Shown: piece by piece, positions 1 through 46,262 of the stretch
Layout: every line of letters begins with the position of its first letter
Position numbering within the stretch: position 1 is the first letter of the stretch
From: Saccharothrix sp. NRRL B-16348
GTDB lineage: Bacteria; Actinomycetota; Actinomycetes; Mycobacteriales; Pseudonocardiaceae
Direction of reading: 5' to 3'
Assembly: GCF_001280085.1 (NCBI RefSeq)
Contig: NZ_LGED01000234.1
Location: 1-46,262, forward strand
DNA length: 46,262 nt
Notes under the pieces: model-generated
Databases searched by the model: none
What the model saw: only the letters and a program-made list of their open reading frames with translations
Told to the model about the DNA's origin: nothing
Program-made: the position numbers and the translations under genes

Positions 1-57
1 GCGCAACGCCCGAGCCCAGCCCAAGACCGGCTTCGCCACCGACTCACCCATCCGCAC
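1..57 (-). CDS. hypothetical protein, 5' end only (runs off left edge)
   Basis: Only the first ~19 codons are visible, read leftwards from a GTG at 57 (or an ATG at 51). The encoded start VRMGESVAKPVLGWARALR nearly matches the start of the hypothetical protein at 45535-45110, so this is a paralogue of that gene. The family is not recognised and no function is assigned. It is transcribed away from the epimerase gene at 248, so the ~190 bp between them should hold divergent promoters. Confidence 0.45.
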   Translation of the reverse strand, partial: MRMGESVAKPVLGWARALR

Positions 58-99
58 CTGGACCCATTACCCGGCCAAGGTTGCATGACATAGCACTAG
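2..99. repeat. left copy of a diverged direct repeat
   Basis: These 98 bases align without gaps to 45480-45577 in the same orientation, with about 13 mismatches by eye (roughly 87% identity). The repeat covers the 5' end and upstream region of a minus-strand hypothetical gene in both places and ends at the shared sequence AGCACTAG. After that the copies diverge: this one runs into the upstream region of the epimerase gene, the other into an IS630-type element. Confidence 0.75.
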
Positions 100-247
100 C
101 CCTAGTACTCCAGTGCGACTTCGTGATCGGGTGTTTGGATGCCTCGGCGAGTGGACGTAATTGCCCGAGGTTGAGATTCGATCTGATGACCATCTGCTGT
201 CAGCGGATCCGCCTGGCCGGGCGGTGATCCGGTGCTTGGGTGTCGGT

Positions 248-1234
248 ATGGAGATCCTGGTTCTGGGCGGAACGGCATGGGTGGCTCGGGAGCTGTCGCG
301 GCAGGCGATCGAACGCGGCCATCGGGTGACCTGCCTCGCGCGTGGCGAGAGCGGAGAAGTCGCGGACGGGGCGACACTGGTCGCCGCCGACCGGCGCGAT
401 CCGTCGGCGTACGAGCCCCTGCTCGACCGGGTATGGGATGCGGTCGTCGAGGTGTCGTGGCAGCCGGGTTTCGTTCGTGGAGCGCTCGACGTGCTGGGCG
501 GCAAGGCCGGGCACTGGGTTTATGTCTCGTCCGGCAACGTCTACGCGTCCCACGCCACGCTGGGGGCGGACGAGTCCGCGGCCCTGCTCGCCCCGACTGA
601 CCGGAGCGAGGTCGACCACGAGTTGTACGGCGAGGCGAAGGTCGCCTGCGAGCAGGCGTCGACGGCCGCTGTGGGCGACCGCCTCCTCATCGCACGAGCC
701 GGGCTCATCGGCGGCCCGGGCGATCACAGCGGGCGCTCCGGCTACTGGGTCGCCCGCGCTGCACGCGATCCGCGGGGGCCGATGCTGGTCCCCGACACAC
801 CGGCCGTGCCCACCCAGGTGGTCGACGTGCGGGACCTCACCTCCTGGCTGCTCGACTCCGCGGAGACGGGAACCACCGGCACATACAACGCTGTCGGCCC
901 GGTCGTTCCGTTCGAAGAGTGGATCGAGCTGTCCCGTGCCGCCGGCGGGCACACCGGTCCGGTGGTCACCGCCGAATCGGCGTGGCTGCTCGCCAACGGC
1001 GTGGCCCAGTACATGGGGTCCGAATCGCTGGCGATGTGGCTGGTCGAGCCGGGCTGGGAAGGGTGGTCGGCCCGGGACGGGTCCTCGGCGCGCGCCGCGG
1101 GGCTGCGTCACCGCCCCTGGGCGGAGATGCTGGCCGACACGCTGCGCTGGGAACGCGAGCAGGGGCTGGACCGGGAAAGGCGCGCAGGCCTCAGCGCGCA
1201 GCGCGAGCGCGAGTTGCTCGACGCTCTCGGCTGA
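248..1234 (+). CDS. NAD(P)-dependent epimerase/dehydratase-like (SDR) protein
   Basis: A 328-residue protein starting [17 protein letters not shown]. The opening beta strand followed by the glycine-rich loop LGGTAWV is the nucleotide-binding start of an extended short-chain dehydrogenase (Rossmann fold), and the length fits NAD-dependent epimerase/reductase-like proteins. Around residues 95-105 the segment [10 protein letters not shown] matches the conserved serine-containing strand of the family, and [11 protein letters not shown] supplies the YxxxK-type tyrosine and lysine. I chose ATG 248 because the fold begins there; the upstream in-frame sequence (from 161) is not conserved-looking. The substrate is unknown. 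It lies alone on the plus strand between a truncated hypothetical gene and an IS remnant and is probably a chromosomal gene at the edge of the island. Confidence 0.85.
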
Positions 1235-1278
1235 CGGCGCTGGACCGGTCTCGCACCCGAGCGTCTGTACATGCTTGC

Positions 1279-2811
1279 TGGTGCGCGGCCTCGACCAGGC
1301 CGGCTTTGCGGCGGGCGTGCGGATCCACGCCGATGTCACAGCATCCCGCGCTGCATGTCTGGCCTGTGGCACCTCGTCCAGGCGGGTCCACAGTCGCTAC
1401 GAGCGCTGCTTATCCGACCCCGCGATCGGCGGACAGGAGACGCTGATCTGCTTACGGGTGCGGCGATTCTTCTGTGACAACAACGAATGCACGCGCAAGA
1501 CGTTCGCCGAGCAAGTCCCTGACCTGACCGTCGCCTACGCTCGCCGGACTCCACTGCTCCGGCGCCTGCTGGAGACGATCGCGCTCGCGTTAGGAGGCCG
1601 CCCAGGCGCCCGAATGACCCGCCACCTGGCCATCGGGGTGTCACGCACGACGTTGCCGCACTTGATCCGGACATTGCCGGTGCCCGAACCGGGCACGCTA
1701 CCGGTGCTCGGGGTCGACGACACTTCGCGTTCCGCAAAGGCCACAATTACGGCAGCATCCTGGTCGACATGCACACCCGCCGACCCGTGGACCTGTTGCC
1801 AGACCGGCTATCCGACACCTTCGCCGACTGGCTACGCGCCCACCCCGGCGCCGAGGTGATCTGCCGTGACCGTGGCGGCTCCTACGCCGAAGGAGCCCGA
1901 CTCGGGGCTCCCGAGGCCATCCAAGTCGCCGACCGGTTTCACCTGCTCTACAACCTGACCCACGCCGTGGACAAAGTGGTGCGCGCCCACCGCAAATGCC
2001 TGCGGGATCAGCCCGAACAGGACGCCGTCACACAGCCGGCGCCACCGACCGCCGTCACCGAAGGACGCAGAGCCGACCTGACCCGGCAGCGGTGGGCGGA
2101 AGTCCACGCCCTGTACGACCGAGGTGTCGGGGCCACCGCGATCGGCAAGGCACTGAACCTGGACGGCAAGACCGTACGCCGCTACGCCCAGGCCGCGACC
2201 GCCTCGGAACTGCTCACCCAAGTCGCCCGGCGAGGCAGCGAACTGGACGCCCACACCGACTACCTCACCCAGCGCTGGCAGGAAGGCTGCACCAACGCCG
2301 CCTGGCTGGCCAAGAACTGCGAGCCCGCGGTTACCGCGGCGCCGAACGGACCGTACGTCGGCTACTACAGAGCTGGCGCTCCGGCGCGATCCCGCCGACC
2401 GCCACCCCGATCTCGACACCCAAGCCCCGGCAGGTCACCGGGTGGATCATCCGCCCGGCCGCCGAACGCACCGAACAGGAGCAGACCGACCTGACACGGA
2501 TTCTGGACCGCTGCCAGACACTGCGCAGGATCGACGAGTTGGTCAGCGACTTCGCCGGGATGCTCCGCCAACGCCAAGGAAGGCATCTCGATACCTGGAT
2601 CGCACATGCGCAGGCCAGCGACATTCAGCAGATGCAAGGGTTCGCGGCCGGCCTGCTCAAGGACTACGACGCGGTGCGCAACGGACTCACCCTCGCCTGG
2701 AGCAGCGGCGCGGTCGAAGGTGCAGTCGGACGACTCAAATCGATCAAGAGGCAGATGTACGGCAGAGCCAACTTCGACCTCCTCCGGCGTCGAGTACTGC
2801 TGAATTCCTGA
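1279..2811 (+). pseudogene. ISL3-family transposase, two frameshifts
   Basis: Three consecutive frames make up one ISL3 (IS204/IS1001/IS1165-type) transposase. The first holds the N-terminal zinc-binding region (CLACGTSSRRVHSRY, then FFCDNNECTRKTF) and reaches LPVLGVDD near 1722. There two extra bases shift the frame; in the corrected frame the text continues as FAFRKGHNYGSILVD and then CRDRGGSYAEGA. A one-base loss near 2315 (AAGAACTGC where AAGGAACTGC is expected) moves it to the last frame, which carries the C-terminal WSSGAVEGAVGRLKSIKRQ motif and stops at 2811. The 5' end is poorly defined and no matching left terminal inverted repeat is visible, so the element looks dead and truncated. 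Confidence 0.85.
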
Positions 2812-2985
2812 CCAGTTCCCTGGCGAATCACGGACTTCATGCCAGAGCCACTTTTTCATGTCCGCCAGCAGGCCGCCGGCGGAGCACGCTGGCGGACCGG
2901 CTGAGGCAGGGCCGCCAGCGGCCGGTGCCGTGCATCGGGGTGGTGGTGATCGAGTCACCACCACCCCGACGTCGGTGCTGGCGAC

Positions 2986-4137
2986 TCAGCCACGTGCCGC
3001 CGACGCGTGCCGCCGACTGGCGCCCCTGTCGTCGCCCGGCCTGTCGCCGGCGGCATCGTCGGTTTCACCAGCCACACCAGTGGTGGTGTCGCTGCTGGCG
3101 GTGTGACTCATCGCCAGCAGGGCGAAGCCGGACACCACCATGAGGCCGTCCAGGGCCAGCGGTCCGACGTGGGCGGCGAGGGTGCCGTAGCCCCAGGCGA
3201 TCAGGACGTCGCGCACGTGGCCGTAGCTGATCACCGCCGCGCCGAGCGCCACGGTGCCGGTGCCGCCGAAACGGGCCAGCGCCCACTGGCGGCCCGGTTT
3301 CCACGGCACGCGGCTGAGTACCTCGACGCTGAGCAGCAGCGCGATCGGCCACACCGCCGACCCGACCTGGGAGGCCAGCGACGGAGACCAGCCCTCGGGC
3401 ATGTGCTCGGCGGGAAGCCAGGTGTGCAGCACGTTGGCCGCCACCGACATCACCGACCCGAACACGAACCCCGTCCACGCCGCCACCAGCGCCCCCAACG
3501 CCGGCCGCAGCCCTGGCGACGGATGCCCTGGCGGCGCCTGCTCTGGCGACAGGTGGCCTGGCGTTGTCGGGCCTGGCGACAGCCCGGGGCCTGGCGACGA
3601 CCGGCGGCCGCTCGCCGGCACCGCTCGTGACACGCCCCGCCGCGCCACCGTTGGGGCCCGCGCCACTGTCCCGGCAGCACCAGCACCGCCGCCACCGCCG
3701 GCGCCGCTCGGCATGCCACCACCCGAGGTGTCGCCAGTCGAAGCGCCGGCTGTCGACCCGACCGCCGACGCGTCGTCCGCCGGCGAGTCGCCAGGCCGGC
3801 GCTGTGGCGGGGAGGCCTCGCCAGCGACCGCAGCCGGATCGCCGGCGAGGCCGTCCGTCCCACCGCGGCCGAGGCCACCATCAGAATCACGGCCGGTCGC
3901 CGCCGGTGTCGGGGCGGGCGTCGGTGACGGCACCCGGAACGGCGGACGACCGTCCGGGGAGTCGTCATCGTCGATCACCGCCAACGCCTGGCGGACCCGA
4001 TAGTCGGTGGCGCCGGTCTCCCGCACCAGCGTCGGTCGACCGGGCCGCGGCTGCCCGGCCAGGTCCGCACGCCGCAGCAGGTCCCGGACACGATCGACCA
4101 GTTCGACCTCGGCACGCTCCGCCGTGGAGGCGCTCAT
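2986..4137 (-). CDS. DUF2637 (SpdB-like) membrane protein with N-terminal winged-helix-like segment
   Basis: A 383-residue protein. The first ~60 residues (MSASTAERAEVELVDRV onwards) are charged and helical and resemble a small winged-helix module. Residues ~65-215 are a Pro/Gly/Ser/Ala-rich linker with repeated PG and SPG units. The C-terminal ~150 residues contain four hydrophobic helices, including WTGFVFGSVMSVAANVLHTW, WPIALLLSVEVLSRVPW and a last helix LDGLMVVSGFALLAMS, the pattern of DUF2637 proteins found in actinobacterial plasmids and integrative elements. The start ATG overlaps the stop of the upstream recombinase frame (ATGA), so translation is probably coupled. DUF2637/Spd proteins are linked to intermycelial plasmid spread in actinomycetes; a role here is inferred only from family and context. 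Confidence 0.8.
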   Translation of the reverse strand: MSASTAERAEVELVDRVRDLLRRADLAGQPRPGRPTLVRETGATDYRVRQALAVIDDDDSPDGRPPFRVPSPTPAPTPAATGRDSDGGLGRGGTDGLAGDPAAVAGEASPPQRRPGDSPADDASAVGSTAGASTGDTSGGGMPSGAGGGGGAGAAGTVARAPTVARRGVSRAVPASGRRSSPGPGLSPGPTTPGHLSPEQAPPGHPSPGLRPALGALVAAWTGFVFGSVMSVAANVLHTWLPAEHMPEGWSPSLASQVGSAVWPIALLLSVEVLSRVPWKPGRQWALARFGGTGTVALGAAVISYGHVRDVLIAWGYGTLAAHVGPLALDGLMVVSGFALLAMSHTASSDTTTGVAGETDDAAGDRPGDDRGASRRHASAARG

Positions 4138-4883
4138 CCCGTCCTCCGCCCACCCGCGGCCGGACCGGGCCCGGAACCACCGGACCCCGGGTCGTCCGGT
4201 TCCTGCCCAGGGGTGTGCAACGGGTGGGTCCCCGCAGGCGCGGCCGGAGGCAGCGGTTCCAGCGCCAGCGGATGCGGCTCCCACGTCAACGCCTGCAACG
4301 CGGTGGCGACCTCACCCATCGACGCCTTGACGTACACGTGCGTCACACCCTGCCGGTTCGACGACGGCTCGGCATGTCCCGCGAACGCCCGCGCCACAGC
4401 GATACCGAAGTTACGCTCCACCCACGTCAACGTGGTGTGCCGCAACCAGTGCGCACTCACCCCCAACGTCCGCACGCTGTCCACCTGCCGACCGATGCGC
4501 CCCCACAGCGTCTCGTACCGCTTCTTCGTCAACGGCGACCCGTCGCGATCCCGCAGCACCCGGCTGGACTCCTCCCTCGCGCCGCGCGCGTGCGCATGCG
4601 CCTGCAGGGCCCGCATCAACCTCGGCGACACGGGCTGCCACCGCTGGGTGGACGCCTTCTCCCGCAACAGCACCAGACACTGCTGCGGATCCAGATCGCC
4701 CAGCCGCAACGCCAACGCCCCACCGGTGCGCGCCGCGGTCTCCAGGTGGAACCGCAGCAGCAACGCGTCCAACGCCCGGTCGTCACCGCTTCCGGTCGCC
4801 GCCCGCCGGATCTCCTCATACAGCTCCGGGCTCAACGCATGCCGCCGCGACCGGCCCTTGACCGGTCTGGGCACCCGCTTCAC
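4134..4883 (-). CDS. tyrosine recombinase, catalytic domain (3' half of an interrupted gene)
   Basis: A 249-residue frame with the catalytic signature of phage-integrase/XerD enzymes: the first arginine in ETAARTGG, the H-x-x-R box in SAHWLRHTT, the second histidine in FAGHAEPSS and the tyrosine nucleophile in THVYVKASMGE. The C-terminal ~40 residues are Pro/Ala/Gly-rich. The frame is the direct in-frame continuation of the frame at 5297-4890; a single TAG at 4892-4890 separates them. It could start independently at GTG 4883, three codons after that stop, or be made by readthrough; otherwise the gene is a nonsense-inactivated pseudogene. Without the N-terminal core-binding domain, DNA recognition would be incomplete. 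Its stop overlaps the start of the DUF2637 gene. Confidence 0.8.
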   Translation of the reverse strand: MKRVPRPVKGRSRRHALSPELYEEIRRAATGSGDDRALDALLLRFHLETAARTGGALALRLGDLDPQQCLVLLREKASTQRWQPVSPRLMRALQAHAHARGAREESSRVLRDRDGSPLTKKRYETLWGRIGRQVDSVRTLGVSAHWLRHTTLTWVERNFGIAVARAFAGHAEPSSNRQGVTHVYVKASMGEVATALQALTWEPHPLALEPLPPAAPAGTHPLHTPGQEPDDPGSGGSGPGPAAGGRRTG

Positions 4884-4889
4884 CGGGTT

Positions 4890-5297
4890 CTACCGATCCG
4901 ACAGAAGTCCCTCCGCCACCGCGAACCGGTAGACCGCGCCCAACGCGTAGTAGGTGTGCAGCGCCGAACCCAACCCGCCGTTGCTCGACCGCCGCACCAC
5001 CGCGGTCTCCCTGGCCCGCTCGAACAACCGCGACACCTCCTCCGGCGTCGGCTCGTCCAGCCGCCGCGGCCCCCACTCCCGCACCAACCGGTCCCAGTAA
5101 GTGCCGTAGACCCGCCGCGACGGCGGCCGCGACACCTCTACCACCCGCGGCACGAAATCCGCGAACGTGGGCACTACACGCGAACCCTCCCTCGCCCGCA
5201 GCAGGTCCTGCGGCCGCAGGTTCATCCGCTCCAGCCACTGCAACGCCATCTCCACGTCACGCGGATCGGCCGGCGGACCGTGCTCACCGCCCGTCAC
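4890..5297 (-). CDS. tyrosine recombinase, N-terminal core-binding (SAM-like) domain
   Basis: A 135-residue frame from GTG 5297, chosen because a strong ribosome-binding site GGGGAGG lies five bases upstream; the start overlaps the end of the AbrB-like gene. It carries the helical core-binding domain of tyrosine recombinases: a segment around PTFADFVPRVVEVSRPPSRR, a YWDRLVREWGPRRLDEPTPE stretch, and the terminal helix ALHTYYALGAVYRFAVAEGL. This ends in LSDR followed by TAG at 4892-4890. The next codons, in the same frame, encode NPVKRVPRP, exactly the linker seen between the N-terminal and catalytic domains of intact integrases, so 5297-4134 is one ancestral gene with an internal amber codon. 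Confidence 0.8.
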   Translation of the reverse strand: MTGGEHGPPADPRDVEMALQWLERMNLRPQDLLRAREGSRVVPTFADFVPRVVEVSRPPSRRVYGTYWDRLVREWGPRRLDEPTPEEVSRLFERARETAVVRRSSNGGLGSALHTYYALGAVYRFAVAEGLLSDR

Positions 5298-6114
5298 GCG
5301 AACCTCCCCGAACCGCGCCACGCCGGCCGTCCGCCGACCCCGGCAGCGCGGCACCGCGCCGCGACACCCGATCCTCCGGCGGCCCGCCGGCTAGCCGCCG
5401 ATCACCCGACGACACGTCGGGTGGCGACTGGCCGGGCGAAGGACGGAAGGATGGTGACCGGTCGGGCGAAGAGCGGGGCGGCGACGGCGCACCGGCGTCG
5501 CGCGACCCGAAGCCGGACATCCCGGAGGGAGACCGGTCGGGCACCGCGTACTCGCCGACCGCGTGCATCCGGTCCACCAGGGACCGGGGATCGGGCAGTA
5601 CGGGATCCAGCCGCTCCAACCCGTGCACCACCAGCGCCGACAGCAACGGCACCGCCACCAGCAGCACCCGCTCGCCCGCGGTGAACCCGCACCACTGCCG
5701 CACCGCCGCCGGCACCAGCAGCATCCCGCGCCCGGTCAACCGCGACCCGCCCGAGGCCGAACGCCGCGCCACCAGGGCGTGCCCGTCGGTCACACCCACA
5801 GCCACCCGCGTGCCCGACTCCCAGCCCAGCACGCCGAACAGCCACGCGTCGCGCAGCCGCCCGTCGGAGTCGAACGGCGCCACCCCGTAGCGCAACAGGT
5901 GACGATCCCGCGTCGCCGGCAACGGACCCGGCTCCGGCGCCGGGGTCCGCCGCCGATCCAGCGACCGCCGCGGCCGCAGGCCCGCAGACGAGGACGACAC
6001 AGGGGAAGGCGACGCGGGGGAGGACGGCGGCGTCTGCCCGGGGAAGGGCGCGAGACCGGGCGGGATGAGAGGGGAACGGGTGAACGTGACGTCCGGGATG
6101 ATCGGTTCACTCAC
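5284..6114 (-). CDS. AbrB/SpoVT-like DNA-binding protein
   Basis: About 276 residues from GTG 6114 (MSEPIIPDV); an alternative GTG lies at 6138. The first ~65 residues are Pro/Ser-rich. Residues ~70-165 look like two successive swapped-hairpin (AbrB/MazE/SpoVT) units: GRLRDAWLFGVLGWESGTRV and then TGRGMLLVPAAVRQWCGFTA followed by GERVLLVAVP, each a short strand, a basic turn and a helix ending in a GD/GE-type turn. The C-terminal ~100 residues are again Pro/Ser/Arg-rich and low complexity. It is the first gene of the regulator-recombinase-DUF2637 operon and sits just behind a cluster of palindromes, so autoregulation through those sites is a reasonable inference. Assignment rests on motif shape, not on database comparison. 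Confidence 0.55.
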   Translation of the reverse strand: MSEPIIPDVTFTRSPLIPPGLAPFPGQTPPSSPASPSPVSSSSAGLRPRRSLDRRRTPAPEPGPLPATRDRHLLRYGVAPFDSDGRLRDAWLFGVLGWESGTRVAVGVTDGHALVARRSASGGSRLTGRGMLLVPAAVRQWCGFTAGERVLLVAVPLLSALVVHGLERLDPVLPDPRSLVDRMHAVGEYAVPDRSPSGMSGFGSRDAGAPSPPRSSPDRSPSFRPSPGQSPPDVSSGDRRLAGGPPEDRVSRRGAALPGSADGRRGAVRGGSRDGR

Positions 6115-6206
6115 AGTGACCACCACCCGTGGCCACACCCGGGAGAACAGACGAAACCCTGTGACGCGTGTCGCATCGCAGGGCCGTCTGGTACTTCGTA
6201 TTCGTA

Positions 6207-6353
6207 CGGGAGATTTCCCGCTCTACAGTGTCCGAGAGGTTTGCCCGAACACGCATCTGTGGGGAATCTCCCACTCCCTTAGAGGGGGAGTGGCTCATAA
6301 GTCCAGCTTAGCAGCGGCTTCGGACTCCTGTGAAGAAGTGGGAAATTCCCACT
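6207..6353. promoter_or_regulatory. palindrome cluster, probable operator/promoter region of the AbrB-like operon
   Basis: Three related palindromes lie here: CGGGAGATTTCCCG at 6207-6220, GTGGGGAATCTCCCAC at 6259-6274, and the perfect AGTGGGAAATTCCCACT at 6337-6353. A separate hairpin follows the second one, with arms CCACTCCC (6271-6278) and GGGAGTGG (6286-6293). The 350 bp from 6115 to 6463 are the only sizeable gap between the upstream four-gene operon and the AbrB-like gene, and are less GC-rich than the surroundings, as expected for a promoter. A related arrangement recurs at 45009-45101. Binding by the adjacent AbrB-like protein is inference. Confidence 0.65.
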
Positions 6354-6463
6354 CAGACTTTCGTCTAGTGAAATTACCTTTCCGAGAACCGACCACAGAA
6401 GTAACCGCCAGTCGCGTCAGATGGCACTTGCTGTACTCGTCAAACCTTCCTGATTCGGTTTGC

Positions 6464-9400
6464 TCATTCGGTTGTGCCGAGAACCCTGAAGCACCTGGTG
6501 GCCAAGGGGGAGAGCAGTAGATCTCCCTCAGTGGTGGAGGACAACGGCCCGAACCAGCCAGCCACCCGCCTGAATACCTCTACCTCGGACGGTCCGCGTC
6601 CCGTCAGCTCCGAGAGATCCTTCGGCGCGCACGCCCCGTCGTACTCGACGAGGACGTCGATCAGTTGCTTCGCTTCGTCCCACCCGTCGAGCCCGGCGCC
6701 CGTCTGCCCCAGAAAGCTCCTGCACCACGAGGGATCCGACTGCGCCTCGCGAAGTCCATCCAGTGCGGTGACCACCGCACGGTCCGGGTTTTCCCCCCTC
6801 GCCATGACCTCGGAAGCGATCAGCTCCACCAGCAGCGGCCAGCCGTCGGTGAGTCCGAGCACTTGGTCGACGTACTCGTCGTCCGCGAGCCGCTCCAGAA
6901 CCCCGTCACCACGCCAGTGGAGAGGCAAGGTGTAGGGGTCGTACCGCTGCAGCGACATGACGTGGTTCTCCGCCTCCGGTGAGGTCGCCAGTTCGCGCAG
7001 CCATGCCAGGTTGGGCAGACCCGCGACGAGCACTGCTGCGCGGGACGCGCCACGCGCTTGGGGGATTCCGATCCCCGCCTGACCACCTACCGCGTACTCG
7101 TACGCGCGCAGACACGTGTCCACCGCGGCGTGCGGGCGCAGGTCTCCGATGACCAGCGAGCGGTGGTTACCGTCGGAGCCGGTTTCGAGCTTCGTCTTGA
7201 ACTCCTTCAGGGTCTTCATGTCGATGAGATCCACGTTGACGAGCTGGGACTGGAGCTCGTGAAGCGTCGGCACCACCTGGTCGACCCAGGTCGCCTCACT
7301 GCCGACCACCACCTTGGCGATGTTGCCCTTGCGGAGGAGCTGAGCGAGCTGGGCGTTGACCAGCGGGCGGCGGCGGTCGCCGGTCGCACGCACGGGCCGG
7401 TGCAGTTCCCTGGCCTGCCGCACGGGCAGCGCGGACCTCGGCAGCAGTTCTAGGCTCTGCGCCAGTTCATCCCTGGTGCCCAAAGCGCGCAGGACGGTCT
7501 CGTTGCGTATTCCCCTGCGATCGTGGTCGGCACTCGCGTCCGCGAGGATGCCCAGCCCCGCCAGTTCGTCGAGCAGTTGGCGGAAGGCGTCGAAATCGGT
7601 CTTCTCGAAACCACGTGGCCACGCCTCACGGCACCTGGTGAACAGCTGGGGATCGGGCATCCGCGCTTCCTGCCCGTGCTCGTAGGCGTGCAGCGCGAGT
7701 ACGTTCGTGATTACCTTCGTCCGCCCGTCCAGGTCCAGGGTCAGCTTCAGCGCCCTGCGCAGTTCGCGCCGAGTTTCCGGGTCCGAGAGCACGTCGACGA
7801 CCTGGGACGTGGTGATCCGCCATGGTGGGGGTGCGAGAGCAACCCGCGAGTTGCCCCGCGCCGCAAACTGGCGGTTGAGCAGTTTCTCCGCGACCAGTTG
7901 GATCAGGTAGGGCTGGTAGCTGCAGTGGAGCAGGATCTGCTGCGCGTCGTCCACGTCCAGCCGGTAGCCGAGCGCGGCGAGGGGTTCGGTGACCAGGTCG
8001 TAGGCGGGCTGCGATTCCAGCGGCCCGATCCTCAGGTGGCCGGTGGGGCTGAGCGGGCTGTTGCCCACCGAGTAGTGCTGGACGGAGTGGAGGCCGGCGA
8101 AGACGACCTGGCAGCGGGAACTCGTTCTGGTCTTCAGGTCGAGCAGCCTGCTCACGTTGGAGAACTTCGGCGCGTCCCCGTCGACGAACCCCTCGGCTTC
8201 GTCGAGCAGGATCAGCAGCCGTCTGTTCGACCTATCGTCCAACCAGCGCTGGATCGAGCGGGGAACCGCGTCCTTCAGGCTTCCCTTCTGGGAGCCAAAG
8301 GTCTTGCCGATGCCCTTGCCGGTCAGGCGCTGAGCGAGTTCGGCCCACACGAGGTCTGGGTTCTCGTCGATTCCCGGCAAGCGGTCGACCTCGAACCACA
8401 CCACCACGAGGGTCTTCCCGTCTGCTTCGCTCTCGACCTCGTGCATGAGTGCGCTCTTGCCCATGCCGCGCCCGCCGTAGATGATCGAAGGAGCCTTACC
8501 CGGTTGGAGCAACCGCCCCTTCTCCTGTTCCCTGCCGTAGAACATCTCGGCGGGGACGTCCGCCGTCTTCTCCGACCTGAACGGCTGCGTCGCGCTGAAC
8601 GGCAAGCTCAGCCTGACGAACGCGTCGTACTTCTCCCGGCGGGTCGCGATCCAGGTGAGCAGCGCGTCGTCGAGCAGCACAGCGGCCCGGCGGGACGGGT
8701 CCCACCACAGGGCCGCCAGCTCAAGCCTGTTCTCAGCAGAGAGAGTTCCGAGATAGCAGACGATGAGGGGCAGCGAGGACTGGTCCGCTTCGCGCCACTC
8801 GTCCAGTTCTTTCGTGGTCGGTTCGTTCCACACCACCAGGAGCCGGTATCGACCTCTCGCGATCGACCCGAGCGCCGGGACCGGGGAATCACCCGTGATC
8901 GACGCCTCGACTTCGAGGTAGCGCCGCCCTCGGGCCCACACCTTGAAAGAGGTGGTGCTCGTCAGATGGTCGACGTTGACCGCCCGGATGTCCAGGCCCA
9001 CGAGTCGGAGTGCGGGCAGGAGGGTGTCGGGTACCCGGCTTGACTGCCACCCGCCTGTGAATAGCGCACGCAACCGGACCCAACCCTGAAGACCATTCGC
9101 GACTTCATCTCGAACGGCCTCCGAAAGCGGCTCGACGGGCAGCGCGGGGTGCGCCGAGCCGTTGCGCACGGCTGAGATCAGCTCGTCGTCGATGCCTCCC
9201 GCGAGCACGTCGACACCTGCGGGGTAGAACGCCTCGAAGTCGTTCTCCTCTCGCTTGTGGAAGAAGTAGTCCCCGCTTTCCAGGTGCGCGAGGTCGTCAT
9301 CGGCGAGGTCTGTCCTTCCCCGGGTGATCCGGTTCCGGATCTGGGAGGCTTTCTCCCCCGGGCACCGGTCGGCGAGGTCGTCCAACCTGTCGTGCAAGCG

Positions 9401-9877
9401 CTGTGCCTCTGCCTGCCGCAGCCGGACGATCCGGCTTTCGACCGCGTTGAGCGACTTGGACGCCGTTCGCACGTCGCCGTCAGCCTCGTCCAGCACGCTC
9501 AACGCGCTGTCCACCAGACCGACCAGCTGGGCTTCGGTCACCGCGTCGAGCGACATCGGGACCTGGACGGCGGCGTTCGTTGTGGCGAAACCGCCGATGC
9601 CCGCCCTGAGCAGCTGGCGCCGCGTTTCCCTCAGGTCCGCCTTGAGCCGGGTGACGCGCTCCGCCCGGATCTTCGCGAGTCTGGTACGCGTCGCACCGCG
9701 CTGTGGCTCTTGGACGACGGCGACCAAGGCGGCTCCGGTCGCGAAGTCGTCCGCATCGGCTTTCGCCAGAGCGGTGGCTATCAGGTCGCAGCCGGTGTCA
9801 GGGACGTTCAGGAGTTCAGTGGCCCGTTCCAGGGAGGTGCGTCCAGGGGGAGGATCCGTCCAGTGGCGCTGTCCCAA
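6464..9877 (-). CDS. large P-loop ATPase (AAA/ORC or STAND-like), fourth gene of helicase operon
   Basis: About 1137 residues if translation starts at TTG 9877, which overlaps the previous gene by ~70 bp; no better start is seen. Residues 1-200 are helical with coiled-coil-like charged stretches. A beta-rich region (~residues 300-420) precedes the ATPase. The P-loop GGRGMGKS is near residue 470 and the Walker B LLILLDEAEGF near residue 557, followed by a sensor-like strand CQVVFAGLHSVQHY. The helical part (GYRLDVDDAQQILLHCSYQP) and later winged-helix-like segments resemble ORC/Cdc6- or STAND-type regulatory ATPases. The C-terminal ~150 residues carry a TDGWPLLVELIA segment also typical of such lids. 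Its likely role is an ATP-dependent regulator or sensor for the exonuclease-helicase encoded first in the operon; this is inference from synteny. No nuclease motif was identified. Confidence 0.7.
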   Translation of the reverse strand: MGQRHWTDPPPGRTSLERATELLNVPDTGCDLIATALAKADADDFATGAALVAVVQEPQRGATRTRLAKIRAERVTRLKADLRETRRQLLRAGIGGFATTNAAVQVPMSLDAVTEAQLVGLVDSALSVLDEADGDVRTASKSLNAVESRIVRLRQAEAQRLHDRLDDLADRCPGEKASQIRNRITRGRTDLADDDLAHLESGDYFFHKREENDFEAFYPAGVDVLAGGIDDELISAVRNGSAHPALPVEPLSEAVRDEVANGLQGWVRLRALFTGGWQSSRVPDTLLPALRLVGLDIRAVNVDHLTSTTSFKVWARGRRYLEVEASITGDSPVPALGSIARGRYRLLVVWNEPTTKELDEWREADQSSLPLIVCYLGTLSAENRLELAALWWDPSRRAAVLLDDALLTWIATRREKYDAFVRLSLPFSATQPFRSEKTADVPAEMFYGREQEKGRLLQPGKAPSIIYGGRGMGKSALMHEVESEADGKTLVVVWFEVDRLPGIDENPDLVWAELAQRLTGKGIGKTFGSQKGSLKDAVPRSIQRWLDDRSNRRLLILLDEAEGFVDGDAPKFSNVSRLLDLKTRTSSRCQVVFAGLHSVQHYSVGNSPLSPTGHLRIGPLESQPAYDLVTEPLAALGYRLDVDDAQQILLHCSYQPYLIQLVAEKLLNRQFAARGNSRVALAPPPWRITTSQVVDVLSDPETRRELRRALKLTLDLDGRTKVITNVLALHAYEHGQEARMPDPQLFTRCREAWPRGFEKTDFDAFRQLLDELAGLGILADASADHDRRGIRNETVLRALGTRDELAQSLELLPRSALPVRQARELHRPVRATGDRRRPLVNAQLAQLLRKGNIAKVVVGSEATWVDQVVPTLHELQSQLVNVDLIDMKTLKEFKTKLETGSDGNHRSLVIGDLRPHAAVDTCLRAYEYAVGGQAGIGIPQARGASRAAVLVAGLPNLAWLRELATSPEAENHVMSLQRYDPYTLPLHWRGDGVLERLADDEYVDQVLGLTDGWPLLVELIASEVMARGENPDRAVVTALDGLREAQSDPSWCRSFLGQTGAGLDGWDEAKQLIDVLVEYDGACAPKDLSELTGRGPSEVEVFRRVAGWFGPLSSTTEGDLLLSPLATRCFRVLGTTE

Positions 9878-12432
9878 GAGGCACCGGACAGCGAGAGGAG
9901 CGGGAAGTCCAGCACCGGGAATGGAAGCCGCTCGACCTCCGACGTGGCCACGTTCCCGCCGATGAGGTCGGCAAGTCGGGTGAGTGCGGCTCGCGCGGCA
10001 CGTGCGGCAGCCGCGACCAGTGGTTCCGGGTCACCCTCGTGCCCCGCGATCAGATCGGCCACGGCCACGACCCCGGTGAGCAGGGTCGCCTTGAGCTCAC
10101 CGAGCTGGAGTTCGTCGTGGTTGTTCGCGCTTGAGACGCTGTGTCGTTCGCAGGCTTCGACCCACCGCTCCACGGCAGTGACGTCCTCGCGCAAGGTCGA
10201 CAGCATCTCCTGCCGGACCGCGCCTGAGATCACCTTTCCCGCAGGCTGTCGGTGGGCCTTGGCGTCGGTGTCGATGAGCCGTTCGAGGGCGGACGTCTCG
10301 TTCAGCTTCCCCAGCACCGCCTTGACGGCTTGGACGTGTGCACGACGGTCGTCCGCCGCGGCGAGCAGGGCGTCGCCGAGAGTGCGCGGTTCTTCAGTCG
10401 GGAGAGCGGCCGGCGCTCGCAGGCGCGCCAGGACGCCGGCGCCTCGGGCAAGACGCATCTGCCGCTGGACACCCGCGCGTTCGCGGGCGTGCGCGGAGGC
10501 GGTCGGGACGTCATCATCTGCTCCCGCCGACGCCAGTGCGGCCACTCCTCTGCCCACGAGCATTCCCCTGCGGACCGATTCGCCTGCGGCACGGGCGAGC
10601 GAGCCGGTGTGTTCATCCATGTGGTCGGCCAGGTCGACGAGGAGGTTCCCCGCGCTGAAGTTCCCCGTCATCACAGCGGCGGTGAGCGCGGCCCCGGTGG
10701 TCAGTGACCTCGCCGCGTTCCCCTCGACGAGCAGGGTGGCCTTCGCAGTCCTCATGAACTCGTCGAGTTCCGGTTCGTGGACATCTCCGGGACCGGTCAC
10801 CGAGAAGGCCAGCGCAGCCAGTCCTGCGGCTTCGGCCAAGGCCGGGTCGTGCGGCTGGAGGAGGTGGTGCGCCAGGGCGAACTGCCCGTGGTCGAACCAG
10901 GCCACCGCTTTCGCGACGATGTCGGGATCGAGGCGATCGGCGGAGGTGGTTCCAGGACGCTCGTGACCCTGAGGTTCCGCCACAGGGGATGGAACGGGGG
11001 ATCGCGTGGACCTCACCGCACGGCCTTTGACTGCCTTGGCAGGGAGCGTGGTGCTCGGTGCTGAAGGTTCCTCCAGCGCTGGCGACCGGAGTTCCGGTGA
11101 CGATTCTGGTAGAGCGGGAGCGACAACCGCGTCCTGCACGCTTGGCGTGTCCTCGGCGGGGGTCGGTGCTGCCGCGCCCGCCGCAGCGTGCGCGTCCGCT
11201 TCAGGAGGGATGACCACCCGGCCCCGCACAGCGGCGGTCAGCAAAGGCAGGATCTCGTTGGGGGCTGTTTCCCTGAGCCGCTCGTAGCGGACCTCGACCT
11301 CCGAGTCGTCGCCGTCATCCCCTGCGGCGTCGAGCGCGAGGCGCACGACCGCGGTGAGCAGGTCAGCATCGGCGCGGTCTTGCTCTGTGGCGGGTGGCCA
11401 ACGGTCGAGGACACCGTTGACCAGACTCAGCACGACCTCCAACGCCTTGGCCGCACCACCGGGAACCTCCGCGCCCAGCAGTCTGCGGATCACGGTCACC
11501 TCGTCCGAGGAACGGGCTATCCGCCGCACGGCCGCGTCGATGGAGTCGAGCGCGGGCTCGACCTCGTGGGCGGACCGTTCCTCCAGCGCGGACGCCACAT
11601 CGAGCAGCTTGTGCCTGACGGCTGTGAGCTCGGCCAAGTCGGACTCGGTGGGAGCCAGTCCGCGTTCCAGCCCGCTGAGGACGCTGCGGCAGGTCACCAC
11701 AGCCCGTTCCACGGCCCGGTGAGCGGCCTCCGCGAGTTGGGCTGCTGCGCCCTCCGCTTCCTCGGCACCGCCTGCCACGGCTGCCCAGAACTCCCGGATC
11801 GCCGCGCGCGAGATGTCGTTGACGAGCAAGAGGTTGAGCGCGGCTGCGTCGTACTCCTCCAACCAGGTCAACGAGATGGCGAGGAACGGGGACTTCGGTT
11901 TCGGGCATAGGGCGACAGCGATGGCGCGGACCGACGAGGTCGTCGCGTCCTTCCCCAGCCACTCGGTTCCCTTGCTCGCCGACTCGATCAGTACGTCCCG
12001 CACGGGTCGGGTGAGGTCATGGGCCACTCGTCTCGCGAGTTCCTTCGACGTGTTCAGCCCACTCCGGAGTTTCACGGCGAAGTGGGCCTGCTGCAGGAGA
12101 GTTGGTCTGCGCTTGCTGTCGCCGGGAAGTCCGAGGCTCTTGAACAGGCGGCGCTGCTCGGCGATCGGCAGGTCCACCAGCAGCGCCTTCCAGGTGTCGT
12201 CGTCCACCTCGTGGAGCAGCCGGTCACACTGGTCCAGCACGTCTGGCATCACCGCTTCCGCGAGTGCGCGCACCGCACGGACGATGGACTCATCGGAGGC
12301 TGTGAAATCCACATCGACGCCTCTGAGCTGGATCGCCTTGATGAGGCGGTCGCTCCGCCCTTCACTTGACAAGGTGGAACTCCTCACGCGATGCCCGTGC
12401 ACCGCACTCGACAGGTCGTTGCTGGCGAACAC
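9808..12432 (-). CDS. unrecognised large helical protein, third gene of helicase operon
   Basis: 874 residues from GTG 12432, nine bases after the preceding stop. A TTG at 12372 behind a GAGGAG ribosome-binding site is an equally plausible start. The protein is almost entirely helical. Residues ~1-395 are Ala/Glu/Arg-rich with coiled-coil character. Residues ~400-500 are a Pro/Ala/Ser-rich, probably disordered linker. Residues ~500-870 start with AVAWFDHGQFALAHHLLQPH, which resembles a TPR-type helical hairpin. No catalytic motif, membrane segment or signal peptide is visible. The tight packing between genes two and four argues for a structural or scaffold subunit of the same complex. Function unknown. 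Confidence 0.7.
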   Translation of the reverse strand: MFASNDLSSAVHGHRVRSSTLSSEGRSDRLIKAIQLRGVDVDFTASDESIVRAVRALAEAVMPDVLDQCDRLLHEVDDDTWKALLVDLPIAEQRRLFKSLGLPGDSKRRPTLLQQAHFAVKLRSGLNTSKELARRVAHDLTRPVRDVLIESASKGTEWLGKDATTSSVRAIAVALCPKPKSPFLAISLTWLEEYDAAALNLLLVNDISRAAIREFWAAVAGGAEEAEGAAAQLAEAAHRAVERAVVTCRSVLSGLERGLAPTESDLAELTAVRHKLLDVASALEERSAHEVEPALDSIDAAVRRIARSSDEVTVIRRLLGAEVPGGAAKALEVVLSLVNGVLDRWPPATEQDRADADLLTAVVRLALDAAGDDGDDSEVEVRYERLRETAPNEILPLLTAAVRGRVVIPPEADAHAAAGAAAPTPAEDTPSVQDAVVAPALPESSPELRSPALEEPSAPSTTLPAKAVKGRAVRSTRSPVPSPVAEPQGHERPGTTSADRLDPDIVAKAVAWFDHGQFALAHHLLQPHDPALAEAAGLAALAFSVTGPGDVHEPELDEFMRTAKATLLVEGNAARSLTTGAALTAAVMTGNFSAGNLLVDLADHMDEHTGSLARAAGESVRRGMLVGRGVAALASAGADDDVPTASAHARERAGVQRQMRLARGAGVLARLRAPAALPTEEPRTLGDALLAAADDRRAHVQAVKAVLGKLNETSALERLIDTDAKAHRQPAGKVISGAVRQEMLSTLREDVTAVERWVEACERHSVSSANNHDELQLGELKATLLTGVVAVADLIAGHEGDPEPLVAAAARAARAALTRLADLIGGNVATSEVERLPFPVLDFPLLSLSGASWDSATGRILPLDAPPWNGPLNS

Positions 12433-12441
12433 CGGTCAGGA

Positions 12442-14892
12442 TCAGCCGACTTTGGACGCTCTTCCACGGTGCTTGCGCTTGCCGGAGGACTCCCTCACGA
12501 AGGTGATCCGAGGGGACAAAGTCGCGGGGTCCAGTCCCATCTTCCGCGCGTAGAGGACCGCGAGTTCCCGCTGCTGTGGCTGCTGCCCCATCGGTACCGA
12601 GCGCAGGTGACCACGGCGCAGGAAATCCTCTCCGGACGACGAGACACCGCTGTCGGCTCTTGGCGCCCGGCTCGGACGATCGGCAGGTGTGGGGTGCAGA
12701 CCGAGCACGAGTGCGAGGTCGCTCGACGCGGGTTTCTCGCGAGCGCAGGACTCCGCCTTCCACTCCGCGTCCGCCTGGTCCGTCTTCCTCGGTGTCAACC
12801 AGTCACCCTGGACATCGTGCTGGTGCAGCAGCACACCCCAGTTCAGGCGCACTGCCCCCTGGTCGGTGATGAACTCTTCCAACGCGTCGCACACGTCCAG
12901 CGGGGACAGCGATTCTGAACCGTCCACGCGCTTCTCCGACAACACCTTCTCCACGAATGTCGTCAGAGGGACGAAGAGTTCCGGCTTGCCGGGGCCGACG
13001 CGTAGACCGAACGTGCGGAAGAGCTGTCGCACCAAGGACTTGGTGAGCACGCCCTCCCCGGTTTCATCGTCGGTCGGGTCGATCAGGTGGCGCAGCAGCA
13101 CAGCCGAGTCGAACAAGTAGTCGATGGGGATGCCCTCGACGTCCACCGGCTCGTCCAAAGCCGTGCTGGTCACCCTTACCTGGAAGCTGTCCGTGCACCA
13201 AGAAGCTGTCAGGCGAATGCCGGAGAACATGCCGTCGGGCCAAGAGACGCCATGGAGCTTGGCACCGTCCAAGCGCGTTCGCTGACGTCGCTGCTTCGGG
13301 TCGAGTTCCGTCCCGGGATGGCTGACATCCAGTTGAAGGTTGGCGTCAACGGGCAGTTCGGAACGCATGGCTTCCGCGACCTTCGGCGTGAGCGGCAGGG
13401 TACCGGCCTCCAGGTGCCTGGGACCGAGGACGAACTTCCAGCACAGCGTCGTGTCGTCCACGTGGTGATCGCGCACCGCGGCCCCGTCAGCGTATTCGTG
13501 CTCCTCTTCGATCTGTTCCGCAGCAGGGACTTCCTCGGGCGTGCTGTCGTCAACGATCAGGACTTCTGGCTGCTGCGATTCGCTTTCCACCGGACTTCCA
13601 CCGCGAGCGGGCTCGTCGGCGGATACCGGTACGCCCTCTTCGACGCGCTCGTCCTCGATGTGGCCGGTGGTTCCCAGCCATCCGAGTGCCAGCGGCAGGT
13701 CGACCTCCTCCAGCAGTTCCTCCGCAACGGATTCCGCGACAGCCCCACGCCAGACCCCACCGCCCTGCCAGGCGTCGTCCAAACGGACGTGGACAGCGGT
13801 GCCGCCGATGGTCATAGCACCTCCGTGCTTGCGCGTCAGGTATTCGACGAGGTGTAGCTGGGCGCAGACCAGGGTGGTCGAGTAGCGCGGTCCGCGCAGT
13901 GCGTCGGCGGGCAAGTGCGGATCCGCCGGATCAGGGACGTCGGCGCGAAGAGCAGGACCGATGGCGAGGTAAGCAGGTCGGGCAATCGGAAGGCCGAACC
14001 GGCGTTTATGGGCAGGCAGGCAAGCGCGTGCGATGGCGCGGGAGAAGCGCTCTACATCGGCAGGGTCGACACCGCGGGTGTCCTCCTCGCCAGCCAACCA
14101 GCGCTCGTAGACCTCCGGGTGCAGGTACATCTCGCGCCAGCGGCGCATACAGGTCGCGTCCAGCAAAGCCGTCAGCACGTCGAAAACGGAGTGCAGGGTC
14201 TTCGCCAGTTCTTGCGCGTCGTCGACCGGACCCAGTTCGCGCAACGCCTCGCGCACTTCTGCTGTCCGCTGCCGAAGGAGGTGGGAGACGTAGAGCCTCG
14301 TGTCGTCCAGTTCGGCTTGCTCGTCGTTGGTGTATGAGACGCGCACGACGAGGTGACCTTCGTCGGTCAGCGTCTTTCCGAGGAGTCTGCGCAGCTTGCT
14401 GGGTTCTCCTGTCCCGAGAGCCGTGGCGTCGACCACCAGTCGTTCGGTCAGCACCACACCGCCCTCTCCGTCGCTCCGCGAAGTGGACAGCGCAGGGTTC
14501 TCTGCGCCGGCGGGAGCTCCGGACAGCCACGGGGGACAAGTACCGCCCATACTCAGCGCTGGGTGCTCACCGTGCCGGAACACGACCTCGCACAGCTGCG
14601 GCTTACCGCCGGTCGCCAGGCGGGCCAAGGAACCGGCTGGCAGTGGGTCGACCACCGCGTTCACCGTGACAACAGGGAGCGTCTCCAGATCGAGCAGTTC
14701 GGGGCTGTACTGCCCGCTGTCGAGGTCGTACCCGAAGGCCAAGGCGTTGAAGGCGAGCGGGACGCTCAGCGGGAGGCGTCGCGATCTTGCCAGTTCGCGC
14801 AGGAAGAGGACGGTCTCCGGGAACGAGTCGAGATCGCTGGTGAGGAGGTCCAGCGGAAGCACTCCGGTGCGCGGTACCGACGTGGTCGTCAT
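12442..14892 (-). CDS. unrecognised protein, second gene of helicase operon
   Basis: 816 residues starting MTTTSVPRTGVLPLDLLTSD. The ATG overlaps the stop of the helicase gene (ATGA) and has a purine-rich GGAGGGGAAGAG upstream, so the start is well supported and translation is coupled. Residues ~1-420 mix strands and helices with no recognised signature. An acidic, Glu/Pro-rich linker follows (~residues 425-470, around EEVPAAEQIEEEHEY). A second mixed domain contains LSPLDVCDALEEFI, and a basic tail ends in SSGKRKHRGRASKVG, which could contact nucleic acid. No Walker, nuclease or membrane motif was found. Its place directly behind the exonuclease-helicase suggests a partner subunit. Function unknown. 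Confidence 0.7.
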   Translation of the reverse strand: MTTTSVPRTGVLPLDLLTSDLDSFPETVLFLRELARSRRLPLSVPLAFNALAFGYDLDSGQYSPELLDLETLPVVTVNAVVDPLPAGSLARLATGGKPQLCEVVFRHGEHPALSMGGTCPPWLSGAPAGAENPALSTSRSDGEGGVVLTERLVVDATALGTGEPSKLRRLLGKTLTDEGHLVVRVSYTNDEQAELDDTRLYVSHLLRQRTAEVREALRELGPVDDAQELAKTLHSVFDVLTALLDATCMRRWREMYLHPEVYERWLAGEEDTRGVDPADVERFSRAIARACLPAHKRRFGLPIARPAYLAIGPALRADVPDPADPHLPADALRGPRYSTTLVCAQLHLVEYLTRKHGGAMTIGGTAVHVRLDDAWQGGGVWRGAVAESVAEELLEEVDLPLALGWLGTTGHIEDERVEEGVPVSADEPARGGSPVESESQQPEVLIVDDSTPEEVPAAEQIEEEHEYADGAAVRDHHVDDTTLCWKFVLGPRHLEAGTLPLTPKVAEAMRSELPVDANLQLDVSHPGTELDPKQRRQRTRLDGAKLHGVSWPDGMFSGIRLTASWCTDSFQVRVTSTALDEPVDVEGIPIDYLFDSAVLLRHLIDPTDDETGEGVLTKSLVRQLFRTFGLRVGPGKPELFVPLTTFVEKVLSEKRVDGSESLSPLDVCDALEEFITDQGAVRLNWGVLLHQHDVQGDWLTPRKTDQADAEWKAESCAREKPASSDLALVLGLHPTPADRPSRAPRADSGVSSSGEDFLRRGHLRSVPMGQQPQQRELAVLYARKMGLDPATLSPRITFVRESSGKRKHRGRASKVG

Positions 14893-17800
14893 GCTCTTCC
14901 CCTCCTGCTCTGCCCACCACGAGCACCTCGGGTGGAATTGGTAGTCGTCCTGGCCAACTGCTGCTCGCGCACGGCGGTCCCCGCTGCCACCAACCTGTCG
15001 ATCGCCAGGTCCACTTCGCGTCCGGTTACGTCGGGGTGTGCGCCGAACTGAGGTACCTCTCGGAGCCAGCGCGGTAGCGGTCGGTAGGTGGAGAGGCGTG
15101 CCACCCACTCGCGGTCCTTACCCGTGAGCACCGATGTGATCCGGCGCGCGGTCAGCCCTCTGAACGCCGCGGCCAACAGCCTCGCCACACTCGCGTCCAA
15201 CCGCGCCGCCCTCGTCGCGCTGTCGACCGGAGCGGGACGGGTGCTCCCATGGACCAACGCGTTCAGCGGCGTTCCCTCCACGGTGCCGGGCCCGCCTTCG
15301 GCGCCCGCGCACACCGAGCAGCGGACCCGGTCAGTCGCGCAGCACCCATCGGGCACCTCGACGTTGAAGTACTGGGCCAGGCGAACGTTCAGGCACGTGC
15401 GCTCCCGTCCGAAGAACCGGTGCAGGTGGTCGGCTTCGGCTCGTGCTCGCGCGATCTTCCCCTGCACCCTGGCCGCATACGCGACGGGCAGCACCGGTTC
15501 GGCCTCGTTCACCAGGGTGCGCTCCGCCAATCGGACCGCGATGAGCATCCTGTCGTTGGGGCGCTGCGAGACGTCCAGAGCTGCGCTGTCGTGCAAGTCG
15601 CACAACACCAACCACAACTCCGCAAGCCCCGGAACCGCCTCGGCGATCCCGTTGTGGGCGCAGGCGTGATCAGCCAGGAGATAGCCGCGTAGCGCCTCCA
15701 GAGGAGCGACTGCCTGGGACACGTCGCTCTCGCGCAGGGGCATGCGCATGACCGCGTTCACGACGGCTTGTGCCAACCCTTCCTCCGGAAGTCTGGTCCC
15801 CGGCCGCACCGAGACGATCGCGGGGACGTCACCTCCGTCGAGGACCACTCCCAGGTCCGCGAGAGCGGCGACCGCTCGGGTGATGCCAACCGTCCACTCC
15901 TGGACCAAACGGGTTTCCCGAGCTTGAGCGGGGGAGAGCACGCCTCCGTCGACGTCCTGCTCCAGCAGGTGCCGCACCACCGACCGCACGTCCAGGCGTC
16001 CCGTCCTCGCGATGCGCAGCACGGTGATGCCGAAACGCCTCAACAGCGCGGGGTCGAGGTCGAGCTGGGCCATCCACTCGGCGGTCCCCAAAGTTCGACT
16101 GGTGGCGTATGCCAGGGCGTGCGTGGTCACCTCCAGCTGGTCCGGTTCCTTCCCCGCCACGTCGCGACCACCACGTCCGAGTTGCTGGTAGAGCGCGGCG
16201 AGGTCGGTGGGCGGGCTGGCGCAGAACACGGTGCGCACGTCGTCCCGGTCGACGCCGAGCCCAAAGGCGGACGTGGCCACGACGACCATCCGCGCGGCGC
16301 CGTCCTGGACCCTGCCCGCCTCCTTGAACTCGAGGCTGACCGCCGCTTTGTCGATCTCGGCGAGCCTGCCGTGGAACTTGCGCAGCAGAACGGGGCGACC
16401 GTCCAGATGGTCGCGAAGGTGTGCGTGGAGCCAATCGGTCTGCCGGACGGTCAGGCAGTACACGATGGTATGGCCGCTCTCCGCGTCGACGATCTGCTCG
16501 GCGAGCGCCGCCATCGATCGACGGGAGCCGTTCCTGATCGCGCGACGACCCAATGTCAGTTCCGGGCGGATCGGGTTCGCCCGCACAACCACGAGGTCCG
16601 AGGGAGAACCGACGGCCGCGCTGTCGGCACCGGGAACCAGACCGATCAAGACCTCCTCGCGCAGCGTGTTCTCGATGGTCGGCGTGGCGGTGGCGGTGAG
16701 GGCCTGGAGAACGAGTTCTCCGGGCCCTGCCATGGCGCGCAGCTCACGCAGGAGGGCACCCGCCCGCCGGAAGCTGGGCCTGAAGTCCTCGCCCCACTGC
16801 ACATAGGTGTGTGCCTCGTCGATGGCGACCCGGCGGAGGGCGCCTGAGCTGACCCCTCGTTGGAGCGCCTGCCTGAATCTGGCTTGCGCGAGCCGTTCGG
16901 GACTCACGTAGACGATCTTGATTCCGTGTCGGGTGTCGCCGCTGAGCGCTTCCACCACCTCGGTGCGGCCGGTCCGGCTGACCGACTCGGGGAGGCTCGC
17001 CACCAGCGCGCGGACCGCACCGCCGATGGTGTGGTTGAGACCGAGCGCCTGGTCGTGCATCAGGCTGATCAGTGGGCTGACCACGACTGTGACGCCGGGG
17101 AGCACGAGGGCGGGCAGTTGGTAGCAGTAGCTCTTGCCGTACCCGGTCGGCAGGAGGGCGAGGCTGTCACGACCGCCGGCGACGGCCTTGATGACATCGC
17201 GCTGCTGTTCTTTGAGCGTGCGCGGCTCACCAGCGAGCAAGCTCGCCACCTGCTCGCAGCGGCGGACGACCTCGGCTTCGAGAGTGCCCGCGAGCCGGTG
17301 CGCGGAGACTTCCTCTTCGGTCAGCTCCAAGGCGCGGATCGCGAGCGTGGCGGGCAGGAGCGTGTGCTTGTCCAGGGCACGGGTGGTGGTCAGCTCCGCG
17401 ACCCGGTTCCGGGGGAGGACACCTGCCTCGGCCAGGAACGGCCAGATCCGCGCCCATGCCTGTCGCATCGTGACCACGTTGCCACCGGCGGGTTCCCCGG
17501 TGTCGGGGTCGGGCAGGAGCAACCCTTCGTCCAGGCTGCCGAGGAAGACCTGTCGGTAGAGCCTGCGCAGTGGCAGGTCCCCGGCCAGTTTGCGGTCGCT
17601 GATGACCACGACCCCTCGCCCGAGGTGGTTGCGGATCAGCCGTCCGACCGCCTGGCGCAGGTCGAGCGCGGCCAGCGGCAGGTAGTAGGTCGCGTTCGCG
17701 TGCTGGTCCGGATCGTCGAGCCCTTGCTCCTCTGCGGCCCTGCGCACCGATTCGCGCCGGGCGGCGATCACGGGGTCGGTGAAGACGGAGAACGGCAGCT

Positions 17801-20800
17801 TGTTGATCCACACCAAGTTGTTGCGCCCCGGCTCGCTCACGTCGACGCCGGTCCACAGACCGCGGGTTCCGACCAGCACGCCTCCGTGGTGTGGCTCGTC
17901 GCCGGTGAACTCGGCGACGGCGCGCGCTGTGCCGAGCACGACCTGGTTGTGCACGGGCACCAGACGACTGTCCTCGGCGTGCAGCAGGCCCAGCTCGTCC
18001 GCAATTCCACCTGCGGCGTTGCGGCTCGTTGTCAGCACCATCGCGCCGTGCATCCACGGTCCAGCGCTTCCCAGGCGTTCTTCTTCCCCGTCGTCCGCGA
18101 GCCTGGTCACCTCCCTGGTGAAGCCCGCTATCTGGTGCGCGACCGTGCGCATGGCCTGTCGCGGTTGCTCCGCCCAGGAGGGGAAGTCGGACAACGCCAC
18201 CAGACGGGCCTGGGTTCGGTAGTCGAAGGGACCGGCCAGTTCCAGGACGTCCGCGTCGGGCAGTCCGAGTCGAGCGCGGGTGTAGGCCCACCGGTCCGCT
18301 CCCGGTGTCGCGACCGTCAGGGTTGCCGAGAGCAGCGCCGTCCGCTTGAACGACGACAGGAAGCTCTGCCATGTCGGGTCGTTCGGCAGCTCGATCGGAC
18401 TTGCGGCGACGCGGACCCGGTAGTAGGCGAGGCCGCGACGATCGAGCTGGCCGGTCTCCGCCGCGAAGACGACGCGGTCCGGAACCACCGGGGACGCCTC
18501 GACCCCAGGCAGACCGACGATGGTCAGCTGCACCGCGTCGACCTCGTCGGTCGCGCTGTCCTCGGCTTCGTCCAAGTCCGCGTCCGGGGCGTCGGAGCCA
18601 CCGGGAGAATCCTGCGGTTCCCGGTGGTGGCCGAGGTCGGCGGGGAGCAGCCCGAGCAACGTGTCTTGGAGCTGTTCTGCGTTACCGCGCAGTGAGGACA
18701 ACCGCTGGAGGGCGGCGGAGATCCTCTGGAGGTCGAAGACATCGACGACGGTCCTGGCCACGTCGACCAGGTCACGGAGGCGGGCGAGCACCCGTCCGGA
18801 TTGCCCGACGAACTCACCCATGATCCGCCCCACGACACGTGCGTCGCGCGCCGCCTTCTCACCGGTGTGGGGACTGGCCAGGGTGAGCGTGCGACTGCCG
18901 ATCTGCGACTGCCCGGCTCGGGTGTCCATGATCCGGGACAGGGTCCGGCGCAGCCGCCCTTCTCCCCACCACTGGAACAGCTCCGCCAGTGCGGTTTCGG
19001 TCGGTGCGGTGAGCTGGGGCTGGTGCAGGTCGACGAGGAGGTGCTTGAGGGAGGCGAGTACGTCGTCGACGTCGTCGGCGGTCAGTTCGGCGGACAGTGC
19101 GTCCGTCGCGGCGTTCTCCAGCGCGTGCGCCTCGTCCGCGATGAGCGGCGTGGCGTCGGCGCGTGATGACAGCTCCTCCCAGTGCGTCAGCAGGAGTGCA
19201 TGGTTGGCGATGACGAGCCGGTGCGCGGACAGGGCTTCCCACACCTCGTCGGTGTGCGCGGCGAGTGGTGTGCTCTTCGGGTCGCGCCACTCGCCGTGAG
19301 CGGACTGGCTGAGGCTGGCAGCCCACACTGGCAGTGATGAACCGCAGTAGGCCTGGAAGAACGTCGGGAGGTCGACGGGATCGGTGCTGTGCGCAGCCCA
19401 GCGGTAGGTCTTGCTGCGTTCCGGGTGGACGAGGCGGAGAAGGACGAAGACGAGCAGCTCACGGAAGCGGGTGAACTCGGCGAAGCGAACAGGTTGCCCG
19501 GCGCCTTCCGCATCGGTACTGGTGGCGTCGGCGAGGGTGTGGACCAGTCCGCGCAGGCTCAGCCGGTTGCTCGAGCCCTTGACCACGTCGGTGGTCTCCA
19601 GGAGACCTCCGATCTTCTTCGCCAGCTTGGCCAGCTCGTTCGCGAGCTGGCTCTGCAACTGCTTGGTGTGGGTGGAGATGATTGCGCGGTGCTCCGGATC
19701 GGTCGCGAGCCAGTTGAGGGCCGCGGCCAACGCCGAGAGGCTCTTGCCCGTGCCGGTGGGTGCTTCCACGAGAACCGGACGGCCCGCATGCGCGGCATCC
19801 GTGATGGCCTGGGCGACCTGTTCCTGCGCAGGGCGGGGTTCCATCCGGCGCTCGTGCAGCACTTGGGCCAATGCCGAAGGGGTGATGCCGTGCTGGTGGT
19901 CGATCAGGCCGGCGGGCACCACGAGTGGCCTCCGCACAGCTCCACGTCGGGGGTGTTGTTCTGCGAGCAGGATGTTCAGCAGCTCACTGATCTCGGCCAC
20001 ACCGGGGCGCCCGCCGGTCCTCGGTGGGGCGGGGAGGAGCGCGAAGACGAGTCGCCACGCCGGGCTGTCCTTGCCGATCAGCAGAAGCAGGTCCAGCAAT
20101 CGTGGATCGAGTTCCACGACCTTACGAGCGCAGGCAGCCAGGAGGTCGGCGAGCAGAGCGGCGTCGTCCAGCGCGTCGTGGGCCACGCCGCGGCGTTCGA
20201 TCCCGATCGCGTCGGCGAGCTGGGCCAACTGGTGGCTGCGCGCAGTGGGCCACAGGCAGTTCGCCAAGTACAGGCCATCCACGCGTGCCGCGTCGAGCGG
20301 CTTGAGGTTCGTCGACGCGAACGCCTCGTCCAGAACAGGAAAGTCGAGCTGTTCGCCGTTGTAGGCGACCAGGACGTCAGCGCCTTCCGCCCACTGCGCA
20401 AATTGGGATAGCGCGTTTTCGGCTGGGATCGCCTCGACGGCGTGCCGCGCCCGGCGGCGGGGTGGCACCTCGTGGCCGTCGGACAACTCCAAGAACCTCT
20501 CGAAACTACGACCTTCTGCCACCCAGTCGACATCGTCGCCGGTCTTCACCGCGCCGATCTGCCAGATCTGTCGTGTCAGTGCTCCGCCGTCATCGATCTT
20601 GGCGCGGACAGAGGTCTCCAGATCGACCACGACAACGCGCACAGCGGCGTTCTTGTGCCCACGAGACGACTGCGCCTGATGCTCGGGCTCAGCGCTCGTG
20701 TTTACGGTCGAGGCCGAGATAGAGGGCTGCGGCTCGTGTGCGGCTCCAGGGGCTCTCAGCAGGGTGAAGCTGCCATCTGGCTCCACGAGCAGCTCACCAG

Positions 20801-20939
20801 CTTCGCTCGCTCGGCGCAGCATGGCCCGGGCCGCCTTGGGGACCGAGGGAACGTGCGCCTTGGCGAGAACGCCGCAAACGTCTTCCAGCCTTCCTCGCAC
20901 CAGCCCCGCCTTGCGAAGCAGTCCCGTCAAGCGCGTCAC
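14889..20939 (-). CDS. DEDDh exonuclease - DinG/XPD-like helicase - RecQ helicase fusion
   Basis: About 2016 residues (GTG 20939; TTG 20942 also possible). Residues ~1-60 look like a winged helix. Residues ~100-275 are a DnaQ-type 3'-5' exonuclease with all five acidic/His positions visible: DLE in VVVVDLETS, the D of YNGEQLDFPVLDE, and H and D in AHDALDDAALLADLL. Residues ~365-1110 form a superfamily 2 helicase of DinG/XPD type: APTGTGKS (~394), ADEAHALENA (~602), WTGVD (~1030) and QAVGRLIR (~1099). Residues ~1240-1870 form a RecQ helicase: LLPTGYGKSYCYQLPA (~1264), AIDEAHTYVQWGEDFRPS (~1375), QQLGRGGRD (~1588) and a RecQ-type zinc-binding cysteine set (~1850-1870, ending CSVCA). The DinG part shows only one cysteine where XPD/DinG enzymes carry four Fe-S ligands. 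It should unwind and trim DNA; it heads a four-gene operon. Confidence 0.9.
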   Translation of the reverse strand: MTRLTGLLRKAGLVRGRLEDVCGVLAKAHVPSVPKAARAMLRRASEAGELLVEPDGSFTLLRAPGAAHEPQPSISASTVNTSAEPEHQAQSSRGHKNAAVRVVVVDLETSVRAKIDDGGALTRQIWQIGAVKTGDDVDWVAEGRSFERFLELSDGHEVPPRRRARHAVEAIPAENALSQFAQWAEGADVLVAYNGEQLDFPVLDEAFASTNLKPLDAARVDGLYLANCLWPTARSHQLAQLADAIGIERRGVAHDALDDAALLADLLAACARKVVELDPRLLDLLLLIGKDSPAWRLVFALLPAPPRTGGRPGVAEISELLNILLAEQHPRRGAVRRPLVVPAGLIDHQHGITPSALAQVLHERRMEPRPAQEQVAQAITDAAHAGRPVLVEAPTGTGKSLSALAAALNWLATDPEHRAIISTHTKQLQSQLANELAKLAKKIGGLLETTDVVKGSSNRLSLRGLVHTLADATSTDAEGAGQPVRFAEFTRFRELLVFVLLRLVHPERSKTYRWAAHSTDPVDLPTFFQAYCGSSLPVWAASLSQSAHGEWRDPKSTPLAAHTDEVWEALSAHRLVIANHALLLTHWEELSSRADATPLIADEAHALENAATDALSAELTADDVDDVLASLKHLLVDLHQPQLTAPTETALAELFQWWGEGRLRRTLSRIMDTRAGQSQIGSRTLTLASPHTGEKAARDARVVGRIMGEFVGQSGRVLARLRDLVDVARTVVDVFDLQRISAALQRLSSLRGNAEQLQDTLLGLLPADLGHHREPQDSPGGSDAPDADLDEAEDSATDEVDAVQLTIVGLPGVEASPVVPDRVVFAAETGQLDRRGLAYYRVRVAASPIELPNDPTWQSFLSSFKRTALLSATLTVATPGADRWAYTRARLGLPDADVLELAGPFDYRTQARLVALSDFPSWAEQPRQAMRTVAHQIAGFTREVTRLADDGEEERLGSAGPWMHGAMVLTTSRNAAGGIADELGLLHAEDSRLVPVHNQVVLGTARAVAEFTGDEPHHGGVLVGTRGLWTGVDVSEPGRNNLVWINKLPFSVFTDPVIAARRESVRRAAEEQGLDDPDQHANATYYLPLAALDLRQAVGRLIRNHLGRGVVVISDRKLAGDLPLRRLYRQVFLGSLDEGLLLPDPDTGEPAGGNVVTMRQAWARIWPFLAEAGVLPRNRVAELTTTRALDKHTLLPATLAIRALELTEEEVSAHRLAGTLEAEVVRRCEQVASLLAGEPRTLKEQQRDVIKAVAGGRDSLALLPTGYGKSYCYQLPALVLPGVTVVVSPLISLMHDQALGLNHTIGGAVRALVASLPESVSRTGRTEVVEALSGDTRHGIKIVYVSPERLAQARFRQALQRGVSSGALRRVAIDEAHTYVQWGEDFRPSFRRAGALLRELRAMAGPGELVLQALTATATPTIENTLREEVLIGLVPGADSAAVGSPSDLVVVRANPIRPELTLGRRAIRNGSRRSMAALAEQIVDAESGHTIVYCLTVRQTDWLHAHLRDHLDGRPVLLRKFHGRLAEIDKAAVSLEFKEAGRVQDGAARMVVVATSAFGLGVDRDDVRTVFCASPPTDLAALYQQLGRGGRDVAGKEPDQLEVTTHALAYATSRTLGTAEWMAQLDLDPALLRRFGITVLRIARTGRLDVRSVVRHLLEQDVDGGVLSPAQARETRLVQEWTVGITRAVAALADLGVVLDGGDVPAIVSVRPGTRLPEEGLAQAVVNAVMRMPLRESDVSQAVAPLEALRGYLLADHACAHNGIAEAVPGLAELWLVLCDLHDSAALDVSQRPNDRMLIAVRLAERTLVNEAEPVLPVAYAARVQGKIARARAEADHLHRFFGRERTCLNVRLAQYFNVEVPDGCCATDRVRCSVCAGAEGGPGTVEGTPLNALVHGSTRPAPVDSATRAARLDASVARLLAAAFRGLTARRITSVLTGKDREWVARLSTYRPLPRWLREVPQFGAHPDVTGREVDLAIDRLVAAGTAVREQQLARTTTNSTRGARGGQSRRGRA

Positions 20940-20942
20940 CAA

Positions 20943-21309
20943 GTGGGTTCAGCCAGCCCTTCGTTCAGATTTGCAGGGGGTAACTGGTAAGTGACTCAAA
21001 TGAACAGAGCGGCCATGAAAGAACGCATGAATCGTGACCGCGCAACTCACAACCGCGCCTGCCTTCCTCAAAGCACCGTCACTCGGTAGAGGTGGGTACA
21101 CCTACGGTGGAACCGGGGTGTGTGCGAATGATCGTGAACCCTGTGCTGGTCGTTACCTTCAGTCGAAAGTGGTCAGTAAAAACCACCCGAATGGCCCATT
21201 TGGGCCTCAGGTTTGACGCGATTGCGCTAAGATCGTGTCTCGCGTGGCGTTGAGCGACATGTCCTGATCTGGGTCGTGGTTGGTCGGTTGTCGTTGCGGT
21301 GGTGCCCGA
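20943..21309. other. gap upstream of the helicase operon
   Basis: No convincing gene is seen on either strand. The stretch is less GC-rich than the flanks, especially 20950-21060, as expected for the promoter of the minus-strand helicase operon starting at 20939, but I could not settle on -10/-35 boxes. A short open frame (21034-21216, plus) lacks a good ribosome-binding site and looks fortuitous. The right part merges into transposase debris. Confidence 0.5.
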
Positions 21310-21314
21310 CGAAC

Positions 21315-21622
21315 TGTGCGCCTGAGCTGAGGCGTTGATCCCGAAGTTGAGGGCGCGTCCGCAGGATGGTGGTCCGGTGCTGGTGAACGACCGGACGGTG
21401 GTCGCCGCGATCGTCTACGTGCTGCCCAGCGGGTGTGGGTGGCGGGAGTTGCCGCCGTCATTGGGGCGAGCGTGCCGACCGCACACCGCCAGCTCACCGA
21501 ACGGACCATGGCAGCGTCGTGACGACGGCTGCACCAGGCCGTGCTGGATGAGCTCGCCACCGATGGCGAGATCGACTGGCAGCGAGCGGACCTGGACGCC
21601 CAGCAGAGCTTTGTTAAGTGCT
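21315..21622 (+). pseudogene. IS5-like transposase fragment
   Basis: The plus strand encodes LVNDRTVVAAIVYVLPSGCG followed by WRELPPS, the hallmark N-terminal region of IS5-group transposases (the DDRxVLAAIVYVLTSGCAWR type). In shifted frames it continues as ASVPTAHRQLTER and then RLHQAVLDELATDGEIDW. The catalytic DDE region is absent: the sequence breaks off near 21620. At least two frame changes and the truncation make this a dead remnant. It lies between the Wadjet operon and the exonuclease-helicase operon. Confidence 0.6.
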
Positions 21623-21870
21623 GTTGACCTGCGGTTGGGTGGTTGTGGGCCGTACAGGTTCGCGGCAGGTGCGACAGACGCCGGTCCAGGCCGCGAGTAA
21701 GTGCTGGAGTTCGCGCAGGGCGGCGTGGAGGATCAGACCTGCGCAAGGCTTGGGGTGCGACGCAGCCGGGTGCAGATGGCTTGCGCGACGGAGGCGAGGG
21801 TGACGTGGCGGTGCCAGCCCAGCCAGGGACATCCGTCGAAGTGGTCCAGGCCGAGGCCGTCTTGAGTTCG
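21614..21870 (-). pseudogene. IS701-like transposase, C-terminal fragment
   Basis: Reading leftwards from about 21870, one frame gives GLGLDHFDGCPWLGWHRHVT, followed by LASVAQAICTRLR, the C-terminal catalytic region of IS701-group transposases (LGLDHFEGRSWxGWHHH-type motif). After a frame change near 21735 another frame gives LRELQHLLAAWTGVCRTCRE, the usual C-terminal end of the same proteins. No upstream part of the transposase is present, because the Wadjet jetD reading frame begins directly to the right. This is a truncated, frameshifted remnant abutting the IS5-like fragment. Confidence 0.6.
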
Positions 21871-21890
21871 CGGTAGTGGTGTAAGCACCG

Positions 21891-23181
21891 TCACCGGTTC
21901 AAGTCGTCGAGCAGCAGTGCCAAGACCGCCTCTTCGTGCACCGCGACCTGGTGCTCGCGCATCGCCTCGGCCAGTCCGGGGCTCCACGGTGTGTCTGGTA
22001 CCGGGCCGCCGAGCGGAAGACGAGCCGAAACGACCGCGTCGAGGTAGTCGCCGGCCGAGTAGCGCCATGGCCGCACGCCCCGGTCGAACAGGCGCTTGGC
22101 CATGCGAATACCTGCGACGTCGAAGTCGCCGTGGTACCTCACGGTGACGCCATCGGCGATGAGCCGGTCCAGCGCATACAGCGCCACGGTGGCGGGGTTG
22201 CCCGAGGTGCACAACAACGGCGTCGACGTGCCCGCCCGTGCTGCCGCCTGGAGGACCTGGGGGTTCTCGCAGGCGAACACGTCCTGCCCGGCGACCGCCC
22301 ACGGGCGTTCCGCAGCGGCGCGCCACTCCTGCACCGTCACGTGGGTGACCAGACCGAGGTCGGCACGGGCACGCATTACCACCGACCACGGGTCGTCGCC
22401 CGGTGGGCGCACCGCCCACGTCAAACAGGGTGCCCGACACCGCGTCGGGGCTGACTCCCACCGCACTCCACAGGTCCCGGCGCGCGGCGGCGGTCGTAGG
22501 GAAGGGCGTCCCGGTCGCAGCGGCGAGCGCGCGGAGGACCACGGCGGCGGTCACCTGCCCGTTGTCCAGCGCGTGGGCGTCCCCGCACACGGCGCCGGCC
22601 AGTTCGGCGAGTTCGAAGGCCGACTCGACGGGAACCGCGTCCGCCACGGCGCCCGGCGTGCGGGTCACCAGCGGCACGATCCGGGCCAGTGTCCGCAACA
22701 CCGCCGTCGCATGCCGGATCACGGTTTCGGCTTCGTCGCCCGCACGGATGAGCAGTCCTGTGCGGCGTAGTCCGTCCCGCCACGTGGGTACCCATGGCGC
22801 GGCGTCCAGTCCGGATTCGGCTACGACGCGCTCCCAGAACGCCCACAGGTCGACCTTCGTCACCTCACGCGCCCTGCTCGCCGCTTTCCGGTCCACGAGC
22901 GGGCTGCCGGTCAGTTCCGCGACCACGGTGATCAGCCCGTGGCCGATCGCCGAAGCCCTGAGCGCGGCATCCAGCTCGGCCAACCGGACCCTGCCCCGCC
23001 CTTGGGACACGGTGCGTCCGAGCAGCCCGGACAGGGTTTCGGCCGCCTGGTAGTCCAGGTCCACGACGATGACTCCGGTCGACGAGAGCCCGTTGCCCTC
23101 CAGGCGTTTTCGTACCAAGCGCCACAACGGCTCCAGACCGGCCAGGTAGTCGCGGGCCGGTGCCGGGATGTAATCGGCCAC
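21891..23181 (-). pseudogene. jetD: Wadjet type II JetD (TIGR02679/toprim-like), one-base frameshift
   Basis: GTG 23181 follows the jetC stop by three bases. The first frame runs through the N-terminal part of the family (ARDYLAGLEPLWRLVRKRLE onwards) to SGTLFDVGG near 22414. There one extra G (GGCGGTGCG instead of GGCGTGCG) shifts it out of frame. The correct continuation lies one frame over: RPPGDDPWSVVMRARADLGL, then a toprim-like domain with the glutamate of FACENPQVLQ and the D-x-D of RYHGDFDVAGIRMAKR, ending LLLDDLNR at 21891. JetD is the plasmid-DNA nuclease of Wadjet, related to the toprim part of topoisomerase VI/Spo11. All catalytic motifs survive on the two sides, so the break is either recent or a sequence error. 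Confidence 0.85.
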
Positions 23182-23184
23182 AGC

Positions 23185-26100
23185 TCAGCCCGTCGATCGC
23201 AGGTAGTGCCGGTTGCGGCCGTCCCAGTGCACGTGGGTGGCGGCTGCCGCGGTTCCCTCGGCTCGGCGGATCTCGTAGACGTCGACACTGGGAACCTGCG
23301 GGTAGGCACCCCACAGCGCGTGGCCGGTCATGCAGAAGTCGACGTCCATGCGTACGAGCAGGCCCATCAACTCGGCGATGGTCCGGTCGTCGACCTTGGC
23401 GAACGCGTCGTCGAGCAGGATCAGGCGCAGCGCGCTGCCCGTGTCGGGCAGGCCGGACAGGTACGCGTCTGCGGCGGCGAAGAGCGCGACGTAGGAGACG
23501 AAGCGGGTCTCGCCCTGGGAGAGCTTCGCCCGTCGGCTGATCTTGCGGACCTGCCCGGGTTCCGGGCCGGTGATCGACACCTCCACGCTGTGCCACTGCC
23601 GGTAGTCCAGTGCCGTGCGCAAGTGTTCGCCGTACCCAGCATCGGCGTCCTTCTCGAACCGCTCGTCGACGCGGTCCTTGAGGAGCCGGATGAGCTCGTC
23701 AGTGTGTTCCGCCGGGCGCACGGCGGCGCTGGCCGCGACCAGTTCGCGGATGCGCGCGATGGGACTGTCCTTGGGCTCGACCAGTTCCCAGCGCGGCCGC
23801 ACGCCGATCCCGTGGCTGGTCCTGATGTTCGTGAGGCTGGTGTTCATCGCGCGCACCAGATCCTCTGCCTGGATCAGCCTGCGCCGGAGTTCCTCACCCA
23901 CACCGCCGATGACGAAGTCGGTGAACACGCGGTGCTCGCGGTCGGTCAGCGCCGCTGCGGCGCCCGCGGCTTGCTCGCGCAGCCGCGCCGCGGCGACGGC
24001 CACGTGCTGTCGGCCCATCGCGTCGGTGAGGTCCACCAACCACATGCCTTCGTCGATGGTCTGGGTGAGGTCGAAGGTGTTGGCCAGATTGCCGCCGACC
24101 GCCCGCAGTGAACGCATCAGGCCGTTCTCGTCGATCGCCTGCCCCTTGCGGTCCAGCACTTGCTGCACGGTGGTGACGAGCCGCTCCACACCCGGACCCG
24201 TCGGTGCACCGGACGACGTGCACAGCGTGAGCAGATCCGCCGCCGCGGTCCCCGCAGCTGCATCCGCGATGCCGGGGAGGGCCACCTGCGCCGTGAGCCG
24301 CGCCAGGGCCTCACGGGTGTGTACAACGGCGTTGTCGGCTCGGGCTTTCGTGGACGTCACCGACTCTTCCGCCTTGTCGGCTTCCTTGTCCAACCGACGT
24401 TCTTTCTCTGACAGGGTGGCGACCGACGCGCGTACCCGTCGGTATTCGACTTCGGCTGCCTCCAACCGTTCGGTGACCTCGTCGGCTTCGGCTCCCAGCG
24501 AGTCGCGGAGGGTGGTGAACTTCCCGTGTTCGCCGTGCCACTCGGACCACGACTTGTGCGCGGCTGACTCGGCGTCCCGACGTAGGGCCGTGGCGTTGCC
24601 GACGGCCTTCAACGCACCCTGGTGCTCGTGGCAGCGTCGCCGGACCGAGTCGAGCCGATCGGCGAGACGGTCGCAGGTGTGCTTGGCCTGGTTCGCGCCC
24701 GCCTTGACCTCGTCGAGCTGCGCCCGGCCGGCCGGAAGCCCCAGGCGGGCGCAGCTTTCCTCGTGACCACGGCGATCAGCCGCCAACTGCTCCTGCTTGA
24801 GACGGGCGGCCTGGTGCGCCGCAGCCGCCGCGGCCTGCGACCTGCCGGCCTCCGCCGCTGCGGAACGCGCGACACTTCGCGTCCGGAGCAGGTCGTTCGT
24901 CCGTGGCGCGGTGCGTACGTGCCGGTCCAGGTCTTGGGTGACCTGGCTCAACCGCTTCCGCTCGTCGTCGCGTTCACCTGTCCGGCGGGTCAGTTCGTCG
25001 AGTTCCGCGGCGATGGCTTCGAGCCGCTCGGCCCGGGCCCGGGCGCGGGCGACGGCTCCGATGAAGCGCGGGTGGTCGACCCGGTGCTTGCCGCGCAGCG
25101 GGCCCGCGGCCCAGCTCCCGTCCACGTCGACCCACACGTGGTGCCCGGGACCGAACCCGATCCTGGAGAGGACCGAGGTGACGGCCTGCTCGGGCAGCAG
25201 ACCGGCCGGGTCGGGCAGGAGCACGTCCCTGAGGGAACGGGGAGCGACTGCGGCCTCAGCGGTCAGCAGGATCTCGCCGTTGTCGGCTCGCACCGAACTG
25301 TCACCACTGACCGAGGCGGACAGCATCCCGGCTGACATCAGCGCGGCCTCGACGCCGGCTCGTTCGTGGTCGGCCAGCTCTGCGGAGAACTCGACCAGCC
25401 GCCACAGGGGCACCGCGCCGACGGGCGTGCCGCGCACCCATGGTGCGACGGGTGGCTCCGGGTCGCGTTGTGCGCGCAGCTCCGACTGCTCCAACCGCAG
25501 CTTGCGCGCGGCCTCGTCGTCCGCGCGTTGTTCCTGCTTCAGCTCGGCGAGCTGGTCGGCGACGGCGGCACGCGCGCGTACTGCGGCGTCGGTCGCAACG
25601 TGGCCCAGGGGAGCGAGGTCGTCGTCCGTGCGCTCGCCCACCATGGCGTCCGCGTCGACCAGGAGCGGCCCCACCGCGGTCTCCCGCCAGGAAACGTCAC
25701 CGAAGAGCTTCCGGCTCTGCTCGCCGGAGGTCCACGTCCTCCACTCGGCGGCCAACGTCCTCGCGGTTCCGTCGCGTTCGTCCGCCGCGTCCTGAGCACG
25801 CTCGGCGTCCCCGATCGCACGGCTGCCGAGGTCCTCCGCGTGTTCCACCGCCTGCGTGACTTCTCGCGTGCGGGCGTCGAGCGCGGCGGCGTCCCGCTCG
25901 CGCCGGGCGGCCTCACCGGCCCGCCGATCTGCGGACCGACCGGTGTCGCGAACCACCCGCACCACCTCGTCCAGCTCGTCCGGGGTGACCACGAGCCGTT
26001 GGGGCGACGGCCGCTCGACCTCGTCCACCGCGCCGTCCAGCGAAACCCGGACCGTCTCGCTGCCGCCGGGTGGCGATTCGACGGACGCGTGGATCGCTGC

Positions 26101-27377
26101 CGGTAACGCCGTGGCCTGCAGCCGTGACGTGGCCAGTGCTTCGCGGACTCGGGACAACTCCGCATCGGCCCGTTCGACCTCGGCGCGAACGCCTTCGGCC
26201 GCGGTGTCAGCTGAGCGCACGGCCGCCGCCTCGTCCTCGCGACGACCGTGTGCCATCGCCGGGGTTGCGGAGGCGGTGCCGGCCAGAGCTTCGACGCTCT
26301 TGCCGAGTGTCCGGATGTCGAGCCCGGCTCGGTACGCGGGCAGTTCCTTGATGCCTTCGATGACGGATCGCAGCGTTCCCTCGCGCTCGCTGGCTGTGGC
26401 GAGTTCACCGCGCACGATCGTGTGCTGGTCGACGAGTCCGACGTGCGTGCGGACGGCGGTGTCGTGATCCCTCGCGAGTCGAGTCGAGTCGCTTCGGACG
26501 CCGCCTCGCGCGTCTTCTCCGCCGTGGCGAACAACGCGCCCGCCGTGTACCTCCGGTAGACGTCCAGGAAGGCGTCGATCTGCTCGACCGCCGACAGCAG
26601 GCGCCGTTGCTCCTCCCTGGAGTCAGCCAAGGCGTCCAGGCGCTCGCCCGCTTCGCGCAACGTCACCTCCGACAACGGGGGCAGGGCGTCGGACAGGATC
26701 TTGGGCAGGTTGCCCTCGTCGATGCGGTTGCCCATGTCCGGCGCGCGCAGGGTGTGCAGGAGCTGGATGAGACCCGCGTACCGCTCCTTGCCACTCGTTC
26801 CCGTCAGGCCGAAGACGTGGGACGCGATCCGCTCACGATGGGTGTCGGGCTTGTCGGTGATCCGGTCCGCGCCGATCTCCTGCGCCAGGTGTTCACGGGA
26901 CAGCGGCTGTCGCCGCTCGTCCATCAGGTGCAGGTCGACGCCGACCCGCAGCGGCGTGGTGAAGTACCACGCCTTGGCCTCGCTGGTGCTGGTGGAGAAG
27001 CGCACGAGCGCTCCGACAGTCAGGTGCTCCTCCGCTCCACCCGTGTCGCGGCTCAACTCCAGCCAGAGGTAGCCGAGGCGGTTGGTCTGCCCCTGCGCCC
27101 CGTGGCGCATCAGGTCCTCCAGACGGACCTTGCCCGAGCCCGTGGCGTCCATCTTGCGGCGATCGGCGTCCAGCAGGAGGGGCAGCAGCATCTCAAGCGC
27201 GCGGCTCTTCCCGGAACCGTTGGTGCCGCGCAGGATCATCCGCCCGCCGGCGAACCGGAAGACCGTGTCGTAGTAGTGCCAGACGTTGACGATGCCCGCT
27301 CGCGCCATCCGCCAGCGATTCGGGTGGTGCTTGGGCTGCGCGGGGGCCAAGGTCTCCGCACCGGGCGATTCGGTCAC
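23185..27377 (-). pseudogene. jetC: Wadjet type II JetC (SMC-like, TIGR02680), frameshifted at a pentanucleotide repeat
   Basis: JetC is the SMC-like ATPase of Wadjet that extrudes DNA loops. The N-terminal frame starts MTESPGAETLAPAQ and has the P-loop LRGTNGSGKSRALEMLLPLL at ~residues 49-68. It stays in register up to a run of three CGAGT units (plus-strand 26475-26489) and then loses register. The right continuation is in a frame shifted by five bases: removing one unit gives ATRLARDHDTAVRTHVGL and then a ~1090-residue C-terminal part. That part contains long coiled-coil arms, the ABC signature LSQGE and the Walker B LRLILLDDAFAKVDDRTIAE. Restored length would be near 1395 residues, normal for the family. 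As it stands the head domains are split over two frames, so no complete JetC is made unless the repeat changes length. Confidence 0.9.
26475..26489. repeat. (CGAGT)x3 pentanucleotide repeat inside jetC
   Basis: Three perfect tandem units CGAGT on the plus strand (ACTCG on the coding strand). With two units the JetC frame is continuous; with three it is broken. A five-base unit not divisible by three, located in the coding region, is the layout of a slipped-strand contingency locus, although three copies is a low number for frequent slippage. Confidence 0.9.
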
Positions 27378-27401
27378 GTGATCTCCATCAACTCGGGCGG
27401 T

Positions 27402-28637
27402 TCAACCGAACAAGGTCGGCGGCGGCTGGTCGCCGATCCTGCGCATCGCGCGCGTGCGCGCGGGGGCGCGGTGGGGCTCCGGTCGGTACCGGGCGGAGGC
27501 GGGGTGCAGGACCAGCCCGTCCTCGTCGGCGACCACGATGCTCACCGATTCCAGCAACAGCACCGCTTCCTGCATGAGCGATGACGGCTTCTCGACGTAG
27601 CTCTTCGCGAAGGCGCTGCCGTACTGCTCGATGATGAGGTCGATGTTCGCTTCGACGGCGCTCCACGGGACGCGGACACCGGGCACCGTACGACCCGCGA
27701 CGGTCGCGGTGTCTCCCGCCGCCGGTCTGGACTCGTCGTTGAGGGCGTTCACGAAGAGGAGGGCCGCGTGCGCGACGGTCCCGGAGCCCGGGAACGCGAC
27801 GTCGCTGACCGCCTCCTCGGGGTCGTAGGCGAGGACGCCCTCGGACCGCGCCTCGAGGACCAGACCGAACGACTCGTCGAGCACCCGGGCCACCTCTCGC
27901 CGCTCGCGGGACAGCACGTCCCGCTCGGCTTCCGTGAGATCCTCACGGCGTACCAGCGGGTTCTCCACCAGCTTGCGCCGGAGGCTGCGGCGCGGTTGTT
28001 CCGGCTCCAGCGGGTCGGCCTGCGCGCCGTCGAGCAGGGCGACCGGCGAGTCGAACCCGGACAGCGCCCTGGACAGGAGGTGGGGGAGCAGGGGGCGGTG
28101 GATGTCGAGCAGAGCTTCCTCTTGCCGTGTCTCCCATCCCGCCACGGAACCATCGGTCTCCGTGAGCACGCCCCAGTCGACCAGTACGTCTACGGCCCGC
28201 ACGAGATCGCGCGACGCACCGAGGTCGTCGCCCAGCGTTATCTCCGCCGTCACAGCGTCCGCGCGGACCTGCTCGACCAGAACGCTCATGAGCACCTGGT
28301 CGCTGATGTGCGGTGCCAGCAGGCTCGCGCACACCAGTGCAAGGTAGGAGTACGTGCGGGCGGTGAACCGCCTGTCGTTGCGCGTGAACGCGGGCCGTGG
28401 AACGGTGTCGGCACTCAGCGGCGCCTTGAGCAGGCGCGCGAAGGTCGACTCGACGACGAGTTGGTACCCGAGCACGGTGGTGAACATGCGCTTGAGCTGC
28501 GGTGAGTGCTTGCGCACCAGCGCCAGCTGCTCTGGGTGGCGCGCGGCGGTAAGCACCGGCTGCATCAGCAGCGCCCTCGCGGCGAGCCTGCGTTCGTGCG
28601 CCTTGTGCTCCTCGGTGCCGGCGGACTCCGGGCTCAT
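27402..28637 (-). CDS. jetB: Wadjet type II JetB (TIGR02678 family)
   Basis: 411 residues starting MSPESAGTEEHKAHERRLAA. The ATG overlaps the jetA stop (ATGA), and jetC starts 24 bases after the jetB stop. The protein is helical, with the N-terminal segment RRLAARALLMQPVLTAARHP and the conserved middle RNDRRFTARTYSYLALVCAS seen in TIGR02678 proteins. In Wadjet JetB is the kleisin-associated KITE-like subunit (MukE-like) that bridges JetA and JetC to assemble the loop-extruding complex. The frame is uninterrupted and of normal length, in contrast to its downstream partners. Confidence 0.9.
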   Translation of the reverse strand: MSPESAGTEEHKAHERRLAARALLMQPVLTAARHPEQLALVRKHSPQLKRMFTTVLGYQLVVESTFARLLKAPLSADTVPRPAFTRNDRRFTARTYSYLALVCASLLAPHISDQVLMSVLVEQVRADAVTAEITLGDDLGASRDLVRAVDVLVDWGVLTETDGSVAGWETRQEEALLDIHRPLLPHLLSRALSGFDSPVALLDGAQADPLEPEQPRRSLRRKLVENPLVRREDLTEAERDVLSRERREVARVLDESFGLVLEARSEGVLAYDPEEAVSDVAFPGSGTVAHAALLFVNALNDESRPAAGDTATVAGRTVPGVRVPWSAVEANIDLIIEQYGSAFAKSYVEKPSSLMQEAVLLLESVSIVVADEDGLVLHPASARYRPEPHRAPARTRAMRRIGDQPPPTLFG

Positions 28638-30157
28638 GCGGTTCTCCCGGTTCGGTCCGTGAGGTAGGTGGTGTACCTCCGCGCGACCAAGCGGAGTTCG
28701 TGCACCACCAGGTCCCCGTCCTCGGAGTGGACCAGGGTCCGGGCGCCGGTCGCGGGCTCGGCGATGACCTCCAGGTCCAGGTCGGTGTCGGCCTCGAAGG
28801 CGACGCCGGTGTGGTCCTGGTTCTTGGCGAGCAGCCCTCCCAGCAGCGCGAGGAGCAGTTCCCTGGCCGCGGGGCTGACCTTGACGCCGTCCAGCGCGCC
28901 AGCGGCGACCAGTTCGTCGGCGGCGACCCGTCGAGCCCTCGCCTCGACCTCCGCATCATGCAGGAGCCGCTCCTGGTCCAGTCGGGGATCGGGCACCGAC
29001 GAGGTCCGTCCGCGCGCCGCGCGGTCACCACGATCACGCAGGCTGACCGGCACGTCGATGGGGGTGGCGTCCCACCACGAGGTGTTCACCCCGTCCCGGA
29101 CGCCTTGCTCTTCCGGGCCGAAGAACAGGTGGCGGGCCGGGTAGGAACCGAACGTCGCCGCGTAGAGCCGGTGGGCGGTGTCGTCGTCCACCTTGGCGAA
29201 CCAGGACGCCAACGTGAGCAGGTCAGCTCGCCTGCTGACCCCCGTGCCCGCCGCCGCGAGCATCCGCCTGGCGTTGGTCAACAGCTGGCGCAGCGCTTGG
29301 TCCGCCGCCGCCCGCAGTGTGTCCGGCCCCGAATGCCCGTCCGTCTCGTGGTACCAGGCGTGCAGGCGTTCCCAGTCCTCACGGTGGCGACCGGGCAACC
29401 GGTCGGCCGGCGTGCCGTCGGGCATGATCAGTGTCGGCAGGCTGTCCAGCACCTCCACGACCCGGTCGAACAGCGGACGAAGTCGGTCGCAGCGAGTGGC
29501 GATCACCGGGGCGTGGCGCGACACGTCAGCCGTGATCAGGTCGACGTAGTCGAGCAGCAACTCCTTGAAGTGCCGGTACTCCTCACCGGCCAGGTCGTAG
29601 CGGGAGAGCACCGCGTTGAGGTAGGCGTAGAAGTCGCGGACGCTTTCGTTGAACAATCGCTGGTTGTTGAAGACCGTGGTCACGTCGCCGGCCAGCGCCT
29701 CTGCATCCGGGTCCGGCTCGCCGATGCGCTTGATGATGCGGTCGAGGACGAGGACGGTGGCGCCGAGCAGCTCGCGTGCCACCTCCTGCGCCCCGTCACC
29801 GGCCGCGAGGACCGCCTCGGCGTCCCGGTGCACCCTGCCGCCCAGCTTCGAAGCCTGAAAGCGGCTGCGCGACCTGAGGAAGTCCCGGACCGTGGGCACG
29901 CGGGCGTCGCGCACGCCGCGAACGAGGTTGCCCCAACCTTCGAGCTTCTCGCAACGGTCGGTCACCTCGTCCACGGACAGCACGACCCCGCGCTCGGCGA
30001 GCTGCTGCGCCACCTCCGCCGCAGACAGGTCGGCCAGCAGGGGACCGGCGAAGATGTTCATGATCGATCGGTACTCGAACGCCGAAGACGTGGTCAGGTA
30101 GACGAACAACTTCCCCCGACCTGCGGGTTCCCCCGAATCGCCACCGTCAACTCGCAT
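28634..30157 (-). CDS. jetA: Wadjet type II JetA (TIGR02677 family)
   Basis: About 507 residues from ATG 30157, placed behind a GGAGGG ribosome-binding site; the open frame continues upstream to 30256 without conserved sequence. The N-terminal stretch LFVYLTTSSAFEYRSIMNIF and the following helices are characteristic of TIGR02677, the JetA subunit of type II Wadjet (kleisin/MukF-like). The C-terminal part, SWWDATPIDVPVSLRDRG onwards, is also typical. JetA closes the SMC ring with JetB and JetC. It is the first gene of the jetABCD operon, and its stop overlaps the jetB start. About 230 bp separate it from the gene upstream, so the operon may have its own promoter there. Confidence 0.9.
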   Translation of the reverse strand: MRVDGGDSGEPAGRGKLFVYLTTSSAFEYRSIMNIFAGPLLADLSAAEVAQQLAERGVVLSVDEVTDRCEKLEGWGNLVRGVRDARVPTVRDFLRSRSRFQASKLGGRVHRDAEAVLAAGDGAQEVARELLGATVLVLDRIIKRIGEPDPDAEALAGDVTTVFNNQRLFNESVRDFYAYLNAVLSRYDLAGEEYRHFKELLLDYVDLITADVSRHAPVIATRCDRLRPLFDRVVEVLDSLPTLIMPDGTPADRLPGRHREDWERLHAWYHETDGHSGPDTLRAAADQALRQLLTNARRMLAAAGTGVSRRADLLTLASWFAKVDDDTAHRLYAATFGSYPARHLFFGPEEQGVRDGVNTSWWDATPIDVPVSLRDRGDRAARGRTSSVPDPRLDQERLLHDAEVEARARRVAADELVAAGALDGVKVSPAARELLLALLGGLLAKNQDHTGVAFEADTDLDLEVIAEPATGARTLVHSEDGDLVVHELRLVARRYTTYLTDRTGRTA

Positions 30158-30388
30158 CGTGTGGGTGCCCTCCTCGAAAGGGACATCGCTTCGCGCGCAG
30201 CTCGTGTAACACAACACCGCAGCGGGGCCGCCCACCCGGAGACGCCAACTTGCCATCCCGCTTCAGCGGATTCGCGGTGAGCCCTTTCCGAGCTCAAGGT
30301 CCTGGGCAGGTAATGTGCTCACCGGGCCGAAAGCGGCACCCGTGACGTGGCGAATGGTGAGGCAGCGCGCAGCACGAGCGTCGGCCGA

Positions 30389-31153
30389 TCAGAGTTCCTC
30401 GTTGTCCTCCTGCCAGTGCTTGAGCCTGATTACGAGGTCTTCGCGGCTGTACTCGGCGAAGAAGCGCTCCAGGTATCTCGCCAGGCTGGTCCGCACGGCC
30501 GGATCATGTGCGGCCAGCATGTCGTCGACAAGCCGCCCCGGAGAGTCGGGAGTGTCCTTGGGCGCGAGTACCTCCCGCGCCTTGTCGAAGGCGCGCGCGA
30601 CATCCTCCAGCCGCTCCGGTTCGGCCTGGTGGTCGAGGAACCACCAGGCCGTCGCGCGAAGCGGGTCGAGAAGCCGTGAGCGCATCTGCTCAGCCTGCTG
30701 CGCTCGTCGCTCGTCCTGCCAGGAGGCGGCGAACCAGCGTCGGTCCGCCTCCTCACGGGCCGCCACCGCCGCGACGAGTTCAGCGTCGACGTCGACCGAC
30801 GTGCAATGGCCACGGGCGAGCACGCCGGTGCCAGGTACGTGATGCCACCCGTTCAGCGCCGTGCTCAACGCGCCCCGCAACCTGTCCGCAGCGGTCAACG
30901 CGTACTGACCGCTCAGCCTCTCCGCACGGCGGGCGACACCCTCGTTCGCGATGTCCAGCAACGCGGGTGGGGGTGGGTCCTCCGGGCACTTGGCCTCCAC
31001 GACGAGGGTGACATGGAAGGGCAGAGGCTTGTCGGCGCTGGGCAGTGACATGGTCACCTCGCCCGACGTGACCATGTCGTCGCCCTTGTCCGGCACCCAC
31101 TCTTCTCTTTTCTCCGACGCACGCCGCCACAAATCCCGCATGCCCACGAGCAT
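30389..31153 (-). CDS. SPFH/band-7-like hypothetical protein
   Basis: 254 residues from ATG 31153, three bases after the stop of the preceding gene, so it belongs to the same operon as the Crp and cyclase genes. The segment LTAADRLRGALSTALNGWHH, then a short beta part (GTGVLARGHCTSVDVDAELV) and a long charged helix AREEADRRWFAASWQDERRA, resemble the strand-turn-helix ending of SPFH/band-7 domains. This is a weak match made by eye. No membrane anchor is seen at the N-terminus, unlike most SPFH proteins. The C-terminal ~80 residues are acidic and helical. It is not recognised as part of a known defence system. Confidence 0.65.
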   Translation of the reverse strand: MLVGMRDLWRRASEKREEWVPDKGDDMVTSGEVTMSLPSADKPLPFHVTLVVEAKCPEDPPPPALLDIANEGVARRAERLSGQYALTAADRLRGALSTALNGWHHVPGTGVLARGHCTSVDVDAELVAAVAAREEADRRWFAASWQDERRAQQAEQMRSRLLDPLRATAWWFLDHQAEPERLEDVARAFDKAREVLAPKDTPDSPGRLVDDMLAAHDPAVRTSLARYLERFFAEYSREDLVIRLKHWQEDNEEL

Positions 31154-31156
31154 CCT

Positions 31157-33331
31157 TTATTCAGGTACCAAGATGTCGATCTCGTCCAGCCGACCGAACA
31201 ACCGGTCGGCGATGGCGACCCACACGTCGTTCCCCGTCTCGCGCCCGTGTCGCAACGCTCTCCAGCCCGCGTGGTGAACCCGGCCGATGGACTTCAGTTC
31301 GCCGTCGGTGGCCAAGATGAGGGGTTCCACCATGCGGCCCCACTGCTCGAACGGCGCCTCGGCGGCCGTGCGCAGCCAGTCCCCGATCGCCGGGTACAAG
31401 CTCTCCACGGGCATCACATCGAGGGCCTGCCGCCAGAAGTCGACCAGGACGTCGAGGTCCCCGTCTTCCTCGTCCTGCGCCAGCACAACGGCGGTGCTCT
31501 CAACCAGGAGACGTAGTCTGGCCGGTCCGGCGTGGTCGGACCACTCCGCCACATGCCGCAGGAAACTGGCGGTGCCAAGGCCGGCGCCGATCAGCAGCGT
31601 GGCTTTCCGGGTGGCTTCCCACACGCGGGGGTTCTCCGAATCCGCCAGGTACTTGAGCCTGGTGAGCGCGATGCGGGGGAAGGACTCACCGATACCGGCG
31701 CACACCTGGGCCGTCAGCAACTGCAGGTCCGGCTTGGCCGCCTTCGACCAGTCGAGGAGCCTTTGCCGGACCCTCGTGCCCGCCGCCGGGTCCATCGCCG
31801 TGGTCGTCAGCAGCCGTACGGCGATCGACCGACGGTAGCGGGCCTTCCAGTGATCGGACACCTCGTCGCCGTCGGGCTCCGCGCCCGGCGTGGCCTTGGC
31901 CCAGCTCTCCGCCAGCTTCAGCACCGCATCCACGCCGCCGCAACCGGCGAGTTCGGCACACCGGTCCGCGAAGCGCTCCAACTCGTCGCGTGTCAGGTCG
32001 AAGTTGCGGCGGGGCAGCGCGCTGATCCACTTCAGCAGCGTGTCCTGGAGGCCCCGGTGCTCTTGCCAAAAGTGCCGGAACACCTCCGCTCCCGAACCGG
32101 GTGGTTGGAATCGACGGGTTTCGAAGTCGAACGACTTGTATTCCAGGGCGGACAACCTGGCATAGGGACTGGGGGTCAGCAGTGGCGGAGTCTTCTTGGG
32201 CTTGGTCCCGTTACAATCCAGCAGAAGGTCGGCGGCGTACACGATGTGCCACGGCGCGGCACCCTCCAGCAGGGCCGCGGCCAACAGCAGGGCGAGCCAC
32301 TCCTCAGCACTGTCCGTCTGCTTGGCTCGGATGATCTCCCGCAAGGGCGGTCCACCCTGCTCCTGCCGATCGCGCAACACCTCCCGCAGGGCGTGCCTTG
32401 GTTCTTCCCCCTCGCGGACCCTGTCGGACACCGCGTCCGTGACGTCCTTGACCGCCGGCGGCCACAAGTCACGCAAGTAGTCGGCGAGTTCCGGGACGCC
32501 TGAGATCAGTTCGGCGGCGTCATCACCGAGATGCCGGGTGAACACCTCAACGGGCTCCGGGCGTTCCAACCGGTGCATCCGACCGTGCAGGAACTCGCCA
32601 AACTCGCGCGCACGGTCGATCGCGAAGATGAGGATGAGGTAGCTGCGGTGGGACACGAATTGCTTGCCGAGCTCCACCAGGCCAAGGCGTACCGCTTGGA
32701 GTTCGTCATGTGGCGTACTGCGAAGGTCCACGACAACCACGGCAGGTTCGTCCTCGACCAGCAGGTCGTCATCACTCAGCCGATCGATGAGTTCCTCACG
32801 GACGACCAGTTCAGGACGGGACTTCTGCAGTTCGTACCCCAGTCGCAAACCCGCGACGAACTGGCCGCCCCTGCGCTCGTTCGCCGTCAGGAGCAGCACC
32901 TGCTCACGACGCAGGATGCCGAACGCCGACTCGGCACCTTCCGGTGCGCTGAGAAGACCCGGTGGCGGCACGAACCGGCTGGCCAGGTGTTCGAGAGCAG
33001 CGTGGTCCTGAAGGCCGCGTCCGCTGCGCTTTCTGGGTCGTGCTTCCACCAGTTCGGCGAACTGGTCGCCGAAGATGACGTTCCTGATCGTTACTACGGG
33101 CTTGACGACGTCCCGCAACGCGGTGTCGTTGCTGTTCCCCTCGACCTCGACCACAGGACGGTGTGCAACATCGTCTGCGACCGGACGGGGTCCATCGCGG
33201 ACAGCCTCGGGCGGTTCGGGTACTACTGCGACCGGTTCCGGCCAGAAGCGGTCGGCCTCTGGCACCGGTGGACGCGAAGGAGGATCGAGGACGTTGAACT
33301 CATCGACATCGTACTGGTCCACCACCGTCAC
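31157..33331 (-). CDS. degenerate P-loop/STAND-like protein, candidate effector or scaffold
   Basis: 724 residues from GTG 33331, with AGGA upstream. Residues ~1-60 are Pro/Glu-rich and disordered. Residues ~62-91 hold EGNSNDTALRDVV and VTIRNVIFGDQ, a Gly/Asn-rich beta segment resembling the short signalling (amyloid-like) motifs of actinobacterial immune proteins. Residues ~130-330 follow the order of a P-loop NTPase, but the Walker A position reads LLTANERRGGQFVAG, lacking the GKS/T signature. A Walker B-like strand AVVVVDLRSTPHDELQ and another strand YLILIFAIDRAREF follow. The C-terminal ~400 residues are helical repeats. It may be a pseudo-ATPase sensor or adaptor for the cyclase encoded just upstream (117 bp away). 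No enzymatic motif was found. Confidence 0.65.
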   Translation of the reverse strand: MTVVDQYDVDEFNVLDPPSRPPVPEADRFWPEPVAVVPEPPEAVRDGPRPVADDVAHRPVVEVEGNSNDTALRDVVKPVVTIRNVIFGDQFAELVEARPRKRSGRGLQDHAALEHLASRFVPPPGLLSAPEGAESAFGILRREQVLLLTANERRGGQFVAGLRLGYELQKSRPELVVREELIDRLSDDDLLVEDEPAVVVVDLRSTPHDELQAVRLGLVELGKQFVSHRSYLILIFAIDRAREFGEFLHGRMHRLERPEPVEVFTRHLGDDAAELISGVPELADYLRDLWPPAVKDVTDAVSDRVREGEEPRHALREVLRDRQEQGGPPLREIIRAKQTDSAEEWLALLLAAALLEGAAPWHIVYAADLLLDCNGTKPKKTPPLLTPSPYARLSALEYKSFDFETRRFQPPGSGAEVFRHFWQEHRGLQDTLLKWISALPRRNFDLTRDELERFADRCAELAGCGGVDAVLKLAESWAKATPGAEPDGDEVSDHWKARYRRSIAVRLLTTTAMDPAAGTRVRQRLLDWSKAAKPDLQLLTAQVCAGIGESFPRIALTRLKYLADSENPRVWEATRKATLLIGAGLGTASFLRHVAEWSDHAGPARLRLLVESTAVVLAQDEEDGDLDVLVDFWRQALDVMPVESLYPAIGDWLRTAAEAPFEQWGRMVEPLILATDGELKSIGRVHHAGWRALRHGRETGNDVWVAIADRLFGRLDEIDILVPE

Positions 33332-33448
33332 CGCGCTTCCTGATCGATGCCGCCACCGATGCGGCGACCGCTGGACGGGCCGAAGTTGGCATCGTGCCCG
33401 GCGCGGAATCTGCCCGAGAACTCCTGTTTGCCCGACGACTGGTCCACG

Positions 33449-34321
33449 TTACCCCCCGGCTGTAGTGTTGTTATTCCCCGTCACCTCGATGTTCTTGGTG
33501 ATATCTCGTGCCGAGTTTTGATGGATCCCGCCACGTACATCACGCGCTTGGACCACGTCAGACGCAGGTCCACTCACGTGATTGGAGACGCGGTTCTCGA
33601 CTCCTTCTGATCGCGCCTCCACACGATCCTCGTCAACTGGGGGTTTCTCCGGCTGACGGCCCAGCAAGCCGTGCCGGAGTAGATCGCCGGAGGGCGCGGG
33701 CACGCGCAGGTATCCCCTTCCCGAGTACTCCTTGGCCGTCACGTCCAGCGGCGCCTCGACGAACTCGCTCGGTCGACGGGCCGTGGCCCCCGCCTCGACC
33801 ACGTCTTCCATGACGGAGCGGGACAGCACCGAGGCGACAAAGGTGGCCTCGGGGTCGGAATTGTCCAGCAGCGCCCGGACGGCGGCCGCATCGACCATGC
33901 GGTTCGCATCGACCATGACGCGGCCCGAAGGTGAGTCCGCCAGCAGGCTGTCGAACGACGCCACCGGGCCCAGATGCAGGCTGGTGCGCACGCGGAGTTC
34001 GACGCCGACCGCTCGGAACTGTCCGGATTGACGCCGCAACTCGCCCTGCAGGGCGTCGAAGAACCGGTCTACGACCAGACCGACCAGGTCCCGGGCGAAT
34101 CCGACGACGTAACCGTCACCGCGGAACGCCCTGAACTGGTGTTGCTCCCACAACGAGGCGAGGTCTGTACGCTCCGTGACCTTCCGAAGGATCTCGGGCA
34201 GCCTCTCTACGATGATCCGCTGCTGGGCGTTGTTGTGCTTGCTGAAGTGCCGGACATCAACCACCAGCATGCCGACGTACTCGTCGGCCGAACTGGGGCT
34301 CCCCGCGAGTTCCGAACTCAC
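33449..34321 (-). CDS. class III nucleotide cyclase-like protein with C-terminal Gly/Asn-rich tail
   Basis: 290 residues from GTG 34321, whose GTGA overlaps the stop of the Crp gene and which has a GGAGGAAG ribosome-binding site. The catalytic core matches class III nucleotidyl cyclases in layout: a first metal-binding aspartate in GMLVVDVRHFS (Asp22), ~47 residues to the second in FRAFRGDGYVVGF (Asp69), and a later strand VRTSLHLGPV. Such enzymes make cyclic nucleotides; the base used cannot be told from sequence. The last ~45 residues are low complexity and include QARDVRGGIHQN and IEVTGNNNTTAGG, similar to short self-assembly motifs in actinobacterial signalling proteins. With a cyclic-nucleotide-binding regulator encoded directly upstream, synthesis and sensing of a cyclic nucleotide in one operon is likely. 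Confidence 0.65.
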   Translation of the reverse strand: MSSELAGSPSSADEYVGMLVVDVRHFSKHNNAQQRIIVERLPEILRKVTERTDLASLWEQHQFRAFRGDGYVVGFARDLVGLVVDRFFDALQGELRRQSGQFRAVGVELRVRTSLHLGPVASFDSLLADSPSGRVMVDANRMVDAAAVRALLDNSDPEATFVASVLSRSVMEDVVEAGATARRPSEFVEAPLDVTAKEYSGRGYLRVPAPSGDLLRHGLLGRQPEKPPVDEDRVEARSEGVENRVSNHVSGPASDVVQARDVRGGIHQNSARDITKNIEVTGNNNTTAGG

Positions 34322-35073
34322 TGATCTTCCTCCATGCCCATACCCGCCTGACGGGAGGACAGCCTGCCCCTCGCAGCCGTTCTGTTCTGTCCATAACTGG
34401 ACACACCGGTGCCTATTAGCGCTGGGACGTTCACGACCTCCAGACCGCCCCGAATGGTCCGCACGAGGCCAGCGGCCTTCCACTCCCTGAGCACTGGGGT
34501 TACCGCAGAGCGCACCAGGCCGAGCGCAGCGGCCAGTTCGTCCTGAGACATCGCAACGGTGGTGGGTGACGGGTGGTCCGGGCCCGCCGCATCGATGATC
34601 GTCGTGATCAGCGAAATGAGCCGCGAGGCAGTGGTGCGGTGGGCGAGCTGCCACGCGTGAGGCGCACTCTCACGCAGCTTCCCCATGATGTAGCCGTCCA
34701 ACTGGGGCCCAAGTCTGAGACCTCGCACGAGCTCGACGAACCTCCGCTTGGGCAGTCTGCACGTCATGCCCCGTTCGATTGCCTGGACAGTGGCCGCATG
34801 GGGCAGCCCGTCCTGGGCGGATAGCTCACCAACCACATCGCCGGGGCCGCGGATGGCCAGCACGATCTCTGCGCCATCCGGCTCCGCGTACACCACCTTC
34901 AACCGACCGAACAGCGACAGCAGCACCCATCCGCCGTTTTCCCCCTGGCGCAGCAATCTGTCCTTCGCGCCGTGGTGCACCGAGGTGCCGTGCCGCACAA
35001 GTTCAGCCCAGGCGCTATCCGGTACGAGGGCACGAAAGCCGCGTGGTCGGCGGAGCTGGCGCGACTCGGTCAC
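34318..35073 (-). CDS. Crp/Fnr-family transcriptional regulator with altered ligand site
   Basis: About 251 residues from GTG 35073, chosen for the AAAGAGG ribosome-binding site and normal Crp length; the frame is open upstream to 35286. The cyclic-nucleotide-binding beta roll spans ~residues 20-115 (LLRQGENGGWVLLSLFGRLKV). The phosphate-binding cassette is GELSAQDGLPHAATVQA: Gly-Glu is kept, but the arginine that contacts the cyclic phosphate in Crp is replaced by histidine (about residue 92). The C-terminal helix-turn-helix is MSQDELAAALGLVRSAVTPV. It heads an operon with a cyclase-like gene, overlapping it by four bases, so it may sense the cyclase product or regulate the operon. A different ligand from cAMP is possible. 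Confidence 0.85.
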   Translation of the reverse strand: MTESRQLRRPRGFRALVPDSAWAELVRHGTSVHHGAKDRLLRQGENGGWVLLSLFGRLKVVYAEPDGAEIVLAIRGPGDVVGELSAQDGLPHAATVQAIERGMTCRLPKRRFVELVRGLRLGPQLDGYIMGKLRESAPHAWQLAHRTTASRLISLITTIIDAAGPDHPSPTTVAMSQDELAAALGLVRSAVTPVLREWKAAGLVRTIRGGLEVVNVPALIGTGVSSYGQNRTAARGRLSSRQAGMGMEEDQ

Positions 35074-35380
35074 CAGCCTCTTTGTAGTGGTTCGTCGAGC
35101 CCAACGCCGAGTGCCGCGCCTCAATGTCACTCGAACAGCAGCATCAGCTGCGTCGGGAAGCCGGTTCAGACATGAGTGAGCCTCGTTTTGGTCGCCGGGG
35201 CTCAAGGTGACGACATGATGGCGGCTATGGAGGTTGTAGAAGTACGAGGCGAGAGGCGGCACAGTTTGAGTCGAGCCTCCCACCACGGGTAAGTCTCAGC
35301 CCCTGCTGACCGCAGTTGCGAGAACAACCCAGCCGGACCCTGTACCTGCCGATAACCTCATCCATGCAGGTAGAGAGCGT

Positions 35381-36560
35381 ATGAAGCTCAAGATCTCGAA
35401 GCGCTCACGGGCGGGGTTGCCATCCGCCGTAACGTCGACCAGCGCGGCACGACGACCGGCTGTGCTGCTTCGACTGGCCTACCTGGGCGTGGCCAACGCC
35501 TTCGTGTTGCTGCGCCTGCTGCCCATGAGCGACTGGGACAAGGACGTGGAGATCTCGGCGCTGCGGCACCAGATCACCGTCCTGGAACGCCAACTGGGCG
35601 GGGACCGTCCGTGGTTCTTTCCCGGCGACCGGGCGTTCCTCGCGGCACTGCTGCACCGACTTCCCGTCGACACGCTTCGCCAGCTCCGACTGCTGGTCCG
35701 TCCGGAGACGGTGCTGCGGTGGCACCGAGACCTCATCGCACGCCGCCACGCAGCCAGATCCCGTCCCAAGCGTCCCGGCCGACCACGAACCATCCGCTCG
35801 ATCCGGCTACTGGTGCTGCGCCTGGCACGCGAGAACTCCGCCTGGGGGTACCGACGCATCCACGGCGAACTCCTCGTGCTCGGCATCAAGGTCGCAGCCT
35901 CCACGGTGTGGCAAATCCTCAAGGACGCCGGAATCGACCCGGCTGCCAAGCGCACCTCGACGACCTGGTCGGCCTTCCTTCGCTCCCAGGCCGACGCGCT
36001 ACTGGCCTGCGACTTCTTCGAGACATCCACCCTGATCGGCACCCGCCAGTACGTACTCGCGGTCATCGAACACGCCAGCCGCCGGATCCGCATCCTGGGC
36101 GCCACCACCCACCTGACCGCCGCCTGGGTCACCCAAGCCGCCAGGAACCTCGCCATGGACCTCGAAGACGCGGGCAGCTCTATGCGGTACCTGATCCGCG
36201 ACCGGGACGGGAAGTACCCAGCGCTGTTCGACGCCGTCCTCGCCGACGCGGGGATCCAGGTCGTCTTCACCGGTGTCCGGATACCGCGGATGAACGCGAT
36301 CATGGAGCGCTGGATCCGCAGTTGCCGCCGTGAACTCCTCGACCGAACGCTGATCTGGAACCAACGGCACCTGCTCCACGCCCTGCGCGAGTACGAGCAC
36401 TTCTACAACACCCACCGGCCTCACCAAGGCATCGCCAAACGCCCGACCACTACATGCGCTACCACAGTCAGTCACCGATCAAGCAGCCGTAACCCGACTC
36501 GACATCCGTCGACGGCAGCGGCTTGGCGGCATCCTCAACGAGTATCACCACGCCGCCTGA
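35381..36560 (+). pseudogene. DDE (rve integrase-core) transposase with C-terminal frameshift
   Basis: The plus-strand frame starts MKLKISKRSRAG (or at the internal ATG of MSDWDKDVEISALRHQITVL). It contains an N-terminal helix region, the linker ARENSAWGYRRIHGELLVLG, and a complete DDE core: Asp in LLACDFFETS, Asp in YLIRDRDGKYPALF and Glu in MNAIMERWIRSC. After FYNTHRPHQGIAKRP the frame diverges: one extra A near 36436 (GCCAAACGCC for GCCAACGCC) moves the normal ending, NARPLHALPQ then LDIRRRQRLGGILNEYHHAA, to the next frame, stopping at 36560. Since all three catalytic residues lie upstream of the shift, partial activity cannot be excluded. It probably inserted between the Crp-cyclase operon and the TPR ATPase. 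Confidence 0.8.
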
Positions 36561-36877
36561 CCTGCACGGACGATATTTTCGGCAAGCACAGGGTTGTCCC
36601 TGCCACGGTGCGAACAAGGAATCCGTCCGGATAGCAGGGGGCGTCCCGGACCGTGCAGCGGAGCCGGTCGAGCACACGCCACCCCTAGGGCGCCGCGGCT
36701 CCCGCTCCGCTGCCACGCAATGGCCGCGTGCGCCGCCTGCAGCCAGCCCATCACCCCGGCAACCTGCAACCTCGCAGGCACCGCCTCATGAAGTCCCATC
36801 CAAGACCCTGGCCCCGCGCGCCGCCGCACTGCCGTGTCCGACCCGCAACCGAGCTACCTTGCCGGCAACGTTCGGGG
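36561..36877. other. gap between transposase and TPR ATPase gene
   Basis: No convincing gene is visible. This stretch lies at the 3' end of both neighbouring genes (transposase on plus, ATPase on minus), so it should hold the transposon's right end and terminators. A 23-codon cysteine-containing frame at 36720-36791 (CAACSQPI) is noted but has no clear ribosome-binding site. Confidence 0.5.
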
Positions 36878-39175
36878 TCAGGTCGCTTCAGGCAGGTCGA
36901 AGGCGACGGCGGTCTTGCCGCCGGGCTCGATCCCGTACCTGCGCAGTCGAGCGGCTTCCGCGCCGCGGCCGGTCGCGTCGAGCAAGTCGATCAGTTGAGG
37001 CATCCCGTCCGGCTCGGCGATGCCCATCATCGTGGAGGTATCGGTGGTTGCTTCGACCAGCCAGCGCAGCAGCAGTTCAGCCTCGTCGTGCCTCCCGAGG
37101 AGCACGAGCGCCTCGGCGAGCCGTCCGGTGGCCGACCAGTTCCCCTTGTCGTGCTGTGCGCGCAGTGGCGGCTCGGCGTCGGCGACGCGGCCGAGTGCAC
37201 GGCACTTGTCGAGGATCAGCCGCTCGGCCATGAGGTCCTCGGCGGCGCTGCGCTGGAACCACGTGATCGCCTCGTCGAGATCGCCGTGCCGCACGAGGAA
37301 CTCGCCGAGGTGCCACATCAACGGGGTGGCGCCCGCCTCGGCGTGCCGCCGCAGCAGTTCCTCCGCACCGTTCCGGTCGCCTCGCCGCTGCAACGCGGCG
37401 GCCAGTTTCGACACGGCGAGCGGATCGCCGGTCTCGCCGTGCGCCCGGATCCAGTGGAACGCCTCCTCGGTTTCCCCTTGCGCGGTCAGCAGTTGCGCCA
37501 GGCGCCACATGGCGCCCAGGTTCCCGGCCTCCGCTTGGGAGGTCAGCACTTGTTTGGCCTCATCCGTGCGGTAGGCGTCCTGCAGCGCGTCCGCCAGCCG
37601 CAGAACCGGTTCGGACTCTCCCGCTTCGGCCGCGCGACGTGCCCAGAGCAGGGCCTCTTCGACGTGCGTGGCCATCAGCCTGTCCGCAAGCACCATCATC
37701 GCTCCGCGGTCGCCGGCCACGGAGCGATCTCGCAGGTCGTCTTCGTCCTCCGCAAGGTCGTGCCAGAGCCAGAGAGAATCCAGGCGCAGCGGCGGGTCGA
37801 GGCCGTCCGCACGGGCGTGCCACGCGGCAGACTCGGTTGTCGCGCCTCGACGTTCGTGCAGCCACCCCAGCAGTCGCATCGCCCTCGCCGTCCCCGAGAC
37901 CGCGGCACGGCCGTCCGACGCCACGCGCAGGGCACGATCGGCCAGCCGTGCGGCTAACGAGTAGAGGCCCCGCTGCTGTGCCTGCTCGGCCAGGGCCACG
38001 AGGTGGTCGACGTCGGTCGTGTGCTCGACCAACGCGTCCCACAGCCCGGCCGGGCAGCGTTCACGTTCTCGGTCCCGCGTCCCCTGCTGGCAAAGGTAGT
38101 CGTGCAGCTTGTACAGCGGTGCGCGGTCGGTCCCAGTGCGGTGTCGGATCAGCGGTCCCGGCGCGCCTTTGCACGGGCGGGTTGCGTAGTCCAACGTGCG
38201 TTCCAGCCAGTCTTCGCCCAACTGGTCGACCTCGACGTCGTTGAGGTACGCCAGGGCGCCTTGTGACAGGAGCTGCGCCGACAGGGCTTCTGGATACCCG
38301 AGGCGCCAGGCGTCCACCGCCGTCCGCAACACGGCCTCAGCCGCGCGTGGCGCCGTGCGCCACCGGTCGAGCAGTTCCGGCGCGCCTGCCAGGGACTGGG
38401 TGACCTGCCGGCCCGCGGCGTGCTGCCTGGCCCACGCCAACCGCGGGTCGGCCTTCGCGGCCTGCGCGAGGGCTGGCAGATCCACGTCCTCGAACATGTC
38501 GGGCACGCGAATGACATGTCCCGCAAGCAACGCGGTCGTCTGCGAGCCGGGTTCCCGCGTGAGGTCGTTGTGGTGCTCGCGCCACAGCGTGCCCAGCACC
38601 AGCACCGGCGCCCGACGAGGATCACTCAGCAGGGCGCGCAGCATCCCGACCACCCGCTCACCCCGATCCCCGCTCGCGCCCAGGTACTCCTGGGTCTCGT
38701 TCAGCCACACGACCGTGCGCGGCCCCACCCGGTCCAGACCGGCCAGCGCCGCTTGCGCACGGGTGGGCGACTGCGGGTGCCACAAACGCCACCCGCCCGC
38801 CGCGCGCAGCGGCGCCAACGCCTCCCAGCAGGCGCGGGTCTTGCCCGCCGCCGAACCCGCCGTGAGCACGGCAATCGCGCTCCGGCCTCCTACGGCCTGC
38901 TCGACCACCTCGCGGAGCTGCTCGTCGTGGGCACGCGGCACGTAGACCGGCAACCCGGGCAACTGCCCCTCGTCGAGCGTGATCGACCGGTGCACCTCCA
39001 CCGCGTACGGGTCCACCACCTGCTCCAGCGGCACCCCCACCGGACCGCTCGGCGGGACCGCGGTCAGGTACACGTCGCCCGCGGCTTGCACCACCACCGA
39101 ACCACCGGAAGCCGCGGCGTTCTGCGTGATGCCGGGAGTGGCCAGGTCCTCGTGATCGTCCTTACGCCCGCGCAT
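36878..39175 (-). CDS. P-loop NTPase with C-terminal TPR/Sel1-like repeats
   Basis: 765 residues from ATG 39175 with GGAGG upstream. Residues ~22-37 (ASGGSVVVQAAGDVYL) form a short Gly/Val-rich segment of the kind found at the front of actinobacterial sensor ATPases. The P-loop is LTAGSAAGKTRACWEAL (~residues 104-120) and the Walker B-like strand is RTVVWLNETQEYL (~153). Helical lid-type sequence follows to ~residue 370. The C-terminal half consists of repeated helix pairs such as AEAGNLGAMWRLAQLLTAQG and LLRRHAEAGATPLMWHLGEF, i.e. TPR/Sel1-like repeats. The layout (adaptor segment, NTPase, repeats) is that of STAND-type sensors; no effector enzyme is attached. A small ORF lies ~40 bp upstream. 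Confidence 0.75.
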   Translation of the reverse strand: MRGRKDDHEDLATPGITQNAAASGGSVVVQAAGDVYLTAVPPSGPVGVPLEQVVDPYAVEVHRSITLDEGQLPGLPVYVPRAHDEQLREVVEQAVGGRSAIAVLTAGSAAGKTRACWEALAPLRAAGGWRLWHPQSPTRAQAALAGLDRVGPRTVVWLNETQEYLGASGDRGERVVGMLRALLSDPRRAPVLVLGTLWREHHNDLTREPGSQTTALLAGHVIRVPDMFEDVDLPALAQAAKADPRLAWARQHAAGRQVTQSLAGAPELLDRWRTAPRAAEAVLRTAVDAWRLGYPEALSAQLLSQGALAYLNDVEVDQLGEDWLERTLDYATRPCKGAPGPLIRHRTGTDRAPLYKLHDYLCQQGTRDRERERCPAGLWDALVEHTTDVDHLVALAEQAQQRGLYSLAARLADRALRVASDGRAAVSGTARAMRLLGWLHERRGATTESAAWHARADGLDPPLRLDSLWLWHDLAEDEDDLRDRSVAGDRGAMMVLADRLMATHVEEALLWARRAAEAGESEPVLRLADALQDAYRTDEAKQVLTSQAEAGNLGAMWRLAQLLTAQGETEEAFHWIRAHGETGDPLAVSKLAAALQRRGDRNGAEELLRRHAEAGATPLMWHLGEFLVRHGDLDEAITWFQRSAAEDLMAERLILDKCRALGRVADAEPPLRAQHDKGNWSATGRLAEALVLLGRHDEAELLLRWLVEATTDTSTMMGIAEPDGMPQLIDLLDATGRGAEAARLRRYGIEPGGKTAVAFDLPEAT

Positions 39176-39215
39176 CGCGCCATCCTCCCAGCGGGAACCA
39201 GACCCGCTCCACCCG

Positions 39216-39404
39216 TCAAGGACGGTGGCAGCGGGGACCTTGCCAGTACTCCCGGTGTGGCATCACGCGCTCGCGCCCGCGACGGCCGCTGCGGACGACC
39301 AACGCGACCACGCCGCCATCCAGTACGACGAGCCGACGAATGAAGGCCAACGCCAAACCCGGCCATTGCAGGTTCACCTCGGCGATGCCGAGGGCGGTGA
39401 TCAT
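39216..39404 (-). CDS. small hypothetical protein
   Basis: A 62-codon frame from ATG 39404, starting MITALGIAEVNLQWPGLA, with GGAG seven bases upstream. The middle carries a hydrophobic run (GLALAFIRRLVVLDGGVVAL) and the C-terminus is basic. It ends ~40 bp before the TPR ATPase start on the same strand and could be a small co-transcribed gene or leader. No family recognised. Confidence 0.35.
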   Translation of the reverse strand: MITALGIAEVNLQWPGLALAFIRRLVVLDGGVVALVVRSGRRGRERVMPHREYWQGPRCHRP

Positions 39405-39491
39405 GCGGTGCTCCGAATGGTGTGGAAAACGTCTCCCAGCGAGGCGTGGTGGGCGCGGAGGCATGTCAGGCGCAGGCCGTCGCGGCGGGCT

Positions 39492-39538
39492 CAGGTGAGG
39501 TTTGACCACGGGAGTATCCCATGGTCAAACCTCACCTG
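39492..39538. terminator. long perfect hairpin, possible terminator or protein-binding site
   Basis: A 17-bp perfect inverted repeat: CAGGTGAGGTTTGACCA (39492-39508) and TGGTCAAACCTCACCTG (39522-39538), with a 13-base spacer. It lies ~220 bp downstream of the minus-strand XRE-NACHT gene and upstream of the minus-strand TPR ATPase. As RNA it would form a very stable stem on either strand but has no U tract, which is common for actinomycete terminators. The long exact symmetry also fits a dimeric operator or a mobile-element end. Confidence 0.6.
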
Positions 39539-39588
39539 GCATGACGACGCGCCCACTACGCCGGACGACGAGAGGAGAACGTCCTGTC

Positions 39589-39720
39589 ATGCCGCACCCG
39601 TCGGGCAGGGGGACCAACGTCTTCCGCTACTGCCGATTCCAGGACGTGAGGCCACGGTGTCGGCCGACCTGCCGTGCTCGCTGGATCGGCGCCGCTGGCG
39701 GCTCACGAGGACCATTGGGC
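39589..39720 (+). pseudogene. probable integrase N-terminal fragment
   Basis: Behind a GGAGAA ribosome-binding site, the plus strand encodes MPHPSGRGTNVFRYCRFQD in one frame and, after a frame change, ATVSADLPCSLDRRRWRLTR in another. Together these resemble the N-terminal, cysteine-containing arm region of actinobacterial phage-type integrases (GNVFRRCxCRD, then HGTWSFAVDLPSLDRRRR). Only ~45 codons remain and no catalytic domain follows, so this is at most a remnant. The identification is by eye and tentative. Confidence 0.3.
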
Positions 39721-39755
39721 ATCGTTTTTCAGATGGAGTGGCGGAACCGGTGGCA

Positions 39756-42700
39756 TCAGGAAACGTCGGGCTTGGTCGCGGCGTCGACTTCCGCTATGAC
39801 GACTGCGAGCGCCTCGGGCACCATCTTGACCAGTTCCCGGATTGACAGGTGCCAGTGGGCGATCCTCAAGGCTCTGGCGGTCGCGCGTGCGCGCCGGTGC
39901 GGTTCCTGGCTTGCGGTCAGAGTCAGGAAGGCCAGCGCTTGTTGTTCTGGGGTGGTGGAGGGGTCGATGGATTCGGCGATGGCGTTGGCGCGGTCGAGGT
40001 CGCTGGCCCTGACTGCTGCCTCGGCCACCGACACCAGCACGCTCGCCCGTGTGTAGGGGTTGTCGATGGAGTCGGCGGCCGCCTCGGCGCGAGTGATCAA
40101 GGAGCGTCCTCGATCGTGATGACCGGTGTCGACTGCGGCTTCGGCCACCGACGCCAGGGCGCGTGCCTCGTGGGCGCCGATGATGGAGTCGGCGATTCCC
40201 TCGGCACGTGCGATGTACGAGCCGGCTCGGCGGGAATCACCGGTCTTGGCAACGACTTTGGCCAGCAACGCCAGGGTGCGGACAGCCCGCTCATGCTCGA
40301 ACGGGTCGACGCGGATGTGGTCGATGCGAATGGAGTCGGCGACGGTCTCGGCACGCTCGACCAGATCGCCGGCCCGCTTGGAAGTACCGTCCCGGGCTAC
40401 GAAGTCACTCATCGCCACCAGCACCTTCGCCTGCTCCTCGTGGGTGCAGCGAACAGAGTCGGCGATGCGTGTGGCGCGCCTGAGGTTGCCGGACTTGGCC
40501 GCGGCTTCGGCTCGGCCGAGTTCGACCGCGTTGGCCGCCGAGTCGATGGAGGATCCGAGTGACCTCGCCCGCTGGAAGTCGTTTCTCTCGGCGCGGCGGG
40601 CCATGGTCGCGGCACGTCCGAGCAGTTCTCGGGCTTGATCGAAACTGCCGGCTCTGGCTGTGGCATCACCTGTTCTCATCAGCGCCCACGCCTGCACGTA
40701 GGGGTCGGCGATGAACTTGATGACGGCGTCAGCGCGGGTGGGGTCACCGGCCACGGCTGCGACCTCGGCGGCGGAAGCCAGCGCGCCACTCCGGTCCTCG
40801 GCACCGCTGATGGAGCGCGCGATGGCCTCGGCACGTGCGACTAACAAGCGTGCCCCATCGAGGTCGCCGGCTTCGACCGCGGCTTCAGTCACCGACCTCA
40901 GTCCGGACAGGAGTTCCCGCTGGCCCATCAGGTCGGGGGTCCGGGAAACGGTCTCGGCGCGCAGGATCAAGGCGCGCGCTCGCTCGACATCGCCGGCCCT
41001 GGCTACGACTTCAGCCACGGACGCGAGTGCCCATGCCTGCTGCGCGAGCACCACGATCGAACGGATGATGGCGTCCGCCCGGTCAAGATCGCCGATCCTG
41101 GCGGCCGTTTCGGCTACCGCCACCAGTACCCGCGCCTGTTGATCGGCCATGAGGCTCGAACGGGTATCGATGGCGCGCGCGTTGGCTTCGGCCCGGTCGA
41201 TCAGCCTGCCCGCCAAGTCTCGATCACGGGCCTTGCCTGCGGCTTCTGCCACGGAACACAGACCCCACGCCTGCTGCTCCAACCCGTCAATAGAGTCGGC
41301 GATGTCGTGGGCGCGGGCGATCAACGTGGCCACTCCGGCGATGTCACCGGCCTCGGCGACGATTCCTGCCGCCGACGCCAGTGCTCTTGTCCGCCAGTAG
41401 GGAGCCGTGATGGAGTTGGCGGTGATCTCGGTGCGCTGAACGTCGCCGGTCCTGGCCACTGCTTCGGTCACCGACATCAGGGCTTTGTCCCTGTCTTCGT
41501 ACTCAGCCGTGATGGCGCGTGCCAGAGCCTCGGCGCGATCTATCCCACTGACCTCGGCTGTCGCTTCGACCAGCAACACCAGGGCACTCGACGCAGAATT
41601 GACGTCGGTGATCGAGCGGGCGACGGCCTCCGCCTGGTCGATCAGCGTGGCGGCCCGCTCGGGTTGACCAGCCTTGGCGGCAACTGCTGCTACTGCCCCC
41701 AGTGTCAACGCCTTCGACCTCAAGTCGTCGATCAAGGCGCCGATGGCCTGGGCGTCGTCGATCAAGGTGGTGGTTCGCTCGGGTGCACCGGCTTGGACAG
41801 CGGCTTCGGCCACCCACACCAAAGCTTTTGCCCGTACCCACGGTGTGCAGATGGACCGCGCGATGGTCTCGGCGCGATCGAGGTGGCCTGTCCGGGCAGT
41901 CGCCTTGGTGACCGATGGCAGGACCTCCGCCTGCCGTTCCCAGCCATGCCGGTCGAGGTGGGAACGAGCGGAGGCCTCGGCCCGGTCAATATCCCCCAAC
42001 AGCGCCCATACCGGAGGAAGGTTGAGAGGGGTGTTGTGGTTCTGGGCGGCCAGGCGATCGCGGTGGATGGCAAGCCTGACCATCGCGACCAGGTCGGGAT
42101 TGTCCTGAGCGACGATCACATCCTGCGCGGTGGTGATCTCGGTCAACGCGGCGGTGTCGGCGCCGAAGAGGTCACGCATACGTCCCTGGCGGGCGAGATC
42201 GGTCGCGCACTCGGCCATGCGCGGCAGGTCACCGACGTCCTCCAGCATCCGGAAGAAGCTCCGGAACAGGTACTCCGGTGTCTGCGACGGCCATCCCAGT
42301 CGGCGGTATTCCTCAGCCCCGGCGAATATCCGGCGACGATGGTCGTCCAGTTCCTCGCTCATCAGGGTTCGGGCCAGTCTTCGCAGGTCCGCATGCGCCA
42401 GATCGTATTCGCTGTCGCTGTCGGGCGTTGTCGCGCCGTCCGTGCCCAAGCGGTGCAGCACCCGACCGCTCACCGTTGCAAGGCGCCGCTTGATTTTCCG
42501 CTCGCTCTTGTGTGTCAGTGCAGCCAGGCACCGGATGCTCAGACCGGTTCCGGCGGCCACGATCAGCCCCAGCAGCCGACGCGAAAGTGCGGTGTCGTCG
42601 AGCATGTCGGTGAGGTCTTGCTCCGCTCTTTGCTGGATGACCGCGGCATGATCGGAAGGCACCAGCTCCCGGGCGACGCCGGGGTCCCGGAGCGGGTGGC

Positions 42701-43577
42701 ACTTGGGCACGTCGACAGGCGGGTCAGGGCGCCCCGAGGCGATCACGCGCATTCCGTCCGGTGGTCGTTCGGGGAGTAGCGAGGCGATGCTGGGTCTACG
42801 TCTGGGCCGGCTCCTGTTGGCGAAGTAGTCCTCATCGAGCCCGTCTACCACGAGGACAAGACGCCGATCTTCCTCACCGCACTTCCGCGCGGCACTGTGC
42901 AGCATTGAATCAAGGTCGGCACGCGACGGGTGCGGTGGCGGAGCCTCGCCCAGGACGACACCGAGCTGCTGGGTCACGACGCGGAGAAAGTCCTGGTAGT
43001 CGTCCTGGGCGCCGGCTCTGACGAAGAAGGCGATCAACGTCACCTCCTCTGGATCGGGCGGTGCCAGTACGAACGCCGCTAGTAGCGCGGTCTTCCCCGC
43101 CCATGCGGTGCCGCGCCAGTAGGAGTACGACTCACCGGATGGTCGAAGGCAGAAATCTCTGAGCTCGGCCAGCTCGGCGTCGCGACCCTTGAGCACGGGC
43201 GCCGCGAACCTACTGACCGTGTGGGTGTAGTCGAGCACATGCTGCGGGGCCGGGCGGATGACCGGGTCATCGCTGGCCTCGGCCTCGCGCATGCCGACCG
43301 GCGGTGTCGGCGGCTTGTTCACCGACATGTCGCTTGCCCTGACCCGGTTCCGCGCGTCCACCCACGGTTGAAGGTCGCTCTCGCCGCACGCCTGCACGAA
43401 CGACCGCACAGTGGACGGCCTGGGGAAGCTCTGCCCTGTGGCCATCCTCTGCAACGTCGACGTCGAGCTGCCGCACCGCTCAGCCAACACGTGGTAGCTC
43501 AGGCCGGATCCGTGGTACAGCTGCCACATCGCTGCATTCCACACATCCCTGGTGTGGATCCGGTGGGGATCGATCAT
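39756..43577 (-). CDS. XRE-NACHT/STAND NTPase with ~17 helical repeats
   Basis: About 1273 residues from ATG 43577, preferred over GTG 43616 because GGAGGT lies nine bases upstream. Residues ~15-65 are a helix-turn-helix (YHVLAERCGSSTSTLQRMAT). The NTPase follows: P-loop YWRGTAWAGKTALLAAF (~153-169), Walker B RLVLVVDGLDEDYF (~239-252), then MRVIASGRPDPPVDVP, the NACHT-like sensor strand. Residues ~300-530 are a helical lid and winged-helix region. Residues ~540-1225 are about 17 repeats of roughly 33-45 residues of the form SVAEAAARAGDLDRARALI, with a conserved Gly-Asp/Arg-Ala turn. HTH-NACHT-repeat proteins are abundant in actinomycetes; the build is that of pattern-sensing STAND ATPases, but no effector domain is attached and its target is unknown. 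It is transcribed alone. Confidence 0.85.
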   Translation of the reverse strand: MIDPHRIHTRDVWNAAMWQLYHGSGLSYHVLAERCGSSTSTLQRMATGQSFPRPSTVRSFVQACGESDLQPWVDARNRVRASDMSVNKPPTPPVGMREAEASDDPVIRPAPQHVLDYTHTVSRFAAPVLKGRDAELAELRDFCLRPSGESYSYWRGTAWAGKTALLAAFVLAPPDPEEVTLIAFFVRAGAQDDYQDFLRVVTQQLGVVLGEAPPPHPSRADLDSMLHSAARKCGEEDRRLVLVVDGLDEDYFANRSRPRRRPSIASLLPERPPDGMRVIASGRPDPPVDVPKCHPLRDPGVARELVPSDHAAVIQQRAEQDLTDMLDDTALSRRLLGLIVAAGTGLSIRCLAALTHKSERKIKRRLATVSGRVLHRLGTDGATTPDSDSEYDLAHADLRRLARTLMSEELDDHRRRIFAGAEEYRRLGWPSQTPEYLFRSFFRMLEDVGDLPRMAECATDLARQGRMRDLFGADTAALTEITTAQDVIVAQDNPDLVAMVRLAIHRDRLAAQNHNTPLNLPPVWALLGDIDRAEASARSHLDRHGWERQAEVLPSVTKATARTGHLDRAETIARSICTPWVRAKALVWVAEAAVQAGAPERTTTLIDDAQAIGALIDDLRSKALTLGAVAAVAAKAGQPERAATLIDQAEAVARSITDVNSASSALVLLVEATAEVSGIDRAEALARAITAEYEDRDKALMSVTEAVARTGDVQRTEITANSITAPYWRTRALASAAGIVAEAGDIAGVATLIARAHDIADSIDGLEQQAWGLCSVAEAAGKARDRDLAGRLIDRAEANARAIDTRSSLMADQQARVLVAVAETAARIGDLDRADAIIRSIVVLAQQAWALASVAEVVARAGDVERARALILRAETVSRTPDLMGQRELLSGLRSVTEAAVEAGDLDGARLLVARAEAIARSISGAEDRSGALASAAEVAAVAGDPTRADAVIKFIADPYVQAWALMRTGDATARAGSFDQARELLGRAATMARRAERNDFQRARSLGSSIDSAANAVELGRAEAAAKSGNLRRATRIADSVRCTHEEQAKVLVAMSDFVARDGTSKRAGDLVERAETVADSIRIDHIRVDPFEHERAVRTLALLAKVVAKTGDSRRAGSYIARAEGIADSIIGAHEARALASVAEAAVDTGHHDRGRSLITRAEAAADSIDNPYTRASVLVSVAEAAVRASDLDRANAIAESIDPSTTPEQQALAFLTLTASQEPHRRARATARALRIAHWHLSIRELVKMVPEALAVVIAEVDAATKPDVS

Positions 43578-43751
43578 CCCTCTGCTACCTCCACTGCCTG
43601 CTACCGAAACCGTCACCCTGCCGTGCCTTCGGTTTCATGACAAGACCCATTGACCGCGACATGCGGTTTCGTACGGTTACGCCAACGCTGCTGCGACCGA
43701 ACACCAATTGGATGCACGATGCTGGTGCCTGACACGCAGAAAGGAGCACCG

Positions 43752-43990
43752 GTGACGAGCACCGCCACGGCCACGGAGCGGCCGAAACGTGGTTGCGCGT
43801 GGTGACCGCAACCGGGATCTTGGCCGTGATCGGCGGCGCAACCCTGGTCCTGACCGCCGCGGCACGCGTCCCTACCGCTCTCGCCGAGTTCCTCCGAGCC
43901 TGCGTACTCGTGGTTACCGCAGCCCGCGAACTCCGTGCCGCCTTCACCAAGGACAAAGAGCAGCCCGGTGCCCACGACTCGAGCCCGTAG
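43752..43990 (+). pseudogene. small membrane protein with probable frameshift near its start
   Basis: A strong ribosome-binding site (AAGGAG) precedes GTG 43752, which opens MTSTATATERPKRG but hits a stop at 43805. One frame over, from 43799 (GTG), an open frame of 63 residues gives VVTATGILAVIGGATLVLTA and then FLRACVLVVTAARELRAAF, a typical short actinobacterial protein with one or two hydrophobic helices. Joining ERPK to WLRVVTATG by one extra base near 43788 would restore a ~78-residue protein. Either the gene is broken or translation starts at 43799. It is divergent from the XRE-NACHT gene. Confidence 0.4.
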
Positions 43991-44207
43991 TAGGTCATGG
44001 TGCAGCGTTCGGGCATGGGCAACCGCTGGAGACGATCACACGTCACCGCATCCGCGAGTCTGGTCGACGAAGCGCGAACGCAATCTCATGCCGCGTAGCG
44101 GGCGTTCGACCTTGCGGCCGGCGGCGACCTTTGCTGACGGGCGCTCACCGGCGCGGCTGGTGCGTCGGCCGAGGGCCTGCCATGCCGTCCTGGGAAGCCG
44201 CCTTGGG

Positions 44208-44742
44208 ATGATCTTGCTTCCTTTGGTGGTGTGGAGGGCGGGTGTTGTGCTGTTGTCCGGTCGGGACGTGCTCACGGACTGGATGGGCCTGCGGGCGGAA
44301 GACCGGACCGGGGTCCAGTGCGACCAGGGGCCGGCTCCCACGGGTGGCCTGCGGTTCGCGTTCTACGGTCGGACCTCGACCACCGAGCACCAGGATCCGG
44401 TGACCTCGCGGGCGTGGCAGTTGGAGGTGGCCCAGGAGTTGGTCGCCGGGCACGGCACCATCACGGCCACGTTCTTCGACGCCGGGCGGTCGCGGCGTGA
44501 CCGGTGGCGAGACCGGCCGCAGGCTGCGGAGCTGTTGGCCGCGGTGCGGGATCCGGATCGCGGGTTCGACGCGATCGTGGTGGGGGAGTACGAGCGCGGT
44601 TTCGCCGGTGATCAGTTGGAGCGGCTGCTGGCGTTGTTCCGGCGTCACGGGGTGCGGGTGTGGCTGCTCGAGGCCGGTGGGCCGGTCGACCTGGAGACGC
44701 CGGAGCATCGGGCGTTGGTCAGGATGTTGGGTGCGCAGTCGC
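44208..44742 (+). pseudogene. serine recombinase, N-terminal resolvase domain only (truncated)
   Basis: The frame contains LRFAFYGRTSTTEHQDPVTS (with the catalytic serine of the RTS motif), RDRWRDRPQAAELLAAV and the strand FDAIVVGEYERGFAGDQLE, up to EHRALVRMLGAQS near 44741. This is the N-terminal catalytic domain of large actinobacterial serine recombinases. Beyond this point the expected recombinase and zinc-ribbon domains (several hundred residues) are missing; the open frame continues to 45068 with unrelated sequence. ATG 44208 is a possible start, with GTG 44247 or ATG 44283 as alternatives. Without its DNA-binding part the protein should be inactive. The truncation point lies ~270 bp before the second palindrome cluster. 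Confidence 0.75.
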
Positions 44743-45008
44743 TCGACGCTCCACTTCCGCGAAGAGCAGCTGATCATCAGGATCGGCCACGCCCTGCACC
44801 TGCCCGCAGCGGCGAGCCCGCGTGCGGTCGTCGACAAACTGCGCGCCGACCAGGCCGTGATCATTTGCCATGTCGGACAGAGTCGTCATCGACGAACCGC
44901 GCGTACCGGCGGGCCGGTGAAAAGATGAACCCCACGACGCCGGTCCGACAAAATGTCGACCTGCCCCGTGGGGTAACTGTGTGTCCGAGTTTGCTCGTCC
45001 ACTCTCCC

Positions 45009-45101
45009 GCGGGAAATCTCCCACTACCTTCGACGGATGGTGGTCCATGGGCAAACTCTACCAGCTAAGACGACTCTAGCAAACGCGTGGGAAATTTCCA
45101 C
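45009..45101. promoter_or_regulatory. second copy of the palindrome/operator region
   Basis: Two palindromes of the same class as at 6207-6353: GCGGGAAATCTCCCAC (45009-45024) and GTGGGAAATTTCCAC (45087-45101). The intervening sequence also aligns to 6229-6353 (shared GTGTCCGAG at 44982, a degenerate CCAC/GTGG hairpin and a CAGCTAAG/CAGCTTAG segment). Here no AbrB-like gene follows; the left neighbour is a truncated serine recombinase and the right neighbour the 3' end of a hypothetical gene. Confidence 0.6.
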
Positions 45102-45109
45102 TCTAGTTT

Positions 45110-45535
45110 TCACTCAGCGAAACAGGCGGTCGCCTCAGTGATCACTCTCCGGTGATGTCTCGATGAGCCTACGACCTGTGCCCAGGCGGTGCACGAAAGC
45201 CGTTCGAACCCTGGCCGATCATAGTGGTGGATGTACTCGGCTTTCAAGACCGCTGAATCAGCAATCGCTATCTGGTCCAAAGTTCGCATCTCCGACGTGG
45301 CCGTAGGTAAACTCGATTTTCCATCTTCTCCACGTACGTTTCGGTCTGCTCGAACATCTCCCTTCGCGTCGGCGATGAGGTGTTGGAGCGCCTTGCTTCC
45401 GGCCATTTCCAGTGGTGAGATGTCCTCCGTGCTGTGCAGCAGCGTCGTCACGCACAGTTCGAGGTACACCAATGCACGGCGTAACACACGAGCCCGGCCC
45501 AAGACCGGTTTCGCCACCGACTCACCCGTCCGCAC
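45110..45535 (-). CDS. hypothetical protein, paralogue of the gene at the left edge
   Basis: 141 residues from GTG 45535, starting VRTGESVAKPVLGRARVLRR, with a helical N-terminus (ALVYLELCVTTLLHSTEDIS), a basic/acidic middle, and the C-terminal HHYDRPGFERLSCTAWAQVV. No family, signal peptide or membrane segment is recognised. The codons just before the stop border the second palindrome cluster, and the 5' end and upstream DNA are duplicated at 1-99. It could be an element-encoded accessory gene that travels with the palindrome region. Real coding status is moderately likely given the conserved reading frame in the left copy. Confidence 0.45.
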   Translation of the reverse strand: MRTGESVAKPVLGRARVLRRALVYLELCVTTLLHSTEDISPLEMAGSKALQHLIADAKGDVRADRNVRGEDGKSSLPTATSEMRTLDQIAIADSAVLKAEYIHHYDRPGFERLSCTAWAQVVGSSRHHRRVITEATACFAE

Positions 45536-45577
45536 CTGTATCCATTACCCGGCCAAAGTTGCGTAACGCAGCACTAG
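45480..45577. repeat. right copy of the diverged direct repeat
   Basis: Aligns gap-free with 2-99 in the same orientation. The similarity ends at AGCACTAG, directly followed here by GTGTCCTGCGCCAGG, the apparent end of an IS630-family element, which normally inserts at TA. The left copy lacks this insertion. Confidence 0.75.
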
Positions 45578-46262
45578 TGTCCTGCGCCAGGAATTCGATC
45601 AAGATATGAGGCGATGCGGTCGAGGATCTCGTCCGCGTCCTTGGTCCAGACGAAGGGCTTGGGGTCTTCGTTCCAGGTCTTGATCCAGTCGCGGATGTCG
45701 TTCTCCAGGGCGCGCAGTGACTTGTGGGCGGCGCGGCGTAGTCGTTTGTCGGTGAGCAGGCCGAACCACCGCTCGACCTGGTTGAGCCAGGAGGAGTAGG
45801 TGGGCGTGAAGTGCATGTGGAAGCGCGGGCGGGCTTCCAGCCACTTCCGGACGGTGGGGTGTTTGTGGGTGCCGTAGTTGTCGCAGATCAGGTGCACCTC
45901 GAGGTCGGCGGGCACCTCCTTGTCCAGCTTGGCCAGGAACTTCTTGAACTCCACGGCCCGGTGGCGGCGGTGGATCGAGCCGATGACCTCGCCGGTGGCC
46001 ACGTCCAAGGCGGCGAACAGGGTGGTGATGCCGTGCCGGATGTAGTCGTGGGTGCGGCGTTCGGGCAGGCCGGGCATCATCGGCAGTGTCGGCGCGGACC
46101 GGTCCAGGGCCTGGATCTGCGACTTCTCGTCCACGCACAGCACCAGCGCCTTTCCGGTGGGTTCAGATAGAGCCCGACCACGTCGCGGACCTTGTCCACG
46201 AACTGCGGATCGTTGGACAGCTTGAACGTGTCGACCTGGTGCGGCTTGAGGTTGAACGCCTT
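45574..46262 (-). pseudogene. IS630-family transposase, frameshifted and cut by the right edge
   Basis: Reading leftwards from the edge, one frame gives [20 protein letters not shown] up to LYLNPPE near 46160. The continuation, [20 protein letters not shown] onwards, is in another frame. GAAAGGCGCTG where GAAAAGGCGCTG is expected indicates one missing A. The second frame contains the DDE residues: Asp of CVDEKSQ, Asp of LICDNYGTHKHP and Glu of YSSWLNQVERWFGLL, and ends at 45574. IS630 elements can use programmed frameshifting, so this may be functional rather than decayed; the 5' end is outside the window. Confidence 0.85.

What the first reader, a model, noticed from the sequence alone, without database searches (positions are those of the whole stretch)
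6464..20942. Four-gene operon led by a DnaQ-DinG-RecQ triple fusion: candidate undescribed defence system
Seen in sequence: a ~2016-aa protein joins an apparently intact DEDDh exonuclease, a DinG/XPD-type helicase and a RecQ helicase with zinc motif. It is followed, with overlapping or near-overlapping starts, by an 816-aa protein, an 874-aa protein and a ~1137-aa ATPase with GGRGMGKS P-loop. Known: helicase-nuclease fusions plus large ATPases are the usual makeup of anti-phage systems, and this set sits next to Wadjet and NTPase sensors. I could not map the four genes to BREX, DISARM, Zorya, Druantia, Hachiman or Dpd. Inference: a DNA-processing defence complex.
Basis: partly seen in the sequence, partly recalled or inferred. 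Interest (0 to 1): 0.85.

Follow-up and report, generated by a model that had tools for sequence, protein, structure and literature searches.

The report
Actinomycete helicase-nuclease defence operon candidate
Soil actinomycetes share a rare, conserved three-gene set (a giant enzyme with two DNA-unwinding motors and a nuclease, a likely DNA-binding partner and a large switch-like ATPase) that often sits among known anti-virus genes and looks like an unnamed defence system, although this has not been tested in the laboratory.

Summary
The 2017-aa DEDDh-DinG-RecQ fusion (G1) and the 816-aa protein (G2) are there; the "third" and "fourth" genes are halves of one ~1970-aa gene (G3), split here by a one-base gap near 9849. 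G1-G2-G3 is a recurrent actinomycete operon. In 36 loci from a scan of species genomes, G1 lies directly before G2 in 27, is absent in 8 Streptomyces loci (probably lost) and cannot be judged in 1; G3 follows in 33, the other 3 contigs ending first. G1 keeps its nuclease and helicase motifs. G2 matches no Pfam, NCBIfam or PADLOC family; its model resembles EcoRII-N/B3 DNA-binding folds and winged helices. G3 has a STAND/ORC-type AAA+ core. Neighbours include Wadjet, Gabija, Sng, Lamassu and, in five loci, pPIWI-RE genes, which adjoin G1 in three. Nothing I searched names the set. Most likely it is an unnamed anti-invader system: G2 reads DNA, G3 switches, G1 unwinds and degrades. Defence is inferred from context, not shown. 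This window's copy is broken as assembled; whether by mutation or sequencing error I cannot tell.

The parts
14889..20942 (-). G1: 2017-aa DEDDh exonuclease - DinG-type helicase - RecQ-type helicase fusion
   Evidence: motifs conserved in relatives
20142..20633 (-). G1 DEDDh (RNase_T) exonuclease domain, residues 104-267
   Evidence: PF00929 E 2.8e-8; D107, E109, D200, H255, D260 kept in 25 of 25 aligned rows that cover them
17544..19844 (-). G1 DinG/XPD-type helicase, residues 367-1133, without enough cysteines for an FeS cluster
   Evidence: 0-2 Cys between motifs I and II in 27 of 27 rows
16158..17216 (-). G1 RecQ-type helicase core, residues 1243-1595; a cysteine cluster like the RecQ zinc motif (label recalled) follows at residues 1850-1878
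   Evidence: PF00270/PF00271 above cut-off; TIGR00614 190 bits, below its cut-off 219.8; motifs
12442..14892 (-). G2: 816-aa protein of unknown family; start overlaps the G1 stop (ATGA)
   Evidence: 35 relatives; no Pfam, PADLOC or NCBIfam match; junction
13096..13464 (-). G2 residues 477-599: predicted EcoRII-N/B3-like DNA-binding pseudobarrel
13663..14835 (-). G2 N-terminal region (residues 20-410) with invariant E102, D155, R169, D372, D373, Q376, W381, R382; possible active site
   Evidence: alignment A3 of 57 sequences; function inferred only
9808..12432 (-). G3, first part (ORF3, 874 aa): poorly conserved N-terminal half of the ~1970-aa protein
6464..9877 (-). G3, second part (ORF4, 1137 aa) with AAA+ core, GGRGMGKS
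7430..8587 (-). G3 STAND/ORC-Cdc6-type AAA+ module with winged helix (ORF4 residues 431-816)
9808..9877 (-). Overlap of the two G3 frames; holds the single-base gap relative to S. luteola (near 9849)

Best explanation
This is an unnamed three-gene anti-invader system of Actinomycetota. Shown: conserved operon, conserved motifs, patchy spread, defence genes next to a good part of the copies. Inferred: G2 is the DNA-reading and adaptor subunit (B3-like plus winged-helix regions, and perhaps an active site in its N-terminal half). G3 is a STAND/ORC-like ATPase that senses the invader or loads the complex on DNA and switches it on. G1 is the effector: two helicases, whose known relatives run in opposite directions (DinG 5'->3', RecQ 3'->5'), unwind the target while the DEDDh domain degrades the exposed 3' strand, a RecBCD-like logic in one chain. 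The copy in this window is probably inactive as assembled, because G3 is frame-broken; I cannot tell mutation from sequencing error.
For: Recurrence: G1 before G2 in 27 of 36 loci, G3 after G2 in 33 of 36, the other 3 contigs ending first. At 24 of 26 G1-G2 junctions G1 ends in ATGA or GTGA and that start codon is in frame with G2. In 11 of 12 other G2-bearing genomes of the family sample G1 lies next to G2. Pairwise distances of the three proteins correlate (r 0.93-0.96, 20 loci, 0 of 2000 permutations as high). Exonuclease and both helicase motifs intact. Patchy: 13 of 297 family genomes, 5 of 394 class genomes, the window's own included in both. Defence genes recognised one by one beside 11 of 36 loci and Wadjet in the window. 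Folds.
Confidence: 0.6

Rival explanations
1. G1-G3 is an accessory module of pPIWI-RE systems (REase, DinG, PIWI) that has partly become independent: the PIWI module finds the target and G1-G3 destroys it or acts as back-up.
For: pPIWI-RE genes lie beside the operon in 5 of 36 loci. A full REase-DinG-PIWI triad ends 12 bases before G1 in L031; its near-copy L032 has PIWI at the same distance. In L036 REase-DinG runs into G1 with a 4-base overlap and a second full triad lies downstream. HTH-REase-DinG-PIWI ends 620 bases upstream in L009. A PIWI-RE-type ORF starts 85 bases after G3 in L013. About 0.09 PIWI genes would be expected within 10 kb under random placement.
Against: In the other 31 loci no pPIWI-RE gene was recognised (family lists show 25 of 100 and 25 of 29 families, so single matches may be hidden); 20 of 36 genomes have no PIWI hit at all; none in the 16 window ORFs scanned. 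Random placement is a weak null, since defence genes cluster. G2 is not a pPIWI-RE relative by profile comparison.
Confidence: 0.15
2. It is an accessory DNA repair or recombination complex (ExoDinG/RecQ type processing of damaged forks), not defence.
For: G1 domains have repair homologues and ORC/RFC-like folds are replication folds.
Against: Rare and patchy, families mixed in the G2 tree, defence genes beside a good part of the copies; G2 has no recognised repair relative.
Confidence: 0.12
3. G2-G3 is a STAND-type sensor/regulator module for which G1 is one of several interchangeable partners.
For: 8 of 36 loci have G2-G3 without G1; G3 has an NLR/CED-4-like AAA+ core.
Against: No recurrent replacement gene was found in the flanks; the seven G1-less loci in the G2 tree fall in Streptomyces with two changes, consistent with loss, although the place of L035 is weakly supported.
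Confidence: 0.1

Closest known systems
ExoDinG (DEDDh-DinG fusion helicases; reviewed in PMC11981726, passages read)
   Same: N-terminal DEDDh exonuclease fused to a DinG-type helicase without enough Cys for an FeS cluster
   Different: G1 adds a RecQ-type helicase with a zinc-motif-like cysteine cluster and lies in an operon with G2 and G3; the term RecQ does not occur in the main text of that review
pPIWI-RE three-gene system (PMC3702460, passages read)
   Same: Three closely spaced genes including a DinG-type helicase; predicted invader restriction; sometimes contiguous with G1-G3
   Different: No PIWI and no recognised REase in G1-G3; different gene order; G2 not related to PIWI by profile
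Dpd system (DpdF)
   Same: PADLOC DpdF models hit the RecQ part of G1 (best E 1.5e-65)
   Different: The hits lie within the helicase core; the score is far below the NCBIfam DpdF cut-off (166 vs 550 bits)
BREX / DUF499 systems (PMC12839542, outline and one passage read)
   Same: Large ORC/STAND-like ATPase plus helicase in one operon (for BREX: from the paper's outline and recall)
   Different: No BREX model matched G2 or either half of G3; DinG and RecQ do not occur in that paper's main text
RecBCD/AddAB
   Same: Two motors plus nuclease (functional analogy, recalled)
   Different: No homology claimed or tested

Membership tests
ExoDinG | N-terminal DEDDh exonuclease fused to DinG helicase | tested here: met
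   but the NCBIfam dinG_rel score 188 is below its cut-off 547.7
ExoDinG | No additional helicase after the DinG part (my reading of the review's description) | tested here: not met
   RecQ-type helicase at residues 1243-1595
pPIWI-RE system | PIWI-RE gene in the operon | tested here: not met
   no PADLOC pPIWI-RE match listed for the 16 window ORFs scanned (for G1 25 of 31 families are listed); G2 vs PIWI profile probability 0.2%. Contiguous PIWI genes exist in some relatives
pPIWI-RE system | REase-fold partner gene | tested here: inconclusive
   no PADLOC match in the window; the alpha/beta regions of G2 (N-terminal) and G3 (ORF4 253-430) were not assigned a fold
BREX | PglZ plus BrxC-type ATPase | tested here: not met
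   no PADLOC match in G2, ORF3, ORF4 or two ORFs downstream; no BREX model among the matches of ten upstream ORFs
Dpd | full-length DpdF with the dpdA-K set | tested here: not met
   helicase-core hits only, below the NCBIfam cut-off; no other Dpd model among the listed matches of 16 window ORFs
Type IV-A CRISPR (CasDinG) | csf genes and a CRISPR array beside DinG | tested here: inconclusive
   DinG-type csf4 models hit G1 generically; no repeat-array search was run
Anti-phage defence system (function) | protects against phage or other invaders | not testable with these tools
   context only

The most novel reading that the evidence does not exclude
A new class of anti-invader machine: one 2000-aa chain with two opposite-polarity motors and a 3'-5' exonuclease (a one-chain RecBCD-like shredder), aimed by a B3-type DNA reader with its own active site and fired by an NLR/ORC-like ATPase, which in some lineages has been joined to a pPIWI-RE triad as a six-gene, possibly nucleic-acid-guided system.
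Probability: 0.25. Interest if true: 0.87.

Novelty: new variant of a known kind. Interest (0 to 1): 0.66.

Why it matters
If true, it adds an unnamed multi-gene system to actinomycete immunity, with a protein family (G2) that no searched library describes and a DEDDh-DinG-RecQ fusion that the passages I read do not mention. The repeated contiguity with pPIWI-RE genes offers a concrete lead on how that little-studied PIWI branch works. G1 also makes a simple biochemical question testable: whether two opposite-polarity SF2 helicases in one chain act as a bipolar unwinding nuclease.

Tried and rejected
Rejected: four-gene operon (G3 is one gene). Rejected: programmed frameshift in G3. G3 is one open frame in 31 of the 33 loci that hold it (L019 is split, L039 is cut by its contig end), and the S. 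luteola copy is open at the window's break while its G1 is broken elsewhere. Rejected: G2 as a diverged pPIWI-RE protein.

Tried without result: PDB sequence searches with profiles of G2, G3 and two G2 regions (none; 83, 84: 15 and 1 matches, best E 0.44 and 1.1, not convincing); Foldseek of G2 against PDB and viral models (none at E<=0.001); viral contigs and phage records (none). Plasmid records gave four distant partial hits, in Streptantibioticus and Streptomyces. A composition-based count of frame switches did not separate real gene junctions from breaks (3 in the window, 3-11 in each of seven control stretches), so I cannot say whether the window's breaks are sequencing errors. Flank-gene clustering found no fourth conserved gene: the widest clusters span 3 loci.

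PADLOC on flank ORFs: 193 of 234 collected ORFs were scanned (those of 120-1700 aa, the window's left out) in two batches that matched 100 and 29 families, against 19 for 96 ORFs from seven stretches of the window's own genome. That control itself holds MADS-like and JetC-like genes, so it is not clean; the tool tells family counts and lists 25 families, not how many ORFs matched. Structure rows that do not list a family exclude nothing. Literature: in ten searches no listed title, abstract start or passage that I read describes the set; that library holds open-licence PMC papers only.

Full report
What is there. On the minus strand the order is G1 (20942 to 14889), G2 (14892 to 12442) and G3 (12432 to 6464). 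G1 is 2017 aa with RNase_T/DEDDh, DinG-type and RecQ-type domains. G2 is 816 aa with no match in PADLOC, Pfam or NCBIfam; over 32 family members only stray Pfam hits of E>=0.013 appeared. Of 20 relatives found with ORF4, 16 are 1791-1988 aa and 4 are 765-1576 aa. G3 is a single open frame of 1877-2198 aa in 31 of the 33 loci that hold it; L019 is split and L039 is cut by its contig end. A nucleotide alignment with Saccharothrix luteola (L005) shows a single one-base gap in 5963 columns, in a C run near window 9849. The S. luteola G3 is open there but its G1 has a one-base gap at the place matching window 16151. By ORF layout 6 of 37 loci, window included, have a break in one of the three genes: window G3, L005 G1, L014 G1, L021 G1, L019 G3, L040 G2; L021 could also be a natural split.

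Recurrence. A scan of genome contigs (84,980 species genomes by the tool's description) with a G2 profile gave 36 loci, all with actinomycete titles. G1 lies directly upstream of G2 in 27 (in L028 its first domain is cut off by the contig end), is absent in 8 Streptomyces loci, and cannot be judged in L039, whose contig starts there. G3 lies downstream in 33; the contigs of L028, L033 and L034 end too early. At 26 of the 27 G1-bearing loci (L005 left out, its G1 being broken) the junction was read: 16 end in ATGA and 8 in GTGA with the start in frame with G2; L011 ends in CTGA and L038 has no overlap. The 8 genomes without G1 at the locus show only RecQ-like hits elsewhere. In an even sample of 297 genomes of the window's family 13 carry G2, in 9 of 46 genera, and in 394 genomes of the class 5 do, with another G2 as query; both counts include the window's own genome. 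G1 was sought in 16 of those genomes: 12 have it. Of the 12 family members other than the window's genome 11 have it, each next to G2, G224 being the exception; G484 has it too, and G049, G506 and G692 do not.

Co-evolution. For 20 loci with all three genes (window included, G3 taken as ORF4 there) distance correlations are 0.952 (G1-G2), 0.925 (G1-G3) and 0.963 (G2-G3), with 0 of 2000 permutations as high. Shared descent alone can give this, and no unlinked gene was used as control. In a G2 tree of 31 rows the seven G1-less rows (L034 not included) need two changes and sit among Streptomyces, which fits secondary loss; the branch that places L035 is weak (82/26). Families are mixed elsewhere in the tree, which fits transfer.

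Neighbourhood. In the window the next genes upstream match Wadjet JetA2, JetB2, JetC2 and JetD2, and a weak TIR match lies at 34318-35286. In the loci, individually recognised neighbours are pPIWI-RE genes (L009, L013, L031, L032, L036), SngC (L012), GajB (L017), JetC1 (L011), JetB2 (L007), LmuA (L040) and a JetA-D set (L025, assigned because its ORFs match the window's Jets): 11 of 36 loci. Twenty of the 193 scanned flank ORFs, picked for length, were read one by one: 10 had no match and one (L015) only weak generic AAA matches. The batch scan and its unclean control are told under Tried and rejected.

pPIWI-RE link. In L031 a complete REase-DinG-PIWI triad ends 12 bases before G1 in the same direction; L032 is a near-copy. 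In L036 REase-DinG runs into G1 with a 4-base overlap, and a second complete triad lies downstream, its PIWI gene about 7 kb after G3. In L009 HTH-REase-DinG-PIWI ends 620 bases upstream. In L013 a PIWI-RE-type ORF starts 85 bases after G3. Starts are those of the longest ORF, so distances may be off by a few codons or more. PIWI hits occur in 16 of the 36 genomes. If 22 of those hits were placed at random, 0.09 would be expected within 10 kb of an operon; 5 were seen, or 4 counting L031 and L032 once. Clustering of defence genes weakens this null.

Reading. The best account is an unnamed anti-invader operon: reader (G2), ATPase switch or loader (G3), unwinding exonuclease (G1). The 3'->5' polarity of RecQ is recalled; 5'->3' for a DinG relative is taken from a reference title in PMC11981726. 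The RecBCD analogy is recalled. The papers read in passages (PMC3702460, PMC10853773, PMC11981726, PMC12839542, PMC7641849) do not describe the set in what I saw; all other papers were seen as search listings only. Novelty is rated as a new variant of the known kind 'multi-gene helicase-nuclease-ATPase defence operon', because function is untested and the kind is familiar even though the families and the order are not.

Noticed in passing
window 21930-30256 (-): Wadjet type II JetA-JetD next to the operon; JetC (break between about 26.4 and 26.5 kb) and JetD (near 22.4 kb) each continue in another frame, so two Wadjet genes also look frame-broken in this assembly.
   Followed up: partly
window 34318-35286 (-): ORF with weak TIR-effector matches (PycTIR E 7.3e-6), overlapping ORF 33449-34654 in another frame.
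   Followed up: no
   Followed up: no
window 30389-33331 (-): Two ORFs (254 and 724 aa) beside JetA without any PADLOC or Pfam match.
   Followed up: no
window 2986-4284 (-): ORF with a DUF2637 match at its C-terminal part (E 3.9e-5).
   Followed up: no
L108/L109 (G352:C13): Two pPIWI-RE sets flank one G1-G2-G3 operon in Acrocarpospora pleiomorpha; the upstream one has REase and DinG but runs straight into G1 without a PIWI gene.
   Followed up: partly
L019, L022-L026, L034, L035: Streptomyces loci with G2-G3 (L034: G2 only before its contig ends) and no G1; no common replacement gene found.
   Followed up: partly
L035:2040-4895: 951-aa ORF near a G1-less locus that matched no other of the loci L005-L040 or the window; not identified.
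   Followed up: no
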